A stretch of DNA of 64,000 bases from Elizabethkingia bruuniana (GTDB taxonomy: Bacteria > Bacteroidota > Bacteroidia > Flavobacteriales > Weeksellaceae). This document shows positions 1 through 64,000 of the stretch, in pieces; the stretch's first letter is position 1; each line of letters starts with the position of its first letter. The notes below the pieces were generated by a model. The model was not told where the DNA came from and did not search any database. It saw nothing but the letters and a program-made list of their open reading frames with translations. The stretch lies in contig NZ_CP014337.1 in assembly GCF_002024805.1 (NCBI RefSeq), positions 1,302,001 to 1,366,000 on the forward strand, given 5' to 3'. The translations under genes and the position numbers were made by a program.

Positions 1-181
1 CTTTCAGTTCTGTATCGCCACCCTCAAAGCCTTCAATTAAAGTTACAGGTTTACCATTGCGTCCTTTTTTTTCAAACTTGCAGACAAGGGCACCCTTTTG
101 TTCAAACTTTTCTTCAGGCATTTCGAAATCCTGCTCCTCGTGTTCAGGAAAAAGATTTTTTAACTGATCTCTTAAATCCAT
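1..181 (-). CDS. SUI1/eIF1-like translation initiation factor homologue (partial)
   Basis: The 60 N-terminal codons of a minus-strand gene run off the left edge. After an acidic start (MDLRDQLKNLFPEHEEQ) comes a segment with KFEKKGRNGKPVTLIEG, which matches the start of the SUI1 fold, where a KGR.GK motif precedes a beta strand. Family knowledge: bacterial SUI1 (YciH-type) proteins are about 110 residues and may act in start-codon fidelity. The ATG at 179-181 is preceded by a TACTTTTG box (204-211, minus). It is transcribed divergently from gpmI. The C-terminal half is outside the window, so the call rests on the N-terminal half. Confidence 0.75.
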   Translation of the reverse strand, partial: MDLRDQLKNLFPEHEEQDFEMPEEKFEQKGALVCKFEKKGRNGKPVTLIEGFEGGDTELK

Positions 182-286
182 TTTATTTTATAATACTAGT
201 AAACAAAAGTAAGAAAAGTTACAATTTTTCAGGGTATTTACCTCATAAAACCTGTGAAATTCCTTACTATTTAGTGCATTGTTTCG

Positions 287-294
287 TATATTTG
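287..294 (+). promoter_or_regulatory. Bacteroidota -7 box for gpmI
   Basis: TATATTTG fits the TAnnTTTG -7 consensus, 22 bp before the gpmI ATG. No clear -33 TTTG was found at the usual distance. Confidence 0.5.
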
Positions 295-316
295 TTAAGT
301 TAAATATAATTCTGAA

Positions 317-1840
317 ATGTCTAAAAAAGCAATATTAGCCATCCTGGATGGCTGGGGATTAGGTTTAGATCCCAAAGTTTCTGCCATCGCGCAGGCCAAC
401 ACACCGTTTATTGATTCATGTTTACAAAAATACCCTCACAGCAAACTAGAAGCTAGTGGTTTGGCTGTAGGTTTACCAGCAGGACAAATGGGGAATTCTG
501 AAGTAGGGCACATGAATCTTGGAGCCGGACGTGTAATTTTTCAGAATCTTGTAAAGCTAAACATGGCAGTGGAAAACAAAACACTGGGGAATGAACAGGA
601 AATCCTTGCTGCCTTTAAATATGCAAAAGACAACCATAAGAAGATTCACTTTATAGGATTAGTTTCCGACGGAGGGGTACATTCGCATGTTAATCACCTG
701 AAAGGGCTTTTGGAAGCAGCAGATGATTATGGATTAGAAAATGTCTTTGTTCATGCTTTTACAGATGGACGTGACTGTGATCCGCATTCCGGAAAAGGAT
801 TTATTCAGGATCTTATAGAGTTTATGGATACCAAAACCGGAAAACTGGCAACAATTGTTGGACGTTATTACGCAATGGACCGTGATAAGCGTTGGGAGCG
901 TGTACGTATTGCTTACGATGCTATGGTAAATGGTATTGGATTAGCAACCAATAACCCGGTAGGAGCTATTCAGAAATCTTATGAGGAAGATATAACAGAT
1001 GAATTCCTAAAACCAATTATCTGTACTCAGGACGGAATGCCTGTTGCTAAAATAGAAGCTAATGATGTCGTATTCTGTTTCAATTTCAGAACAGACAGAG
1101 GGCGTGAAATTACCATGGCGCTTTCTCAGGAAGATTTCCCTGACTACGAAATGCACAAGCTTCCTTTATACTATGTGACTTTAACCAACTACGATAAAAC
1201 CTTCCATAATGTAAAAGTGGTGTATGATGAAAATATCATTACACATACTATGGGACAGATTCTGGAGGAAAACAACAAAACACAGATTCGTATTGCTGAA
1301 ACTGAAAAATATCCGCACGTTACATTCTTCTTTTCAGGAGGACGTGAAGAGGAGTTCAAAGGGGAGAGAAGGATTTTGTGTCCAAGTCCTAAGGATGTTC
1401 CTACTTATGATTTCAAACCGGAAATGTCGGCTTATGACATTACCAATGCTATTGTTCCGGAATTGGAAAAAGGAAGTGCAGATTTTATCTGCCTGAATTT
1501 TGCGAATACCGACATGGTAGGACATACAGGTGTTTTCCAGGCTGCAGTACAAGCTGCTGAAACAGTAGATAAGTGTATTGAAAAAGTAGCTACTACAGCT
1601 TATAATCACGGATATGCTGTATTTATTTTGGCAGATCATGGTAATTCTGATGTTATGGTAAATCCTGATGGGTCTCCCAATACACAGCATTCAACCAATC
1701 TTGTACCTTTTATTGTAATGGATAAAGATCACACATGGAATGTGAAAGATGGTAAATTGGGAGATGTAGCACCTACAATCCTTAAAGTAATGGGCGTAAA
1801 TATTCCGGAAGAAATGACGGGAGATATTCTTGTTTCTTAA
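317..1840 (+). CDS. gpmI: 2,3-bisphosphoglycerate-independent phosphoglycerate mutase
   Basis: Interconverts 3- and 2-phosphoglycerate in glycolysis and gluconeogenesis, in the cytosol, using two Mn ions and a phosphoserine. At 507 residues it matches the family length. Visible landmarks are the metal-binding AILDGWG near residue 8-14, the catalytic serine in MGNSEVGH (Ser61), the substrate-binding RYYAMDRDKRWERV near 190-200, and the C-terminal metal ligands in NTDMVGH and LADHGNSD. The ATG at 317 follows a -7 box. An acetyltransferase gene begins 8 bp after its stop, so the two are probably co-transcribed. Confidence 0.97.
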   Translation: MSKKAILAILDGWGLGLDPKVSAIAQANTPFIDSCLQKYPHSKLEASGLAVGLPAGQMGNSEVGHMNLGAGRVIFQNLVKLNMAVENKTLGNEQEILAAFKYAKDNHKKIHFIGLVSDGGVHSHVNHLKGLLEAADDYGLENVFVHAFTDGRDCDPHSGKGFIQDLIEFMDTKTGKLATIVGRYYAMDRDKRWERVRIAYDAMVNGIGLATNNPVGAIQKSYEEDITDEFLKPIICTQDGMPVAKIEANDVVFCFNFRTDRGREITMALSQEDFPDYEMHKLPLYYVTLTNYDKTFHNVKVVYDENIITHTMGQILEENNKTQIRIAETEKYPHVTFFFSGGREEEFKGERRILCPSPKDVPTYDFKPEMSAYDITNAIVPELEKGSADFICLNFANTDMVGHTGVFQAAVQAAETVDKCIEKVATTAYNHGYAVFILADHGNSDVMVNPDGSPNTQHSTNLVPFIVMDKDHTWNVKDGKLGDVAPTILKVMGVNIPEEMTGDILVS

Positions 1841-1847
1841 TTCTATA

Positions 1848-2339
1848 ATGGATAAGGAAGTAATAATTACAACAATACAGGCTGCGGATGATAGTGCTTT
1901 GGCATCTATGATCCGCGGTGTTTTTGATGAATATAAAGCACCTACAGAAGGTACTGTTTATGTTGATCCTACAACAGATCATTTGTCTAAAGTATTTGAT
2001 GCCAAAGGATCAGTACTTTTTGTTGCTAAAATCGAAGATAGAGTAATAGGAAGTTGTGGACTTTATCCTACTGAAGGATTGCCTGAAGGGCATGTAGAAT
2101 TGGTGAAATTCTATATCTCCAAAGAAGCCAGAGGGACGGGTGTCGGAAGATTGTTTATGGAAAAATGCTATGAACAGGCTGAAAAGTTTGGATATACTCA
2201 CATTTATCTTGAAAGCTTACCGGCTTTTGGTAAGGCAATCAGTATTTATGAAAAGCAGGGATTCGAACAGTTATCTGCTCCTTTAGGAAATTCAGGGCAT
2301 ACAGGATGTGATATCTGGATGCTGAAAAAGATTATATAA
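1848..2339 (+). CDS. GNAT family N-acetyltransferase
   Basis: A 163-residue cytosolic protein with the GNAT fold, which moves an acetyl group from acetyl-CoA to an amine. The acetyl-CoA loop R-G-T-G-V-G lies near residues 95-100, preceded by the strand VELVKFYISKEARG and followed by HIYLESLPAFGKAISIYEKQGFEQL, the usual C-terminal GNAT hairpin. A longer frame begins at TTG 1830 inside gpmI, but ATG 1848 gives the natural N-terminus. The substrate cannot be told from sequence. It lies 8 bp downstream of gpmI. Confidence 0.9.
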   Translation: MDKEVIITTIQAADDSALASMIRGVFDEYKAPTEGTVYVDPTTDHLSKVFDAKGSVLFVAKIEDRVIGSCGLYPTEGLPEGHVELVKFYISKEARGTGVGRLFMEKCYEQAEKFGYTHIYLESLPAFGKAISIYEKQGFEQLSAPLGNSGHTGCDIWMLKKII

Positions 2340-2349
2340 ATTAGCTGAT

Positions 2350-2607
2350 ATGAAAAAGAATATACAGGTAGTTGCACTATTGTTAATTTTTTCCAATATG
2401 TTGTTGGCTCAGTCTGGTACTACAGATGCTAACACTGATATTAGAGATACCGTAACAAACTCCGGACTAGGTTTGGGAGCAATTATAGCAGTAGTCATAT
2501 CATGGGATAGAAATAAATCTATTCTGTGGGCAATTATCCATGGTGTATTGGGATGGCTTTACGTTATTTATTTCGCGATAATTCGCTTAATAAAGGGACG
2601 GGATTAA
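2350..2607 (+). CDS. small membrane protein with signal peptide
   Basis: An 85-residue protein not recognised as a named family. It begins with a signal peptide (MKKNIQVVALLLIFSNMLLAQ). A short polar stretch follows, then two hydrophobic segments around residues 39-53 and 57-78, ending in a basic tail (RLIKGRD). The layout suggests a small inner-membrane protein with its N-terminal part outside. It starts 10 bp after the acetyltransferase, so it is probably the last gene of the gpmI operon. Similar short proteins often follow housekeeping genes in flavobacteria; the function is unknown. Confidence 0.7.
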   Translation: MKKNIQVVALLLIFSNMLLAQSGTTDANTDIRDTVTNSGLGLGAIIAVVISWDRNKSILWAIIHGVLGWLYVIYFAIIRLIKGRD

Positions 2608-2621
2608 GTTCTATATTTTCG

Positions 2622-2629
2622 TATCTTTG
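2622..2629 (+). promoter_or_regulatory. Bacteroidota -7 box
   Basis: TATCTTTG (followed by C) matches TAnnTTTG exactly, 20 bp before the ATG of the HAD hydrolase gene. Confidence 0.6.
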
Positions 2630-2649
2630 CACTCAAATTTTTAATACAG

Positions 2650-3078
2650 ATGATAAATAAAAAACTAGCGATAGACTTTGACGGAACAATTGTAGACGAT
2701 GCATATCCGGGAGTAGGACCAGCTAAAATTTTTGCATTCGAAACATTGCTGAAATTACAATCAGAAGGTTATCGTTTGATTTTATGGACATACAGAAGCG
2801 GGCAGGCTCTGCAGGATGCTGTTGATTTTTGTAAGAAAAACGGATTAGAATTTTATGCTGTAAATTCCAGCTTTGAAGGTGAAGTTTTTGATTCTGAAAC
2901 ACACAGCCGTAAAATCGATGCTGATATGTTTATTGATGACAGAAACCTAGGTGGATTTCCTGGATGGGGCGAAATTTACAACATCATTAAAGAGAAAATT
3001 GAATTCCGTGTAGCAGGCGGAGAAGTTTTAGCTTACTCAAAGTTGAAAAAAGAAAAGAAAAAAGGTCTTTTCTGGTAA
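2650..3078 (+). CDS. HAD superfamily hydrolase (BT0820-like)
   Basis: A 142-residue cytosolic phosphatase-type protein. The HAD motif I is intact at the N-terminus (AIDFDGT, nucleophile Asp9, acid/base Asp11). Motif II-like LILWTYRSG lies near residues 38-46, and the late acidic motif FIDDRNLGG near 96-104. It has no cap insertion and matches the short Bacteroidota group typified by BT0820. The C-terminus is very basic (KLKKEKKKGLFW). It has its own -7 box at 2622. Substrate unknown. Confidence 0.85.
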   Translation: MINKKLAIDFDGTIVDDAYPGVGPAKIFAFETLLKLQSEGYRLILWTYRSGQALQDAVDFCKKNGLEFYAVNSSFEGEVFDSETHSRKIDADMFIDDRNLGGFPGWGEIYNIIKEKIEFRVAGGEVLAYSKLKKEKKKGLFW

Positions 3079-3167
3079 CATATATATAATGTAATAATAT
3101 AACGATTTACCAATGTATCAATTATTGTTACATTCTTACATGGGTAAATTGCTACATTTAAATAAAA

Positions 3168-3977
3168 ATGATTCAGTTAAAAACAATAGACGAAATCAAA
3201 TTAATGCGTGAAAGCGCTCAGTTGGTTTCAAAAACTTTAGGAATGTTAGCCAAGGAGATTAAACCTGGTGTAACAACTAAGCACTTAGATAAACTTGCAT
3301 TCGAGTATATTAAAGACCACGGTGCAGAACCGGCATTTCTTGGATATGGAGGTTTTCCAAACTCTTTATGTATGTCCCCGAATGAGCAGGTTGTTCATGG
3401 CTTCCCTACAGATGAACCATTGAGAGATGGTGATATTATTTCTGTAGACTGTGGAACATACATGAATGGCTTTGTTGGAGATCATGCATATACTTTTGAA
3501 GTTGGAGAAGTGTCTCCTGAAACAAAAAAACTTTTGCAGGTAACTAAAGAAAGTCTTTATAAAGGTATAGCTCAGTGTATCCGTGGAAAGAGAATCGGAG
3601 ATATCTCTTATGCAGTTCAGGAGCATGCAGAAAAACATGGTTACGGAGTAGTACGCGAATTAGTAGGGCATGGTGTTGGAAGACAAATGCACGAAGAACC
3701 GCAGGTACCTAACTATGGTAGAAAAGGTTCCGGAAAAGTAATTAAAGACGGATTAGTTATTGCTATCGAGCCTATGATTAATATGGGAACGGAAAAGGTG
3801 AAGTTTCACTCTGATGGCTGGACTGTAACAACTCAGGATAATAAGCCTTCTGCACACTTTGAGCACGATGTAGCTGTAGTAAATGGAAAACCAGTACTGT
3901 TATCTACATTCCAATATATCTACGATGCATTAGGTATTAAATCCGATGAGGAAAAAGCTTTCCAGATGGATTTCTAA
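3168..3977 (+). CDS. map: type I methionine aminopeptidase
   Basis: Removes the initiator methionine from nascent proteins; a cytosolic dinuclear metalloenzyme. The 269-residue length and pita-bread motifs fit type I. The metal ligands lie in VDCGTYMNGFVGDHA, VGHGVGRQMHEEP, AIEPMI and the C-terminal HFEHDVAV. The short N-terminal part without a zinc finger is normal for bacteria. A methyltransferase gene starts 3 bp after its stop. The upstream TACATTTA at about 3152 is a possible variant -7 box. Confidence 0.97.
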   Translation: MIQLKTIDEIKLMRESAQLVSKTLGMLAKEIKPGVTTKHLDKLAFEYIKDHGAEPAFLGYGGFPNSLCMSPNEQVVHGFPTDEPLRDGDIISVDCGTYMNGFVGDHAYTFEVGEVSPETKKLLQVTKESLYKGIAQCIRGKRIGDISYAVQEHAEKHGYGVVRELVGHGVGRQMHEEPQVPNYGRKGSGKVIKDGLVIAIEPMINMGTEKVKFHSDGWTVTTQDNKPSAHFEHDVAVVNGKPVLLSTFQYIYDALGIKSDEEKAFQMDF

Positions 3978-3980
3978 CAA

Positions 3981-4748
3981 ATGAAGAAAGTAGCAAAATT
4001 TCTTTTAAATAAATTACCGCGCCCTATGCTTATTCGATTAAGCATTGTGGCGCGTCCTTTAATTATATCCTTTTTTAAAGGAGATAAATTTACTGATCCT
4101 ATAGACGGTAGATCTTATCGTAAATTCCTTCCGTATGGCTACGGGAAGCAACGGGAAAATGCACTTTCTCCCGGAACTCTTTCACTGGAAAGGCACCGCC
4201 AAATGTGGCTTTATCTGGAACGTGAAACTGATTTTTTTACCAAAAATTACAAAGTACTTCACATCGCTCCTGAGCAGGAGTTTTTAAGAAAATTCAAAAA
4301 ACAAAAAAATCTGGAATATACTTCTGCGGATCTTTTCTCTCCGATTGTAGATGTAAAGGCAGATGTATTAGATCTTCCTTTTGAAGATGAATCTTATGAT
4401 ATTGTTATTTGTAATCATGTTTTAGAACATATTGTAGAAGATTCCAAAGCGATGTCCGAATTATACCGTGTAATGCGAAAGGGCGGATGGGGAATTTTGC
4501 AGGTCCCTATGAGAACTAGTTTGGAGCATACTTATGAAGATTTTAGTATAACAGATCCTAAAGAGCGTCAGAAGCATTTTGGGCAGTATGATCATGTTCG
4601 TTGGTATGGGATGGATTATTTTGACCGTCTTAAAAAAGTTGGGTTTGATGTAGATATCAATTTATATTCTCAAAAGTTTTCTTTAGAAGATCAGAAACGT
4701 TACGGATTGCTGGTGAATGAAATTCTTCCGGTAGTTTTTAAACATTAG
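3981..4748 (+). CDS. class I SAM-dependent methyltransferase
   Basis: A 255-residue cytosolic methyltransferase of the Methyltransf_11 type. The core reads KVLHIAPEQEF (a degenerate motif I near residues 89-99), YTSADLFSPIVDVKADVLDLPF (motifs II-III), and YDIVICNHVLEHI followed by the YRVMRKGGWGILQVP helix-strand. The classical GxGxG loop is replaced by HIAPEQEF, a feature of a known Bacteroidota subgroup. The acceptor is unknown. It starts 3 bp after map and is probably translated with it. Confidence 0.88.
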   Translation: MKKVAKFLLNKLPRPMLIRLSIVARPLIISFFKGDKFTDPIDGRSYRKFLPYGYGKQRENALSPGTLSLERHRQMWLYLERETDFFTKNYKVLHIAPEQEFLRKFKKQKNLEYTSADLFSPIVDVKADVLDLPFEDESYDIVICNHVLEHIVEDSKAMSELYRVMRKGGWGILQVPMRTSLEHTYEDFSITDPKERQKHFGQYDHVRWYGMDYFDRLKKVGFDVDINLYSQKFSLEDQKRYGLLVNEILPVVFKH

Positions 4749-4847
4749 TGAATTTATATCTTATTGTAAGCCTTTTCTTTATAGCTGTTGAATAATCAAT
4801 CATTATAACCTGTTAAAGAATAAGCTAGTCATTCTTTTATTTATTGT

Positions 4848-4855
4848 TAACTTTG
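4848..4855 (+). promoter_or_regulatory. Bacteroidota -7 box for era
   Basis: TAACTTTG matches TAnnTTTG and lies 52 bp before the era ATG in an otherwise AT-rich, gene-free spacer. Confidence 0.5.
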
Positions 4856-4907
4856 CAAAAGATTTAAAAACTTAAATCTTTTTAATATTTCAATTTTAAA
4901 TTAAATA

Positions 4908-5783
4908 ATGCACAGAGCAGGTTTTGTTAATATAGTGGGGAAACCCAATGCAGGAAAGTCTACGCTTCTTAACCAGTTAATGGGGGAGAAACTGGCTATT
5001 GTTACCCAGAAAGCACAGACAACCAGACATCGTATTTTTGGTATTTATAACGAGGACGATGTCCAGATTGTTTTTTCTGATACTCCGGGAGTTTTAGACC
5101 CTAAGTACGGATTACAGGAGAAAATGATGGAATTTGTGAAGGAGAGTTTACAAGATGCTGATGTTTTCCTTTTCATTGTAGATATTACAGATAAAGCACA
5201 ACCTTCAGAATTTCTTATTGAAAAGCTGAATAAAATCCCGGTTCCGGTACTTATCCTTATCAATAAAGTAGATCAGGCAGATCAGAAAGTTCTTGAAGAA
5301 ACTGTTGCGCTATGGCACGAGAGGATTCCTAAGGCAGAAATATTACCTATATCCGCCTTAAATGCTTATAATACAGAATATATCTTGCCAAAATTAAAAT
5401 CTTTATTACCAGAAAGTCCGGGATACTACGATAAAGATCAGTTTACAGATAAGTCTGAAAGATTCTTTGTAAATGAGGCTATCAGAGAGAAAATCCTTCT
5501 GAACTACGAAAAGGAAATTCCGTATTCTGTAGAAGTTGTTACAGAAATGTTTAAGGATAAAGGAGAAATGATCTTTATAGATAGTATTATCTATGTAGAA
5601 AGAGAAACTCAAAAGGGGATTATCATTGGTCATAAAGGAGAATCTATAAAGAAAGTTGGGACTGAGGCCAGAATGGATTTGGAGAAATTCTTTGGAAAGA
5701 AGCTTCACCTTAATCTTTTTGTAAAAGTTAAAAAAGATTGGCGTAAAAATGACAGAGACCTGAAAAATTTTGGTTATCGCTAG
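4908..5783 (+). CDS. era: GTPase Era
   Basis: Essential GTPase that binds 16S rRNA and helps 30S subunit maturation. At 291 residues it has the full layout: G1 GKPNAGKST near residues 10-18, G2 TTRHRIFGI, G3 DTPGV near 58-62, G4 NKVD near 121-124 and G5 SAL. A C-terminal KH domain contains IIGHKGESIKKVGTEAR. It is preceded by its own -7 box and followed 45 bp later by a TPR gene. Confidence 0.97.
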   Translation: MHRAGFVNIVGKPNAGKSTLLNQLMGEKLAIVTQKAQTTRHRIFGIYNEDDVQIVFSDTPGVLDPKYGLQEKMMEFVKESLQDADVFLFIVDITDKAQPSEFLIEKLNKIPVPVLILINKVDQADQKVLEETVALWHERIPKAEILPISALNAYNTEYILPKLKSLLPESPGYYDKDQFTDKSERFFVNEAIREKILLNYEKEIPYSVEVVTEMFKDKGEMIFIDSIIYVERETQKGIIIGHKGESIKKVGTEARMDLEKFFGKKLHLNLFVKVKKDWRKNDRDLKNFGYR

Positions 5784-5828
5784 ATAAATTCAGTAAATTC
5801 ATTTATCTTTAAGTAAAGAATTTCAAAG

Positions 5829-6323
5829 ATGAACGAATATTTAGATTCAGAATTTGACCGTGCGGATGACCTGATCAGTCAGGATCTAAACGAAGAAGCT
5901 AAAGCGGTACTCAATAATATTTTATTGGAAGATCCTAAATATGGCAAAGCACATAACCATATAGGCTGGCTTTTAAAAAATAAAGAGAATGATGCCGTAG
6001 AAGCTGAAAAGCATTATAAACTAGCTATAGATTTTACTCCGGAATATGGAGCTTCTTATCTTAACTATTCTTACCTTTTATCAGAAGCAAAGCGCTATGA
6101 TGATCTTCGGGATATTCTGACAAAAGCAGAATCTGTTGAAGACGTTAATAAAAGTAATCTTGCAAGGGAGTGGGCATATTATTATGAAGATACACGGCAA
6201 TATGAAAAAGCAATTGAGAAGTATAAAGAATACGCACTATCACTTTATGAAAACTCATACATTGAGAAAGCTAAAGAAGGCATTGAAAGATGTAAAATGA
6301 AAATAGATATACAAAAGATGTAA
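5829..6323 (+). CDS. tetratricopeptide-repeat protein
   Basis: A 164-residue soluble helical protein, not assigned to a named family. TPR-like units are visible: EEAKAVLNNILLEDPKYGKAHNHIG, then EKHYKLAIDFTPEYGASYLNYS, and YEKAIEKYKEYALSLYEN near the C-terminus, each with the small/aromatic spacing of TPR helices. It has no signal peptide. Such proteins are usually scaffolds for other proteins. It is the last gene before a strong terminator and is probably expressed with era. Confidence 0.7.
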   Translation: MNEYLDSEFDRADDLISQDLNEEAKAVLNNILLEDPKYGKAHNHIGWLLKNKENDAVEAEKHYKLAIDFTPEYGASYLNYSYLLSEAKRYDDLRDILTKAESVEDVNKSNLAREWAYYYEDTRQYEKAIEKYKEYALSLYENSYIEKAKEGIERCKMKIDIQKM

Positions 6324-6324
6324 T

Positions 6325-6354
6325 AAAAAGGCCTGATAAAGGGCCTTTTTATTT
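6325..6354 (+). terminator. intrinsic terminator after the TPR gene
   Basis: AAAAGGCC / GGCCTTTT stem with a short loop followed by TTTATTTT, just after the TPR gene stop. Confidence 0.85.
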
Positions 6355-6408
6355 TGGGTAAACTAATTATTAATTCATAATTTCGTAATTATAAGTTAAT
6401 ATGTTAAT

Positions 6409-8814
6409 ATGAAGAGAAAGTTTACAATGCTTTTAATAGCAGCAATGAGTTTTAGCTACGCTCAGGAAAGTACCAGCTATCAGAAACCTTCTGCCGAAAT
6501 TCTTAAGCTGGCAGATTACACAAGACCACCATCTGTATTGATGGACAGCAAAAAAGAATGGATGGTATTTACCTATCGTCCAACTTATAAGAATCTGAAG
6601 GATCTTTATGAGGAAGATGTGAAGCTGGCGGGATTGAGAATAAATCCGTTGACTAATATCTCGAGTACACTGACATATATTGATAATCTGAAAATAAAGA
6701 ATCTGAAAGGAAAATCTGAAGTTCAGGTTAAGGGGCTTCCTCAGAATGCAAGCCTTGCTTATTTTTCATTTTCACCAGACGAGAAATCTTTGGCATTTAC
6801 AAATACAACTTCAAAAGGTGTTGAACTTTGGGTAGTGGATTTGGCAACGGCAACAGCAAAAAAAATTACTTCTGACAATCTGAATGCAAATTTAGGTTCT
6901 CCTTTTACCTGGTTCAAAGATTCAAAATCATTTTTAATTAATGTTTTGCCAGCAAACAGACCTGCATTATTGAGTGATAAAAATGATATTCCAACAGGGC
7001 CAACCGTAGCAACCAGTACCGGAAAAGTATCACAGAATGCAACATTCCAGGATTTGTTAAAAACACCAAAAGATGAAACTAATTTTGAAAATCTTGCAAC
7101 TTCTGAATTAGCCAAAGTAGATTTGAATGGTAATGTATCCGGATTTGCAAAAAGCGGAATGTATGCTTCAAAGACATTTTCGCCAGATGGTAACTATATT
7201 ATGATTTCCTCGATTAAAAAACCGTTTTCATATATCGTCCCATTAAATCGTTTCCCTTCTGAAACTGTAGTTTTTGATAAGACTGGTCAGCAGGTAAAGG
7301 TAGTGAACGAAATGCCTTTAAATGAGATTATGCCTAAGGGATTCTCTTCTGTAAGAACAGGTAAAAGAAGTATAGCATGGAGAAGCGACATGCCTGCTAC
7401 TTTATATTATGTTGAAGCATTGGATGGCGGAGATCAGTCGAAGAAAGCAGAATACAGAGACCAGATCTATACATGGGATGCTCCTTTTAATGCAGAAGCT
7501 AAAGCATTATATAAAACTAAAGAAAGATTTTCTGATATAGATTGGGGGAATGCAGATAATGCATTTGTTTCCGAAGGATGGTATGATACCAGAAGTACCA
7601 AAACCAGCTGGATTAATCCAAAAACAGGAGATTCTAAACTTATTATAGACAGAAATTTCCAGGATGTATATAGCAATCCGGGGAATCTTGTTTCCGAACG
7701 AAATCAATATGGCAGAAACGTTGTAGAAATTAAAGACGGAAAAACATATTGGATAGGAGATGGCTTTACCAAAGAAGGGCAATTTCCTTTCATCAATGAA
7801 ATGGATCTGAAAACATTTAAAACAAACAGACTTTATACATCTAAATCTACAACTGTAAAAGAGAGGATTCTGGATGTTTTAGATCCTAAAAAAGGTGATA
7901 TTCTGGTAATGGATGAATCCAGTACAGACTATCCTAATTACTTTATTAAAAACTTTAAGACCAATAAAAGCACTCCTGTAACAAACTTCCAGAACCCTTT
8001 TGAAGGTTTGAAAGGTGTGCATAAAGAAGTTATTACCTATAAACGTAATGACGGCGTTACTCTTACAGGGAATTTATATCTTCCGGCAGGTTATGATATG
8101 AAATCTAAAAAAGAAAAACTTCCGTTGCTAATCTGGGCTTATCCGGCTGAATATAAAGACAAGGCAACAGCAGGAATGAGTACTAAAAATGCAAATACTT
8201 TCACTTTCCCTAGTTATGGATCTTTCATCTACTGGGTTTCTAAAGGATATGCAGTATTGGATGATGCATCTTTTCCTATTATTGGTGAAGGAAAAACGGA
8301 GCCTAACGATACCTTTATTCCACAGTTAGTAGCAGATGCTCAGGCGGCTATTGATGCTGTAGACAAACTAGGTTATATAGACCGTAAAAAAGTAGCTGTA
8401 GGCGGACACTCTTATGGTGCATTTATGACGGCTAATCTTTTAACACATTCTAATCTTTTTGCTTGTGGTATTGCGAGAAGCGGTGCATATAACAGAACAC
8501 TTACTCCGTTTGGTTTCCAGAGCGAGCAAAGAAATTATTGGGATGTACCGGATGTGTATACGAAAATGTCACCTTTCATGAATGCTGATAAAATGAAAAC
8601 ACCATTGTTATTGGTACATGGTGAGGCAGACAATAACCAGGGAACATTCACTGTACAAACGGAACGTTATTTCCAGGCACTTAAGAACCTTGGTGCTCCT
8701 GTAAAAATGGTATTACTACCTAAAGAAGCACATGGTTATGTAGCAAAAGAAAATATTCTTCACTTGCTTTATGAGCAGGATATCTTCTTAGAAAAATGCC
8801 TGAAAGGTAAATAA
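6409..8814 (+). CDS. S9 family (prolyl oligopeptidase-type) serine peptidase, secreted
   Basis: An 801-residue protein with a short signal peptide (MKRKFTMLLIAAMSFSYAQ), so probably periplasmic. Residues about 50-540 form a beta-propeller with repeats such as FSPDEKSLAFTNT and FSPDGNYIMISS. Residues about 550-801 form the alpha/beta-hydrolase domain. The nucleophile is in VGGHSYGAFM, the catalytic Asp in LLLVHGEADNNQG and the His in KEAHGYV. S9 peptidases cleave oligopeptides, often after Pro, acylated residues or Glu; the exact specificity is open. It is a single-gene unit between two terminators. Confidence 0.92.
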   Translation: MKRKFTMLLIAAMSFSYAQESTSYQKPSAEILKLADYTRPPSVLMDSKKEWMVFTYRPTYKNLKDLYEEDVKLAGLRINPLTNISSTLTYIDNLKIKNLKGKSEVQVKGLPQNASLAYFSFSPDEKSLAFTNTTSKGVELWVVDLATATAKKITSDNLNANLGSPFTWFKDSKSFLINVLPANRPALLSDKNDIPTGPTVATSTGKVSQNATFQDLLKTPKDETNFENLATSELAKVDLNGNVSGFAKSGMYASKTFSPDGNYIMISSIKKPFSYIVPLNRFPSETVVFDKTGQQVKVVNEMPLNEIMPKGFSSVRTGKRSIAWRSDMPATLYYVEALDGGDQSKKAEYRDQIYTWDAPFNAEAKALYKTKERFSDIDWGNADNAFVSEGWYDTRSTKTSWINPKTGDSKLIIDRNFQDVYSNPGNLVSERNQYGRNVVEIKDGKTYWIGDGFTKEGQFPFINEMDLKTFKTNRLYTSKSTTVKERILDVLDPKKGDILVMDESSTDYPNYFIKNFKTNKSTPVTNFQNPFEGLKGVHKEVITYKRNDGVTLTGNLYLPAGYDMKSKKEKLPLLIWAYPAEYKDKATAGMSTKNANTFTFPSYGSFIYWVSKGYAVLDDASFPIIGEGKTEPNDTFIPQLVADAQAAIDAVDKLGYIDRKKVAVGGHSYGAFMTANLLTHSNLFACGIARSGAYNRTLTPFGFQSEQRNYWDVPDVYTKMSPFMNADKMKTPLLLVHGEADNNQGTFTVQTERYFQALKNLGAPVKMVLLPKEAHGYVAKENILHLLYEQDIFLEKCLKGK

Positions 8815-8816
8815 GC

Positions 8817-8848
8817 AAAAAGCTCCCAAATGGGAGCTTTTATTTTTA
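8817..8848. terminator. bidirectional intrinsic terminator
   Basis: AAAAGCTCCCA / TGGGAGCTTTT hairpin with a 2-nt loop and flanking A and T runs. It serves the convergent S9 peptidase and META lipoprotein genes. Confidence 0.9.
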
Positions 8849-8863
8849 TATGTTTGAAATCGC

Positions 8864-9337
8864 TTACTCTGCTACAGCGCGGAATCTTGCTAACGGAGCC
8901 ATACGAGCCTTGTTAATAGACAATACATCTCCTTCTTTGCTCACTGTATAATTATCAGCAGCTATTAAGGCTTTACTCAAGCCTTGTTCGATACTCATAT
9001 CTTCACAAGCCATCATAGTAGACATTCCCTGAGCAAACTGAACTCTAAAGCCGGTTAGCTTAAGATTTCCACCGATACCATTACAGCCACCCGATGCTTC
9101 ATATCTATACTCTTTATCCTGCTTTAGAAGTTTCAGATAAGGTTCTTTTCCGTTCACTTTATCGGCTACAGGTTTACCGTTTAGCTCAATTAATTTCCAT
9201 TTTTTTCCAAGAACTGTATTTTCGGGCATTGTATTTTGTTGTGATGTGTTATTATTGTTGTTCGTATTCTGAACAGTATTACAGGAGTTTGCAAATAGTA
9301 ATATTCCTGCAGCAATAAGTGTAAGATGTTTTTTCAT
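8864..9337 (-). CDS. META-domain (HslJ-like) lipoprotein
   Basis: A 157-residue lipoprotein: signal peptide with a lipobox-like end (LLFANSC, Cys19), an Asn-rich linker (NTNNNNNTSQQN), then one META domain. The domain shows GKKWKLIELNGKPV, the core ASGGCNGIGGNLKLTG and STMMACEDMSIEQGLSKAL. The paired Cys residues and the CNGIGG core are the family signature. HslJ-type proteins have been linked to heat shock and novobiocin tolerance in E. coli; the role here is unknown. A decayed second copy lies at about 11249-11345. Confidence 0.88.
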   Translation of the reverse strand: MKKHLTLIAAGILLFANSCNTVQNTNNNNNTSQQNTMPENTVLGKKWKLIELNGKPVADKVNGKEPYLKLLKQDKEYRYEASGGCNGIGGNLKLTGFRVQFAQGMSTMMACEDMSIEQGLSKALIAADNYTVSKEGDVLSINKARMAPLARFRAVAE

Positions 9338-9446
9338 AATTTATTTTTAAAAAATTTTATGTTTATTATTTACTAAGATACTTTTTTTTATAAATAGGTT
9401 GGAAAATAATCTGTTTTCTTCATAATTTATTTTACTGAAACGATCA

Positions 9447-9478
9447 TTGATCTGATTATAAATATTTTACTACATTTG
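9447..9478 (+). promoter_or_regulatory. promoter of the ABC-F gene (-33 TTG, -7 TACATTTG)
   Basis: The -7 box TACATTTG is at 9471-9478, with TTG at 9447-9449, 21 bp upstream. This leaves a leader of roughly 110 nt before the ABC-F ATG. The leader contains a start-stop pair (ATGTAG, about 9508) and a small CCTGA/TCAGG hairpin. Confidence 0.5.
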
Positions 9479-9593
9479 TAGTATCATTCAAAATTCAGAT
9501 AGTAAGCATGTAGAATTCGATTTCTTTCCGTAATTATTTAATCCTGATGTCAGGGTTAATTTCTATTTATTCATTTTTTTAAAGAAAGAAATA

Positions 9594-11180
9594 ATGCTTA
9601 CGTTACAAAATATCACTTATCAGCACCCTGATAAGGAGATTCTTTTTGAGAAGCTTAATTTTATAGTTAATAAAGGCGAAAAGATTGCAATTGTCGGAAA
9701 TAATGGTTCCGGTAAATCTACATTATTAAAACTAATCTCCGGATTATTAATACCTGCTGCAGGAGATATAAGAACAGAAGGGTCTGTTTATTATCTGCCA
9801 CAAATCCTGGAACAATTCGATACACAGAATATAGCAAGTGCTTTGGGAGTGAAGAAAAAGCTTTCAGCTTTAAGAGAGATTCTGGAAGGAACGGTTACCG
9901 AAGAGAATATGACAGTTCTTGATGACGACTGGGATCTGGAAGAAAGAATAAAACAAGCGATGGAAGCATGGGGCTTGTTAGACTTTAGAGCAGAGGAGCC
10001 GATGAATCGGCTAAGTGGCGGTCAGAAGACAAAAGTTCTGATTGCCGGTATAGAAGTCCATCAGCCAGATATTATACTGATGGATGAACCTACCAATCAT
10101 CTGGATAGAAAGAGCAGGGAGCAGTTATATGAATTTATTGAGAATACAAATAAAACCCTTCTGGTCGTTAGCCATGACAGAACCTTGTTAAACTTATTGC
10201 CTAAAACAGCAGAACTAAACCGTAAAGAAATGGTGCTTTATGGTGGTAACTATGATTTTTATAAAGAGCAAAAACAGATACAGCAAAATGCATTACAGAA
10301 TAGTATTAAGAATACTGAAAACGCACTGAAAAAAGCCAAAGCTACTGAACGAGAAACTCTGGAACGCCAGCAAAAGCTTGATGCAAAGGGAAAGAAGAAA
10401 CAGGAAAAAGCAGGTGTAGCTAAAATCATGATGAATACTCTGCGGAACAATGCTGAAAACAGTACAGCTAAAATAAGAGACACCCATTCTGATAAAATAG
10501 ACGGTCTTAGTCAGGAGCTTCAGCAGCTAAGAAGAGAAGCTCCACTTACAGATCAAATGAAATTAGGATTTGATCAGACTAGCCTTCACCGTGGTAAAAT
10601 ACTGGTAAAAGGAGAGCATATAAACTTTGCCTACCAGGATAGGAATATTTGGAAAAAACCTTTGGATATTGTTGTTACCAGTGGAGAAAGGATTCTGATA
10701 AGTGGAGAAAACGGATCGGGAAAAACAACATTGATTAAAGTTCTTTTAGGACAGCTGAAATCTTCTGAAGGTATTATAGAAAGGGCAGATTTTTATTCTG
10801 TATATATCGATCAGGATTATTCTATGATTGATCATTCGTTGAATGTAATTCAACAGGCAGAATCATTTAACCTGCTTCCTTTACCTGAACACGAAGTAAA
10901 AACAATACTCAATCGCTTTTTGTTTGGGAAAGAGACATGGGATAAATCTTGTAGTGTACTGAGTGGCGGTGAAAGGATGAGGCTATTGCTTGCATGTTTG
11001 TCAATTGCAGGAAAAGCTCCGGATATTATTATTCTGGATGAGCCTACCAATAATCTTGACATTCAGAATATCGAGATTCTTACCAATGCTATTAGAGATT
11101 ACAAAGGAACGCTATTGGTAATTTCACATGATGATGTCTTTTCTGAAGAGATAAATATTGAGACCAGAATTGTATTATAA
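9594..11180 (+). CDS. ABC-F family ATPase
   Basis: A 528-residue cytosolic protein with two ABC domains and no membrane segment. Domain 1: Walker A GNNGSGKST near residues 36-44, signature LSGGQKTKV near 139-147, Walker B LMDEPTNHLD. A charged coiled linker follows at about 215-310. Domain 2: Walker A GENGSGKTT near 370, signature LSGGERMRL, and ILDEPTNNLD. ABC-F proteins act on the ribosome as translation factors or antibiotic-protection proteins. The long leader would fit a regulated resistance-type gene, but sequence alone does not decide. Confidence 0.93.
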   Translation: MLTLQNITYQHPDKEILFEKLNFIVNKGEKIAIVGNNGSGKSTLLKLISGLLIPAAGDIRTEGSVYYLPQILEQFDTQNIASALGVKKKLSALREILEGTVTEENMTVLDDDWDLEERIKQAMEAWGLLDFRAEEPMNRLSGGQKTKVLIAGIEVHQPDIILMDEPTNHLDRKSREQLYEFIENTNKTLLVVSHDRTLLNLLPKTAELNRKEMVLYGGNYDFYKEQKQIQQNALQNSIKNTENALKKAKATERETLERQQKLDAKGKKKQEKAGVAKIMMNTLRNNAENSTAKIRDTHSDKIDGLSQELQQLRREAPLTDQMKLGFDQTSLHRGKILVKGEHINFAYQDRNIWKKPLDIVVTSGERILISGENGSGKTTLIKVLLGQLKSSEGIIERADFYSVYIDQDYSMIDHSLNVIQQAESFNLLPLPEHEVKTILNRFLFGKETWDKSCSVLSGGERMRLLLACLSIAGKAPDIIILDEPTNNLDIQNIEILTNAIRDYKGTLLVISHDDVFSEEINIETRIVL

Positions 11181-11187
11181 AAGAAAA

Positions 11188-11219
11188 ATCCTTGTCAGGG
11201 TTTTGACTCTGACAAGGAT
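11188..11219 (+). terminator. hairpin after the ABC-F gene
   Basis: Perfect 11-bp stem (ATCCTTGTCAG / CTGACAAGGAT) with a 10-nt loop, 7 bp after the ABC-F stop. There is no T run behind it, so it may be a weak terminator or an mRNA-stabilising hairpin. Confidence 0.55.
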
Positions 11220-11248
11220 AACTTATTAAAGATTTTTATAAAACGCTT

Positions 11249-11345
11249 ATTCTGTTACAGCCTGGAACTTTGCTAATGGAGCCATACGTGCTTTATTAAG
11301 TGAAAGGATATCACCTTATTTGTGTAGTTATAGTTTTATCTGATA
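11249..11345 (-). pseudogene. remnant of a second META-domain lipoprotein gene
   Basis: On the minus strand the last 23 codons read GDILSLNKARMAPLAKFQAV-TE-stop, almost the same as the C-terminus of the intact META lipoprotein at 8864 (GDVLSINKARMAPLARFRAV-AE). Just upstream the match continues at DNA level but with an in-frame TAA where the intact gene has GAA, and about one base missing. No further homology is visible beyond that, and no start remains. It looks like the 3' end of a duplicated or recombined META gene. Confidence 0.8.
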
Positions 11346-11381
11346 TAGTTAATTAGCATATGTATATGAGATTTATGGCAT

Positions 11382-11416
11382 AAAAAATCCGAAAGAAACT
11401 CTTTCGGATTTTTTTA
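11382..11416. terminator. bidirectional intrinsic terminator
   Basis: AAAAAATCCGAAAG / CTTTCGGATTTTTT hairpin with a tetraloop-sized gap and flanking A and T runs, 16 bp after the end of the permease gene (minus strand). Confidence 0.9.
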
Positions 11417-11431
11417 ATATATCTATAAGAT

Positions 11432-12847
11432 CTACTTCATTTTTTTACTTTGCTTTACCAGAAGGTAGCAGATGTATAAAAATGCTACCCATATCGGAAT
11501 TAGCTCCACAGAAATTTTTAACCCTGTAAACCACATAATGACTAAGATTCCGAAAAGGAATATTAAGCATATATAATTAGTTGCCGGGTACAGAAAAGAA
11601 GGGAATTTTGTCTTTTGTCCTTTATGCGCCTGCTTGAATTTAAAATGTGTAAAGCTGATCATAATCCAGTTGATAACCAGAGATGATACTACAAGAGACA
11701 TCAGTATACTAAGAGCTTTTTCCGGAATAATCTTGTTAATAACAATACAGATTGCAGCGAATACTGCAGAAACTAATATTGCCATTACCGGAACATGGTT
11801 TTTATTCAGTTTTGATAAGAATTTAGGAGCGTTACCTTGTTCTGCAAGTCCGAATAGCATACGACTGTTACTGTATACACTACTGTTGTATACTGACAAT
11901 GCAGCCGTTAGAACAATAATATTCAGAACATTTGCAATAAGACTTGTGAAATACACAGTATGCCCGAATAAGTTAAACTGGAAGCCTTTTAATCTCTCGA
12001 AAACCATAACAAATGGGCTGCTTCCTTCTGTAATATTGGCCCATGGAGATAGTGAGAATAGGATAATCAATGCTCCTACATAGAAAATAAGAATTCTGTA
12101 GATTACCTGATTAGTTGCCTTAGGTATATTCTTTTCAGGATTTTCTGCTTCAGCAGCTGTTATCCCTACAAGTTCTAATCCACCAAAGGAAAACATAATA
12201 AGCGCCATAGCAGCTAATAACCCTTGAAAACTACCGCCAGAAGAAGTACTGATCCAGCCTTTAGGGAAGAAGCCTCCGTTATTCCACAGGTTGCTTATCG
12301 TTGCATTTTCCCCGCCGGTACCACTAATAAGCAGATAACTACCGAATAAGATCATAGCAATAATAGCTACAACTTTTATAATAGAAAACCAAAACTCAGC
12401 CTCTCCATATACTTTTACAGAAGCCAGATTTAGTGCATTAATTACAAAGAAGAAAAATAAACTGGACACCCACAACGGAATTTCAGGCCACCAGAATTGT
12501 ACATAAACTCCTATTGCGGTAAGCTCAGACATACTTACCAAGATATACAACATCCAGTAATTCCAGCCAGAAGCAAATCCGGCAAAAGGGCCCCAATATT
12601 TGTATGCAAAATGGCTGAAGCTACCTGAAACAGGTTCCTGGACAACCATTTCACCCAATTGACGCATTATAAAAAAAGCAATGAAACCTGCCATTGCATA
12701 ACCTAAAATTACAGAAGGACCTGCCAATACAGCTGCAGGACCTATACCCAGGAATAGCCCGGTACCAATTGCTCCGCCTAAAGCAATAAGCTGAATGTGA
12801 CGATTTTGTAAACCGCGTTTTAATTCTTTCTTGTCTGAATTCTCCAA
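11432..12847 (-). CDS. amino acid permease (APC superfamily)
   Basis: A 471-residue inner-membrane protein with about 12 hydrophobic segments. The first carries the APC signature IALGGAIGTGLFLGIG near residues 22-37. The charged N-terminus (MENSDKKELKRGLQNRHIQ) and the loop GGLELVGITAAEAENPEKNI match the AAT group (GABA, proline, aromatic and basic amino acid permeases). These are proton symporters for amino acid uptake. The substrate cannot be named. It is a stand-alone gene with its own terminator. Confidence 0.9.
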   Translation of the reverse strand: MENSDKKELKRGLQNRHIQLIALGGAIGTGLFLGIGPAAVLAGPSVILGYAMAGFIAFFIMRQLGEMVVQEPVSGSFSHFAYKYWGPFAGFASGWNYWMLYILVSMSELTAIGVYVQFWWPEIPLWVSSLFFFFVINALNLASVKVYGEAEFWFSIIKVVAIIAMILFGSYLLISGTGGENATISNLWNNGGFFPKGWISTSSGGSFQGLLAAMALIMFSFGGLELVGITAAEAENPEKNIPKATNQVIYRILIFYVGALIILFSLSPWANITEGSSPFVMVFERLKGFQFNLFGHTVYFTSLIANVLNIIVLTAALSVYNSSVYSNSRMLFGLAEQGNAPKFLSKLNKNHVPVMAILVSAVFAAICIVINKIIPEKALSILMSLVVSSLVINWIMISFTHFKFKQAHKGQKTKFPSFLYPATNYICLIFLFGILVIMWFTGLKISVELIPIWVAFLYICYLLVKQSKKMK

Positions 12848-13012
12848 CGTTTAATTTTTTACAAGTTTATTATTATTTTTCAGGCTTAAAAATAGCATTT
12901 TAATTATATTAAATCACATTTTGATTATATTTTTGCTGAAATAATAGAAGAAAAATAAGAAATTCCGGAATGATTTAATTTTTTCGGGTGTAAATAACGG
13001 AGTAATAGTAAT

Positions 13013-13453
13013 ATGGATAAAGAATATTTGTTGGAACAAGTGAAAACACTAGCACAGGAAAAAGTAAAGAATCTTGAAGAAATGATTGTATCTACACGGG
13101 CTTCCAATAATGATACAAAGAGCAGTATGGGAGATAAATATGAAACTTCCCGGGAAATGTTACAACAGGAAATCAACAGGCTTTTGTCCCAACAATCAGA
13201 AGTAAATAATCAGCTAGACGTTTTACAGAATATTAATACAAAAGCTTCTGCTGTTGTGGGGTTAGGAGCTTATGTAGAGACTTCTATGGGGAATTTTTAT
13301 ATCTCGGAAAGTCTGGGGAAACTTAATGTTAATGGAAAAGCAATTATAGCGGTTTCTGCAAATGCTCCGCTGGTACAATCTATGCTGAAGAAGAAAGCAG
13401 GAGAAGAATTTGAGCTCAATGGTAAAAATCAGAAGATTCTATCGATTGGCTAA
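13013..13453 (+). CDS. GreA/GreB-like C-terminal domain protein
   Basis: A 146-residue soluble protein: an N-terminal coiled-coil-like helix pair (about 1-70, with EEMIVSTRASNNDTKSSMGDKYETSREML), then a beta-rich region with GLGAYVETSMGNFYIS and ISANAPLVQSMLKKKAGEEF. The last part resembles the GreA/GreB C-terminal FKBP-like fold, where S.AP.GRAL.GK..GD is the hallmark. The usual acidic tip of Gre factors is not obvious. It may bind RNA polymerase; the role is inferred. In databases such proteins often carry an unrelated name from propagation. Confidence 0.6.
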   Translation: MDKEYLLEQVKTLAQEKVKNLEEMIVSTRASNNDTKSSMGDKYETSREMLQQEINRLLSQQSEVNNQLDVLQNINTKASAVVGLGAYVETSMGNFYISESLGKLNVNGKAIIAVSANAPLVQSMLKKKAGEEFELNGKNQKILSIG

Positions 13454-13500
13454 TTGATATTATTAATGATTAACATTCTCTGTAAATGCCCTTTAATTCG

Positions 13501-13508
13501 TACATTTG
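13501..13508 (+). promoter_or_regulatory. Bacteroidota -7 box for the MFS gene
   Basis: TACATTTG fits TAnnTTTG, 43 bp before the GTG start of the transporter gene. Confidence 0.5.
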
Positions 13509-13551
13509 GGTATTCCTAAATTTTTCCGAATAACACTAAAATCATACTACT

Positions 13552-14784
13552 GTGGGTTTACTCCGTATTTATGCCGATTCTTTCAAGGGATTGTCAAAGG
13601 AAGCTTGGATGCTTTCTATCGTAATGCTTATTAACAGGTCCGGATCAATGGTACTGCCTTTCCTGGGTGTGTACATGACGGATCAGTTAGAATTCAGTAT
13701 TAAAGAATCGGGGATTGTACTGAGTTTTTATGGTGTAGGATCTGTTATAGGTTCCTGGTTGGGAGGTTATATTACCGATAAGTTTGGAGAATACAGGGTA
13801 CAGTCTACCAGTTTATTTCTCAGTGCTCCTCTATTTTTGCTAATCCCTATTTTTACTTCAGTAGAAGGGATGGCATTAATTATTCTGGTGCAAAGTATTA
13901 TCAGCGAATCATTTCGTCCGGCTAACTCTGTAGCAATAACCAAATATGCAAGGCCGGAAAATCTTACCAGAGCCTTCTCTCTTAACCGAATGGCGATTAA
14001 TCTTGGGTTTTCTATTGGTCCTGCTTTAGGGGGGATTTTGTCTTCATTTTCTTATGAACTGCTTTTCATTACCAATGCAGTAGGGGCAGTTATGGCAGGA
14101 ATATTTTATGTGAGATTTTTTAGAAAAAGACATAAGATCTATCAGAAGAAAATGAAAGAGAAACCTATAGTTAAAGAGACTTTGGAAAAAGAACGTTCCC
14201 CATATAGAGATTCTCCGTTTTTGGTATACTGTCTGCTGTGTGCTATATTTTCAGTATGCTTCTTCCAGTTTTTCAATACGATTCCTATTTTCTATAAAGA
14301 AGTAGCACATCTAGACCAAAAGAGTATAGGGTATATCCTTGGCTATAGTGGGTTTATTATTGTGGTATTGGAGATGTTGGTTGTAAACTTTGCTGATAAA
14401 TATCTTACCATTGCTAAAACTCTTCTTTATGGAATTCTGCTGTGTGCAGTAGCTTATGCTATGTTAGCAATTAACCACCATATTGCACTGCTTTTATTAT
14501 CTATTTCTTTACTGAGTGTAGGCGAAATATTAGTACTCCCGTTTATGTCTACCATTACGGCATTACGGTCCGGGAAAACTAATCAGGGAGCCTATATGGG
14601 ACTTAATGGTATGACGTTCTCTATTTCATTTATTATTACTCCCTTACTGGGAACCAGTGTAGCAAGTGACTTAGGTTTTAATACACTATGGATCGGATCG
14701 GGAGCTGTTTTAGCGTTAGCTGCTATTGCGATGTACTTTGTTGTAAACTGGCTTCTTCCGGGTAAGGTTAAAGCAGCTCATTAA
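13552..14784 (+). CDS. MFS transporter (multidrug-efflux type)
   Basis: A 410-residue inner-membrane protein with about 12 hydrophobic segments and a central charged loop (about 197-225). The loop between TM2 and TM3 carries the MFS motif A variant GGYITDKFGEYRVQ. TM5 carries a motif C-like NLGFSIGPALGG, which points to an antiporter (drug export) layout. The start is GTG 13552; no ATG precedes it in frame, and the N-terminus MGLLRIYADSFKGL suits a MFS amphipathic start. It is a single gene closed by a strong hairpin. Confidence 0.88.
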   Translation: MGLLRIYADSFKGLSKEAWMLSIVMLINRSGSMVLPFLGVYMTDQLEFSIKESGIVLSFYGVGSVIGSWLGGYITDKFGEYRVQSTSLFLSAPLFLLIPIFTSVEGMALIILVQSIISESFRPANSVAITKYARPENLTRAFSLNRMAINLGFSIGPALGGILSSFSYELLFITNAVGAVMAGIFYVRFFRKRHKIYQKKMKEKPIVKETLEKERSPYRDSPFLVYCLLCAIFSVCFFQFFNTIPIFYKEVAHLDQKSIGYILGYSGFIIVVLEMLVVNFADKYLTIAKTLLYGILLCAVAYAMLAINHHIALLLLSISLLSVGEILVLPFMSTITALRSGKTNQGAYMGLNGMTFSISFIITPLLGTSVASDLGFNTLWIGSGAVLALAAIAMYFVVNWLLPGKVKAAH

Positions 14785-14802
14785 TCTATATCATAAGACT
14801 AA

Positions 14803-14840
14803 CACAAAGGCACAATAATTTCTATTGTGCCTTTGTTTAT
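14803..14840. terminator. bidirectional intrinsic terminator
   Basis: ACAAAGGCACAAT / ATTGTGCCTTTGT, a 13-bp stem with a 7-nt loop, between the convergent MFS and TlpA-like genes. Confidence 0.88.
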
Positions 14841-14858
14841 ACCGATATCAGCTAACTA

Positions 14859-15419
14859 TTATTTTTGCTTTTGCTGCTTGATAAAATCAACCATTTTCTG
14901 ATCTGCATAATTGGTAATGCCTTCAGATTGAAATGCAATAGCGCCATTTTTATCCAAAATCACTGTAGTAGGTAGAGTTCCTTTGTAAAATTCGCGAGGT
15001 ATAGATCCATTGGGGAATGCTACAGGAAGAGTAAGTCTTTTGTCACTAAATAGCTTTTTGGCTTTTTCCTGATTGCCTTCTACTTCCAGAATAACAAACT
15101 TAACCTTATCATCATTTTTGAAATTTTCATACAGAGACTGTATTGTTGGCATTTCAGCGATACATGGCGGACACCATGTCGCCCAGAAGTTTATAAAAAC
15201 AACTTTACCCTTCAGGTCTTCAAGGCTAACATTTGCTCCTTTTTCATCTTTGAGCTGCATTGTGTAAGCTGCTGTAGTGGCTTCTTTAGGTTTGTTATTG
15301 AATTTAGGACTAAAAAGACCAATTTTCATAAGTGTACTTTGTACAAAAACTTTTACTCCCGGAACGAAGATAATACCGAGAACAAAAATGACAAGAATAA
15401 TATTGATAAAACGCTTCAT
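14859..15419 (-). CDS. TlpA-like thioredoxin, membrane-anchored
   Basis: A 186-residue protein with one N-terminal membrane anchor (residues about 5-24) and a periplasmic thioredoxin fold. The active site is FWATWCPPC (CPPC), followed by MPTIQSLYENF. The cis-Pro strand is GTLPTTVILDKNG near 148-160. TlpA/ResA-like proteins reduce disulfides outside the inner membrane, for example in cytochrome c maturation. The partner is not encoded nearby. The upstream TAAAGATA (15429-15436) may be a variant -7 box on the minus strand. Confidence 0.9.
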   Translation of the reverse strand: MKRFINIILVIFVLGIIFVPGVKVFVQSTLMKIGLFSPKFNNKPKEATTAAYTMQLKDEKGANVSLEDLKGKVVFINFWATWCPPCIAEMPTIQSLYENFKNDDKVKFVILEVEGNQEKAKKLFSDKRLTLPVAFPNGSIPREFYKGTLPTTVILDKNGAIAFQSEGITNYADQKMVDFIKQQKQK

Positions 15420-15503
15420 AATAGGGTAAAGATAAGCATTTTAAAAGCATAAAAAAGACTGCCTAACAAAGCAGCCTAACAGATTATATTCTAAAATTAA
15501 ATA

Positions 15504-15983
15504 CTATTTTCCAGGTTCCTTATGAGTTGTTGGTGTATGGATGATGTCGTAATACACAGACTTGTCATTAGTATTCGGGTATACTCTGTAAGTAAATTCT
15601 GCTCTCGTTAAAACAGTAACATCTACAACACGGGTGAATAGAGTTTCACCTTTATCATTTTTAGCTACAATGGTTCTTGTTTTTCCGTCGGCACTAACAG
15701 ACCAGTCTCCGTGCATTTTAGGAGAATCGTCCAGATTATACATCGTAAATGTGCCATCTGCTTTGAAGTATGCATAGCCTACAAAGTTTACTACATTTGG
15801 ATCTTTAAGATCTACATTGGCACCGGCAGCATTTTTAGAATTTGTGGTTAACCATGGAGTAGAAGCCAGTGTCTGACTTGGTGTAAGATCTGGTTCTCTG
15901 TCGTTATTGTCGCTGGAACAAGAGATAGAGAATATGGCTAATAGTAATAAAGCCAATGCTGAGAGTAATTTTCTGTTTTTCAT
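15504..15983 (-). CDS. DUF4822-type lipoprotein
   Basis: A 159-residue lipoprotein with a signal peptide ending in a lipobox (LLAIFSISC, Cys22). The mature part resembles DUF4822: STPWLTTNSKN, a lipocalin-like strand GYAYFKADGTFTMYNLDDSP, then HGDWSVSADGKTRTIV and a final FTYRVYPN. Such domains look like small beta-barrels of unknown ligand. The longer frame begins at TTG 15989; ATG 15983 is preferred because it gives MKNRKLL, a normal signal peptide. A TATTTTTG box lies 21 bp upstream. Confidence 0.8.
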   Translation of the reverse strand: MKNRKLLSALALLLLAIFSISCSSDNNDREPDLTPSQTLASTPWLTTNSKNAAGANVDLKDPNVVNFVGYAYFKADGTFTMYNLDDSPKMHGDWSVSADGKTRTIVAKNDKGETLFTRVVDVTVLTRAEFTYRVYPNTNDKSVYYDIIHTPTTHKEPGK

Positions 15984-16003
15984 TATCAAAATATTAATTG
16001 CAG

Positions 16004-16011
16004 CAAAAATA
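16004..16011 (-). promoter_or_regulatory. Bacteroidota -7 box for the DUF4822 gene
   Basis: On the minus strand the sequence is TATTTTTG, followed by C, fitting TAnnTTTG. Confidence 0.4.
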
Positions 16012-16078
16012 TTTTATAATGGGCCAGCGGTTATTGTATATATACTTGTAGTTGTTGTATAAATTATAACAAATGCTT

Positions 16079-16759
16079 TTAAGGAAAGTCTACCTGAAAT
16101 CCTATTCCACGAAGTGACTGAATCTTGATACCTTCGTCGAACTGAAAATATTTACGGAGTCTGCTGATAAATACATCCAGACTTCTTCCTGTAAAGTAAT
16201 CGTTCGTTTCCCATAGTTTATCCAGAATAATTTCCCGTTTGATTGTCTGATTATTGTGTTGCAGCAGAAACAGGAGTAAATCCAGCTCGCGTTGGGTAAG
16301 GCGAATCTCTTCTTTAGGGTGGCTAAGTAATAATTTATCAGAGTGCAGGGTGTAATCACCTATATTGATTACTGATAGAGGAGTAGAAGGCTGTGTTCTC
16401 TTCAGAATATTTTGTATTCTCAGGATAAGTTCTTCGGGATCACAAGGTTTGGACAGATAATCGTCTGCTCCCAGTTTCAAACCTGTAATCCGGTCTATTT
16501 TCTGGTTTTTAGCGGTTAGAAATAACAGTGGAAAATCAGATTTTTCCTTTATAATAGCTTTTGCAAGAGAGAACCCGTCAATATTAGGCATCATAATATC
16601 TAAGATACCAATATGAAAAGGAAATTCACTTTTCAGAAGTTCCATTATGTCCTCCGGGTTCTGGTACCAGAATACTTCAAAATCACTCAGTTCCAGATAT
16701 TGCTTCAGGATCAATCCAAAATCGAAATCGTCTTCGGCTAAAAGTATCTTAGTTTTCAT
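16079..16759 (-). CDS. OmpR-family response regulator
   Basis: A 226-residue two-component regulator. The receiver domain (1-120) has the acidic pair in LLAEDDFDF, the phospho-acceptor Asp in GILDIMMPN and the lysine in YLSKPCDP. The C-terminal winged-helix DNA-binding domain (about 130-226) shows LTQRELDLLLFLLQHNN and the recognition segment GRSLDVFISRLRKYF. Start: ATG 16759 is chosen over an upstream in-frame ATG because MKTKILLAEDD is the standard start. It overlaps the end of the sensor-kinase gene by 11 bp, so the two form one operon. Confidence 0.92.
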   Translation of the reverse strand: MKTKILLAEDDFDFGLILKQYLELSDFEVFWYQNPEDIMELLKSEFPFHIGILDIMMPNIDGFSLAKAIIKEKSDFPLLFLTAKNQKIDRITGLKLGADDYLSKPCDPEELILRIQNILKRTQPSTPLSVINIGDYTLHSDKLLLSHPKEEIRLTQRELDLLLFLLQHNNQTIKREIILDKLWETNDYFTGRSLDVFISRLRKYFQFDEGIKIQSLRGIGFQVDFP

Positions 16760-17828
16760 AAGGCAATGCGATTTTAAATGTTGTCCCTTTGCCAGTTTCA
16801 CTTACTAGCTCAATACTTCCGTTATACCCGTTAACTATATCCTTCACAAGGAAAAGCCCCAATCCCAGTCCTTTTGTATTATGAATATTGTCGGACTGTA
16901 TTCTGTAAAACTTTTCAAATATCCGCTGCTGTTCCTTTTTAGGAATACCATTGCCATTGTCTGTTATCTTTATATCCAGTGTATTCTGTATAGCCCTCAG
17001 ATCAATTTCAACTCTTGTTGCTCCATATTTGGCACTGTTTTCACAAAGGTTTTTTATAAGTGTTTCCATAGCCGTTCTGTTAAACGGAAGTGTGTTTGGT
17101 GTAGTGTTATGCAACACAAAGTCTACTTTGGGATTAGCAAATTGCAGATCTTCAATATAATTATTCCAGTCATCATAATATACTTCCGTATTTTCCTCAT
17201 CATTATTATCCTGTAATTGATGCATCAGATTTTCCAACCTGCTAATTTGTCTTTCCATCAATGGGAGATTCTCCTGATTCCAGTCCTTTCTTAGAGATTT
17301 TGCAGCAATTTTTAGAGTTGCAATAGGGGTTTTAAATTCATGAGCAATATTATCTACCACAGTATGCAGAATTTCAACCTGTTTTTGTTGTGAAATTAAG
17401 TTCTTAATAGTCCGTGTAAATAGCCATAGAACAGCCGCAAGTATAAGTATACAAGAAATGATAAGAATAGTAAGGTCTCTGAATACAATGGATTTGATAT
17501 TAAGTATTTGAATATTGTAGTAGGTTTTTACTTTAAACGAATAGAAGTTATTCAGTTTGTTTGTTTTGTCATCCCTGTTTTCATTTGATGTTTCCCATTC
17601 ACCGCCGTATCTTCTTCCAACTTTTGTAATTGGTCTTTTGGTTTCATAAATAGTGACGGTTGAATCTAAAATATATCTGTTGTCAGTTGTGCTTAATACA
17701 TTTCTGAACTGATGGGATATGGCCACTTGCAGATTACTTCTGGAGGCTACACTGTCTACATAATGGGAAAAATAAGGTTTAATGGTTTCTTTATTTTCTA
17801 AAAAAAAGATTAATAATAAGCAAAAGTA
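16749..17828 (-). CDS. sensor histidine kinase, 5'-truncated by ICE insertion
   Basis: The partner kinase of the response regulator. It has a sensor region, a membrane segment near DLTILIISCILILAAVLWLF, the H-box HEFKTPIATLK, the N-box NLCENSAKYG, the G1 box DNGNGIP and KGLGLGLFLV. The frame is open leftward beyond GTG 17726 through FSYFCLLLIFFLENKE, plainly the first membrane segment. It reaches a TAA at 17871-17873 without any ATG. An IntDOT-like core (17820-17829) sits inside that first segment. The real start is therefore thought to lie at the far end of the ICE. The catalytic part is intact, but the gene has probably lost its promoter and start. Confidence 0.85.
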   Translation of the reverse strand, partial: YFCLLLIFFLENKETIKPYFSHYVDSVASRSNLQVAISHQFRNVLSTTDNRYILDSTVTIYETKRPITKVGRRYGGEWETSNENRDDKTNKLNNFYSFKVKTYYNIQILNIKSIVFRDLTILIISCILILAAVLWLFTRTIKNLISQQKQVEILHTVVDNIAHEFKTPIATLKIAAKSLRKDWNQENLPLMERQISRLENLMHQLQDNNDEENTEVYYDDWNNYIEDLQFANPKVDFVLHNTTPNTLPFNRTAMETLIKNLCENSAKYGATRVEIDLRAIQNTLDIKITDNGNGIPKKEQQRIFEKFYRIQSDNIHNTKGLGLGLFLVKDIVNGYNGSIELVSETGKGTTFKIALPYEN

Positions 17829-17829
17829 A
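17820..17829 (-). other. candidate attL core of the ICE
   Basis: On the minus strand the sequence is TTACTTTTGC. The CTnDOT core consensus is GTAnnTTTGC; this matches at all fixed positions but the first. It lies exactly where the kinase reading frame loses its start. The site also resembles a TAnnTTTG promoter box, as IntDOT targets often do. Confidence 0.6.
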
Positions 17830-18061
17830 GAAAAACGATTAAGACCGTTGCTATACAGTGATTTGTAAAATTATAGTCTAAGAATGGAATGCTCTGTCTT
17901 ACCGGTTTTGGACTTGAAATGACAAGGTTTGGTTACTAATTCGTTACTTGTTGATAGCTTGTAATTTTGTGGTAACTGATTATAATTCAGTGTTTTGCAT
18001 TTGTTTTCATAATCCCTTGTAACTCAATGTAATTTAATTTTAATCATTAAACATTTGAGTT
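17830..18061. promoter_or_regulatory. integrase leader and possible arm-type sites
   Basis: A gene-free 232-bp region between the core and int. It holds repeated words TTGTAATT (17959-17966), TTGTAACT (18017-18024) and TGTAATT (18028-18034), and GGTTACT/CGTTACT near 17930-17947. By analogy with CTnDOT these could be integrase or Xis arm sites. No consensus promoter was clear. Confidence 0.4.
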
Positions 18062-19312
18062 ATGGAACAGACAAAAAAGTCAACGTTCAAACTACTTTTC
18101 TATTTGAAAAAGAATGAACTGAAAAAGAATGGAAATGCCCCCATTATGGCACGTATTACCATTGACGGAACAGCTAAAACTTTGGGAACAAAGCTAGAAA
18201 TCAATCCAAATAATTGGAATTTGAAATTTGGGAGAGTTGAGGGAAAAAGTTCAGTTGCTTTAAACATCAATCAAAAGTTGGATAACATTCGTGGGCGCAT
18301 CGACAAGATTTATGAAGATATGCTGAAACACGAAGGTTTTGCTACATCACAAAAAGTGAAACTGTCATTTTTAGGTGTCGGCGTAATGAATGATGCCATT
18401 TTAAAAGTTTTTAACGAACAGAATTCAGAATTTAAAAATTTAGTCGATAAGGGAGAACGTGCAGAAAGCACCTACTACAAATACAATATTGTTTATACTC
18501 ACCTTTCAGATTTCATAAGCCAACGATTTCATAGAGACGATATGGCTTTCCGTGAGTTAACTGGCGACTTTATCAGAGAATTTGATTTTTATCTTCGATA
18601 TGATAAACAATGTAGCCACAACACGGTTTGGGTTTACACGATGCCAGTTTTAAGCTTAATTGAACTGGCGATGAAAAAAGGTTTGATACGTAACAGTCCT
18701 TTTGAGGATTACGAAATCAGTATGGAAGAAACCGATAGAGGTTATCTTCTGAAAGAGAATGTTGAAAAATTAATGAAGTGCAAACCATCGCATCCTCGAT
18801 ATGAGCTGGTAAAAGATTTGTTTATTTTCAGTTGTTTTACAGGGTTATCGTATGTAGATATTAAAAAACTGACCGTTAGAAATATCCAATCTTTTTTTGA
18901 TGGTCATCAATGGATTATCAGCAGAAGAAAGAAGTCTGATGTTGCATCCAATGTTCGCTTAATGGATATTCCAAAACGAATAATTGAAAAATACCAAGGC
19001 ACCTCACGCAATGAATTTATTTTTCCGGTTCCTGGCAATACAACTTGCAATAATCACATTAAAATATTAATGGAAGATGCCGAGATTATTACTGAACAGA
19101 AAGTTACCTTTCATACTGCGAGACATACATTTGGAACAATGTTTTTGACCGAAGGTGTGCCTTTGGAAAGTCTTAGTAAAATGATGGGGCATAAAAATAT
19201 TGCTACTACACAGATTTATGCCAAAATCACAAGCCAAAAAATTAGCAAGGATATGGATTTGGTTGCGCCTAAATTTCTTGCTATGGAAGAAGCTTTTTCA
19301 ACAACTATTTAA
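18062..19312 (+). CDS. tyrosine recombinase, IntDOT-like ICE integrase
   Basis: A 416-residue recombinase that integrates and excises the element. The N-terminal arm-binding domain (about 10-100) has the Bacteroidota pattern FYLKKNELKKNGNAPIMARITIDG. A SAM-like core-binding domain follows (about 110-205), then the catalytic domain. Catalytic residues seen: the lysine in RRKKSDVASN, His351 and Arg354 in HTARH, the histidine in MMGHKN and the nucleophile Tyr386 in TQIYAKI. The first Arg of the usual pentad is replaced by Ser263 in TGLSYVDIKKL. IntDOT itself has this Ser, which places the protein in that group. Confidence 0.95.
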   Translation: MEQTKKSTFKLLFYLKKNELKKNGNAPIMARITIDGTAKTLGTKLEINPNNWNLKFGRVEGKSSVALNINQKLDNIRGRIDKIYEDMLKHEGFATSQKVKLSFLGVGVMNDAILKVFNEQNSEFKNLVDKGERAESTYYKYNIVYTHLSDFISQRFHRDDMAFRELTGDFIREFDFYLRYDKQCSHNTVWVYTMPVLSLIELAMKKGLIRNSPFEDYEISMEETDRGYLLKENVEKLMKCKPSHPRYELVKDLFIFSCFTGLSYVDIKKLTVRNIQSFFDGHQWIISRRKKSDVASNVRLMDIPKRIIEKYQGTSRNEFIFPVPGNTTCNNHIKILMEDAEIITEQKVTFHTARHTFGTMFLTEGVPLESLSKMMGHKNIATTQIYAKITSQKISKDMDLVAPKFLAMEEAFSTTI

Positions 19313-19332
19313 ACCATTTTTATTTTATCATT

Positions 19333-19362
19333 AGGCAGAACTTAACGGTTCTGCTTTTTTTT
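19333..19362 (+). terminator. intrinsic terminator after int
   Basis: GCAGAAC / GTTCTGC stem, 6-nt loop, followed by eight T. Confidence 0.88.
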
Positions 19363-19877
19363 GGGCTTTAATTTTAAAAGCAAAAGCACATTTACTCTCC
19401 TCTGCATATCCCAACGCTGTAAAAGAGCTTTCTGCTTCTTTTGAAACAGAAAATTGAAAAATGCAATTCCCTTTCTCATCCCCTCGTCGATTTCATTTTT
19501 CAATTCCCTGTCGCAGGCTTTCTTAGCCTGTATTTAGTTCCAAAAAAAAATTATTAGAAAATGATTTTCCATAAGCAACCGGTAAAAAGGCAGCTAAGGT
19601 ATAGCGGGCTGCCACCGCCCCTGTCCAACCAAAAGACTACGGCATAATGGCAAGGCAAAATGATGGCTTCGCCGAGTGGTAGTGTGTTGCCTTGCCACCC
19701 TTCGGGACTTATTCCGTTTCCTTTTGGTTTTTCGCTTAGCCCGCTAAGATTATCTGCTTTCTTTTTTCCGGTTTTTCTTTTGGAAAAATTATTTGAGAAG
19801 CGAAGCGAAACAAACCACTACGATTGCAGGAAACGAGAAAAGTGAACCTAACAAAAATGTACAACTTTTTAAAAATT
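19363..19877. other. non-coding block between int and ssb
   Basis: About 515 bp without a convincing gene. It contains a short hairpin CAGGCT-TTCTT-AGCCTG (about 19514-19530) and a segment visibly richer in G+C (about 19570-19760). A 61-codon frame here has an unlikely Pro/Phe/Ser-rich content. It could hold a small RNA or a regulatory site. Confidence 0.4.
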
Positions 19878-19883
19878 ATGGTT

Positions 19884-20249
19884 ATGAACATCATTGGAAG
19901 ACTGACAAAAGATGCGGAAGTACGCACATTGTCAAATGAAAAACAGGTAGTGAATTTTTCTGTAGCAACCAACGAAAGCTACAAAAACAAGCAAGGCGAC
20001 CGCATAGAACAAACAACCTATTTCGATTGCGCTTATTGGATTTCTGCAAAGGTAGCCACACTACTCACCAAGGGTAAATTGGTTGAACTCACAGGCAGAG
20101 TAAGCACAAGAGCGTGGATAGGAAAAGACGGAGAAGCGCATTCTGGGTTAAACTTTCATACCTCGCAAATCAAACTGCACGGAGGTGGCAGGAAAACCGA
20201 AACCGTGCAAGTTACTGGAGAAGGAAAAACGGATGACCTTCCATTTTAA
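19884..20249 (+). CDS. ssb: single-stranded DNA-binding protein (ICE-borne)
   Basis: A 121-residue OB-fold protein. MNIIGRLTKDAEVRT and VVNFSVATNESYKNKQGDR are the SSB start, with YFDCAYW for DNA stacking and LVELTGRVSTRAW as the fourth strand. The C-terminus ends in DDLPF, the acidic tip that recruits repair and replication proteins. It probably protects the single strand during transfer. Start: ATG 19884 gives the usual MN-I-I-G start; ATG 19878 and 19857 lie upstream in frame. It is one of the first ICE genes after int. Confidence 0.92.
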   Translation: MNIIGRLTKDAEVRTLSNEKQVVNFSVATNESYKNKQGDRIEQTTYFDCAYWISAKVATLLTKGKLVELTGRVSTRAWIGKDGEAHSGLNFHTSQIKLHGGGRKTETVQVTGEGKTDDLPF

Positions 20250-20291
20250 TCAAGTATACAAATCATTTTTTAACATCAAAATTTTATCAAA

Positions 20292-21365
20292 ATGGCACAC
20301 AACATTAATTTCAACGAGAGAACAGGACGTTATTCATTTTTTAGCGTTCAGCAAAAAGCGTGGCACGGTTTAGGGCAAATCGTGGAGCAATTCCCAACCA
20401 GTGAAGAAGCGATTAAATACGCTGGATTAGACTATGAAGTCGTAAAATCCCCAATTTTCACTAAAAATTCGGGCATTATCGAAACTGCAAGCGGTATCGA
20501 AATAGGCAGTAGCGAATTGGAAGTACCTAATTATTTTGCCAACATACGAACCGATAACAATGCCGTTTTGGGTGTAGTTGGTAAAGATTATCACATTGTA
20601 CAAAACCGTGAAGCTTTTAATTTCTTTGATGCTATTGTAGGCGGTGGCGAAGGTATTCTGTACGAAACCGCAGGCGCATTGGGCAACGGAGAACGTATTT
20701 TTATTACAGCTAAATTACCCGATTATATTCGTGTTGGCAATGGCGATGATGTTACGGAAAAGTATATTTTTCTAACCACTTCGCACGATGGTAGCGGAAG
20801 CATTACAGCCGCATTTACACCTATCCGTATTGTTTGTCAAAATACCTTAAATGCTTCATTGCGAAATATGACCAATGTAGTCCGCATCAAACACACATCG
20901 GGAGCAAAACAGCGTATCGAGAATGCCCACAAGATTATGGGATTGGCAAACACATTAAGCAATCAATTAGAGCGCATTTTCAACGATTGGGCAAAAGTAA
21001 AGGTAACAGACCAAGAAGTAAAAAAGCTAATTCAATTGGCACTTTGTCCGAACAAGGAAACTTTTGATTTGCTTAAAAAAGGTGCAGAAGATGAAATTTC
21101 AACCCTCTTTAAAAATACGGTTGATGATGCTTTTGCCTATGCAATGATAAGCGACACACAGCAAATGGAAACAACCAAAGGCACATTGTTCGGAGCGTAC
21201 AACGCTGTTACAGGCTACTATCAGAATGTAAGAAATTACAAAAACGATGAAGCCAAATTGCAGAGTATTGTATTGGGCGGAACTGCCCAACTAAAATCGC
21301 AGAAAGCATTTGAATTGTGTACTGCATTTGCTTTAGACGGTGCGGAAATTTTAAATCTTAATTAA
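20292..21365 (+). CDS. DUF932 domain protein
   Basis: A 357-residue soluble protein of the DUF932 family (phage/plasmid-like protein), common on mobile elements. Features seen: the N-terminal YSFFSVQQKAWHGLGQIVEQ, the central GKDYHIVQNREAFNFFDAIVGGGE, ETAGALGNGERIFITAKLPD, and TTSHDGSGSITAAFTPIRIVCQNTL. All are typical of the family. The function is unknown; in related elements it accompanies ssb and anti-restriction-type genes and may act early after transfer. It starts 42 bp after ssb. Confidence 0.88.
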   Translation: MAHNINFNERTGRYSFFSVQQKAWHGLGQIVEQFPTSEEAIKYAGLDYEVVKSPIFTKNSGIIETASGIEIGSSELEVPNYFANIRTDNNAVLGVVGKDYHIVQNREAFNFFDAIVGGGEGILYETAGALGNGERIFITAKLPDYIRVGNGDDVTEKYIFLTTSHDGSGSITAAFTPIRIVCQNTLNASLRNMTNVVRIKHTSGAKQRIENAHKIMGLANTLSNQLERIFNDWAKVKVTDQEVKKLIQLALCPNKETFDLLKKGAEDEISTLFKNTVDDAFAYAMISDTQQMETTKGTLFGAYNAVTGYYQNVRNYKNDEAKLQSIVLGGTAQLKSQKAFELCTAFALDGAEILNLN

Positions 21366-21373
21366 TTAATAAC

Positions 21374-21401
21374 AGGCTACCGCTTTAATCGGTGGTAGCC
21401 T
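21374..21401. other. hairpin between the DUF932 and Api92-like genes
   Basis: AGGCTACC / GGTAGCCT stem, 12-nt loop, no T run. Possible partial terminator or processing signal. Confidence 0.5.
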
Positions 21402-21417
21402 ACTAAAAATAAAAGTT

Positions 21418-21900
21418 ATGGCAAATTGGTGCAATAATACGGTTGTTTTTGAGGGAAAACCTGAAGCAATCGAACAGATACAGCAGCTTTTCCAAATGAT
21501 GAAAAGCAAAGAAGAAAAAGAAAAACAAGGGCAATTGCCCGATTTTGTTCCCGACACAAACGGCGGTTATTTCTTCAATATTTATTGGAATGAAAGCGAT
21601 GAAGGCGTTTTTCAATATGAAACAAAATGGTCGCCTAATCTTGAAATTATTCAAAAGATAGCAAAACAGTACAAAGTAAATTTCATACAGGATTATGAAG
21701 AACTGGGCAATATGGTCTATGGCAGGGCAACATTTTCTGACGGGATTGTCACAGATATTTATTTGGAAGATGAAGATTTTGCCAATTATCATTATGACGA
21801 AGAAACCGACAATTATCATTTTGAAGGCGAAATTTATGAGAGTGATTATGAAATTTTGGAAACTCTTTTAGACCGAAAAATTTCCAAGAGCAATATTTAA
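21418..21900 (+). CDS. Api92-like ferredoxin-fold protein (DUF1281-type)
   Basis: A 160-residue soluble acidic protein. The start MANWCNNTVVFEG and the later IYWNESDEGVFQYETKWSPNLEII and GNMVYGRATFSDG match the Api92-like ferredoxin-like family found on phages and conjugative elements. A very acidic tail follows (YLEDEDFANYHYDEETDNYHFEGE). The function is unknown; the acidic surface could suit a DNA-mimic or regulatory role (speculation). It lies 52 bp after DUF932. Confidence 0.75.
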   Translation: MANWCNNTVVFEGKPEAIEQIQQLFQMMKSKEEKEKQGQLPDFVPDTNGGYFFNIYWNESDEGVFQYETKWSPNLEIIQKIAKQYKVNFIQDYEELGNMVYGRATFSDGIVTDIYLEDEDFANYHYDEETDNYHFEGEIYESDYEILETLLDRKISKSNI

Positions 21901-21924
21901 AATTTACGATTAAATCGGTTCAGC

Positions 21925-21965
21925 AAAAAAGACACTTCCTTCCTTTGGTCGGAAATGTCTTTTTG
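21925..21965 (+). terminator. terminator-like hairpin after the Api92-like gene
   Basis: AAAAAGACACTTCC / GGAAATGTCTTTTT stem with one G-T pair and an 11-nt loop, then a short T-rich tail. Confidence 0.75.
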
Positions 21966-22207
21966 CATTCAATAAAGATGCAACCCGTTTGATGAAAATG
22001 TTTGCTCCGCCATTTTATCAAACCAGTTGCGAGTTTTTTGCGTGGGATATTCGTTATCCCATTCTTTAATTTTGGATTGACTTCTTTTCTTTTCACATAG
22101 CGACCAAAGAAAAGAAGCAAAAGAACATCGCCAATTAAGCTTTGTCTATATTTCTATTTGATTAAATTTGAAATCTGTCAAAATAATTAAAATCGCAAAT
22201 TCAAAGA
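21966..22207. other. intergenic segment with two further hairpins
   Basis: A gene-free stretch. TGGGATA / TATCCCA (22043-22061) and a 12-bp perfect stem CTTCTTTTCTTT / AAAGAAAAGAAG (22081-22117) can fold. No promoter consensus was found before the next gene. Confidence 0.4.
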
Positions 22208-23200
22208 ATGATAGAAACTCAAATTTCAATAACCGTTAACCGAAAATCCGATATTGCTTTATTGGAGCAGAAAATTATCGAAAACCAGTTTCAATTTCCT
22301 GTTTACATTCGGGAATATGAATTTAGCTATCAAATAAATTTTACGAGCGATTATGAAGAATGGGAATTGGATACAGCAATTCTCAGTAGTTTTCCGGGCT
22401 ATGAATTTACTACAGATTTGGAAAGAGGACGAAAGGAAATCAGAATTCAAATAAGCCGTTACCAGTCTGAATTGTCTACTGACGGTTGGGGAAGACGGAT
22501 TGAAAACCCTTTGAACGAAACGAAATATCTTATAAAAACATCTATAAACAAAGCGGAAGATTTCAATCCTAAAATTAAAGTTTTGTTTGAAGACCAAGAG
22601 CAATTTTACCATATCAATATTGTAGATGGCATCAATACAGCTACCGATGAAAAAGGTTTCTTGTTGTTAGATGATTTTAAAACGAACAATGAAAGTAAAA
22701 GCGCAGAAATTTTGCCAGATAGACTTTATAAATCTCGCCAAGAAGCTTTCCAGAGGGGATTTGATAAAATATCCGATGTTGTGGAAAATGATTTTACTCT
22801 TTACCTTGAAAACAAAAAGAAAGAAATTAGAGAAATACAAAAGTTGCCCCGCAAAATTATCAGGGAATTTATAAAGGCGTGTAATAATTCTGATGAAGAT
22901 AATATCGTAAAGCAACTTGATGAAGATATAATTTTCGAGGTACGCAAGCATTGGAAAACTATTTTTGAAACCAGAGGAATTCCAAAATTCAAAGAATACC
23001 TTAGTTCCTCCGAACAAGAATTAAGCGGTAAGGATTTTAAAATCAGGTCATTGTGGAGTTTTAAATTGCCTTATGTAATGATTGGCGTGAAATATTTTCC
23101 TGCTTCTACAGAACTAGAAAAACAACCTTTTCAAAAATTTGAACAGATGAATTTTGTATTAGAAAATAATAAAATTACCAGTATTATCTATGAAATTTAA
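22208..23200 (+). CDS. unrecognised ICE protein, possible C-terminal NTF2-like domain
   Basis: A 330-residue soluble protein that I do not recognise. Residues 1-200 are mixed alpha/beta with no known motif. Residues about 170-220 are strongly charged and helical. The last 120 residues (from REFIKACNNSDEDNIVKQLD, with IGVKYFPA and MNFVLENNKITSIIYEI) have the layout of an NTF2/SnoaL-like cup, a weak impression only. No signal peptide. Codon use is AT-rich. It sits alone between structured spacers and a convergent receiver-like gene. Confidence 0.65.
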   Translation: MIETQISITVNRKSDIALLEQKIIENQFQFPVYIREYEFSYQINFTSDYEEWELDTAILSSFPGYEFTTDLERGRKEIRIQISRYQSELSTDGWGRRIENPLNETKYLIKTSINKAEDFNPKIKVLFEDQEQFYHINIVDGINTATDEKGFLLLDDFKTNNESKSAEILPDRLYKSRQEAFQRGFDKISDVVENDFTLYLENKKKEIREIQKLPRKIIREFIKACNNSDEDNIVKQLDEDIIFEVRKHWKTIFETRGIPKFKEYLSSSEQELSGKDFKIRSLWSFKLPYVMIGVKYFPASTELEKQPFQKFEQMNFVLENNKITSIIYEI

Positions 23201-23214
23201 TTTGTTTAAAATCA

Positions 23215-23604
23215 TCATTCGGTGGCGTTTTTAATAGCTTTTTTAAAAATATCTGCATCACTGCCAATTAATAAATAGCTTACAAAACCAATACCCAAAA
23301 GACTTTTCGCTACTTTTTCAGCATCAATATCGCTATGGGCAATCAGTTTTATTGTGGGATGAAGTGAAGTTAAATATTGTAGTTGCTCCAGTACATTTTT
23401 GTCGTAAAAATTGAGGTCAACAATGCAAACTTGCGGAAGTTTTTTTAATGCCGATAATTCATTTAAAGCATTTGGAAAAGTTTCAGACCGAAACAGAATT
23501 TCTATTCCTGAAGAAAGAAGTTCGTTGCAAATCAAATCTAAAATCGGGCTTTTATCATTGATAAAGGCAAGGGAAGTTTTTTGTTGTGCAGTACCAGTTT
23601 TCAT
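23215..23604 (-). CDS. degenerate response-regulator receiver protein
   Basis: A 129-residue single-domain protein with a CheY-like fold: strand 1 SLAFINDKSPIL, strand 3 QVCIVDLNFYDKN (Asp in phospho-acceptor position), strand 4 KLIAHSD. The strand-5 region VSYLLIGSDADIFKKAI keeps the LuxR/NarL-type GYLLK-S frame, but Ile replaces the conserved Lys, and only one of the two acidic residues near strand 1 remains. No output domain. ATG 23604 is chosen over an upstream ATG at 23637 because it gives the shorter, usual start. It may act as an unphosphorylated switch or partner. Confidence 0.7.
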   Translation of the reverse strand: MKTGTAQQKTSLAFINDKSPILDLICNELLSSGIEILFRSETFPNALNELSALKKLPQVCIVDLNFYDKNVLEQLQYLTSLHPTIKLIAHSDIDAEKVAKSLLGIGFVSYLLIGSDADIFKKAIKNATE

Positions 23605-23873
23605 ATCATACCTTTTTAGGTTGATGTAGCCCTGCAAAAAAATAAAGCGCAGGCAACTACACTTACCGACATTGAGGCACTGGTATACCCGACAACGAAT
23701 AAGCGAGCGCCCACGCCTATCACGTGAGCGTTCCTACTTATTTGTCCCGTTGTCTTAAAAATTACCAGTTTTCAATGTGGGACTTAAAGCAAAAACACTT
23801 TAAGTATTTCTATATTTTAGATAGCAAAGATACTAAAGTCGTTCTGATAGAAGCATAGCTAGAAGAAAATTTA
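23605..23873 (-). ncRNA. structured intergenic element (candidate RNA)
   Basis: A gene-free 269-bp stretch between two minus-strand genes, richer in G+C than either. GACAACG (23691-23697) pairs with CGTTGTC (23748-23754). Inside it AATAAG pairs with CTTATT, and further in a CACG-rich arm can form. The whole makes a branched hairpin of about 64 nt. It would sit in the leader of the receiver-like gene. An RNA or protein-binding site is inferred. Confidence 0.4.
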
Positions 23874-24173
23874 TTATAAACAATGTTTGCCTTTGGCTAT
23901 ATAGTTCTGTTCCAAGACAGTTAGAATATCACTTTCCTTGTAAATAATCTTGCCACCAATTTGTATAAATGGTAAAATATTATCATCGCGATATTGTTGT
24001 AAGGTTCTTTTGCTGATGTGAAGTATTCTGCACAAATCATCGCCTGAGAGATAAATTTCGCCATTCATTACAGGACGATAATTTTTTAGTATGACTTCGA
24101 TATAGCTTCTCAACTGCATTATCATTTGCTGATGGGCAATTATTTCTTCGGTTTCATTCGTTAGTAAATCCAT
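23874..24173 (-). CDS. helix-turn-helix protein, excisionase/MerR-like (second of pair)
   Basis: A 99-residue DNA-binding protein. After an N-terminal helix (about 1-40) comes a winged HTH: LSGDDLCRILHISKRTLQQYRD, then NILPFIQIGGKIIYKESDILTVLEQ. This is the HTH_17 pattern of Bacteroidota excisionases (Xis2c/Xis2d type). ATG 24173 is preferred, as an in-frame ATG at 24221 lies well inside the upstream gene. It overlaps the preceding HTH gene by 20 bp, so the two are co-translated. It probably controls excision. Confidence 0.8.
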   Translation of the reverse strand: MDLLTNETEEIIAHQQMIMQLRSYIEVILKNYRPVMNGEIYLSGDDLCRILHISKRTLQQYRDDNILPFIQIGGKIIYKESDILTVLEQNYIAKGKHCL

Positions 24174-24477
24174 TTTCGTTGGTATTGTAAGATTGTCGAG
24201 CTTCAAGCAAAGCCTGCACATCCGAGAGTTTGTAATAGTTTTTGCGGTTTAATTTGGAATATGGCAATAGCCCTTTGTCCTTATAAGTCTGTAAAGTTCG
24301 TTTGGTAATGTTCATCATCAGACATACTTCCTGGTTATCGAGCCATTTTTCTGCTTTGAAAATCTGAATGTATTTTGTGGTAGCATTTTCTGTCAGTTCC
24401 AAAAGTGATTTTAACTCATTGTTTATTCTATCTAATGCAGATTTTTGTATTGCGATAACTTCCATAGCTTGCTTCAT
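24154..24477 (-). CDS. helix-turn-helix protein, excisionase/MerR-like (first of pair)
   Basis: A 107-residue protein built like its downstream neighbour. It has a helical N-terminus (about 1-48), then WLDNQEVCLMMNITKRTLQTYKDK and LLPYSKLNRKNYYKLSDVQALLEA, the HTH_17 domain with its wing. The two genes probably arose by duplication. Start: ATG 24477 (ATG 24465 is also possible). Two copies of TTGGCTTTGAAA, 20 bp apart, lie upstream at 24537-24568 and could be its operator. Confidence 0.8.
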   Translation of the reverse strand: MKQAMEVIAIQKSALDRINNELKSLLELTENATTKYIQIFKAEKWLDNQEVCLMMNITKRTLQTYKDKGLLPYSKLNRKNYYKLSDVQALLEARQSYNTNENGFTNE

Positions 24478-24536
24478 TTTTCTTTGGAAGTCGAATTTAT
24501 AGAGGCTTATTATGGGATTAGGAAAGATTGTATTGG

Positions 24537-24568
24537 TTGGCTTTGAAAGGCTGTATTTGGCTTTGAAA
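24537..24568. promoter_or_regulatory. tandem direct repeat, candidate operator
   Basis: TTGGCTTTGAAA at 24537-24548 and again at 24557-24568, exactly 20 bp apart (two helical turns). It lies in the spacer between the divergent HTH and GHKL genes. Confidence 0.5.
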
Positions 24569-24698
24569 CAGCAATTTGATAGGAATTAATTTTGTAGATT
24601 TGGAGAAAATAAATCCTATTGATTATTATGCAAAATAGGCATTGTTTATATGTTGGTATTAATTGCAAGTGTAACAAAACAATACGTAATAAGAAACT

Positions 24699-26732
24699 AT
24701 GAATAGAAAACTTACGACAAATTCAAGATTAGTCAATGAATTATTTGCTAATTATATCAGTACGTTTGCTGCATTCTGCGAATTATTAAATAACTCTATT
24801 CAAGCCAAGAGTAAAAATATTTGGATTGAAATTGACTATACTTTAGAAACTGAAATACATCCTCTTTTAATCAAAAAAATCTCTGTAAAAGATGACGGTA
24901 ATGGAGTTCATATGTCTGACATTGAAAGGAAACTATTGGACATTGGAACGGCAAATAAAGATGGTGGTAAAGGAATTGGAAGATTTGCAAGTTTTCAAAT
25001 CGGTCAAGAAATTGAAATTGAAACTATTGGATATTCACAAGAAGATAAGACATTTACTGAAACATATATCCCGTTATCATTCAATAGTTTTGGGAAAAAC
25101 ATCAATGTTTCTGAAATTGAATTAGCTACAAAAGAAAATATCTTAGAAGGAAATAATCATAATACTTTTTACAAGGTAACAATTTCCAGTTTGTACCCAC
25201 ATTCAACCACAGAAAATGAACCAAAAAAGAAAATTATTGACAAATTTCTTAAAGACAATCTTTCAGATGCAATTTTTGAGAGATACCCCTTAAAGATTTT
25301 TAATAAAGAAGTTACATTTCACATAAACGGTAAAGCTTTAAATCCTACTGATTTTGTAATAGATAATCCGATTAAAATAGCTAAAACTTATACAGACACA
25401 AAAGGTAAAGAACATAAAGTTCTTTTTGACTTTATGCAAATTAAGAAAATGGATAAAATCAAAGTCTTTTTAACAGCGCAAAATGCGGGTCTGAATACTA
25501 TAGCGGGAAGTTTAGAATATGATGCAAGTTGGTTGAGCCCAAAAATTGGAGGATGGTTTATTTATGTGTCTTCCTCTACATTATCATCTGACATTTACAG
25601 AAATATAGATTTAGATGACTTAGACCCTGATTGGAGAAAAGTAAGAGAATTTATTAAAGATAAACTGAACACATTTTTTAAAGACAGAAATTTTGAATTT
25701 GACAATTTTTCCGACAATCTTAAAAATGATGATTTTTATCCATACAAAGAGAGGGCAAGCTCTAAATCAAAAGTTATCCTGTTTGATAAATTAGCCTATT
25801 TAGTAGAAGATAAATACCATATCTTAAAAGACAATAATCAGTTAAGAGAAATTATTTATCCCCTTATTGATAGAACAATATCAAATGGAGAATTAAATAA
25901 CATTTTACGAAGTGTTCTAAAATTAAATAACAAAATGATATCTAAATTTTCCGATTTATTGGAAAAAACCGATTTAGATAATATTGTTGAGTTTTCAGAT
26001 AAAGTTGCTTCAAAGATTGAAGATATTGAATTCCTCGAAAAATTGGTATATAGCGAAATATCAAAAAATGTAAAAGAGCGAAAAGAATTACATAAATTTT
26101 TAGAAAAAATGTTATGGGTTTTTGGAGAAGAATATTCAGAAAGCACTAAACTTTTGTCTGATAAGAATTTAGAAAAAAATTTAACTCAATTAAGACAAGA
26201 CTGTTTAATGTTTAAGCCCTCAAAAGATGGAGATAATATTAATGTTATTGATGAAAAACCAGTAAAATCAATTACTGACCTTTTTATGTATAATGAAAGA
26301 GTTTTAGATGCTAAAAGAAGAGAAGTTTTAGTTGTTGAACTAAAAGCACCCAAAGTAAAAATAAGCCCTAAAGAAATAGAACAAGTAATGAAGTATGCCA
26401 GAGAAATTGAAAAACTTGACGCCTCAAGCTCCAATATTCATTATAAAATTTTGTTGATTAGCTCAAAAATAAATTCCGATGCTGAATTCCAAATAAAAGG
26501 TAATCAAAGAAATGAAGACAACCCCTATTTCTACTTCAGAAATGAAAATAAAAATATTGAAATATGGATTATGAAATGGTCTGATTTGTTAGAAAATGTA
26601 AAAAGGAAGCTAAAGTATATGTCAGCAATTTTAAATACTAAAGATATCGATGTTCAAGAAAAGGCAGAGAAAGACTTCGCAGATATTGAGTTTAATAAAG
26701 TGAGTTCCTCTTTAAAAAGAGTTGCGATGTAA
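24699..26732 (+). CDS. GHKL ATPase with putative C-terminal PD-(D/E)XK nuclease domain
   Basis: A 677-residue soluble protein. The N-terminus is a Hsp90/MutL/MORC-type ATPase: N-box ELLNNSIQA (Glu28, Asn32), G1 box DDGNG (65-69), G2 box GGKGIGRFAS near 86-95. The middle (about 200-470) is helical and unrecognised. Near the C-terminus, Asp537 with Glu547-Leu-Lys549 in VVELKAP gives the D-x9-ExK pattern of PD-(D/E)XK nucleases (DUF4263-like), followed by the helix SPKEIEQVMKYA. ATPase plus nuclease on a conjugative element suggests DNA defence (inference). It is very AT-rich and lies alone between a divergent HTH gene and a terminator, as inserted cargo. Confidence 0.8.
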   Translation: MNRKLTTNSRLVNELFANYISTFAAFCELLNNSIQAKSKNIWIEIDYTLETEIHPLLIKKISVKDDGNGVHMSDIERKLLDIGTANKDGGKGIGRFASFQIGQEIEIETIGYSQEDKTFTETYIPLSFNSFGKNINVSEIELATKENILEGNNHNTFYKVTISSLYPHSTTENEPKKKIIDKFLKDNLSDAIFERYPLKIFNKEVTFHINGKALNPTDFVIDNPIKIAKTYTDTKGKEHKVLFDFMQIKKMDKIKVFLTAQNAGLNTIAGSLEYDASWLSPKIGGWFIYVSSSTLSSDIYRNIDLDDLDPDWRKVREFIKDKLNTFFKDRNFEFDNFSDNLKNDDFYPYKERASSKSKVILFDKLAYLVEDKYHILKDNNQLREIIYPLIDRTISNGELNNILRSVLKLNNKMISKFSDLLEKTDLDNIVEFSDKVASKIEDIEFLEKLVYSEISKNVKERKELHKFLEKMLWVFGEEYSESTKLLSDKNLEKNLTQLRQDCLMFKPSKDGDNINVIDEKPVKSITDLFMYNERVLDAKRREVLVVELKAPKVKISPKEIEQVMKYAREIEKLDASSSNIHYKILLISSKINSDAEFQIKGNQRNEDNPYFYFRNENKNIEIWIMKWSDLLENVKRKLKYMSAILNTKDIDVQEKAEKDFADIEFNKVSSSLKRVAM

Positions 26733-26757
26733 AATGGAAACGAATACAATTATATTA

Positions 26758-26794
26758 AAAAAATCGGGTAACCGTTTCGTTATCCGATTTTAAA
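26758..26794 (+). terminator. intrinsic terminator after the GHKL gene
   Basis: AAAATCGGGTAAC / GTTATCCGATTTT stem with one G-T pair and a 6-nt loop, 25 bp after the stop. Confidence 0.82.
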
Positions 26795-26816
26795 AGAATT
26801 ATAGTGAGAATAATTA

Positions 26817-27104
26817 TCAACGCTCTACAGGCTGTTCCGTTTTAACCTCAGTTTGTTTTTTCTCTTTCTTCATTTGCCAATGCGACCAAATAGAAAGTAT
26901 GCCGATAATAATCAAAGCATAGGCAAGCCATTTGCCAATACGCTCTATAAAACGTGTAAATACTGATGCCTCAAAGCTGGAAAACCCTTCGGCTCCAACA
27001 GCATTACGCCTGTAAAATTTTCTGCGACTTATCCAATAAACAAGCCCTATTCCGATAACAAGCGGAATAATACCAAGTACTAACTGAGCCGTAACCGCAT
27101 CCAT
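26817..27104 (-). CDS. small ICE membrane protein
   Basis: A 95-residue protein with two membrane segments (about 5-25 and 60-78) joined by a basic loop (SRRKFYRRNAVGAEGFSSFE). It ends in a charged tail (KKEKKQTEVKTEQPVER). It matches a small protein regularly found beside traQ in flavobacterial ICEs; I know no function. It is separated from traQ by a terminator, so it has its own transcript or is reached by read-through. Confidence 0.65.
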   Translation of the reverse strand: MDAVTAQLVLGIIPLVIGIGLVYWISRRKFYRRNAVGAEGFSSFEASVFTRFIERIGKWLAYALIIIGILSIWSHWQMKKEKKQTEVKTEQPVER

Positions 27105-27166
27105 AAAAATTCAAATTAGGTTATCTAAATTTAAGAAAAAAAATAATTTACGAAAAGTAAAAAAGC

Positions 27167-27194
27167 AAAAAACCGACCTTTAAAGTCGGTTTTT
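27167..27194 (-). terminator. intrinsic terminator of the tra operon
   Basis: Stem AAAAACCGAC / GTCGGTTTTT with a 7-nt loop. On the minus strand it is followed by a T run (the A run on +), 20 bp past the traQ stop. Confidence 0.85.
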
Positions 27195-27213
27195 ACATTC
27201 AATTACTATGCTG

Positions 27214-27663
27214 TTAATCACTGCTATTAAACTGAAAAGTCAGTTGCTTTTCATTCCCAAAACTATCCGAAATCCACACATCAAAAGATTGCGAAACGGC
27301 AGAGGCAGATGTGTAATACAACCTGAATTGCTCTGTTGGTAACAGATACAAATCGTTCGGCAAGTATGGCGTTTCATCATAATAACGTAGCGAACCTTGC
27401 CCATCAAATTGAAAATAGCGGAGATAGTATTGCGTGTTGCTGTAATTTCCTGTTCGTTGTATGGTAACACGTATTTCCACCGTTTGTCCATTGGCAACAT
27501 CTTTCGGAACCGGCATTACTTTTACCTCAAAAGGAAAATTGTTCTGTATTTCGAGGTCGTCATCTTTCCTGCAAGATACCAAAGAAACCGAAGCTGTAAG
27601 GATTGCCAGCATTAGATATACCGGCAATAATCCTATTCTGAATTTATTGAATATTGTTATCAT
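27214..27663 (-). CDS. traQ: conjugative transposon protein TraQ (DUF3872)
   Basis: A 149-residue lipoprotein: signal peptide with lipobox TASVSLVSC (about Cys31), then an Ig-like beta domain with FPFEVKVMPVPKDVANGQTVEIRVT and YYLRYFQFDGQGSL, the DUF3872/TraQ pattern. In CTnDOT, traQ is the last gene of the transfer operon. Here it is also last, 10 bp after traO. It probably supports the outer part of the mating apparatus. Confidence 0.85.
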   Translation of the reverse strand: MITIFNKFRIGLLPVYLMLAILTASVSLVSCRKDDDLEIQNNFPFEVKVMPVPKDVANGQTVEIRVTIQRTGNYSNTQYYLRYFQFDGQGSLRYYDETPYLPNDLYLLPTEQFRLYYTSASAVSQSFDVWISDSFGNEKQLTFQFNSSD

Positions 27664-27673
27664 TTTTCTGTTT

Positions 27674-28234
27674 TTAAAAGTTAAACCTTAATCCCACACC
27701 AGCAGACGGACGGAACTGCTCTAAGTCTGTGCCCCAAAAGACTTTTGTACGTCCTTGCAACACTAATACAAACCGGTCTGACAAATACGTTTCAAAAGTT
27801 ATTCTTCCGCCAGCTCCGTAGATGAAATTGTCTTCGCTCAAAATTTTTGCACCGTCATACAATATCGCTTCGCCACGGTTGATGCTTTCGTAACCGACCA
27901 CGCCTGTTATTCCTAAATTAATCGTGATATTTTTTCGGGCATCGCCTAATAAAAATAAGCTGTAACCACCTTCTGCAGTAAACGTTTCCTGCGGTATGCG
28001 AACATTTTTGTAGTCGTGGTATTGGTGTGTATATTCCAAAGCCCAAAGCTGGTAATTACCGTTTTTACCGTTCACGGTCATTCCGATGTTGAGGTAATAA
28101 TCATTGCCTATTTTATCTTTGGACAAAATACCTGCATTCAGTTCAATTCCTTTTTGCTTCGGGAGCATTCTTTGCGCTTGTGCAACCGTGATGCCTACTA
28201 AAACGAGCATTACGGTGTAGATATATTTTTTCAT
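27674..28234 (-). CDS. traO: conjugative transposon protein TraO
   Basis: A 186-residue outer-membrane-type protein with a signal peptide ending in VAQAQ. Alternating beta strands follow: GIELNAGILSKDKIGNDYYL, YQLWALEYTHQYHDYKNVRIP and a C-terminal strand ending in the aromatic GVGLRFNF. That terminal Phe is the usual outer-membrane barrel signal. It matches the TraO family, needed for CTnDOT transfer. It lies between traN and traQ with 10-20 bp gaps. Confidence 0.88.
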   Translation of the reverse strand: MKKYIYTVMLVLVGITVAQAQRMLPKQKGIELNAGILSKDKIGNDYYLNIGMTVNGKNGNYQLWALEYTHQYHDYKNVRIPQETFTAEGGYSLFLLGDARKNITINLGITGVVGYESINRGEAILYDGAKILSEDNFIYGAGGRITFETYLSDRFVLVLQGRTKVFWGTDLEQFRPSAGVGLRFNF

Positions 28235-28254
28235 ATCATTGTTTTAAAAGGTTA

Positions 28255-29148
28255 TTAAAATTTCAGGTGCATATCATTTATCAATCGGGCTTTTATCAAA
28301 TCCGAATTTTCTATCTGAAGCGTTTGATATCTGCCACCGTTTTTCTCGAAAATTTCAATCAGTAAAATTTTGTCATCATCAATGGTAAACTGGTCTAGCA
28401 AAAACACGTTTTGCTCGATTGCCTTCCCGCCAATTTCATCCAAAGGTTTGTAGGTTCTAAGCGGTATCATTGGTCTTTCCTGCACTACGGTACGCTTTGC
28501 TATTTTTTTATCTACGACTTTGAAATTCACAAAATCTATCTGGAAAGGAACATTGGTACGGTTTCTCAATTCTGTATGGAAATAATATTTGCCGTTGTGA
28601 ATGTAAATTCCTTTCAAAATAAACTGGATGCCGAAACTTTTAGCACCAATATGTTTTACAATGCGTTTGTCCATATTGTAAATGGTTTCCAAAAGCAAAC
28701 CTGCCAATGACGGAGAATTATTACCCAATTCTTCAAAAAGTACATCGTTTCCATTCGCTTTATCCACTGCTTTTTGCATTGTTAAAAGGTCATAGCTTAA
28801 TACTTCGGGATAAGAACTGTAATACACATTGAAACTGTAAAAACGACCATCATTTGTGATTACGGAAAAATTGGTTTCAGGCTCGAAAGCTCTTACCGAT
28901 GCTTTTACACGCAGTACGTTTTCTGCATCTTCTGCTTTTCCTGCGATTAAGTATTCGCTACCCAAATCCACATAACGAATAGCGCTTGGGAAAATCAGAT
29001 GCGAAGTTTTATCGTAAGTAACTTCCATTTTGTAAGGTTCTATCTTGCCGAGTTCAAGCGGTGTTCTGATGCTGTCTTGCGCATAAGAATGCACGGCCAA
29101 GCCCAATATCAGGGCAATAGCCCAAAAGGTTTTTATGTATTTTTTCAT
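28255..29148 (-). CDS. traN: conjugative transposon protein TraN
   Basis: A 297-residue secreted protein with a signal peptide (ending SYAQ). The N-terminal part ITYDKTSHLIFPS-type (here EVTYDKTSHLIFPSAIRYVD) is the VirB9-like start that binds VirB10/TraM. A C-terminal beta domain follows (FKVVDKKIAKRTVVQERPMIP). It belongs to the outer-membrane core of the type IV machine. It is 77 bp downstream of traM, the largest gap in this operon. Confidence 0.9.
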   Translation of the reverse strand: MKKYIKTFWAIALILGLAVHSYAQDSIRTPLELGKIEPYKMEVTYDKTSHLIFPSAIRYVDLGSEYLIAGKAEDAENVLRVKASVRAFEPETNFSVITNDGRFYSFNVYYSSYPEVLSYDLLTMQKAVDKANGNDVLFEELGNNSPSLAGLLLETIYNMDKRIVKHIGAKSFGIQFILKGIYIHNGKYYFHTELRNRTNVPFQIDFVNFKVVDKKIAKRTVVQERPMIPLRTYKPLDEIGGKAIEQNVFLLDQFTIDDDKILLIEIFEKNGGRYQTLQIENSDLIKARLINDMHLKF

Positions 29149-29225
29149 CTTATTTAATATTTATTTTTAATTGTGATGAAGCTTGTCTAGGACAGGTTTC
29201 ATTTTTTATAAATTTTAATTGAACA

Positions 29226-30545
29226 TTATTTTTTAGATACCAAAAAGACTTGATGTCCAGCTTTTAAAGTAACTTTTGGTGCTCTCACTTTTTTAGCGAA
29301 ATAACCCGAAATACCCTGAACTGCGCTTTTGCTGAGGTCGGAAGCAATTTGTTGTCCCGTTGAAGAATTCATACTAAAGCTTGAACCGGTAGCGTTGCCC
29401 ATATTGGCAACAATATCTGTAATGGCACTTCGTTCGGGAGAATTGGGTACGTTCAATCCTTGTTGTCCATCCAAATCATAAATGGTTATCTCAACAGGAA
29501 TAATGTTACCTTCTAATTCTATGGAAGTTACTTTTAGCTGTAATCTGCCATTCTGAAATTTAGCATTTGCCGTTACAATAGTTCCTTTCGGAATAGTTCT
29601 TTGTGGTGTTTGTGCCGTTTCCAACAATCGTAAACGTACGCCAGTTTCGCCTGTTACCGTCTGTGCATCGTGTACACAGGCTTTGATACTATTTTTCGGT
29701 TGAACTACTTGTTCTTTAGACCCTGCGGTAAAAAATCCACGGTTTTTAATTTCGCTCCAGTCTGCGGAAAAGGCACTGTCTGATGGTTCTCGATACAAAG
29801 CAGAAACGGTATTTTTTCTTGCCGGTGCAAATGCTACAAAATGCTCTTTTTCTGATGCGGATGTTGTTTGGTTTGATGCATTGTCAGGAGCAGCATTTCC
29901 CGTATTTGTATTTTGAGGAAGATATTTTGCTGCCATTTGATAGGATTTTTCCATCAACGCCAATTGGTCATCAACTGTGGTAGCACGAGGAACATCTCTT
30001 TCCGCGAGCCTGTCTCTCAATTCGTCTACCTGCCTGCGAAGTTGCATCGTTTCTGAATTATCATTTTGATAAAATGAACCCAATGTATTTTGCGCATTTT
30101 GGTAACTATTGAGTGCAGGATTAGCAGATTTATCTTTACCCAAAACATTACTTTCCTCTTCTTGAGATAAGCTTTCTTCACTACTTTGCGTGCTGTCTGT
30201 ATTCCAATAATCGGCAAGCGTAGTAAGGGCATTTCTTTTTGCCTGCTCTTGCTTTTCCAGCATTTCCTGTTCATACGCTTTTTGTTTGTCAGATTGCATT
30301 CCGGCATCAGTTGCTTGTGGAACGGCATCATTCAAACCGAGATTTTCGATTTCATCCTTATCCGAAGACGGTTTAAATATCAAATACATACAGCCGATAA
30401 AAACAATACCCATTAAAACAAATATGAGCGGCTTTTTGAGTTTATCCATTTTATTCTGATTGCCTTCGTGAAGCAAATCAGCGTTGTCTTTCGGGTTTCC
30501 TTCTGTTACCCGAACCACAGACTTTTTGTTATCATTTTCTTTCAT
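29226..30545 (-). CDS. traM: conjugative transposon protein TraM (VirB10-like)
   Basis: A 439-residue inner-membrane protein: cytosolic tail (1-35), one membrane segment (PLIFVLMGIVFIGCMYLIF, about 39-57), a long Gln/Asn/Ser-rich coiled linker (about 60-240). The C-terminal beta domain carries VRLRLLETAQTPQRTIPKGTIVTANAKF and ends PKVTLKAGHQVFLVSKK. This is the TraM/VirB10 design, spanning the envelope. It overlaps traL by 14 bp. Confidence 0.9.
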   Translation of the reverse strand: MKENDNKKSVVRVTEGNPKDNADLLHEGNQNKMDKLKKPLIFVLMGIVFIGCMYLIFKPSSDKDEIENLGLNDAVPQATDAGMQSDKQKAYEQEMLEKQEQAKRNALTTLADYWNTDSTQSSEESLSQEEESNVLGKDKSANPALNSYQNAQNTLGSFYQNDNSETMQLRRQVDELRDRLAERDVPRATTVDDQLALMEKSYQMAAKYLPQNTNTGNAAPDNASNQTTSASEKEHFVAFAPARKNTVSALYREPSDSAFSADWSEIKNRGFFTAGSKEQVVQPKNSIKACVHDAQTVTGETGVRLRLLETAQTPQRTIPKGTIVTANAKFQNGRLQLKVTSIELEGNIIPVEITIYDLDGQQGLNVPNSPERSAITDIVANMGNATGSSFSMNSSTGQQIASDLSKSAVQGISGYFAKKVRAPKVTLKAGHQVFLVSKK

Positions 30546-30819
30546 AAAACTGATTTTTTAGAATTGTTGATACTGTGTCCCGCAATTTTGCAGGACTTTC
30601 ATCTTTTTTGAGGACAGGATTTTCGATATGCTCGATGACCATACCGTTTTCGGACTTTGAAGTGTCGTACCAAACTTTGCCAATCACAAATGCTGTTAAC
30701 ACCAGATAGCCTATAAAAAAATAAAGGGTATATTGATGTTGTTTTCGCATTGGTAATTTCTGCCAGCGTTCATCGACCTTGTCAAAGTATCTGTCCAGAT
30801 TTGCTCTTATTTTTTTCAT
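30532..30819 (-). CDS. traL: conjugative transposon protein TraL (DUF3989)
   Basis: A 95-residue protein with one membrane segment (YTLYFFIGYLVLTAFVIGKV, about 30-49) after a basic cytosolic start (DRYFDKVDERWQKLPMRKQH). This is the DUF3989 pattern of TraL. Its end overlaps the traM start by 14 bp, which suggests translational coupling. It is required for transfer in related elements; its exact place in the machine is unknown. Confidence 0.85.
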   Translation of the reverse strand: MKKIRANLDRYFDKVDERWQKLPMRKQHQYTLYFFIGYLVLTAFVIGKVWYDTSKSENGMVIEHIENPVLKKDESPAKLRDTVSTILKNQFYERK

Positions 30820-30831
30820 AACCTTTGGTTT

Positions 30832-31455
30832 TTATTTTTCGATGACTTCTACATCTTTATTTTCGATGACTGCAAACTTTTCGATATTGAAGCCTTGCGG
30901 ATTATTATCCGAGCGAACCGAGTTTACAAGGAAGCAGGAAGTTATCAGATTACGTCTGGTTACATTGCTGGAACGGATGATGAATTGCTTGGCATACGTT
31001 TGAACCGCATAAGGATGTCTGTCGAAGTTGCACACCACGCTGTCTACTTCTATGCGCTGTTGCACATTTCCCGAAATGATACGGTTGTAGTAGCCTTTTT
31101 CCGATAGGTCATTGTAATAATCAAAGGCACTTTTATCGGCAAGGTTGAATGCCCTTTTCATATTGCTTTCGATTGCATTTTTATCGGGAGCCAACGTGAA
31201 AAACAATTCGTGAAAACGCCTGACGTGTTCTCTTGCTTCCACAGGGCGATTGATACTTGCGTCTTGCGATAAGGCAAGCATCAAAGATTTACCCTTATCC
31301 AATACATATATTTTCTGGCGTTGCTCTTCTGCAAAGCGATAGGACTGCCATACGGCAAATCCTACCACGCCAATGCAGAGAACGGCAAACATAATGGCAT
31401 ACAATCGTATCTGCCGAAAGCTGTTTTCTATATTTCTTAGCGTTTTAAATTCCAT
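30832..31455 (-). CDS. traK: conjugative transposon protein TraK (VirB8-like)
   Basis: A 207-residue inner-membrane protein: short cytosolic start (MEFKTLRNIENSFRQIR), one membrane segment (about 18-38), and a periplasmic NTF2-like domain with LFFTLAPDKNAIESNMKRAFN and a final NPQGFNIEKFAVIENKDVEVI. This is the VirB8-like design that joins the inner-membrane complex to the core. It is placed 12 bp before traL. Confidence 0.9.
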   Translation of the reverse strand: MEFKTLRNIENSFRQIRLYAIMFAVLCIGVVGFAVWQSYRFAEEQRQKIYVLDKGKSLMLALSQDASINRPVEAREHVRRFHELFFTLAPDKNAIESNMKRAFNLADKSAFDYYNDLSEKGYYNRIISGNVQQRIEVDSVVCNFDRHPYAVQTYAKQFIIRSSNVTRRNLITSCFLVNSVRSDNNPQGFNIEKFAVIENKDVEVIEK

Positions 31456-31478
31456 TTTTTTATTGATTATGGGTTAAA

Positions 31479-32471
31479 TTATTTGAGTAATTGACCGCTA
31501 ATGTTTCCTACGGTAGAACCGGCTCCTGCTCCTGCGAGATTTCCAGCTTTCATTGCCGTTTGGTTTACATTTCGTGTAAAGTTTCCTGCCCCACCGGCTT
31601 GGATAATCCATCCTGTAACTGTTGGAATAGTAAAATATCCCACAATACCGATAATCATAAAAATGATGTAAACAGTATTGGAAGTATCAGGAATGAAAGT
31701 TGGGTCGGACAACATTTCTATATCCCGTTCCAAAATCAACGATTGTATTCTTGCCAGCATAGAACTGAATAAATCTGAAACTGGTAACCATAGATAAACA
31801 CTAACGTATCTTGTAATCCATTGCGTAAGTGTGGATTGAAAACCATCCCAGACAGAAATCGCAAAAGCGATGGGTCCGAGTATTGATAGCACAATCAGGA
31901 AAAATGTCCTTATGGTATCTATAACCAATGCGGCTGCCTGAAAAAGGACTTCCAACAAATTGCGGAACCAGTCTTTGATAGCTTTTTCTATCTGATATGC
32001 CTGCCTGTCCATATACATTCCCGCCATTGTTCCAATGTCGGATGGCGACCATCCCAATTCGTCCAGCTTTTTGTCAAACTCTTCATCCGATACCATAAAA
32101 GCGGTTTCAGGATTTCTGACCATCGCTTCATATTCCAATTGGTCTTTTTGCTGTTGCAGTTTGTTGAGGTCAAGCACTTGGTTTTCAAGAATTGAGTGCG
32201 TTCCTGTAACAACAGGACTTAAAACCGCATTGATGGTTCCCAACACGATAGTTGGGAAAAACATAATGCAAAGTCCCAAAGCGAACGGTCGCAACAATGG
32301 AAACACATCTATGGGTTCGGCACGGCTCAATGCCTGCCAAACTTTTAGTGCTACATAAAACAAAGCACCCAATCCTGCGAGACCTTTTGCTACTGCTGCC
32401 ATATCTGCCGCAAGCGGCATCATATCATCGTATAGCGAACGAAGAACTTCGTGAAGATTATTCCATTCCAT
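31479..32471 (-). CDS. traJ: conjugative transposon protein TraJ (VirB6-like)
   Basis: A 330-residue multi-pass membrane protein with about six to seven hydrophobic segments. Examples are LAGLGALFYVALKVW, LGLCIMFFPTIVLGTI, FFLIVLSILGPIAFAISVW and VYIIFMIIGIVGYFTIP. A Gly-rich tail follows (AGGAGNFTRN, GAGAGSTVGN). It resembles VirB6/TrbL proteins, which line the inner-membrane channel. It is 3 bp after traI. Confidence 0.9.
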   Translation of the reverse strand: MEWNNLHEVLRSLYDDMMPLAADMAAVAKGLAGLGALFYVALKVWQALSRAEPIDVFPLLRPFALGLCIMFFPTIVLGTINAVLSPVVTGTHSILENQVLDLNKLQQQKDQLEYEAMVRNPETAFMVSDEEFDKKLDELGWSPSDIGTMAGMYMDRQAYQIEKAIKDWFRNLLEVLFQAAALVIDTIRTFFLIVLSILGPIAFAISVWDGFQSTLTQWITRYVSVYLWLPVSDLFSSMLARIQSLILERDIEMLSDPTFIPDTSNTVYIIFMIIGIVGYFTIPTVTGWIIQAGGAGNFTRNVNQTAMKAGNLAGAGAGSTVGNISGQLLK

Positions 32472-32474
32472 AGC

Positions 32475-33107
32475 TTACCAGTATTTTTGGTTGGGAGTTC
32501 CATAAAGGTCAAGCACTCTTTTGGCATCGTTTTTCTTCTTTGCTCTGAGATAGCTTACAGATATGTTTTTGTTGGTGTAGTAGCGAACCAAGCTGTGATA
32601 GTCTTTTACTTCTTTGTACACACGGTCTATTACTTCCATACGTTCCTTGTCATTCAGGGATAGACTGGATGCAGATACAATCTGTTTTAGTTCTTTCAAA
32701 AGTTCAGTACTTTCATTCAAAAGTGCGGAATATCCATTGCCAATGGCTACCAATTCTTGTGGTGTGAAATTCGGGTCGTTCATCATTTTGCCGAAATTCT
32801 GAACATACATTTCCGAAACATCGCCCACTAAAAGAACCGTCTGCTGAACTTTACGAGCATCTTTAACCAAATTGTTTACTGCCTTTAGCTTATCGTAATA
32901 TTCCTTACCCTGCTCATACACTTTCTTTACTTCATTGAAGTTTTTAATCACGTTGCTTACCGTGGAAGAAGTCTGCACGATTTCATTCGCACTGTTAAGA
33001 ATTCCTGAAGCCAGATTTGCAGGGTCTGTTACTACAAATTGTGCTTTTGCTGACGGTGCTACGGCTAACATTAGTGCCGTACACACCAAATACATTAATT
33101 TTTTCAT
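32475..33107 (-). CDS. traI: conjugative transposon protein TraI (DUF4141)
   Basis: A 210-residue secreted protein with a signal peptide ending in SAKAQ. It is helical throughout: ILNSANEIVQTSSTVSNVIKN, VKKVYEQGKEYYDKLKAVN, RMEVIDRVYKEVKDYHSLV. This is the DUF4141/TraI family, which resembles VirB5-type periplasmic components by layout. It lies between traG (27 bp) and traJ (3 bp). This TraI is not a relaxase, in spite of the shared name with F-plasmid TraI. Confidence 0.87.
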   Translation of the reverse strand: MKKLMYLVCTALMLAVAPSAKAQFVVTDPANLASGILNSANEIVQTSSTVSNVIKNFNEVKKVYEQGKEYYDKLKAVNNLVKDARKVQQTVLLVGDVSEMYVQNFGKMMNDPNFTPQELVAIGNGYSALLNESTELLKELKQIVSASSLSLNDKERMEVIDRVYKEVKDYHSLVRYYTNKNISVSYLRAKKKNDAKRVLDLYGTPNQKYW

Positions 33108-33134
33108 TTTTTTAAATTTTTAAAATGTTATAGA

Positions 33135-35639
33135 TTATTGATTTACTTTATCACGTCGCTGCATTGCGATGTGCTTGATGGCGAGTTCTACATTGTCATC
33201 CAATTCAGAAGCGAGTTGCATCACTTCTAATTTTTCGGTTTCTTCGGTGGTGTAAGCGAGATACTCCTCTAGGCTAACTTCGGTGGCATAAACTGCCGAG
33301 TGCGTACCACCTAATCCTATCCAAACCTCTTTGTACAGACGGCTGATGTCATTGTTCATATTGATAGAAAGTACTTGCCCTTTCTCTTTATCCGTCAGTC
33401 CCAACATTGCCTGTATATCATCGAACTTGTTCATATACTTGCGTTGGTCTAAAAGGATTTTACAGTCTGAATTATTGATGATACTTTCTTTCACGATAGG
33501 CGATTGAATGATGTCATCAACTTCCTGCGTAACGACGATGGCTTCTCCGAAGAATTTACGGACGGTTTTAAACAAATACTTGATGTATTCTGCCATTCCT
33601 TCTTTGGCAATCGCTTTCCACGCTTCTTCAATCAGTATGAGTTTTCGAATACCTTTAAGTCTTCTCATTTTATTAATGAAAACTTCCATAATAATGATGG
33701 TTACCACGGGAAAGAGGATTTTATGGTCTTTAATCGCATCAATTTCAAACACGATAAAACGTTTTGTAAGAAGGTCTAACTGTTTGTCAGAATTGAGCAA
33801 ATAATCATATTCGCCACCTTTGTAATAAGGTTCCAACACGTTGAGAAAATTGGCAATATCAAAGTCTTTTTCCCTGACTTCTTTTCTTTCTAATACCTTG
33901 CGGTAATCGCCTTTTACATATTCGTAAAAACCGTTGAAAGACGGGAAATCATCAGTGGTTTTTATCCGTTCGATATATCCGCTTACGGCATTAGAAAGGG
34001 CAACTTCTTCCGAACGAGTTGGTGGTTCATCATCACGTTTCCAAAGGGTCAGTATCAAAGTCTTGATACTTTCACGCTTCTCAATGTCAAAAACGCCATC
34101 ATCTGTGTAGAAAGGATTAAATGCAATCGGATTATCTTCGGTATAAGTGAAATAAACGCCGTCTTCGCCTTTGGTTTTACCTTTGATAAGTTCGCATAAA
34201 CCTTGATAAGAATTACCCGTATCCACCAGCAAAACGTGAGCGCCTTGCTCGTAATACTGCCGTACCATATGGTTTGTAAAGAAGGATTTTCCGCTTCCCG
34301 AAGGACCGAGGATAAACTTGTTACGGTTGGTAATAATTCCACGTTTCATAGGTAAATCCGAAATATCCAAATGAATAGGTTTGCCGGTCAATCGGTCAGC
34401 CATTTTTATCCCGAATGGCGAAGGCGAATTGTGGTAATTGGTTTCTTCCGTAAAAAAGCACAATGCTGGTTCAATGAAGGTGTAAAAACTTTCCTCACTC
34501 GGAAAATCGGCAGCGTTGCCCGGCATTCCTGCCCAATACAAAGTAGCTACATCAGTAGTGTTATGGCGTGGTTTACATTCCATCAATGCCAAGGCACTTC
34601 CGCAATCATTTTTCAACTGCTTTAGTTCAGCTGGGTCATCTGACCACGCCATAATATTGAAATGCGCACGAATAGAAGCCAGCCCGAAACTGTGAGCCTC
34701 GTTCAGATATTTTTCTATCCATTCTTTGTTAATTTGATTGGCACGGCTGTACCTTGCCAAAGAGTGCATATTCCTTGCAGATTTCTCAAACTTTTGCAGG
34801 TTGTCTTCACTGTTATCCAAAAACAAATATTGGTTGTAGATATGATTGCAGCTGAGCATCAAACCTACTGGGGCAGCAAAAGACAGTCGGCAATCACTTC
34901 GGTCGGTAGATAATTTTTCGTAACGGGTATCAGTTGAAACTGCTCCTGGCAAATCATCGGTGTCCGACAAAGTATGAAGGCTTAATCTTTTATTACCGAT
35001 ACGAACCTCTTCGGAACCGAGAGCGATGTCCTGCATTGGCGTACCTACTTCTCTTGAAAGTGTTAGATACTGTTCTAACAAGCCTTGCTTTTCATCTGTT
35101 CCGATGATGTCATCTTCAGTTAGGCGTTGCAGGCTTACAAATCCGCTATCGTTTACAATCCTCTCAAACTGTGAAACTGCTTCCATAAATCGGTGTATCG
35201 CTTCTTTATCCCTAATTTCTTTCGGGATAAGAGAACCTTTGCAAAGCGAGCTGAAGTTGCTTTGCATACGCATTCTTTCCTTGCTCGTTTTGGTAAGGAA
35301 CAAATAGCAATAGTGATTTAAAAAAGGTCTTTCGTTGAAATGCCGTTGATAGGATTTTGCCAAAAAACTTTGGTTTTCTTCTGTCAAATCTGGCGCATAA
35401 TTTTCCTTGATATACCAATCCTGTTTGTGAACCACCGTGAAATCTGGTAAGGTTTTAATCGCCTTGTGCCAAGCGGAATGAATGGCTTCGTATTCTGCCG
35501 CTGCTACCGTGAAGAGTTCCGGCAATCGCACTTCAAAACAGGCAGTAATGTCTGCATCTTTTGAAAGGATGCAGTTGTTTTCTACTGCTAACAAAGGAAA
35601 TTTGTTTTCCAATGTGGTTGTTTTTGCTACATTTCTCAT
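33135..35639 (-). CDS. traG: conjugative transposon ATPase TraG (VirB4-like)
   Basis: An 834-residue cytosolic or membrane-associated ATPase that powers the transfer apparatus. Walker A GPSGSGKSFFT lies near residues 444-454, and Walker B RKLILIEEAWKAIAKEG near 652. The motif RKFFGEAIVVTQEVDDIIQS follows. The N-terminal third has the TraG_N start (VENNCILSKDADITACFEV). It is full length for VirB4-type proteins. Its ATG overlaps the traF stop by 4 bp. Confidence 0.95.
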   Translation of the reverse strand: MRNVAKTTTLENKFPLLAVENNCILSKDADITACFEVRLPELFTVAAAEYEAIHSAWHKAIKTLPDFTVVHKQDWYIKENYAPDLTEENQSFLAKSYQRHFNERPFLNHYCYLFLTKTSKERMRMQSNFSSLCKGSLIPKEIRDKEAIHRFMEAVSQFERIVNDSGFVSLQRLTEDDIIGTDEKQGLLEQYLTLSREVGTPMQDIALGSEEVRIGNKRLSLHTLSDTDDLPGAVSTDTRYEKLSTDRSDCRLSFAAPVGLMLSCNHIYNQYLFLDNSEDNLQKFEKSARNMHSLARYSRANQINKEWIEKYLNEAHSFGLASIRAHFNIMAWSDDPAELKQLKNDCGSALALMECKPRHNTTDVATLYWAGMPGNAADFPSEESFYTFIEPALCFFTEETNYHNSPSPFGIKMADRLTGKPIHLDISDLPMKRGIITNRNKFILGPSGSGKSFFTNHMVRQYYEQGAHVLLVDTGNSYQGLCELIKGKTKGEDGVYFTYTEDNPIAFNPFYTDDGVFDIEKRESIKTLILTLWKRDDEPPTRSEEVALSNAVSGYIERIKTTDDFPSFNGFYEYVKGDYRKVLERKEVREKDFDIANFLNVLEPYYKGGEYDYLLNSDKQLDLLTKRFIVFEIDAIKDHKILFPVVTIIIMEVFINKMRRLKGIRKLILIEEAWKAIAKEGMAEYIKYLFKTVRKFFGEAIVVTQEVDDIIQSPIVKESIINNSDCKILLDQRKYMNKFDDIQAMLGLTDKEKGQVLSINMNNDISRLYKEVWIGLGGTHSAVYATEVSLEEYLAYTTEETEKLEVMQLASELDDNVELAIKHIAMQRRDKVNQ

Positions 35640-35965
35640 ACGATATTTTGTTTAGGATTGAATTTCAGATAGCGGTGCACGAGCTTGCGGCAGATGATGT
35701 ATTTGGGATGTCTTTTTTTTGCCCCGATTTTCATTAATCCGTGTTCGCCGTATTTTCTGTTGAGCGAAAAGGTTTGCCACACTATCAGCGAAGAACCGCC
35801 CGCACCAAGAAACAGACAGAAGTAAGAGTTTACACCTGCCATATACAGTATCATTACGAGAATAAGCGTACCCAGTAATCCGCCTGCGAAAATGAACAGA
35901 TACTGTGCTTTCAGCCCTTTAAATTCCACCGTTCTTCCGATGCCTTTGTTGATATTGTAATTCAT
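35636..35965 (-). CDS. traF: conjugative transposon protein TraF (DUF4133, VirB3-like)
   Basis: A 109-residue membrane protein: MNYNINKGIGRTVEFKG, then two membrane segments (YLFIFAGGLLGTLILVMILYM without a long gap to FCLLFGAG-type residues), then a basic tail with HPKYIICRKLVHRYLKF. The DUF4133/VirB3-like layout fits. ATG 35965 is chosen over an upstream in-frame start inside traE. It overlaps traG by 4 bp and lies 11 bp after traE. Confidence 0.87.
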   Translation of the reverse strand: MNYNINKGIGRTVEFKGLKAQYLFIFAGGLLGTLILVMILYMAGVNSYFCLFLGAGGSSLIVWQTFSLNRKYGEHGLMKIGAKKRHPKYIICRKLVHRYLKFNPKQNIV

Positions 35966-35976
35966 AAGGCTTGGGA

Positions 35977-36282
35977 TTATAGGAAGAATGAACGCAGGAT
36001 AGTAGCCGCCACAATCAAGAAGATACACGCACCAAACCACGAAGCTGCCGTTTTGCTTGTGTCGGGGTCGCCCGAACTAAACTTGTTGTACACTTTAACG
36101 CCGCCTATTAACCCTACGACTGCACCGATAGCGTAAATCAATTGAGTTGCGGGGTCGAAATAAGAAGTTACCATTTGCGTAGCCTCGTTGATGCCGCCCA
36201 CACCGTTTCCCTGTGCGAACGCACCAATTCCTGACAGCATAGCCACGGCTGCCAGCAAAACTTTTTTTCTTTGTTTTTCCAT
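35977..36282 (-). CDS. traE: conjugative transposon protein TraE (DUF4134, pilin-like)
   Basis: A 101-residue protein with a signal peptide (MEKQRKKVLLAAVAMLSGIGAFAQ) and two further hydrophobic stretches (QLIYAIGAVVGLIGGVKVYNKF and WFGACIFLIVAATILRSFF). This is the VirB2-like pilin layout of DUF4134/TraE. It is the first gene of the tra operon on this side. The spacer to the next, divergent gene is 191 bp and should hold the promoter. Confidence 0.9.
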   Translation of the reverse strand: MEKQRKKVLLAAVAMLSGIGAFAQGNGVGGINEATQMVTSYFDPATQLIYAIGAVVGLIGGVKVYNKFSSGDPDTSKTAASWFGACIFLIVAATILRSFFL

Positions 36283-36473
36283 AATTGAAACACATTAATT
36301 TGTTACTGTTTTCCCGCACCTTGCGGACTTTCGGGACAAAGGTGTTTCAGAAATTAAAGCGTTGTAAGAAAGTGGCAATGAGAGGAATTGTTTGGCGGTG
36401 GGTGGCATCCAAAACGTAGAAAAGTATTATATTAGTTGTTTTGAAAATCTTAATTTAAAAACGCAAATTTTAA
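36283..36473. promoter_or_regulatory. divergent spacer between traE and the Gabija-like genes
   Basis: A 191-bp gene-free spacer that must hold the promoters of the tra operon (minus) and of the OLD-nuclease gene (plus). A consensus TAnnTTTG box was not found on either strand with confidence. Confidence 0.35.
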
Positions 36474-38615
36474 ATGTACATATCTAAAGTCAGCCTTGTC
36501 AATTATAGAAATTTTGTTAATGCATATTTCAATTTCAATAAAGGAATAAACACCGTTATAGGTGAAAATGGTTCAGGAAAAACCAACGTTTTTAAAGCAA
36601 TCAGATTGCTTTTGGAAGATGCTTCTCTTCAGTTTGCCTATAAACTAACTGAGGGTGATTTTAATAGAACTTTAGACAAAGGAAGATGGAAAGGTCATTG
36701 GATTATAATCAGCATAGAATTTGATGAACTGAATGATGAAGAAGCCATTCAATCATTATTCATACACGGAACCGGTATTGCCGAAGCGGACTATGTAGAA
36801 AAAGCTACTTACAATCTTTTTTTTCGCCCAAAAGCAGACATCAGACAAAAACTTTCTGAGTTAGCGGAAGGCGACAAAGCAGGATTACAAGCTATCCTTG
36901 ATGATATTAACATTTTAGATAACTATGAAACGTTTTTTACAGGGAAAAGTACAGCGGATTTTAACGACCCTGATGTGTATAAAGAACTTGTAGGTGATTT
37001 TGAAAATGTCATTTTTCCTTCTGCTATTGATGCGTCAAAATTTGGTTCCAAAATTCCTCATCAGCTATCTGTTGCAAAAGAAGTTTCATTTACTTTTATA
37101 CAGGCACTAAGAGATGTTGTAAGTGATTTCCATAATAACAGAACCAATCCGTTACTCACCCTTTTAAAAAATAAAAGTGGCGAAATAAAAGATGCTGATT
37201 ACCAGCCTATCAGCGATTTAGTAAAAGAATTGAATGAAAGCATTGAAGCACTTCCAGATGTACAGACTATCCGTGATGATATTAAAACAACAATTCAAGA
37301 TGCTGTTGGGCTTACCTATTCTCCCTCATCATTATCTATAAAATCTAGTGTTCCTGATGAAGCGGAAAAACTGCTCCAATCCTTGAAATTATTTATTGGA
37401 GAACCAGGAGAAGAATATGAAGGCGGTATCCACGAGTTAAGCTTGGGAGGTGCTAATCTTATTTTCCTGACCTTAAAACTTTTGGAATTTAAATATCGAA
37501 AATCAAAAGATACATTCGCAAATTTCTTAATTATAGAGGAGCCAGAGGCTCATATTCATAATCACATTCAAAAAACATTATTCGACAAATTAGATTATGG
37601 TGATACTCAAATCATATATTCAACCCATTCTACGCAAATATCTGAAGTCAGTAATGTAGAAAACATAAACATCTTAGCTAAAAAACTAAATTATGCAGAG
37701 GTTTATCAGCCTTCTACAGACTTGGGGGCAGAAAACATCAATCAGGTACAACGTTACTTGGATGCGGTAAGAACCAACTTGCTCTTTGCTAAAGGTGTGA
37801 TTTTGGTAGAAGGCGATGCCGAAGAAATTCTAATCCCAATTATAGTAAAGAAAGTTTTGGGGATAAGCTTGGACGAGTTGGGAATAAGTTTGATAAACAT
37901 TAGAAGCACTGGGTTTGAAAATGTTGCGCAACTTTTCCATAATGACAGGATACAACGTAAATGTGCTATCCTCACAGATTTAGATGATGCTATCTGCGAT
38001 ACTACTGAAAATGCTGGCGACAGTGATGCTTTGAAAAAGTATAAGAAAAAAGTAGCCGGTTCTAAGCAAAAAGGGCTGGAAAGAAAAACAAAATTAGATG
38101 CATTTGAAGCAGGTAATACGTGGGTCAAAGCATTTTATGCGAAGCACACTTTTGAAGTAGATTTTATTTCAGAAGGAAACGCTTGGGAAGTGGAGAGGAT
38201 TATTAAAAAAGTCTATATTGACCCAGCAACACGTACGCAAGCAAAAACGGATATCGAAAGTGCCGATGTGGCTATTTATGGTAAGCGGGTGCTTACAATG
38301 GCAAAACAGGAAGGAAAAGGTTGGTTTGCAATTATGCTAGGCAAACATATTTCTTATAAAACTGAGATCCCAGCTTACATTCTTGATGCTATCCTTTTTG
38401 CAAAAGAAACCTATTCTTCAAACATAGTTGCAGACATTATCCAATATAGAATGAATAAACATTTTGAAGCTGATAATGCCCTCGATTTTACAAGTTGTAA
38501 AGCGGAACTTTTGAAATATAGAAATGGAACAAATAAATTGGAAGACTTAGCTTTTGACTTTGACCTTGTACTGCCAGACGACCAAATTTTAATACTAATA
38601 GATAAACTGAAGTAG
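36474..38615 (+). CDS. OLD-family ATP-dependent endonuclease, GajA-like
   Basis: A 713-residue protein: AAA/ABC ATPase followed by a TOPRIM nuclease. ATPase: Walker A IGENGSGKTN (about 29-38), signature HELSLGGANL (about 318-327), Walker B LIIEEPEAHIH (about 350), and the histidine switch STHSTQISEV. TOPRIM: catalytic Glu in ILVEGDAEEILIP (about 443-455) and the DxD motif in TDLDDA (about 501-506). With the UvrD-like gene 2 bp downstream this is the Gabija layout, in which GajA cleaves phage DNA when nucleotides fall. It is longer than the described GajA (about 580 residues), so it is a divergent branch. Confidence 0.87.
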   Translation: MYISKVSLVNYRNFVNAYFNFNKGINTVIGENGSGKTNVFKAIRLLLEDASLQFAYKLTEGDFNRTLDKGRWKGHWIIISIEFDELNDEEAIQSLFIHGTGIAEADYVEKATYNLFFRPKADIRQKLSELAEGDKAGLQAILDDINILDNYETFFTGKSTADFNDPDVYKELVGDFENVIFPSAIDASKFGSKIPHQLSVAKEVSFTFIQALRDVVSDFHNNRTNPLLTLLKNKSGEIKDADYQPISDLVKELNESIEALPDVQTIRDDIKTTIQDAVGLTYSPSSLSIKSSVPDEAEKLLQSLKLFIGEPGEEYEGGIHELSLGGANLIFLTLKLLEFKYRKSKDTFANFLIIEEPEAHIHNHIQKTLFDKLDYGDTQIIYSTHSTQISEVSNVENINILAKKLNYAEVYQPSTDLGAENINQVQRYLDAVRTNLLFAKGVILVEGDAEEILIPIIVKKVLGISLDELGISLINIRSTGFENVAQLFHNDRIQRKCAILTDLDDAICDTTENAGDSDALKKYKKKVAGSKQKGLERKTKLDAFEAGNTWVKAFYAKHTFEVDFISEGNAWEVERIIKKVYIDPATRTQAKTDIESADVAIYGKRVLTMAKQEGKGWFAIMLGKHISYKTEIPAYILDAILFAKETYSSNIVADIIQYRMNKHFEADNALDFTSCKAELLKYRNGTNKLEDLAFDFDLVLPDDQILILIDKLK

Positions 38616-38617
38616 TT

Positions 38618-40438
38618 ATGTTTATTTGGGAAAAAGACAGTATCAATAAAGAACAGGAAGATGCAATTCTTGAAGATAATAGCGTACTTCTTATTGCTTG
38701 TCCCGGAAGCGGTAAAACGAGAACCCTTACATTCAAAATTGCTTATGAGTTAAGCAGGTTGAAATCAGACAAGGAATTCGTTATAGCCATAACCTACACT
38801 AATAGAGCTTCCGATGAGATAAAGGAGCGGGTTGAGTTATTAGGTGTCGATACGTCACAATTATGGATTGGCACTATCCATTCTTTTTGTATGGAATGGA
38901 TTTTAAAGCCATATCATTTGTATTCTGAACGATTGAAGAACGGCTTTAAGGTTATCAATTCTTTTGACAGCGAAAAGATATTGACCGAATTATGCAAACC
39001 CTATAAAGAAGAAAAAATAACCTATTATGATTGTGGCATCCTTGCCAAAACTGATAATTTCTATTTGACCTGTTTAGACACAAAAAAACATAATTCGTTA
39101 CAAAAAATTCTTGGGGAATATTTTGCAATCCTTGAAAAAAACCGACAGATTGATTTTGAACAAATTTTGTTTTACGCTTATGAAATACTCAAATCAAAAC
39201 CAGTTGTAGCAAATATTCTATCCAAATTATTCCCTTTTATTTTAATTGATGAGTATCAGGATACTAAGGAAATACAGTATCACATCATATCCAAAATATT
39301 AAGCGTTAACAAAGGCAATTCAAAAACACTTATTGTTGGAGACCCAAACCAATCTATTTACGACTCGCTGGGAGGTTACCCAATGCCTAAAGATGAATTA
39401 GAAAAATTATTAGGATTTGAATTGACCCCATTAAGCTTAGATAAAAACTATAGGTCATCGTCGGCTATTATCAACTATTTTGATTATTATAAAACTTTCG
39501 ACACTCCAATTGTTGCATTTGGTAATGGAAAAGATTATCCAAGTATAATTACATTTAATTCAGTTGTCTCAGTTGATGATTTAATTGAAGAATTAGCTCA
39601 GTTAATTTTGTACAATGTAGAAACAGCCGGAATTAGCCCAAACGAAATATGCATCACTGCTCCACAATGGGTACATATCGCAAGCATTACAAGAAAACTT
39701 ATCATCAGACTTCCTGATTTCAGTTTTGACGGACCAGGAATGGCTCCTTTTTCTCGGGATATTGATAATTTTTGGTTCAAGGTTTCAAGAGTTGCATTGA
39801 CGGAACCATCTCCTTTTATGTATGTAAGAAGGCTAAGGTGGAGTAAAGAAATATTAAATGAACTGGATAGTGCAGGTGTTGATGTTTCAAATGTAAGTAG
39901 TAAAGAATTTTTAAGAATTTGTAATTCTTTTGAGATAAACGAGACAGATGGTTTAACTTATTTAAAAAGTTTCTTTAATCAGATTTGTGAAAAGTTAAAA
40001 ATTGTACTGCCCAATTTTCCCTTGTTAGATGAACATTTCAATTCATTTTTTGCAAGTTCTGAAAGTAGAATTCAGAGATTGATTGATGAAGGAAATCCAT
40101 ATATTGGGGATATTGAAAATTTCAGAAAAGTATTCAGACAGCGAGATGGAATTACTGTTTCCACAATACACGGAACTAAAGGTGAAGAATACGATGCAGT
40201 TATTGGCTTTGGCTTATTGGACGGTTATGTTCCTCATTTTAATGATAATAATGGTATTGAAAATTCAAAGAAACTCTTGTATGTATTAGCTTCGAGAGCA
40301 AGAAAAAATTTACATCTTATTTCTGAAAAATATAGAAATGTTCATAAGTTTTATGCGCCAGATGGAAAGCCCCCAACCTCACATTTGCTTGAGTATACTT
40401 ATGATTATTCTTTCCAAAAATTTGAAGGGATGGATTGA
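38618..40438 (+). CDS. UvrD/Rep-like helicase, GajB-like
   Basis: A 606-residue SF1 helicase. Q-motif and Walker A: NKEQEDAILED and ACPGSGKTRTL (Lys33). Motif Ia AITYTNRASDEI, motif Ib GTIHSFC, motif II LIDEYQDTKEIQ, motif III GDPNQSIYDSLGG, motif IV KNYRSS, motif V TIHGTKGEEYDAVI and motif VI LYVLASRARKNLHLI are all present. It should be an active helicase. In Gabija, GajB senses DNA ends and activates GajA. The start is 2 bp after the nuclease gene, so the pair is tightly coupled. It is longer than described GajB (about 490). Confidence 0.87.
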   Translation: MFIWEKDSINKEQEDAILEDNSVLLIACPGSGKTRTLTFKIAYELSRLKSDKEFVIAITYTNRASDEIKERVELLGVDTSQLWIGTIHSFCMEWILKPYHLYSERLKNGFKVINSFDSEKILTELCKPYKEEKITYYDCGILAKTDNFYLTCLDTKKHNSLQKILGEYFAILEKNRQIDFEQILFYAYEILKSKPVVANILSKLFPFILIDEYQDTKEIQYHIISKILSVNKGNSKTLIVGDPNQSIYDSLGGYPMPKDELEKLLGFELTPLSLDKNYRSSSAIINYFDYYKTFDTPIVAFGNGKDYPSIITFNSVVSVDDLIEELAQLILYNVETAGISPNEICITAPQWVHIASITRKLIIRLPDFSFDGPGMAPFSRDIDNFWFKVSRVALTEPSPFMYVRRLRWSKEILNELDSAGVDVSNVSSKEFLRICNSFEINETDGLTYLKSFFNQICEKLKIVLPNFPLLDEHFNSFFASSESRIQRLIDEGNPYIGDIENFRKVFRQRDGITVSTIHGTKGEEYDAVIGFGLLDGYVPHFNDNNGIENSKKLLYVLASRARKNLHLISEKYRNVHKFYAPDGKPPTSHLLEYTYDYSFQKFEGMD

Positions 40439-40460
40439 GCCATTAAAAAAATAAATTACG

Positions 40461-41108
40461 ATGCCATTAAAAATAAATGTACCCTACAGCGATAAAGACA
40501 GTGCCAAATCAAAAGGCGCTTTTTGGGATGTAGAACAAAAAACTTGGTTTGTTCCTGACCATAAGGATATTAATGATTTCCAGCACTGGATAGACAAATC
40601 AAAAGTATCGGTTATTATAAAATCGCCCGTATCAATTGCTTTAAATAGTAGTGATTGCTATAAATGTGCAAACAAAACTGCTGTCATTTCCTTAGCTTCA
40701 AATAATTTTTATTATTTGAATACCGACGAAAATGAGGATGAAAAATGGTTTCGAGCCGATGGATTGTCTTTTTTTAGTATGCCAGTATTCATCGAAAATG
40801 AAATTGCAGGTAAAATCAAAAGATTATTTCCAAATTATAAAATTGCATATTCTAAAACAAGTAGTTATTGGGCTAATCATTGTGAACATTGTGGAGCCTT
40901 GCAAGGCGATTTTTTTCTACATTCAGAACCGGGCGGCGCTTTCTTTCCTTTAGAAATAGAAGAATATGAACAATTAACTTTCATTACTGTTCCGTCAAAA
41001 TTTGATGTAGAAATAGATGCTGATTATTCTTGGTTAAGCAATGCTGATGTCATTCCTAAATATGCCAAATCAGTATCCTACGAAGAATTTTTAGAGCAGC
41101 AAAAATAA
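40461..41108 (+). CDS. DUF5710 protein with two CxxC pairs, linked to the Gabija-like pair
   Basis: A 215-residue soluble protein. The N-terminus has a DUF5710 motif: VPYSDKDSAKSKGAFWD, then KTWFVP. In other proteins this short domain often sits beside nucleases or helicases as a nucleic-acid-binding module. The middle holds Cys66/Cys69 (CYKC) and Cys141/Cys144 (CEHC), a likely zinc site. It starts 22 bp after the helicase on the same strand and ends 13 bp before the convergent traD. It could be a third component of the module or a passenger. Confidence 0.7.
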   Translation: MPLKINVPYSDKDSAKSKGAFWDVEQKTWFVPDHKDINDFQHWIDKSKVSVIIKSPVSIALNSSDCYKCANKTAVISLASNNFYYLNTDENEDEKWFRADGLSFFSMPVFIENEIAGKIKRLFPNYKIAYSKTSSYWANHCEHCGALQGDFFLHSEPGGAFFPLEIEEYEQLTFITVPSKFDVEIDADYSWLSNADVIPKYAKSVSYEEFLEQQK

Positions 41109-41121
41109 AAAGGGAGTTTGC

Positions 41122-41757
41122 TCACACAAATTCCCCAATATCAAAATCACTCACATCACTTTTCCGCAAAGTGGAAGAACCGGCATCCGTCTCAGAAGTG
41201 AGAGTACTGTCCAAAAGCTCGGCAATTCTTCTGGAAGCACCATCTATTGAACTTTCCAGCAAACTAAATAATTCGGTTCCCTGTAATCTTTGAACTATAT
41301 CTACCGCTGTTTCCTTTTGGGCTGGTTCCAATTCTTCTTTTTGGAGCAACATCCCCACGGAGCTTAGTTCTTCAAAGGTAACCCCTTGGGCAAAACCGTC
41401 ATCGCCATCGGATATTCCGTACCTGTTCCATTCCTCTTCCTCTTCATCCAAATCAGGTATATTTCTGAAAACTTCGTCCAGCTCTTCCTGCGGAATTTGA
41501 ATACCTACGTTTTCATTTTCGTCGTATTCTATGTCTAAATTATCAGGATTTATTTCGTCTTCCTCAATTTGGCGTTCATTGGCAGTGTTTGGCATCGAAA
41601 GGCTTCTTACTGGCTTAGGCAGACCCATAATATCAGGAAGATTTGGATTGATTTTTTCTTGTGTCGGTTTTTGTTTCGACTTTTTATTGATGATGATTTT
41701 ATCTTGTACAAGCAAGAAAATTACAATCAGCAAGCATATTACAATTACTATTTCCAT
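41122..41757 (-). CDS. traD: conjugative transfer protein TraD
   Basis: A 211-residue protein with one N-terminal membrane segment (MEIVIVICLLIVIFLLV), a basic patch, then a long acidic region (EEDEINPDNLDIEYDENEN, DLDEEEEEWNRYG) and a C-terminal helical part. It fits the TraD-type protein that follows traA-B/C in flavobacterial ICEs; this rests mainly on position. It is 11 bp after the DUF3408 gene. It would normally be followed by traE, but here the Gabija-like insert lies between. Confidence 0.65.
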   Translation of the reverse strand: MEIVIVICLLIVIFLLVQDKIIINKKSKQKPTQEKINPNLPDIMGLPKPVRSLSMPNTANERQIEEDEINPDNLDIEYDENENVGIQIPQEELDEVFRNIPDLDEEEEEWNRYGISDGDDGFAQGVTFEELSSVGMLLQKEELEPAQKETAVDIVQRLQGTELFSLLESSIDGASRRIAELLDSTLTSETDAGSSTLRKSDVSDFDIGEFV

Positions 41758-41768
41758 AATTAAATGTT

Positions 41769-42206
41769 TTAAAAAATGGGTTTATATTTCTCATTAAAAT
41801 CGTCTATAATGGCTTTCTCAAATACTTCAAAATGATGCTCCAAAATATTATCAAGGTAAGCATACAGCGGTATTTCATCTTTTCCTATAACCTGTATAAT
41901 GCGGGATAATCGTTCGTGATATTCCTGCCGGATGTAGATGCTTTTATCTCCACGCTTTGTCATCGAATGCGTTTTCAAAAAATGGTCGCCATAACTTCCA
42001 TCAAGAATTTTCTTTGTTCGGTTCTTTTCCTTTTGGGCAGGTTTATTTCTTGAAAATTCTTCTTGTTTTACAGCCTCATTTTCCATTTTTTCAATGGGTT
42101 CAGGAGGAAGCTGTATTCCGTCTTTTTTTACGCCATCCACCATCAAGTTCATCATCATTTCCTCGTTAATATCGGGCGTAGCTTTTCTTTTATTATCTTT
42201 CTCCAT
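41769..42206 (-). CDS. DUF3408 protein (TraB/TraC-type)
   Basis: A 145-residue basic protein. The N-terminal half is charged and probably disordered. The C-terminal half has a ribbon-helix-helix-like DUF3408 segment: KSIYIRQEYHERLSRIIQVIG, then IPLYAYLDNILEHHFEVFE. Such proteins accompany ParA-like TraA in Bacteroidota ICEs and probably bind DNA near it. It is 4 bp downstream of traA. Confidence 0.82.
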   Translation of the reverse strand: MEKDNKRKATPDINEEMMMNLMVDGVKKDGIQLPPEPIEKMENEAVKQEEFSRNKPAQKEKNRTKKILDGSYGDHFLKTHSMTKRGDKSIYIRQEYHERLSRIIQVIGKDEIPLYAYLDNILEHHFEVFEKAIIDDFNEKYKPIF

Positions 42207-42210
42207 AAGG

Positions 42211-42978
42211 CTATAATTGAATGATTTTTAAAAACTCCTCGATGAATAAATTCAATTGACAAGCTTTCATCAATCGTTCATCCGGCGGCATTACTGTGGA
42301 ACGGAAAACTGTTTTGCTATCCGCTTCACTTTCTTTGCGGAAACGTGTACTGTTCTTGATTTGGCTTTGCATCAAACTCAATCCTAATTGCTCAATCAAT
42401 TGATTGTAAACAGCATACAATGGCGTACTTTCTCTTCCGTCCACTTGGTTCCAAAAAAGATGAATGGTTTCTATGGAGGTTTCTCCTTTTTTCATAATCA
42501 CATCCTGCAAAAGTTGTGTAAAAATGAGTGTACTCTCCATTACTACACGGTCTGCTGCGATGGGCGTAAAAATGTGATGCATTCCCGCCAATGCATTCAG
42601 AATTCCTGGCGTGTTCACAGTTCCTGGCAAGTCAAAAAATACCACATCCACAGGAGTGGTAGAAGTATTTACAAATTCTTGAGCCGCTTCCAATACACTA
42701 TCCGCTTTGTGCTGCATAATCGGATAGGCTTTTTTGTTGATGGTGGTAAATTGTTTGTACGCCAGCTTTTTTAAAGTTTCATTTTCCATAACCATTGCCA
42801 AATCTCTTGTCTTCATTTTCATCAGACTGTGTTGTGGAAAATCCGCATCAAATACAGCTACATTGTAGCCCAATCTATAGTGCATCGTACTTGCAACGAG
42901 CGTTGTAAATGTACTTTTGCCAACGCCACCTTTTTGAGAAGAAAATGCAATAAACAGAGGTTTCTTTTTTGTGTCCAT
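42211..42978 (-). CDS. traA: ParA-like ATPase TraA
   Basis: A 255-residue cytosolic MinD/ParA ATPase. The deviant Walker A is SQKGGVGKST near residues 14-23, followed by VFDADFPQHS and DVVFFDLPGT. It has no HTH domain and belongs to the group of ParA-like proteins at the head of Bacteroidota tra operons. It may position the element or the transfer machine. It is the first gene of the traA-DUF3408-traD unit. Upstream lies a quasi-repetitive spacer that could contain its cognate site. Confidence 0.92.
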   Translation of the reverse strand: MDTKKKPLFIAFSSQKGGVGKSTFTTLVASTMHYRLGYNVAVFDADFPQHSLMKMKTRDLAMVMENETLKKLAYKQFTTINKKAYPIMQHKADSVLEAAQEFVNTSTTPVDVVFFDLPGTVNTPGILNALAGMHHIFTPIAADRVVMESTLIFTQLLQDVIMKKGETSIETIHLFWNQVDGRESTPLYAVYNQLIEQLGLSLMQSQIKNSTRFRKESEADSKTVFRSTVMPPDERLMKACQLNLFIEEFLKIIQL

Positions 42979-43489
42979 ATTTTAAAAATTTAAAGTTTTC
43001 GTATTCTTGTTTTCAGGCTTGCTTGCAGGATAACCGGCAGTCTTTCTTTATTGAATTCGTGATTTCCTACTGGTCTGCAAGACAGCACTCATTATTGTTT
43101 GCTATCAGTCAGGATAGCCATCATTCTAGCGTTCCTATAATCCTGCATTCACGAAAGCAATCTTGATTACAAGCCGTCACGCTATCATTCTTTCATCCTT
43201 GCAATCCTGCCGTCAAGATTGCTGGATTATCTGCATTCCGGAATGCTATCAATCTATCATCCCTGATGGAGTTCCTGCCAACATTCAAAAGCAAAGAAAT
43301 CATCATTTTCAATCAATTTTATGGCTTTGGCGGTGTTTGGCACTCAAAGGCAATGTTTGTCTTGGTAATGTCTTGCAATACTCTCATAAGCAGATCTTTA
43401 CTTTGTAAAATGATTTTTATTAACAGATTTATGCAAAGTATCTCTCAAAAATGGACACTAAACAGAACGGCATCGAGCCGTTTTTCCCT
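42979..43489. repeat. quasi-repetitive, possibly protein-binding spacer upstream of traA
   Basis: A gene-free 510-bp region. Short words recur: AATCCTGC (3'-extended as CATTC or CGTC), ATCATTCT (twice), an 11-bp inverted pair AGCAATCTTGA (43156-43166) / TCAAGATTGCT (43213-43223), and a perfect 14-bp palindrome GCATTCCGGAATGC (43233-43246). Frames here are unlikely proteins. It could be a ParA/ParB-type or transfer-control site. Confidence 0.5.
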
Positions 43490-43640
43490 GTTAAATTTAA
43501 TCCGTCCCGAAGGGCGGATTTTTGTGTTCATCAGAACACGGCAAGTTGTGTTTTGAGGCACTCGAAACCGAGTTCGTGCCTCAAAACAACTTGCCCTGCC
43601 GGGAGCTGAAAAAACCACTCCGAAGTCGAGGTTTTGTATG
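43490..43640. other. candidate oriT region
   Basis: Just upstream of mobA. The main element is an inverted repeat of 20 bp: GGCAAGTTGT-gt-TTTGAGGCAC (43540-43561) against GTGCCTCAAAACAACTTGCC (43576-43595), with a 2-nt bulge and a 14-nt loop. A small GTGTTC/GAACAC hairpin (43524-43539) lies beside it. Position next to the relaxase genes and the strong dyad fit an origin of transfer; the nick site is not identified. Confidence 0.6.
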
Positions 43641-43659
43641 AATTTAAAATGGATTAGTG

Positions 43660-44097
43660 ATGAATGAGAATAATAAAAGAAAACAAAATAAAGGCGGACG
43701 GAAGGCAAAAATCGACCCAAGCATCCACCGCCACGTTTTTCGTCTTACTGATGAAGAAAATGCCAAACTTTTATCGCTTTTTGAAACATCGGGAATGCCC
43801 AATAAAGCAAAGTTTATCATTTCTCTGTTGTTTGGTAACGAGATGAAATCAGTTAAAATAGATAAAGGCACGGTTGATTTTTATATGAGATTGACTTCGT
43901 TTCATAGTCAATTTCGTTCTGTGGGTGTCAATTACAACCAAATAGTGAAGCTTTTGTATAAGAATTTTTCCGAGAAAAAAGCCGCAGCGTTTCTATACAA
44001 ATTAGAAAAACAAACGGCTGAAATGGCAATGTTGTGTCAAAAAATCATTCAGATTAGCGAAGAATTTGAAACAAAGTATCTGAAAAAACAGCCTTAG
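43660..44097 (+). CDS. mobA: mobilization protein MobA (relaxosome accessory)
   Basis: A 145-residue basic, soluble protein: a KRKQNKGGRKAKID start, then the RHH-like RHVFRLTDEENAKLLSLFET, and FHSQFRSVGVNYNQIVKLLYKN. The last motif is shared with MobC-type relaxosome proteins. It probably binds oriT and helps the relaxase. ATG 43660 follows a GTG at 43657, and ATG is preferred. It ends 2 bp before mobB. Confidence 0.85.
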   Translation: MNENNKRKQNKGGRKAKIDPSIHRHVFRLTDEENAKLLSLFETSGMPNKAKFIISLLFGNEMKSVKIDKGTVDFYMRLTSFHSQFRSVGVNYNQIVKLLYKNFSEKKAAAFLYKLEKQTAEMAMLCQKIIQISEEFETKYLKKQP

Positions 44098-44099
44098 AA

Positions 44100-45389
44100 A
44101 TGATAGCAAAAATTGGCAGAAGCGGAAATCTATATGGAGCATTGGCGTACAATCAACTGAAAGTGGAGAATGAGAACGGACAGATTTTGTTCACCAATAA
44201 GATGATTGAAACCGCTAATGGTCATTATTCCGTTTCGCAATTGGCTCAATCTTTTGCACCTTATCTCATAGCGAACCGCAATACCGAGAAACACACCTTG
44301 CATATTTCGCTCAATCCTGACCCGAGAGATGAGGTAAGTGATGACAAGTTTCGAGAAATGGCGGAAGAATATATGCGTGAAATGGGCTATGGCGAACAGC
44401 CTTTTGTGATTTTCAAACATACCGATATTGACCGCAGCCATATCCATATTGTTTCGGTTTGCGTGGATGAAGAAGGTAAAAAGATTTCTGATAAATTCGA
44501 GAAAATGCGGTCTATGAATGTGTGCCGGGAACTCGAAAGGAAACACGGATTGATAGCTGCTACAGATAAAGAACATAAACTGAATGACAAGATTTTTAGT
44601 CCCATAAATTACAAAGCAGGCGATGTAAAAAGTCAGATAGCTTCAGTTATTCGCCATTTGCCAAACTATTATCAATACCAAACTTTGGGAGAATACAACG
44701 CCTTGCTTTCTTTGTTTAACATTACCACCGAAAAGGTAGAAGGAGAATTGCAAGGGCAGTTGCAGAAGGGTTTATTGTACATTCCCTTAAATGAAAAAGG
44801 AGAAAAAGCAGGTCATCCGTTCAAGGCATCTTTGTTTGGGAAAAGTGCTGGACTTCCAGCTTTGGAATTGCATTTTGAGCAAAGTAAAATTGCATTAAAA
44901 AATAATCCTGTTCAAAAAACTTTAAAATCTGCTATAAACATTGCTTTACAATCAACAACTGATGAATTGAGTTTTAAGAAACAATTAACCGAACAAGGAA
45001 TTAATGTAGTGGTGCGCAGAAATGATGTAGGACGAATTTACGGAATAACTTTTATAGACCATAATTCTAAGACAATTTGGAATGGTTCACGATTGGGAAA
45101 AGAACTTTCTGCTAATACTTTTAACGATTATTGGAATAACAACATCAAACCGGAAATTAAAGAACCAGTTCAATCACAAATAAAAGCTTCTAAGTCAAAC
45201 GATGCGGAAAATTTACCTGTGGAAAAACCTCATCATTTCTTCGATTTTTTAAATACTGAAAAACACGAAGATGGTTTGGTCGAAGCATTGGGCGGCTTAT
45301 TGCCTGAAATACAAGGAGAAGATTATGAAGAACAAGATTTTGCAAATAAAATGAAGAAGAAAAGGAAACGCCATAGAGGACAGCAATAG
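44100..45389 (+). CDS. mobB: relaxase MobB (mobilization nuclease)
   Basis: A 429-residue relaxase that nicks oriT and leads the strand into the recipient. The HUH-type signature is visible: KHTLHISLNPDP near residues 62-73, and HTDIDRSHIHIVSVCVDEEGKKI near 103-125 with three histidines for the metal. The C-terminal part (about 250-380) carries a helical extension. It lies 2 bp after mobA and 100 bp before mobC. Confidence 0.93.
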   Translation: MIAKIGRSGNLYGALAYNQLKVENENGQILFTNKMIETANGHYSVSQLAQSFAPYLIANRNTEKHTLHISLNPDPRDEVSDDKFREMAEEYMREMGYGEQPFVIFKHTDIDRSHIHIVSVCVDEEGKKISDKFEKMRSMNVCRELERKHGLIAATDKEHKLNDKIFSPINYKAGDVKSQIASVIRHLPNYYQYQTLGEYNALLSLFNITTEKVEGELQGQLQKGLLYIPLNEKGEKAGHPFKASLFGKSAGLPALELHFEQSKIALKNNPVQKTLKSAINIALQSTTDELSFKKQLTEQGINVVVRRNDVGRIYGITFIDHNSKTIWNGSRLGKELSANTFNDYWNNNIKPEIKEPVQSQIKASKSNDAENLPVEKPHHFFDFLNTEKHEDGLVEALGGLLPEIQGEDYEEQDFANKMKKKRKRHRGQQ

Positions 45390-45489
45390 CAATCCGCCAA
45401 ACAATGCCATTCGCAGACATTGACTACCACATTTTAAAAACCAATATTTACAACTTTTAAATTCACGCCCGAACATTAAAACTAAAATA

Positions 45490-47490
45490 ATGCAGGGAGA
45501 AGACGATTTAAGAGGTCTTGCCAAAATAATGGCATTTATGCGGGCAGTAAGTATCCTTTTGGTACTGATGCACCTTTATTGGTTCTGCTACGGTTTCTTT
45601 TTGGAACGTGGCTGGACGCTGGAAATAATCAACAAAATCTTAGGCAATTTTGACCGAACAGCCGGTTTGTTTTCGCACAATTTATACACCAAAATTTTTG
45701 CTTTGGTACTGTTGGCATTAAGCTGTTTGGGAACAAAAGGCGTTAAAAATGAGAAGATAACTTGGTCTAAAATATATGTAGCTTTGTCGATTGGAATTAT
45801 TTTGTTTTTTCTGAATTTTCCTTTGTTGAAACTACCTTTATTAACTGCCACATTTCTGTATATTTTTACCACTGCTTTAGGTTATATTGCTTTGATGGTA
45901 GCAGGAGTTTGGATGAGCCGTTTACTCCGTACCAATTTAATGGAAGATGTTTTCAACAATGAGAATGAGAGTTTTCAGCAGGAAACTAAATTGATGGAAA
46001 ACGAGTATTCTGTCAATCTTCCTACAAAGTTTTATTATAAGGGCAAATGGAATAATGGCTGGATAAATATTGTCAATCCTTTCCGGGCGACTATTGTTTT
46101 GGGAACACCCGGTTCTGGAAAATCTTATGCGATTGTAAATAATTATATAAAGCAACAAATTGAAAAAGGGTTTTCAATGTACATCTACGATTTTAAATTT
46201 GATGACCTTTCTACCATTGCATACAATCATTTATTAAAACATCGGGATAAATACAAAGTTCAGCCAAAATTTTATGTGATAAATTTTGACGACCCACGAA
46301 AAAGCCACCGTTGCAATCCGCTCAATCCTGATTTTATGACGGATATTTCTGATGCCTACGAAGCTGCTTATACCATAATGCTAAACCTCAACCGAAGTTG
46401 GATACAGAAACAAGGCGATTTTTTTGTAGAAAGTCCGATAATTTTGTTAGCTGCCATTATTTGGTATTTGAAAATTTACGATGACGGAAAATATTGCACA
46501 TTTCCGCACGCTATTGAATTGCTGAACAAAAAATATTCAGATGTTTTCACGATTTTAACTTCATATCCCGATTTGGAAAACTATTTATCTCCTTTTATGG
46601 ATGCGTGGCAAGGTGGCGCACAAGACCAATTGCAAGGACAAATTGCATCGGCAAAAATCCCTTTATCAAGAATGATTTCTCCGCAGTTGTATTGGGTTAT
46701 GACTGGCGATGATTTTTCTTTGGATATTAATAATCCTGAAGAACCTAAAATTTTATGTGTAGGTAATAATCCCGACCGACAGAATATTTATTCCGCAGCG
46801 TTGGGATTATACAATTCAAGGATTGTAAAGCTAATCAACAAAAAAGGGCAATTAAAAAGTTCGGTTATCATAGACGAATTGCCAACTATTTACTTTAGAG
46901 GATTGGATAATTTGATTGCAACTGCAAGAAGTAATAAAGTGGCTGTTTGTTTAGGTTTTCAAGATTTTTCACAATTGACGAGAGATTATGGCGACAAGGA
47001 AAGCAAGGTTATTCAGAATACGGTTGGTAATATTTTCAGCGGACAAGTGGTGGGAGAAACTGCAAAAAGCCTTTCGGAACGTTTCGGAAAGGTGTTGCAG
47101 AAAAGACAAAGTTTAACCATCAACCGAAGCGACAAATCAACTTCCATTTCTACGCAATTGGACAGTTTAATCCCAGCTTCAAAAATTTCAACTTTAACAC
47201 AAGGGATGTTTGTTGGTGCAGTTTCGGATAACTTCGATGAGCGAATTGAACAGAAAATCTTTCACGCTGAAATTGTGGTGGACAATGAAAGTGTAGCATC
47301 AGAAACCAAAGCGTACCAAAAGATACCACAAATATTATCTTTCGTAAACCAGCAGGGCGAAGATGAAATGAAAAAACAGATTGAAGGGAATTACCGACAA
47401 ATAAAGATGGACATTTTGAATATTGTAGAAAATGAATTGGAAAGAATTAAGAACGACCCAGATTTACAACATTTATTACAGCAGGCATAA
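45490..47490 (+). CDS. mobC: type IV coupling protein MobC (VirD4/TraG-like)
   Basis: A 666-residue inner-membrane ATPase linking the relaxosome to the transfer channel. The N-terminus has about four membrane segments in residues 10-145. The ATPase has Walker A LGTPGSGKSYAI near residues 207-218, and Walker B SSVIIDELPTIYFRG near 456-470, followed by VCLGFQDFSQLTRDYGDKE. This is the YWQJ/TraG type of Bacteroidota. It is the last gene of the mob cluster. Confidence 0.94.
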   Translation: MQGEDDLRGLAKIMAFMRAVSILLVLMHLYWFCYGFFLERGWTLEIINKILGNFDRTAGLFSHNLYTKIFALVLLALSCLGTKGVKNEKITWSKIYVALSIGIILFFLNFPLLKLPLLTATFLYIFTTALGYIALMVAGVWMSRLLRTNLMEDVFNNENESFQQETKLMENEYSVNLPTKFYYKGKWNNGWINIVNPFRATIVLGTPGSGKSYAIVNNYIKQQIEKGFSMYIYDFKFDDLSTIAYNHLLKHRDKYKVQPKFYVINFDDPRKSHRCNPLNPDFMTDISDAYEAAYTIMLNLNRSWIQKQGDFFVESPIILLAAIIWYLKIYDDGKYCTFPHAIELLNKKYSDVFTILTSYPDLENYLSPFMDAWQGGAQDQLQGQIASAKIPLSRMISPQLYWVMTGDDFSLDINNPEEPKILCVGNNPDRQNIYSAALGLYNSRIVKLINKKGQLKSSVIIDELPTIYFRGLDNLIATARSNKVAVCLGFQDFSQLTRDYGDKESKVIQNTVGNIFSGQVVGETAKSLSERFGKVLQKRQSLTINRSDKSTSISTQLDSLIPASKISTLTQGMFVGAVSDNFDERIEQKIFHAEIVVDNESVASETKAYQKIPQILSFVNQQGEDEMKKQIEGNYRQIKMDILNIVENELERIKNDPDLQHLLQQA

Positions 47491-47594
47491 AATGTTCTTA
47501 CAACTACTTCAGTAAGCAGACAAATTTAAAAATGGTTGGTTAGGGAGTTATTATTAAATTTATTATGGTTCTTAAATTCTTTTTTTTGCTTTCT

Positions 47595-47628
47595 TTTGTT
47601 ACCAACAAAACTTATTTGTATATCTTTG
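47595..47628 (+). promoter_or_regulatory. promoter of the metal-efflux operon
   Basis: The -7 box TATCTTTG at 47621-47628, with TTTG at 47595-47598, 22 bp upstream. The next ATG (47634) begins only 5 bp after the -7 box, so the first mRNA would be nearly leaderless if this promoter is used. Confidence 0.55.
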
Positions 47629-47633
47629 TCAAA

Positions 47634-48029
47634 ATGTTGCGTAGATACACTGCCATATTATTCTTAATTGTTGCCCAAATAATGATTTTGGGGCACGGCA
47701 TTGTATCGCACCATCACCACCTTGAAATTGTTAATGACGAACATCATAACGGCAAAAACAATGGCGAAACACCCTTAGAGATTGCATTTTCGGGTTTTAT
47801 ACACGCTGGTGAAAACATATCCTTTACAAATTCAAGCGAAACTAAAATTGTCATTTCCAAGGACGACGTAAAATCTATTAAGGCTCTGCCTATTCATTTT
47901 ACTGCGCCCGTTGAATATATAGTTGACTATCAGAAAAATACTTTTCCACCAGATAGGCATATTATTTATCTACCACCGCTCCACGGAGCCTATTCCCTTC
48001 GGGGTCCCCCTTCATTCATTGTTGCTTAA
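47634..48029 (+). CDS. small His-rich secreted or membrane protein
   Basis: A 131-residue protein, unrecognised by name. MLRRYTAILFLIVAQIMILGHG is a signal or anchor segment, followed by a metal-type histidine cluster (IVSHHHHLEIVNDEHH). The rest is polar with one late hydrophobic part and an HG/Pro-rich end. Such proteins head Bacteroidota czc-type operons and probably bind metal outside the cell. ATG 47634 is chosen because the longer frame (47565) would put a second hydrophobic start in front and would begin upstream of the -7 box. Confidence 0.65.
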   Translation: MLRRYTAILFLIVAQIMILGHGIVSHHHHLEIVNDEHHNGKNNGETPLEIAFSGFIHAGENISFTNSSETKIVISKDDVKSIKALPIHFTAPVEYIVDYQKNTFPPDRHIIYLPPLHGAYSLRGPPSFIVA

Positions 48030-48114
48030 CTTTCAATCCTCGAAAGTTAAAATTTGACGTATGCCCATTTTTTCGGGCAAATTATTTATTTCTTACTATC
48101 AAATTTTTTAAACA

Positions 48115-48372
48115 ATGAAAAAATCATTCATTATAGCGGCTTTTGCTGCCCTTACCTTAGTTGCCTGCAATACCAACGAGAAAAAATCTTCAGATAATAC
48201 TGATCAAGTGACACCTGTGGAAACAGCAAATCAAGATAGCATTGATAAAGCACACGGGCATTCCCACGATCCTTCCGGTAATCATACTGCACCTGCTGCA
48301 AAAGCAGATAGTTCAACTGTAGCTCCTTTAAAGCAGGACAGTATTGATAAAGCACACGGACATAAGCATTAA
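48115..48372 (+). CDS. His-rich lipoprotein with a duplicated metal-binding motif
   Basis: An 85-residue lipoprotein: signal peptide with lipobox TLVAC (Cys18), then a low-complexity Ser/Thr/Asn/Asp stretch. The motif QDSIDKAHGHSHD occurs near residues 41-53 and again at the end as QDSIDKAHGHKH. The His-x-His clusters should bind divalent metal in the periplasm. It may act as a chaperone or sink for the efflux pump downstream. Not a named family that I know. Confidence 0.75.
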   Translation: MKKSFIIAAFAALTLVACNTNEKKSSDNTDQVTPVETANQDSIDKAHGHSHDPSGNHTAPAAKADSSTVAPLKQDSIDKAHGHKH

Positions 48373-48408
48373 TTAATTTTTTAAGCAAAGTCTTATAATC
48401 ATTGTAGC

Positions 48409-48464
48409 AAAGCCTGCGACTGTTTGGTATTGCGTACCCTTGTACGCAGTACTGCCAGGCTTTT
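48409..48464 (+). terminator. large hairpin inside the metal operon (terminator or attenuator)
   Basis: AAAGCCTG / CAGGCTTT form the base. Inside, GTATTGCGTAC (48427-48437) pairs with GTACGCAGTAC (48442-48452), 11 bp with one G-T pair and a CCTT loop. TTTTATT follows. It lies between the lipoprotein and hupE-like genes and could lower downstream expression. Confidence 0.65.
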
Positions 48465-48491
48465 ATTGCCTAACTAAAAAATTAATTTCAA

Positions 48492-49175
48492 ATGCAGTAT
48501 GTAAAAATTGTTTTATCAATAGCCTTATTGCTATTGGTTTCAGGGTCGGCGTATGCTCACGGAGTAGATGAGGATACCCAAACTTTTTTAAGTGGAAATT
48601 CAGGCGTTGCTTTTGTACCGTTCCTGTATATAGGGGCAAAACATATGCTTACAGGTTACGACCACTTATTATTTCTTGTGGGCGTTATCTTTTTTCTTTA
48701 TCGTCCAAAAGAAGTGCTTTTGTATGTGAGTTTTTTTACCATTGGTCATAGTATTACCCTTTTATTAGGTGTACTGGCAGATATGGCTATCAACGCTTAC
48801 CTCATCGATGCTATTATAGCACTTTCAATCGTTTACAAAGGTTTTGATAATTTAGGTGGCTTTCAAAAATTCCTTGGTCGCCAGCCTAATACAAAAGCGG
48901 CTGTCTTAATCTTTGGACTTTTTCACGGTTTCGGTTTAGCCAGTAAATTACAGGAATTGAGTTTTGACCGAACAGGATTATTGACCAACCTGCTTGGTTT
49001 CAATATCGGTGTAGAGATAGGTCAATTCATCGCCTTAGCTCTTGTATTATTTGTTATCACCCTTTGGAGAAAATCACCGAGCTTTTTCAAATTCTCTACA
49101 GTTACCAATATGTTGCTTATGGCAGCGGGCTTTTTATTATTCGGCTACCAGTTAGTCGGTTATTTTAACTCTTAA
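48492..49175 (+). CDS. HupE/UreJ-family membrane protein
   Basis: A 227-residue protein with a signal peptide (SGSAYAHG) and about six membrane segments. The family hallmark IGAKHMLTGYDHLLFLVGVIF lies near residues 40-60 (split here: KHMLTGYDH holds the histidines). A second motif, FGLFHGFGLASKLQEL, lies near 138-153. HupE/UreJ proteins are secondary transporters for nickel or cobalt. Its place in an efflux operon suggests nickel or cobalt relevance, but the direction of transport is not certain. Confidence 0.82.
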   Translation: MQYVKIVLSIALLLLVSGSAYAHGVDEDTQTFLSGNSGVAFVPFLYIGAKHMLTGYDHLLFLVGVIFFLYRPKEVLLYVSFFTIGHSITLLLGVLADMAINAYLIDAIIALSIVYKGFDNLGGFQKFLGRQPNTKAAVLIFGLFHGFGLASKLQELSFDRTGLLTNLLGFNIGVEIGQFIALALVLFVITLWRKSPSFFKFSTVTNMLLMAAGFLLFGYQLVGYFNS

Positions 49176-49186
49176 CAATTATCAAA

Positions 49187-49795
49187 ATGTCAGAAATAGC
49201 ACATAAAGTTTTAGATAAAAAATCTATCATAAAGCAGGTAATCATTGCTTTAATTATTGGAACCACCCTTCTCGTAAGTGCAGTATTACCAGCTGAATAT
49301 GGTATAGACCCCTTAGGAATAGGAAAGGCAACCGGTTTCAGCAAGTTATATGTACCAGAAGGAAGTACAGAAAATCTAAGTTCAGAACCGCACAAGATAT
49401 TGAAAATGGAAAATGTAGGTTCGCCGGCGGATGTGGCAAAGCCTGATGCCGCAAACAACCCTGCGCCTGCTACACAATTGGCAGAACGTACAGATGATGT
49501 AAGCGTAGTTATTCCTGCCGGTAAAGGATTGGAGTACAAAGTAAATATGTTGAAATACGGACAATTAAAATATGAGTGGATTACCGATAAAGGTGAACTG
49601 TACTTTGATTTTCACGGAGAGGTAAAAAACAACAGCAACTACTTTGAAAGCTACACCATTGCTTATTCAAACAATATGGCAGGTTCATTTCTTGCTCCGT
49701 TTGAAGGTCCGCAAGGATGGTATTTCAAAAACAATTCAAATGAGGACATTACTGTCAAAATCAAAATGAAAGGACAGTATCTCCTTAAACAATAA
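49187..49795 (+). CDS. membrane-anchored protein of the metal operon
   Basis: A 202-residue protein with one N-terminal membrane segment (QVIIALIIGTTLLVSAVLPAEYG) and a periplasmic part. The domain has a signature-like GIDPLGIGKATG, a linker rich in Ala/Pro (about 80-100), and a beta domain with ELYFDFHGEVKNN and FEGPQGWYFKNNS. I know it only as a partner of HupE-like genes (transmembrane anchor type). It is 11 bp after hupE and 21 bp before the RND gene. Confidence 0.75.
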   Translation: MSEIAHKVLDKKSIIKQVIIALIIGTTLLVSAVLPAEYGIDPLGIGKATGFSKLYVPEGSTENLSSEPHKILKMENVGSPADVAKPDAANNPAPATQLAERTDDVSVVIPAGKGLEYKVNMLKYGQLKYEWITDKGELYFDFHGEVKNNSNYFESYTIAYSNNMAGSFLAPFEGPQGWYFKNNSNEDITVKIKMKGQYLLKQ

Positions 49796-49816
49796 CCATT
49801 CAAACAAGATTATGAT

Positions 49817-52800
49817 ATGTTAAACAACATCATTCATTTTTCAATAAAAAATAAGTTGGTAATAGGATTATTTACCCTGGCATTAATTTGCTGGGGTTCC
49901 TATTCCGTTACCAAACTTCCTATTGATGCAACGCCCGATATTACAGACAATCAGGTAATGGTAATCACAGTATCGCCCACATTGGCAGCGCAGGAAGTAG
50001 AACAGCTCGTAACCTTTCCGGTAGAGCAAACAATGGTAAGTATTCCCGGCATAAAAGATATGCGTTCTTTTTCTCGCTTTGGTCTTTCCATAGTTACAAT
50101 TGTCTTTGAAGAAAAAGTAGACATTTATTGGGGAAGACAACAAGTTCAGGAGCGGTTGACCTTGGCTGCTAAAAACATACCCGAAGGTGTCGGTGTTCCT
50201 GAAATGGCACCGCTTACCACAGGTTTAGGCGAAATTTACCAATACGTCATCCATCCTAAAAAAGGATATGAAGACAAATACGATGCTACCGAATTAAGAA
50301 CTATTCAGGATTGGATTATTAAAAGACAACTTTTAGGAACACCGGGAGTAGCAGAAGTAAGCGGGTTTGGCGGATTTGTAAAACAGTATGAAATAGCCAT
50401 AGAGCCAGACAGGCTCGCCAGCCAAAACATCAATATATCCGATATTTTCACCGCTTTAGAAAAGAATAATCAAAACACTGGTGGTGCTTATATCGATAAA
50501 GGCCCAAATGCTTTCTTTATTCGAAGCGAAGGTTTGGTAAAGAATATTGAGGAAATTAAAAAAATCGTAGTTAAAAACGAAGGGGGCATTCCTGTTTTGT
50601 TAAGGGATGTGGCAGATGTCCGTTTCGGAAATGGGGCAAGATATGGGGCAGCAACAAGAAATGCGCAGGGAGAAACCGTTACCGGAATTGTGATGATGCT
50701 AAAAGGTGCCAACTCTTCTGAAGTAATTACCAATGTAAAAGCAAAGATTGAAGAAATTCAAAAAAGTTTGCCCGAAGGTGTAGAGATAGAGCCGTTTCTT
50801 GACAGGAAAAAATTAGTAGATGGCGCCATATCAACAGTATCAACCAACTTGGTAGAAGGTGCTTTAATTGTAATTTTTGTTTTGATACTTTTCCTTGGTA
50901 ATCTGCGTGGCGGTCTTGTGGTAGCCTCGGTTATTCCATTGGCAATGCTGTTTGCCATAGCGATGATGAACCTTTTTGGCGTATCCGGAAACCTAATGAG
51001 CCTTGGTGCCATCGATTTCGGAATTATTGTCGACGGAACGGTAATCATTGTAGAAGCAGTACTACACCGAATAACAACCAGCAAAAACCGGTACGGCGGA
51101 GTAGAAAAACTTACACAAGAACAAATGGATGAAGAAGTGTTTCAGTCTTCAACCAAAATTCGTTCGGCAGCAGCATTTGGAGAAATCATCATTCTTATTG
51201 TTTACCTACCGTTACTGGCATTGGTAGGTGTAGAAGGCAAGATGTTTACACCAATGGCGCAAACCGTTTCATTTGCTATTATGGGCGCATTCCTATTGTC
51301 ATTCACTTATGTTCCGATGATGTCTGCATTAGTCCTCAGCAAAAAGACCACGCACAAAGACAACTTTTCGGATAAAATGATGAGAGCCATTCAAAGAGTG
51401 TACAGCCCCATCATTGAAGGAGCAATGAAACGAAAGCTGTTGGTAATATCTATTGCCGTGGCAATGTTTGTTATAACCCTTTTTGCATTCAACAGAATGG
51501 GCGGAGAATTTATACCCCAATTAGATGAGGGTGACTTTGCAGTAGAAACAAGAGTTCCCGTGGGCAGTTCCATTAACCAGATGATAGATGTATCCCAAAA
51601 AGCGCAAGATATTTTACTGAAAAATTATCCCGAAGTAAAGCAGGTAGTGAATAAGATAGGTTCGGGAGAAATCCCTACAGACCCAATGCCGATTGAAGCC
51701 GGTGATATGGTCGTTGTTTTAAAACCTAAAAAAGAATGGACAAGCGCAGCAGATAGAGAAGAATTGATTGATAAAATGCAACAATCACTTGCTGTTATTC
51801 CCAATGCTACTTTCAGCTTTCAACAGCCTATACAAATGCGTTTTAATGAGTTGCTAACCGGAGCTAAGCAAGATGTTGTCTTGAAAATTTATGGAGAAGA
51901 CCTGGATGTACTTTCAGATTTGGCTTCTGATGTAGGAAAGAAAATAAAATCCGTTGAAGGTGTAGAAGATTTGTATGTTGAAGAAATCACAGGATTGCCA
52001 CAAATAAGCATCCAATTCGACAGAGATAAAATAGCACAATACGGTATGAACGTAGAAGATGTAAACAGTGCCATTGAAACAGGATTTGCGGGAAAAACTG
52101 CAGGCTTGCTGTACGAAGGAGAAAGAAGATTTGATGTAGTGGTAAGATTAGACAGCGCATCAAGAGCCGACATTACAGATGTACAAAACCTATTTGTAAG
52201 TACACCAACAGGACAGCAGATACCTTTAAGCGAAGTCGCCAATATTTCCTATAAACCGGGTCCTGTACAAATACAGAGAGATAATGCCAAAAGACGTATT
52301 ACGCTTGGTTTCAATGTTCGTAACCGCGATGTAAAAAGCATTGTGAATGATATACAGGACATCGTTGCAGCCAAAGTAAAAATGCCGGCAGGTTATCATA
52401 TTACTTACGGCGGACAGTTCAAAAATCTGGAAGAAGCCAATGCAAGACTTGCCGTAGCCTTACCGGTAGCGCTATTGCTTATTTTGCTATTGCTCTATTT
52501 TACATTCCGTTCTGTGAAGCAAGGTTTGCTGATTTTTACAGCTATTCCGCTTTCAGCTATAGGTGGTGTATTTGCATTGCTGATAAGAGATATGCCTTTT
52601 AGTATTTCTGCTGGTGTAGGATTTATTGCGCTATTTGGCGTAGCGGTATTGAACGGTATTGTACTCATTGCAGAATTTAACCGATTGGCAAAAGAAGGCG
52701 TTACCGATATTTATGAGCGAGTGCGCATTGGCACAAAAGTGAGGTTAAGACCCGTATTAATGACGGCAATGGTGGCATCATTAGGTTTTCTTCCGATGGC

Positions 52801-54211
52801 TATTTCTTCCTCATCAGGTGCAGAAGTACAACGTCCTTTAGCAACCGTGGTTATTGGCGGGCTGATAACTGCAACAGCGCTTACCTTACTGGTGCTTCCG
52901 GTGCTCTATATCTATTTTACAAAATCAACATTCAAAATGAAAAAGAATAAAACATTACCAACGGCAATATTGCTCTTAGGTTTTTTATGCTTTTCATCTA
53001 CACTGAAAGCGCAGGTATCTTCTGGAACAAACACAAGAGTATTGACCTTACAGCAATCTATTGATGAAGCCGTAAAAAACAACAACAGCATAAGGATTGC
53101 CGAATACAACATCAATGTTCAAAAAGCTTTGAAAAAAGGAAGCGTAACCATTCCAAAAACTGAGCTTTCTTACACACAGGGCGTTGTAAGCAACCCAACC
53201 ATTAATGATAATCTCATTAACGTGACCCAACGCTTTGACTTTCCTACACTGTACAGCAACCAGTCAAAACTGGCACAAGAAAAGATAATCAGCACAGAAA
53301 AATACAAAGCCGTTTCGGAAAATGAATTGATAGAAAATGTGAAGCTGGCGTATTTGCAATACCAGTATGTTCTGGAAAAAGGAAAACTCATTGCAGCGTT
53401 AGACAGTATTTACAGCAATCTGAGCAAAGCAAGTGATGCAAGATACAGAACGGGAGAAAGTACCAATCTTGAAAAAATGACCTCTTCCGTTCAGTTAAAA
53501 CAAATTCAAAATGAACTTGAAAAAAACAATGCCGATGTGAAAATTGCCAAACAACAATTGCAAACTTTACTGAATACCACAGATGATATCAGCATTGCAG
53601 AAACCAACCTTACGGCTAAAGAATTACTATTAACTATCGAAAACTTTTCTGCAAATAACAATCCCATTATTGGATACCTGCAACAAGAAGTAAACGTAAG
53701 CCAGCAGGAAATACAGGTTGAAAAGAGTAAAATGTTGCCCGAAATTATTTTGGGTTATAGCGCTCAGACTTATAAAGGAATGCAGACCATCAATGGTATT
53801 GACAGGACTTATACCGGAAAAGACAGGTTTAGCTTTTTTCAAATTGGTATTGGCATTCCATTGTTTCCGGGAGGTTATAAATCAAAAATTAATGCAGCAA
53901 AAATTAACCGGGAAATTGCAGCAACACAGGTGGAGCTGAATAAAACCAACCTCAATGGTCAGTTAAAAGAATTGGAACAGCAATATGCCAAACTTCAGAA
54001 TGAGCTGAATTATTATCAGCAACAAGCTCTGCCACAAGCCAATTTAATCATCAGCAATTCCGAAAAAAGTTTTAAAAGCGGTGAGGTTTCCTATGCCCAG
54101 CATTTGCAAAATTTAACGCTGGCAAATAACATTCGTACCGCTTACGTAGAAAGCCTGTACAATTTCAATAAGGCAATTATCGCCATTGAAACACTTTCCG
54201 GCAATAAATAA
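49817..54211 (+). CDS. CzcA-type heavy-metal RND pump fused to a TolC-like outer-membrane channel
   Basis: A 1464-residue fusion. Residues 1-1040 are a complete HME-RND pump. The TM4 motif DFGIIVDGTVIIVEA (about 399-413) carries the acidic residues of the CzcA group (Zn, Co, Cd, Ni) and not the Met pattern of copper CusA. Residue 1041 is a Met (ATG 52937) that starts a signal-peptide-like stretch (MKKNKTLPTAILLLGFLCF, then SSTLKAQ). After that, a full TolC/CzcC-like channel (1065-1464) has the helix pairs ARYRTGESTNLEKM and KSFKSGEVSYAQHL. The cell thus makes pump and channel from one frame, perhaps cut at the internal signal. It exports metal together with the next gene. Confidence 0.9.
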   Translation: MLNNIIHFSIKNKLVIGLFTLALICWGSYSVTKLPIDATPDITDNQVMVITVSPTLAAQEVEQLVTFPVEQTMVSIPGIKDMRSFSRFGLSIVTIVFEEKVDIYWGRQQVQERLTLAAKNIPEGVGVPEMAPLTTGLGEIYQYVIHPKKGYEDKYDATELRTIQDWIIKRQLLGTPGVAEVSGFGGFVKQYEIAIEPDRLASQNINISDIFTALEKNNQNTGGAYIDKGPNAFFIRSEGLVKNIEEIKKIVVKNEGGIPVLLRDVADVRFGNGARYGAATRNAQGETVTGIVMMLKGANSSEVITNVKAKIEEIQKSLPEGVEIEPFLDRKKLVDGAISTVSTNLVEGALIVIFVLILFLGNLRGGLVVASVIPLAMLFAIAMMNLFGVSGNLMSLGAIDFGIIVDGTVIIVEAVLHRITTSKNRYGGVEKLTQEQMDEEVFQSSTKIRSAAAFGEIIILIVYLPLLALVGVEGKMFTPMAQTVSFAIMGAFLLSFTYVPMMSALVLSKKTTHKDNFSDKMMRAIQRVYSPIIEGAMKRKLLVISIAVAMFVITLFAFNRMGGEFIPQLDEGDFAVETRVPVGSSINQMIDVSQKAQDILLKNYPEVKQVVNKIGSGEIPTDPMPIEAGDMVVVLKPKKEWTSAADREELIDKMQQSLAVIPNATFSFQQPIQMRFNELLTGAKQDVVLKIYGEDLDVLSDLASDVGKKIKSVEGVEDLYVEEITGLPQISIQFDRDKIAQYGMNVEDVNSAIETGFAGKTAGLLYEGERRFDVVVRLDSASRADITDVQNLFVSTPTGQQIPLSEVANISYKPGPVQIQRDNAKRRITLGFNVRNRDVKSIVNDIQDIVAAKVKMPAGYHITYGGQFKNLEEANARLAVALPVALLLILLLLYFTFRSVKQGLLIFTAIPLSAIGGVFALLIRDMPFSISAGVGFIALFGVAVLNGIVLIAEFNRLAKEGVTDIYERVRIGTKVRLRPVLMTAMVASLGFLPMAISSSSGAEVQRPLATVVIGGLITATALTLLVLPVLYIYFTKSTFKMKKNKTLPTAILLLGFLCFSSTLKAQVSSGTNTRVLTLQQSIDEAVKNNNSIRIAEYNINVQKALKKGSVTIPKTELSYTQGVVSNPTINDNLINVTQRFDFPTLYSNQSKLAQEKIISTEKYKAVSENELIENVKLAYLQYQYVLEKGKLIAALDSIYSNLSKASDARYRTGESTNLEKMTSSVQLKQIQNELEKNNADVKIAKQQLQTLLNTTDDISIAETNLTAKELLLTIENFSANNNPIIGYLQQEVNVSQQEIQVEKSKMLPEIILGYSAQTYKGMQTINGIDRTYTGKDRFSFFQIGIGIPLFPGGYKSKINAAKINREIAATQVELNKTNLNGQLKELEQQYAKLQNELNYYQQQALPQANLIISNSEKSFKSGEVSYAQHLQNLTLANNIRTAYVESLYNFNKAIIAIETLSGNK

Positions 54212-54231
54212 TCATTAAAAAAATTAGAAAA

Positions 54232-55419
54232 ATGAATAGTTCGTTCAAAAAATACATTCCCTTTTTACTAATCGTAGTAATTACGGTGTTATCCTGTAAA
54301 GACCAAAAAGAAACAGCTACAGAACAGGCAGTTACAGAGAACAAAACCGATACTGCATCCCAAGTAAAACAAATAACATTTACGCCAGACCAGTACAAAT
54401 TATCGGATATACAAACGGGTACTATAGAACTGCGAAACCTAAGCAATATCATCAAACTAACGGGTGCAATTGAAGCCGAACCCAACAGTGTAGCCACCGT
54501 ATCTGCACCTTTAGGCGGTTACATCAAATCAGCAGGTTTATTACCCGGGCAATTTGTAAAAAAAGGGCAACAATTAGCCACACTCGAAAACCCTGAATTT
54601 ATTTCCATACAACAGGAGTATTTAGAAAGCATTGGCAGGTTAGAATACCTATCGCAGGAATACAAAAGACAACAGGATTTAAGAAATGAGGATATAAATG
54701 CAGCAAAAACCTACCAGCAGGTAAGTTCCGACTTCAAAGTAATGAAAGCCCGCATCTCAGGATTAGAGCAGCAAATGGCTTTGATTGGCATCAGTACTGC
54801 TTCTCTTAAAAGGAGCAATAAAATTTCGAGAACAGCGGGCATTTATGCACCCATATCAGGTTACATAAAAAACAGCAATACCAATATCGGAAAATACGCA
54901 TCGCCTACCGATATCCTATTTGAAATTACAGATACCAATGACCTACATCTTGCTTTAAATGCCTTTGAGAAAGATTTAGGCAAAATTCAGGTAGGGCAAA
55001 CCGTTAGGTTTTCACTATCCAATGAAAATGATTACAAGCACACCGGAAAAGTATTTTTGGTTGGGCAGGCTGCAGACGATAAAAAGATGATACCCGTACA
55101 TTGCCATTTTACTAAAGATGTAAAACTACTGCCGGGAATGTATGTAAAAGCGTGGGTAGAAACCGGAACAGATGAAAAAAATGCAGTGCCGAATGATGCA
55201 CTTGTACAGTTAGAAGGAGTGGATTATATTATTGCGCAGACCAATGAAGGCAAAAACGGTTATACTTTTCAATTAATACAAGTTGCCAAAGGCATAGAAC
55301 AAGAAGGTTACACGGGCATAGAATTACCATCAACAGCAAATCCTCAACAAATAAAAATAGTTACCAAAAATGCGTACACTATTTTATCAGCGATTAAAAA
55401 TGCCGAAGAAGAGGAATAG
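54232..55419 (+). CDS. RND periplasmic adaptor (membrane fusion protein, CzcB/CusB-type)
   Basis: A 395-residue lipoprotein adaptor. Lipobox VITVLSC (about Cys22). The barrel-sandwich half reads GAIEAEPNSVATVSAPLGGYI, followed by LLPGQFVKKGQQLATLENPEF. A helical hairpin (about 120-180) and the second lipoyl half with RTAGIYAPISGYIKNSNTNIGKYASP follow. It should link the pump to the channel part. Start 20 bp after the RND fusion. The lack of the long His/Met N-terminus of CusB again points to divalent metals. Confidence 0.9.
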   Translation: MNSSFKKYIPFLLIVVITVLSCKDQKETATEQAVTENKTDTASQVKQITFTPDQYKLSDIQTGTIELRNLSNIIKLTGAIEAEPNSVATVSAPLGGYIKSAGLLPGQFVKKGQQLATLENPEFISIQQEYLESIGRLEYLSQEYKRQQDLRNEDINAAKTYQQVSSDFKVMKARISGLEQQMALIGISTASLKRSNKISRTAGIYAPISGYIKNSNTNIGKYASPTDILFEITDTNDLHLALNAFEKDLGKIQVGQTVRFSLSNENDYKHTGKVFLVGQAADDKKMIPVHCHFTKDVKLLPGMYVKAWVETGTDEKNAVPNDALVQLEGVDYIIAQTNEGKNGYTFQLIQVAKGIEQEGYTGIELPSTANPQQIKIVTKNAYTILSAIKNAEEEE

Positions 55420-55449
55420 TTAAGATTTGCCCCAAATAGAAGTTAAAAT

Positions 55450-55773
55450 ATGTCCCTATTTATATTACAAAACATTATCCACTATACGCTGCATTTTTTC
55501 TTTCCAGGGTTAGTTGCTTTTGTATTTTTTAAAAAGGAATGGAAAACGGTTTGGATAATTTTATTATCAACGATGCTTGTTGACATTGACCATCTGTTTG
55601 CCGAACCAATATTTGATCCAAACAGATGCAGTGTAGGATTTCACTTTCTGCATTCATATTACGCTATAGTGCTGTATGTTTTGTTGTTCCTATTTGGAAA
55701 CAAAATAATAAGAATTATTGCCCTTGGTTTATTGCTGCATATGGTAGCCGATTTTCAGGACTGTTTGTGGTAG
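55450..55773 (+). CDS. DUF6122 membrane protein
   Basis: A 107-residue inner-membrane protein with three or four hydrophobic segments. HYTLHFFFPGLVAFVFF, then TMLVDIDHLFAEPIFDPNRCSVGFHFLHS and a final LLLHMVADFQDCLW. The DIDHLF and H-rich segment is the DUF6122 pattern and looks like a metal-dependent membrane hydrolase remnant (weak inference). It is 30 bp after the adaptor gene, so it belongs to the operon. Confidence 0.75.
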   Translation: MSLFILQNIIHYTLHFFFPGLVAFVFFKKEWKTVWIILLSTMLVDIDHLFAEPIFDPNRCSVGFHFLHSYYAIVLYVLLFLFGNKIIRIIALGLLLHMVADFQDCLW

Positions 55774-55802
55774 TGAACGATTAATAACAAAAATTTTAAG
55801 AA

Positions 55803-56684
55803 ATGCTTTTAAACAAAAAAATATCTATTTCATACTTTGTTAAGCAAGTAAAATGGCAAATATTCTTTGTAGTTACCTTTGCTCTAACCATTGGTTTTCT
55901 GCATTTAACCCCTGTACTGGCAGATATTGCAATACCATTTAGCATATTGGCTCTTTTAGGAACTATTGTTTCTATTTTACTTGCCTTTAGAACCTCACAG
56001 TCTTATGAAAGATGGTGGGAGGCGAGGATTGTTTGGGGAGCTATCGTTAATGACTCTCGAATACTTACAAGGCAATTGAACCAATTTCTATCGACTAAAG
56101 AAAAAGAAGAAATTAAAATCTTTGCTCAACGGCAAATTGTATGGGTGTATGCTCTGGGCGAAACCTTGAGGAAAGTAGGATTTTCTTCAAAAGTCGAAGC
56201 GTATATTAATTTTCATAAAATTAGTGCTGTCAATATTCCAAACGCTATTCTTGATGAGCATTCTAAACAAATGGGTTTTTTAGCAGAACAAAGAAAAATT
56301 TCGGAGTTTCAGCAACTGCAACTAAACGAAACAATTACTAAGCTATGTGATAGTATGGGGAAATGTGAACGCATAAAAAACACGGTATTCCCAAGAGCGT
56401 ACAGCCTGCTATTACATACATTAATCTACGTTTTTACCATCTTGGTGCCATTCGGATTAGAGCATTCGCAGTTTACTATACAAATTATACTGTCAATACT
56501 TATTCCTATAATGTTTATTGCCATAGAAAAAACCGCCATAATGATGCAAGACCCATTTGAGAATACACCTGTTGATACTCCGATGACATCGCTGGCTTTA
56601 ACCATAGAAATCAATATCAAGCAAATGATTGGTGAAGACGAAATACCCCAAAAGAAAGACAATGAGCTTTATTTTGAAATGTAG
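55803..56684 (+). CDS. bestrophin-family ion channel (RFP-TM)
   Basis: A 293-residue inner-membrane protein. Typical are the first membrane segments (FVVTFALTIGFLHLTPVLAD, then IPFSILALLGTIVSILLAFRT), the motif FRTSQSYERWWEARIVWGAIVNDSR, and the late FENTPVDTPMTSLALTIEIN. Bacterial bestrophins are homopentameric channels, some cation-selective and some for anions. The place at the end of a metal operon may mean ion or charge balance, but this is inference. Confidence 0.9.
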   Translation: MLLNKKISISYFVKQVKWQIFFVVTFALTIGFLHLTPVLADIAIPFSILALLGTIVSILLAFRTSQSYERWWEARIVWGAIVNDSRILTRQLNQFLSTKEKEEIKIFAQRQIVWVYALGETLRKVGFSSKVEAYINFHKISAVNIPNAILDEHSKQMGFLAEQRKISEFQQLQLNETITKLCDSMGKCERIKNTVFPRAYSLLLHTLIYVFTILVPFGLEHSQFTIQIILSILIPIMFIAIEKTAIMMQDPFENTPVDTPMTSLALTIEINIKQMIGEDEIPQKKDNELYFEM

Positions 56685-56749
56685 TGGTACTTAAGTTTTT
56701 ATTATCAAACCTGTGTATCTGTCGTACAGAAATCAAAATTAAATAGACA

Positions 56750-57979
56750 ATGAATAAAATAATTAAACCAATTATAGAACCCTTCAAATCTCTGAGGAAT
56801 GCTACTTTTGCAAAGCTATATTTCGCCCAAATCGCAAGCCTTTTGGGTGATGCTTTTACTTGGCTCGGTTTGGCTTTGCTTACCTACCAAATGAGCCCTA
56901 AAAACGCAGCGGCAATATTAGCATCAGCCCTTACTTTAAGGGTAACAGCCTATATTCTCTTTTCGCCTTTTGCAGGTGTTGTATCAGAAAGATTTCAACG
57001 AAAGCAGATACTGCTCGTTACACAGGTGGCAAGAATGACAATCGTATGTGCGTTACCATTCGTTAATGCCGAATGGCAATTATATGGGTTGATATTTGCC
57101 TTGAATGTATTTGCAGCATTTTTTACACCAACTTATAGGGCAATTATTCCACAGATAGTTGAAAAAGAAATTTACAGAGAAGCCAATGGTTTATCAATGG
57201 CAACATTTCAGTTATTGAGTGTTTTCGGACCCGCACTGGCAGGGATTTTCGCAGTATGGATGGGTGCTACACAAATATTTTTCATAAATGGTGCAACTCT
57301 TTTCGTTGCTATACTTATAATACTTACTATTCCCAAAGGAACATTGCAAAAAGGTGTAAATAATGAGAATACAGCATCTAAAAATACGTGGAATGAAGTA
57401 TTAAAAGGCATTCGATTACTATTCGGTAACAAAATTGTTCGTTTCGCTTTAAGCATCGAGTTTATATCAGCTATTGCAGGAGCTATCATCTTAGTAAATA
57501 CAATAGGTTTGGTTAAAAATTCCTTGAAATTGGATGACCAACATTACGGTTGGATAATGTCAATTTTTGGCGTGGGTGCAGCTATTACCGCATTCTTATT
57601 GGGAAGTTTAGACAAATCGAAAAGTAGAAGTGTATCCCTAATAAGCGGTGCAATGTTACTAGGTATAGCCATTAGTTTTGCTAATTTTTTACCATACAAC
57701 GGAGTAATGTTTTTATGGGTTTTGGCAGGTATCGGTCAAACATTAGCAGATATGCCGTCCGAAACCCTAATCGGCGAAAATATTGAAGCCAAAGACCACG
57801 GCAAAGTATATGGTGCTCATTTCGCATTTTCCCATTTATGGTGGGCAATAGCCTATCCCATTGCAGGATTTTTAGGTACACAGTTTCCCGGTCGGGAGTT
57901 TTTGTATGGCGGTATTGCCACAATTATTTTAGCGATTGCAGCTATTCTGCTGATTAGAAAACCACAGGTAAAACAATAA
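56750..57979 (+). CDS. MFS transporter (EntS-like)
   Basis: A 409-residue inner-membrane protein with about 12 hydrophobic segments. The N-terminus LRNATFAKLYFAQIASLLGDAFTWLGLALLTYQ and the loop GVVSERFQRKQILLVTQ are the EntS/MFS_3 pattern. These are proton-driven exporters of siderophores, drugs or metal-complexes. It lies 65 bp after the bestrophin gene, on the same strand, so it may be the last gene of the cargo operon. Substrate unknown. Confidence 0.87.
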   Translation: MNKIIKPIIEPFKSLRNATFAKLYFAQIASLLGDAFTWLGLALLTYQMSPKNAAAILASALTLRVTAYILFSPFAGVVSERFQRKQILLVTQVARMTIVCALPFVNAEWQLYGLIFALNVFAAFFTPTYRAIIPQIVEKEIYREANGLSMATFQLLSVFGPALAGIFAVWMGATQIFFINGATLFVAILIILTIPKGTLQKGVNNENTASKNTWNEVLKGIRLLFGNKIVRFALSIEFISAIAGAIILVNTIGLVKNSLKLDDQHYGWIMSIFGVGAAITAFLLGSLDKSKSRSVSLISGAMLLGIAISFANFLPYNGVMFLWVLAGIGQTLADMPSETLIGENIEAKDHGKVYGAHFAFSHLWWAIAYPIAGFLGTQFPGREFLYGGIATIILAIAAILLIRKPQVKQ

Positions 57980-58048
57980 AAATGGCTTAATGAAAATAAT
58001 TAGGACATTTATTAATTAGCCCAGATATTAATCCCAAAAGATAAATAT

Positions 58049-58870
58049 ATGACTAAATTCTTCAATGAAACGTTGCATAAACTAGAAACTGAAATCACAG
58101 AAATTGAAGCGGAAAGCTGTTTTCAAAAAGTTGAAGCAATCATCAACCTTATTGTAAATTCTTTGTCCGAATTAAAGGAGTATGTCCTGAAAAATGAATT
58201 CCAAGATAAAGAGGAAGAAATCCGCTTTTTCAAATATCAGAAACCTGTAATTGTTGCCAAGCTTATTTTTTACAACGCCATCTATAAAATCGAAACCAAA
58301 AGACCCTACGGTGCAAAACTCATTAAAAAATACTTAAATATAGAATTAAGGAAATTGAAAAGATTTTTTGAAAGTAATCTTGAATTTTATAAATACTATC
58401 GAACCAACAATACCTACATTGATGAAAAAATTTTTGTACGTGGCAAATATGATATTAAGCTAAGTTTAGATACTTTTTATTTTCAGGCAGACCATACCTT
58501 TTCGACTTCTCACGATTATAAAGTTGCAAAAATTATTGCCAATGACCAGCTTCAAATTTACATCGAAAACCAACTTCATAAAGCAACAAACGAAGAAAAA
58601 TCAACCGATTTGCCCACACTAAATTGGACTGCCAGTAAAACGGCGTTGATAGAACTAATTTATGCTTTGCATTCCCAAGCTGTTTTTGAAGGTGGAAACA
58701 TAGATCTAAAAGTGATAGCCAAAACATTTGGACAAACTTTTAATATAGATTTAGGCGATTTTTACCACACTTACATCGAACTGAAAAGCCGCAAAATCAA
58801 CCGTACAAAATTCCTTGATAACCTTAAAGAAAGTCTTCTGAAAAAAATGGACGAACAAGACGAAATGTAA
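58049..58870 (+). CDS. rteC: RteC-family regulator
   Basis: A 273-residue soluble protein with the RteC layout: charged helical start (MTKFFNETLHKLETEITEIEAES), the middle FKYQKPVIVAKLIFYNAIYKIE, and a C-terminal helix-turn-helix-like region with LPTLNWTASKTALIELIYALHSQ and the winged tail LKVIAKTFGQTF...IYHTYIELKSRK-type (as DFYHTYIELKSRKINRTKFLDNL). In CTnDOT, RteC turns on excision genes. Here no rteA/rteB was seen in the window. It converges with the giant helicase gene (14 bp gap). Confidence 0.87.
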   Translation: MTKFFNETLHKLETEITEIEAESCFQKVEAIINLIVNSLSELKEYVLKNEFQDKEEEIRFFKYQKPVIVAKLIFYNAIYKIETKRPYGAKLIKKYLNIELRKLKRFFESNLEFYKYYRTNNTYIDEKIFVRGKYDIKLSLDTFYFQADHTFSTSHDYKVAKIIANDQLQIYIENQLHKATNEEKSTDLPTLNWTASKTALIELIYALHSQAVFEGGNIDLKVIAKTFGQTFNIDLGDFYHTYIELKSRKINRTKFLDNLKESLLKKMDEQDEM

Positions 58871-58884
58871 ACGGTTTGATATTT

Positions 58885-61800
58885 TTAAACACCTCTTGAA
58901 AGATGAATGCTTTTATTCTTTAAAGCACTTTCGGGATTGGCTGTTTTTAGCGTTTGTTTTTCAATTTTTTCTTTCTCTTCGCCTTTATTTTCGGGGTTTA
59001 TTGATAATTGTATCTTCCGTTCAACCGAAGCCAATTCAGTTTTCAGTTCACTCAATCTGTCTTCTTTTGCCCAAGTCCCATTTATCACTTCCTGAAGCAC
59101 AGGTAAATCTTTTTGTATTTCTACGATTTTCTTTTTCTCTTGGTCGATGTAGCTTGGTAATTTTTCCAATGCGTTTAGGAAATTCATTGCAGCCAGCTTT
59201 TCATCTTTAGCAATTAAACCGTTGTTGTAGGTATATTTAATGTTTCCTTCGCCCTGAACCAAAAATCGGTTTACCCGAATATCCAAACCTTCTTTTTCAG
59301 ACATTTCGGTTTTTACCAACAACGTAAATCCGTACAAATTTCCAATCTCTTCGTACTGACCGCCAGTTCGGGATTTATCTGCAAGTTGATTGAGCTTGAT
59401 GCCGATTTGTTTTATATCTGCATTAAGTGGTAAACCGTCTAACTGTACAGGATTTGCAATAGTTCCATCCGAATGTTTTTGAATGCGTTGTTTTAAATTT
59501 CCCCAATCGAGGTTCATTCTGTTGAAACGAGATTGTGCGCTTTCCAATAACACTGTATAATCTTGCAATTTGTATTTGGCACTAGATTTAGAACGGTTGA
59601 AAGCTTGTTTTTCGCTTTCCAAACCTGCAATTTGTTTTTCTAATTTGGCTTTATCCAACAGGTCTGTATTTCCTGAAAGTATCGCCACATATTCCGAAAA
59701 ATTCATTCCCGATTTTTCATCCATACTTCCTTCGTCAATCGTTCGTTTGCCCAGGTTATTGTTTTTTAATTGGTCAATAAAAAGTTGTTTGTTGTAAAGC
59801 AGATTGAACTTATAACTATCCAATGATTTTTCTACTGCATAGATAATTACATCCACTTTGTTGTTGGCAAAGAACTTGGCGATTTCATTGCCTTTGCGAA
59901 CAGCTCTGCCATCACGTTGAGCAAGGTCGCTTGGTCGCCACGGCGTATCAAGATGATGAACAGCAACGGCTCTTTTCTGCGCATTCACGCCTGTTCCAAG
60001 CATACTTGTAGAACCGAAAAGTACACGAATTTTGCCTTCGTTCATTCCTTTAATAAGTTCCTTACGTTGCTTATCATTTTTGGCTTCTTGTATAAAACGG
60101 ATTTCGTGAGCAGATACACCGTGGTCTTCCACAAGTTTGCGTTTGATTTCAGAATACACATTCCATTCGCCAGGTTTATAAGTTCCCAAATCAGAAAAAA
60201 CGAACTGCGTTCCTTTCTGTGCATTGTATTGGTTGTAATATTTAGCAATAGTTGCTGCACAATGCGAAGCCTTGCTATCGGGATGGTCTTCGTATTTCCC
60301 ACTTACCATTCGCATATCCAACGACATTTTGCGGGCGTAGTCTGTAGCAATGAGCATTTTTGCTTTTTCTTCACTTTGCGACAACGGTGGTCTTCCCAGC
60401 AACTCGGCATTTCCTGTTTTTGCAAAATCCATTAATTTTTGAATAAATGCAGACTGGTCTGGAGTAGGCGGAATAGTATATAAAATCTCATTCTTATCCG
60501 GTCGGTCAATTCCTATATCTTTTGCCGTTCTGTAATCTGTAATTTCAGAATAGAATTGCGCCAATTCCGGCACTTTTATAAAATATCGAAAACGTTCTTT
60601 TGCAACAATATTATTGGCAACTGAAAATTCATAATCGGTCGTTTTTCTTGCGTAAATAGCTGCCCAAGCATCAAAAGAATGAATGCCCTGTTTTTCCATT
60701 GCTCTTGGTCGCAGGTATTTAAACAAAAGGTACAACTCCGTCAAAGAATTGCTGATAGTTGTTCCCGAAAGAAAAGTGGCTCCCATATCCGCATTGATGC
60801 GCTCCTGAATGGTGCGGATAGCAAAGAGCAGGTTCATTGCCTTTTGGCTTCCGTCCACATTTCCCAATCCTGCAACCCTTGAATGCCTTGTATTAAACAT
60901 CAGATTTTTGAATTGATGGCTTTCGTCCACAAACAAATGGTCAATGCCCATCATCTTAAAATCAACCACATCATCTTTGCGATTATCAATATCGTGTTGC
61001 AGAGTTTTTAGTTTTACTTCAAGGTTTTCTTTTCGTTTGATTACTCCGGCAAGCATTCCTCTGGTAACTTCTTTGCCCTGCGATTGCAACGCATCGAGGT
61101 TTCGTTCTACGCTATCTAACTCAATTTGTAGAATTTCTTTTTGCATTTCGGACGATTGCGGTATCATCCCGAATTGGTCGTGCGTGAGGATGACGCAATC
61201 CCAATCGTTGTTTTTAATATCGCCAAAAATCCTCAGACGTTTTTGAGGTGTAAAATCTTCTTTGCCCGGAAACAGAATTTTAGCGTGAGGATAAGCAGTG
61301 CGGTAGGCTTCAGCAATTTCGTGAACATTACTTTTCAGCCCGATAATCATTGGTTTATGGGCTAATCCCAAACGTTTAATTTCCTGTGCTGCGGTACACA
61401 TTACCAATGTTTTTCCTGCACCAACTTCGTGGTCGCAAATAGCACCGTTGTTCAGTTTTATCATCCAAACAGTGTCTTTTTGGCTCGAATATAAGTCTTC
61501 AATGCCTAAAGCCTTACGGTCTAATCCCGGAAAGTCCTGATGGCTTCCGTCATAATTTGGTCGAACGAAACAATTGAAAGTATCATTGTATTGGTCGGTC
61601 AGCCTGTTTTTAAACTCATCATTTTGGGCGTGAAGCCATTCCGAAAAAGCAGTACGGATTTCATCAATTTTGGTATTCGCCATTTGGATGGCTTCCATAT
61701 CCCGTACTTTAACCTCTTGTCCCTCTACTGTAATTTTTTTAGTAATGTCGGGCGTGGTGTTAACGAGAGCGTGTTTTAGCAATGCAATTCCATCAAACGT

Positions 61801-64000
61801 TCTGCTTTCTGATTTGACGGCATATTTCTCCCATATATGCAAATTCCCTCGATTACATTTTACAGAAAAATCATCAGAGCTTTCGGAATAATGGATAACT
61901 ACATCTGTATCGAACAAGTGCGAAGCAAAACGAGCATAAATTCCTGTTGGCATCCAACGTTCACCGAGGTTAAAATCGAGTTCTTCAAACTCAATTCTTC
62001 TTGGTCGGGCTTCTTCCAAAACGGTAAGGCTTGCTTTAGCTTCGGTATCATCGGGATTGCGTTCGAGATACGATTTGACTTCTTGGGCTTTCTCCACTAC
62101 GTTGCCAGCAATCCATCGTTCGGATATTTCATATTCCTTTTGTAATGGATTGTAGAAAATGCGACCGTGTAAGGCTTCTTTCAAAGCATCGTCAGCCATA
62201 CCGCTGATTTCAGACATATAATTCAAATCCACGCTACCATATTTATTCAATGAAGCCGCTAAAGCTTCTTCGGGATTATCCGTTGCTATGGTTATGGTAG
62301 AAAAACTTACTGGACGGCTGAATATATCCGCTTTGTGCACCACACCGCCAACAACACGCTCCAAATAAGGAATTTCCTTACCGGAACTATCCGTTTTTAT
62401 AAGTTTGATATTATCCGCACTATTGAGATTGCCATACTTTTTGATAAAAACATCGTATAATTGGTTAAGGTTTTCTCTTTCTCCTTTTTGTTCGGTATGA
62501 AATTTTGCCTCTTTATTGTAAAGTTCTTGGTAAACATCACGGACGGCAATGTATGCTTCGGCTCTTGCGTTCTGTAAAGTGGGCAATCGCAAAGGATGGA
62601 AAACTGCTTTACCATTTGAATTGTCTACATCTTGCAAATGACCGACCCAACCATTATCCACAACAAGGCAATCGTTTCGGTGGAATGATTGAAGTTCGCC
62701 GCTAAATATTACAGGTTCAGGAATATTTTCGGGAACTGCTGGTTGAGTAACTTGGTCATTTCCGTCTAAACTTGAAAACAGGTCACCAATAACTTCCTGT
62801 TTTTTGCTATAGTTTGATGTAATTACATTCTCAGAACTATTAGCAACAGAAGGTATATAAGATTGTTGCACACTACTGAATAGGTTGGCTTGGCGACCGT
62901 TGGTACGGCTGCTTTTTTTAGCGTTTTGCCTTTTGGTTGGTGTAGTCGTTTTAGGAGGAACAATTACCGTTACAGGTTCATTCACATTTTCAAATAAGTC
63001 GAAAATGCTTAACTGTTTTAATTCTTGAGCGCTTCCCTGAGTGATGACGGTTTCGATATTTGGAGAAGTTATTTTTGGCTCAATTGGAATTTGGATAATA
63101 GGTTCATTGTTGCGTTCGCCTCTGTACAAGCCTAAATTCAGGTGCTTGCCAAAATCTTCGGAAAGCATTTGTTTGAGGTCTTTGGCAATTCCATCAAATC
63201 CGTCCTTATGTGTATAAATGAGTGCTGGTTTTCCGTAAGGGTCGGTATCAAGTTTTTGGTTGGTATAAACAATTCTCGAGTTGTCTTGAAAGTAAGCGTT
63301 ACCAATTGTATTAAATTCCGTTGGTTTGCTTTGACAAAAAAGTTCTTCAATTTCAGTAAGTTTCTCCTTTGCTGTATTTTTTTGAAGGATAATCAAATCA
63401 CTGCCAACTTCAGTACCTGCATATTCGGTAAACAAATTGTTGGGCAATCTGACCACCGAAACCAAATTGTTATCCTCCATTGATGCCCTGCGAATAGGCT
63501 CATTCTTCGGGCTATTTAAAATCCCTTGAGAAGTAATGTAAACCAACAAACCGCCTTCACGAAGCATATCAGCACCTTTCAGAAAGAAGTAATTATGTAT
63601 GCTTCGAGCTGCTTGCACTTTTGCGCTGTCTTTGTTGCGGGAATAGGAAAGGTCGAAAACGGAAGTATCTCCAAACGGTATGTTGCTGGCGATTACATCA
63701 TAGCTGTTTTGTTCCTTTTCGGGAATTTCCTCAAAGCCACTTACACGGATATTGCTTTCGGGATAAAGCTGCTTTAAAATCTTGCCTGTGAGCAAATCCT
63801 TTTCATAGGCGGTAACACTGGCTTTTTGATTTTCTGAAAAGGATTGTATGAAAGACCCAATACCTGCGGATGGTTCGAGGAATTTTTCAATGTTCAGACC
63901 GCTTTCACGCAATGTAGTAGAAATAGCATCTATGACCTGTGGTGGTGTATAAAAAGCCGTCAATACAGAACTTTTCATACTATCTACATACTTGCGGTAT
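58885..64000 (-). CDS. giant SNF2-type helicase with N-terminal adenine-methylase-like domain (5' end outside window)
   Basis: At least 1705 codons; the frame stays open upstream of the ATG at 63978 to the window edge (YRKYVDS before the Met), so it is partial. Methylase domain: motif [14 protein letters not shown] and motif IV SNIPFG (a changed NPPY, with Ile for the first Pro). SNF2/SF2 domain: motif [12 protein letters not shown], motif [11 protein letters not shown], and motif [15 protein letters not shown] near residue 1370. A coiled tail ends the protein. This is the large DNA-modifying/antirestriction-type protein found in CTnDOT-like ICEs. It may protect or process incoming DNA. Confidence 0.9.

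What the first reader, a model, noticed from the sequence alone, without database searches (positions are those of the whole stretch)
36474..41108. Gabija-like defence module with a third gene (OLD nuclease, UvrD helicase, DUF5710)
The sequence shows an OLD ATPase/TOPRIM nuclease followed 2 bp later by a full SF1 helicase, the order of Gabija. Family knowledge: GajAB is an anti-phage system. Both proteins are much longer here than the described pair (713 and 606 against about 580 and 490). A DUF5710 protein with two CxxC pairs follows on the same strand 22 bp later. If it travels with this branch it would be an undescribed Gabija component or variant.
Basis: partly seen in the sequence, partly recalled or inferred. 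Interest (0 to 1): 0.78.

Follow-up and report, generated by a model that had tools for sequence, protein, structure and literature searches.

The report
Gabija defence in a conjugation-gene cargo slot
Three neighbouring genes turn out to be an ordinary two-gene anti-virus system (Gabija) plus what looks like an unrelated passenger gene, and they sit in a spot inside a mobile DNA element where related elements carry many different bacterial defence systems.

Summary
The gene facts are right: 36474-38615 is a 713-aa OLD-type GajA, 38618-40438 a 606-aa UvrD-type GajB, 40461-41108 a 215-aa DUF5710 protein with two CxxC pairs. The pair is full-length Gabija of a branch that PADLOC already models at this length (709 and 594 aa). 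The third gene does not travel with it: a profile of its family hit nothing behind GajB in 129 other GajA+GajB loci (53 of the close branch), including two sisters (GajA 86% identical) at the same place of related elements. Its relatives are stand-alone genes of conjugative plasmids; none of 12 neighbourhoods searched held GajA or GajB. The more interesting result is the address. The block fills the traE-traD interval of a CTnDOT-like conjugative element. In 43 such elements this interval measures 196-12,656 bp (over 500 bp in 39), while the four neighbouring tra junctions rarely exceed 500 bp. Its contents differ: Gabija, Hachiman, argonaute, Septu, CBASS, Avs2, Avs3, IetAS and others; 26 of 43 hold a defence-library protein. 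This looks like an exchangeable defence slot. Background density was not measured, and five more distant elements lack cargo there. Nine library searches listed no paper that I recognised as describing it.

The parts
36474..38615 (+). GajA: OLD-family ATPase/TOPRIM nuclease, 713 aa
   Evidence: PADLOC PDLC00072 full length, 1046 bits; Pfam AAA_15 and OLD-like_TOPRIM; motifs present
38618..40438 (+). GajB: UvrD/Rep-like SF1 helicase, 606 aa
   Evidence: PADLOC PDLC00127 full length, 853 bits; Pfam UvrD-helicase and UvrD_C
40461..41108 (+). probable passenger gene: DUF5710 domain (residues 5-44) plus a tail with CYKC and CEHC, 215 aa; family of conjugative plasmids
   Evidence: Pfam PF18974; plasmid relatives; not found behind GajB in 129 other loci
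36407..41111 (.). cargo of the traE-traD slot (edges from flank conservation, approximate, above all on the right)
   Evidence: flank alignment of nine close elements
36280..36406 (.). conserved left flank of the slot, from the traE start codon
   Evidence: conserved in the nine close elements aligned
41112..41136 (-). hairpin over the traD stop codon followed by a T-rich run, possibly the terminator of the traA-traB-traD unit; the traD side is conserved in nine elements, the cargo-side arm in about four of them
   Evidence: alignment, fold -10.9 kcal/mol; not listed by the consensus scan
35977..36282 (-). traE-like, 101 aa
   Evidence: name by gene order (recalled); located in 43 elements
35636..36040 (-). 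traF-like, 134 aa
   Evidence: name by gene order (recalled)
33135..35639 (-). traG-like conjugation ATPase, 834 aa
   Evidence: name by gene order (recalled)
41122..41757 (-). traD-like, 211 aa, no Pfam match
   Evidence: name by gene order (recalled)
41769..42206 (-). traB-like, DUF3408, 145 aa
   Evidence: Pfam PF11888 4e-34
42211..42978 (-). ParA/traA-like ATPase, 255 aa
   Evidence: name recalled

Best explanation
The block is a canonical two-gene Gabija system (GajA nuclease/ATPase plus GajB helicase) of the long ~710/600-aa branch. It is carried as cargo in a recurrent slot between traE and traD of a CTnDOT-like integrative and conjugative element of Bacteroidota. The pair most likely works as published for Gabija: a GajA-GajB complex in which helicase and TOPRIM nuclease recognise and cut invading DNA (inferred from family membership; activity not shown here). 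The DUF5710 gene is a separate, separately mobile gene typical of conjugative plasmids. It lies between GajB and the right edge of the slot; it may be co-transcribed with Gabija but is not needed by it (shown: sisters lack it; inferred: no functional need). Its own role is probably in conjugation or plasmid maintenance, for example binding transferred DNA through a metal-binding tail (inference). The slot lies between two leftward tra units, so cargo there probably interrupts neither and can be replaced as a block (inference from gene order, differing contents and conserved flanks).
For: Full-length PADLOC matches. 0 of 129 GajA+GajB loci with at least 1 kb beyond GajB have the third-gene family downstream; 53 of them are close branch. 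Same pair at the same site without the third gene: L036 and L052/L216. Third-gene relatives in 314 plasmid records at E<=1e-8, 280 of them typed conjugative; 12 neighbourhoods searched, no GajA or GajB at E<=0.01. Slot: traE-traD gap over 500 bp in 39 of 43 elements, against 0 of 41 (traG-F), 2 of 41 (F-E), 1 of 43 (D-B) and 0 of 43 (B-ParA). Conserved flanks around differing cargo in nine close elements. Defence-library proteins in 26 of 43 slots.
Against: The 22-bp spacing allows co-transcription. No background rate of defence proteins was measured for other parts of these elements. Five more distant elements (L269-L273) have no large cargo at traE and are not among the 43; with them the figure is 39 of 48. 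The cargo-side arm of the right-hand hairpin is shared by only about four of nine elements. Function was not tested. The solo structure model of the third protein was uninformative (mean pLDDT 38).
Confidence: 0.86

Rival explanations
1. The DUF5710 protein is a new third Gabija component (sensor, regulator or specificity factor) in a very recent sub-branch.
For: Same strand, 22 bp behind GajB; GC like GajB's (32.9 and 32.7%).
Against: Not found behind GajB in 129 other loci, including sisters with 86% identical GajA at the same site; its family lives elsewhere without Gabija.
Confidence: 0.05
2. The DUF5710 protein is functionally tied to Gabija without being a core part, for example by shielding the element's own transferred DNA from the neighbouring nuclease (a self-protection or counter-defence factor brought in from plasmids).
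For: Family concentrated on conjugative plasmids (280 of 314 records), in several cases among tra genes; conserved Cys pairs suggest metal and perhaps nucleic-acid binding.
Against: Sister elements carry Gabija without it; no Gabija near its relatives in 12 neighbourhoods; no functional data.
Confidence: 0.08
3. The pair is a housekeeping OLD/UvrD repair module, not defence.
For: GajB scores against PcrA, UvrD and Rep models.
Against: The best of those, PcrA, gives 179.5 bits against a cut-off of 911, while the GajB model gives 853 bits; it is mobile cargo in a slot shared with other defence systems.
Confidence: 0.02

Closest known systems
Gabija (GajA-GajB), PADLOC branch PDLC00072/PDLC00127
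   Same: Domain content, gene order, full-length profile match and protein lengths
   Different: Nothing seen in the pair itself; one DUF5710 gene follows here and in none of the 129 other loci
Solved Gabija GajA (e.g. 8jq9; the Bacillus cereus VD045 system, attribution of that entry recalled)
   Same: ATPase-TOPRIM GajA
   Different: GajA is longer here (713 against 578 aa); phmmer E 9.5e-8 to it
DUF5710 (PF18974) proteins of conjugative plasmids (IncI1, IncI2, IncHI1B, IncC; Vibrio, Xanthomonas, Campylobacter)
   Same: DUF5710 plus a tail with two Cys pairs, 206-269 aa in the eleven aligned, 24-37% identical over 77-91% of the length in the full-length plasmid hits listed
   Different: The relatives examined are not next to Gabija; this copy is in a Bacteroidota chromosomal element
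CTnDOT/ERL-family ICEs, e.g. ICERan elements of Riemerella (PMC6491836; passages and sections 13 and 14 read)
   Same: ICERanRCAD0133-1 is described with separate traABD and traEFGGIJKMNOQ clusters and, among its accessory genes, a Toprim-domain protein
   Different: The parts read do not describe the traD-traE interval as a cargo or defence hotspot
Cargo replacement in Bacteroidales T6SS ICEs (PMC8102008; passages seen)
   Same: Nearly identical elements carrying different cargo, with recombination proposed
   Different: The passages seen concern T6SS cargo, not a traE-traD defence slot

Membership tests
Gabija | GajA with OLD-type ABC ATPase and TOPRIM domain, full-length family match | tested here: met
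   PDLC00072 1-712 on 1-708/709; AAA_15, OLD-like_TOPRIM
Gabija | adjacent UvrD-like GajB helicase on the same strand | tested here: met
   2 bp downstream, PDLC00127 1-598 on 1-592/594
Gabija | ATPase, TOPRIM and helicase motifs present | tested here: met
   (motif names recalled)
Gabija | GajA-GajB complex and DNA cleavage | not testable with these tools
   needs purified proteins
Gabija | protects cells from phage | not testable with these tools
   needs a phage challenge
   0 of 129 loci, 0 of 53 in the close branch
DUF5710 (PF18974) | domain above Pfam cut-off | tested here: met
   53.4 bits against a cut-off of 26.5
defence hotspot of a mobile element | conserved flanks around differing cargo | tested here: met
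   left flank sharp in nine elements; right flank conserved from the end of traD
defence hotspot of a mobile element | cargo enriched in defence genes over background | tested here: inconclusive
   26 of 43 slots hold a PADLOC protein at E<=1e-8 (L036 by identity only); no background measured

The most novel reading that the evidence does not exclude
The traE-traD interval of CTnDOT-like elements in Flavobacteriia and relatives is a dedicated, undescribed plug-in site for anti-phage systems. It lies between two tra transcription units, and whole systems are swapped by recombination in its conserved flanks, so that these conjugative elements act as carriers of interchangeable immunity; unassigned multigene blocks in the slot would be candidate new defence systems.
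Probability: 0.55. Interest if true: 0.6.

Novelty: new member of a known kind. Interest (0 to 1): 0.42.

Why it matters
As a Gabija system it is ordinary, and the survey removes a false lead (a third component). The address is worth more: an easily recognised interval between traE and traD that holds different defence systems in element after element gives a direct way to list defence systems of Bacteroidota and to look for new ones. It also suggests that one conjugative element family moves immunity between hosts. The window's own genome has two such elements with different defence cargo in the same slot (cargo).

Tried and rejected
Third gene as a Gabija part: rejected. Housekeeping repair pair: rejected. 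Phage or viral origin of the third gene: no match in 50,697 phage records; in IMG/VR 15 loci matched, all only in the first 51 residues. Third gene in Bacteroidota: 2 of 395 phylum genomes (own, plus a match of about 41 residues in G200) and 2 of 395 order genomes (own, plus a 22.5-bit match in G367); neither the G200 contig nor the G367 stretch holds GajA or GajB, and the family profile does not hit the G367 stretch. Solved-structure search of the third protein: nothing meaningful (best E 0.25). Structure model of the third protein: mean pLDDT 38, so no fold search was made. The slot is not general: in five more distant elements (traG 71-75%: L269-L273) a same-strand gene starts 165-268 bp from traE, so no large cargo lies there; in elements with traG at 57% or less (L274-L296) the slot could not be read with these queries. 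Promoter- and terminator-like sites in the block were near chance (27 found, 20.6 expected; 1 found, 2.9 expected). Literature: nine searches. Listings were capped (for example 40 of 335 and 15 of 414), and all but three of the listed papers were seen only as titles and abstract starts; passages of PMC6491836 (with two sections), PMC8102008 and PMC5458099 were seen. None of what I saw describes a traD/traE defence slot or a DUF5710 Gabija.

Full report
OBSERVATION. The window is bases 1302001-1366000 of a 4.43-Mb single-contig genome. The first two proteins match full-length PADLOC models of GajA (PDLC00072, 709 positions, 1046 bits) and GajB (PDLC00127, 594 positions, 853 bits), with the expected Pfam domains. 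The best solved relatives by sequence are class 2 OLD nucleases, then GajA, for the first, and UvrD/PcrA helicases for the second. Against NCBIfam the best repair model for GajB is PcrA, 179.5 bits against a cut-off of 911; every other NCBIfam match listed is also below its cut-off. Key motifs are present (names recalled). So this is a complete Gabija pair. Its length is normal for its branch; the solved GajA is shorter (578 aa).

HOW GABIJA WORKS. From abstract starts in the listing (not read further): GajA and GajB form an octameric ring of four and four (PMC10822852), GajA is a sequence-specific, nucleotide-sensing DNA nicking endonuclease (PMC8136825), and a 2025 preprint proposes that phage DNA end-binding proteins that antagonise RecBCD sensitise phages to Gabija (PMC12407980). 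I take the mechanism over by family membership; nothing about activity was shown here.

THE THIRD GENE DOES NOT TRAVEL WITH THE PAIR. A profile built from the third protein and 11 plasmid relatives was run over six-frame translations of everything fetched. Of 129 loci with GajA and GajB on one strand (tblastn E<=1e-5) and at least 1 kb beyond GajB, the window's own loci left out, 53 are close branch (GajA above 380 bits). None has the family behind GajB. The one hit, in L049, is a DUF5710 domain in a long reading frame about 4 kb upstream on the other strand. A recount with a looser first pass gives 136 loci, all with the two genes adjacent; no further locus is hit. Duplicates were not removed; L052 and L216 are the same DNA. 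In one search, L058 had no GajB match and L003 and L004 were too short to judge; L298 and L299 replaced the latter two. The controlled comparison is with L036 (Sphingobacterium corticibacter) and L052/L216 (Chryseobacterium sp. SC28): GajA 86%, GajB 77-78% identical, same place between traE and traD, and GajB ends 45 and 23 bp before the traD gene with no third gene.

WHERE THE THIRD GENE BELONGS. tblastn finds relatives in 1027 plasmid records at E<=0.01 and in 314 at E<=1e-8, of which 308 cover at least 80% of the protein and 280 are typed conjugative; no phage record matches. I fetched 12 neighbourhoods, from Vibrio, Xanthomonas, Klebsiella, Escherichia, Salmonella, Enterobacter, Campylobacter and Aeromonas (8.5-16.6 kb each). 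It is not beside Gabija in any: neither GajA nor GajB matches at E<=0.01. In several it lies among tra genes. Two Campylobacter stretches hold a second, longer DUF5710 protein. Eleven of the 12 copies are full-length; the Aeromonas copy is split into two adjacent reading frames. The family alignment keeps Trp residues in the DUF5710 part and four cysteines in two pairs, which suggests a bound metal (inference). Function is unknown; a role in conjugation or plasmid maintenance is my inference.

THE SLOT. Left of the block lie traE-, traF- and traG-like genes and right of it traD-, traB- (DUF3408) and ParA-like genes, all leftward (names by recalled CTnDOT gene order). The ParA gene has a match in 36 of 395 order genomes, 43 places, and the traG gene in 36 of 395 phylum genomes, 46 places. 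I fetched 37 of the 43 ParA places; one is the window itself, and five weak ones were left, of which G210 came in later as L297. Of the 46 traG places, 32 were fetched, ten were already held and four (G182, G261, G363, G379) were left. The count uses 43 elements: window, L036, L213-L249, L266-L268, L297. Of the 32 traG places only those four (L266, L267, L268, L297) were added; five (L269-L273) show traE without large cargo and 23 (L274-L296) could not be read. In the 43, the traE-traD gap has median 3507 bp, range 196-12,656, and exceeds 500 bp in 39 of 43 (39 of 48 with L269-L273). The other junctions exceed 500 bp in 0 of 41 (traG-F), 2 of 41 (F-E), 1 of 43 (D-B) and 0 of 43 (B-ParA). In nine close elements (traE at least 95% identical) the left flank is conserved to a sharp point about 127 bp from the traE start. 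On the right all nine are conserved from the last codons and stop of traD. In the window, L216, L218 and nearly in L215 the conservation extends some ten bases further into a hairpin arm; the other five differ there. In the window the hairpin folds at -10.9 kcal/mol and is followed by a T-rich run; the consensus terminator scan did not list it.

CONTENTS OF THE SLOT. PADLOC matches at E<=1e-8 fall in 26 of 43 slots, counting L036 by its 86% identity rather than by a scan. Eighteen carry a protein of a named system: Gabija of this branch in the window, L036 and L216; Gabija of another branch in L213 and L228; Hachiman in L215; argonaute plus its partner in L217; a type I methylase and specificity subunit with a Septu pair in L218 (no type I restriction subunit seen); TmtA in L219 (over about half the model); IetAS in L220; Tmn in L223 (part of the model); a type IIG-like enzyme in L240; a CBASS with NucC in L242; Avs2 in L243; type I R-M, a CBASS cyclase and argonaute in L246, the window genome's own second element; MkoC in L248; Avs3 in L266; PD-Lambda-3 B in L268 (and also in L228). 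Eight match only PADLOC candidate (PDC) models (meaning of PDC recalled): L214, L227, L234, L235 (weak, 38 bits), L236, L238, L239, L241; L234, L236, L238, L239 and L241 share one protein family. Eleven were scanned, some only in part, without a match (L222, L225, L229, L230, L232, L233, L237, L244, L249, L267, L297); Pfam shows an outer-membrane beta-barrel protein in L222 and a transposase in L230. Six have no reading frame of 60 aa or only one of 88 aa (L221, L224, L226, L231, L245, L247). Small ORFs were left out of the scans, and several elements are near-copies of each other. Blocks combine and separate: L214 has a five-gene block alone, L216 has reading frames of the same five lengths followed by Gabija, L036 has Gabija alone, and the window has Gabija plus the DUF5710 gene.

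LIMITS. No background density of defence proteins was measured for the rest of these elements, so enrichment is likely but not quantified. Nine literature searches showed no description of the slot, but their listings were capped, few papers were opened and the library lacks most subscription journals. The closest paper opened (PMC6491836, passages and two sections) lists traABD and traEFG... as separate clusters, and a Toprim protein and a solitary methylase in one element, without describing a hotspot in the parts read. PMC8102008 (passages) reports cargo replacement in Bacteroidales T6SS elements, so exchange of cargo in such elements is known in general.

Noticed in passing
G000:C1:891100-906600 (L246): The same genome has a second element of this family whose traE-traD slot (12.7 kb) holds a type I R-M set, a CBASS-type cyclase and a long argonaute with its partner.
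   Followed up: partly
L219:5938-12672 and L268:9903-14158: Two slots share neighbouring proteins of about 301, 378-390 and 348-356 aa with like beginnings that match no PADLOC model and sit with a TmtA or PD-Lambda-3 protein: a possible unassigned defence block.
   Followed up: no
L225, L227, L229, L230, L244, L249 (traE-traD slot): Proteins whose sequence begins near 'ELPxI' recur on the tra strand in the slot, with no PADLOC match (and no Pfam match for L244); possibly an element-specific gene.
   Followed up: no
L307:7553-8237: In an Aeromonas plasmid the DUF5710 part and the Cys-pair part of the third-gene family are two adjacent, slightly overlapping reading frames.
   Followed up: no
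L298 (G285:C11:76000-86500): A Gabija pair of the same branch (GajA 48%) lies on the same contig as a related element, about 9 kb past traG, so Gabija is not confined to the traE-traD slot.
   Followed up: partly
L030:8923-9798: In a Priestia plasmid a protein with a Shedu SduA domain follows GajB by 6 bp.
   Followed up: no
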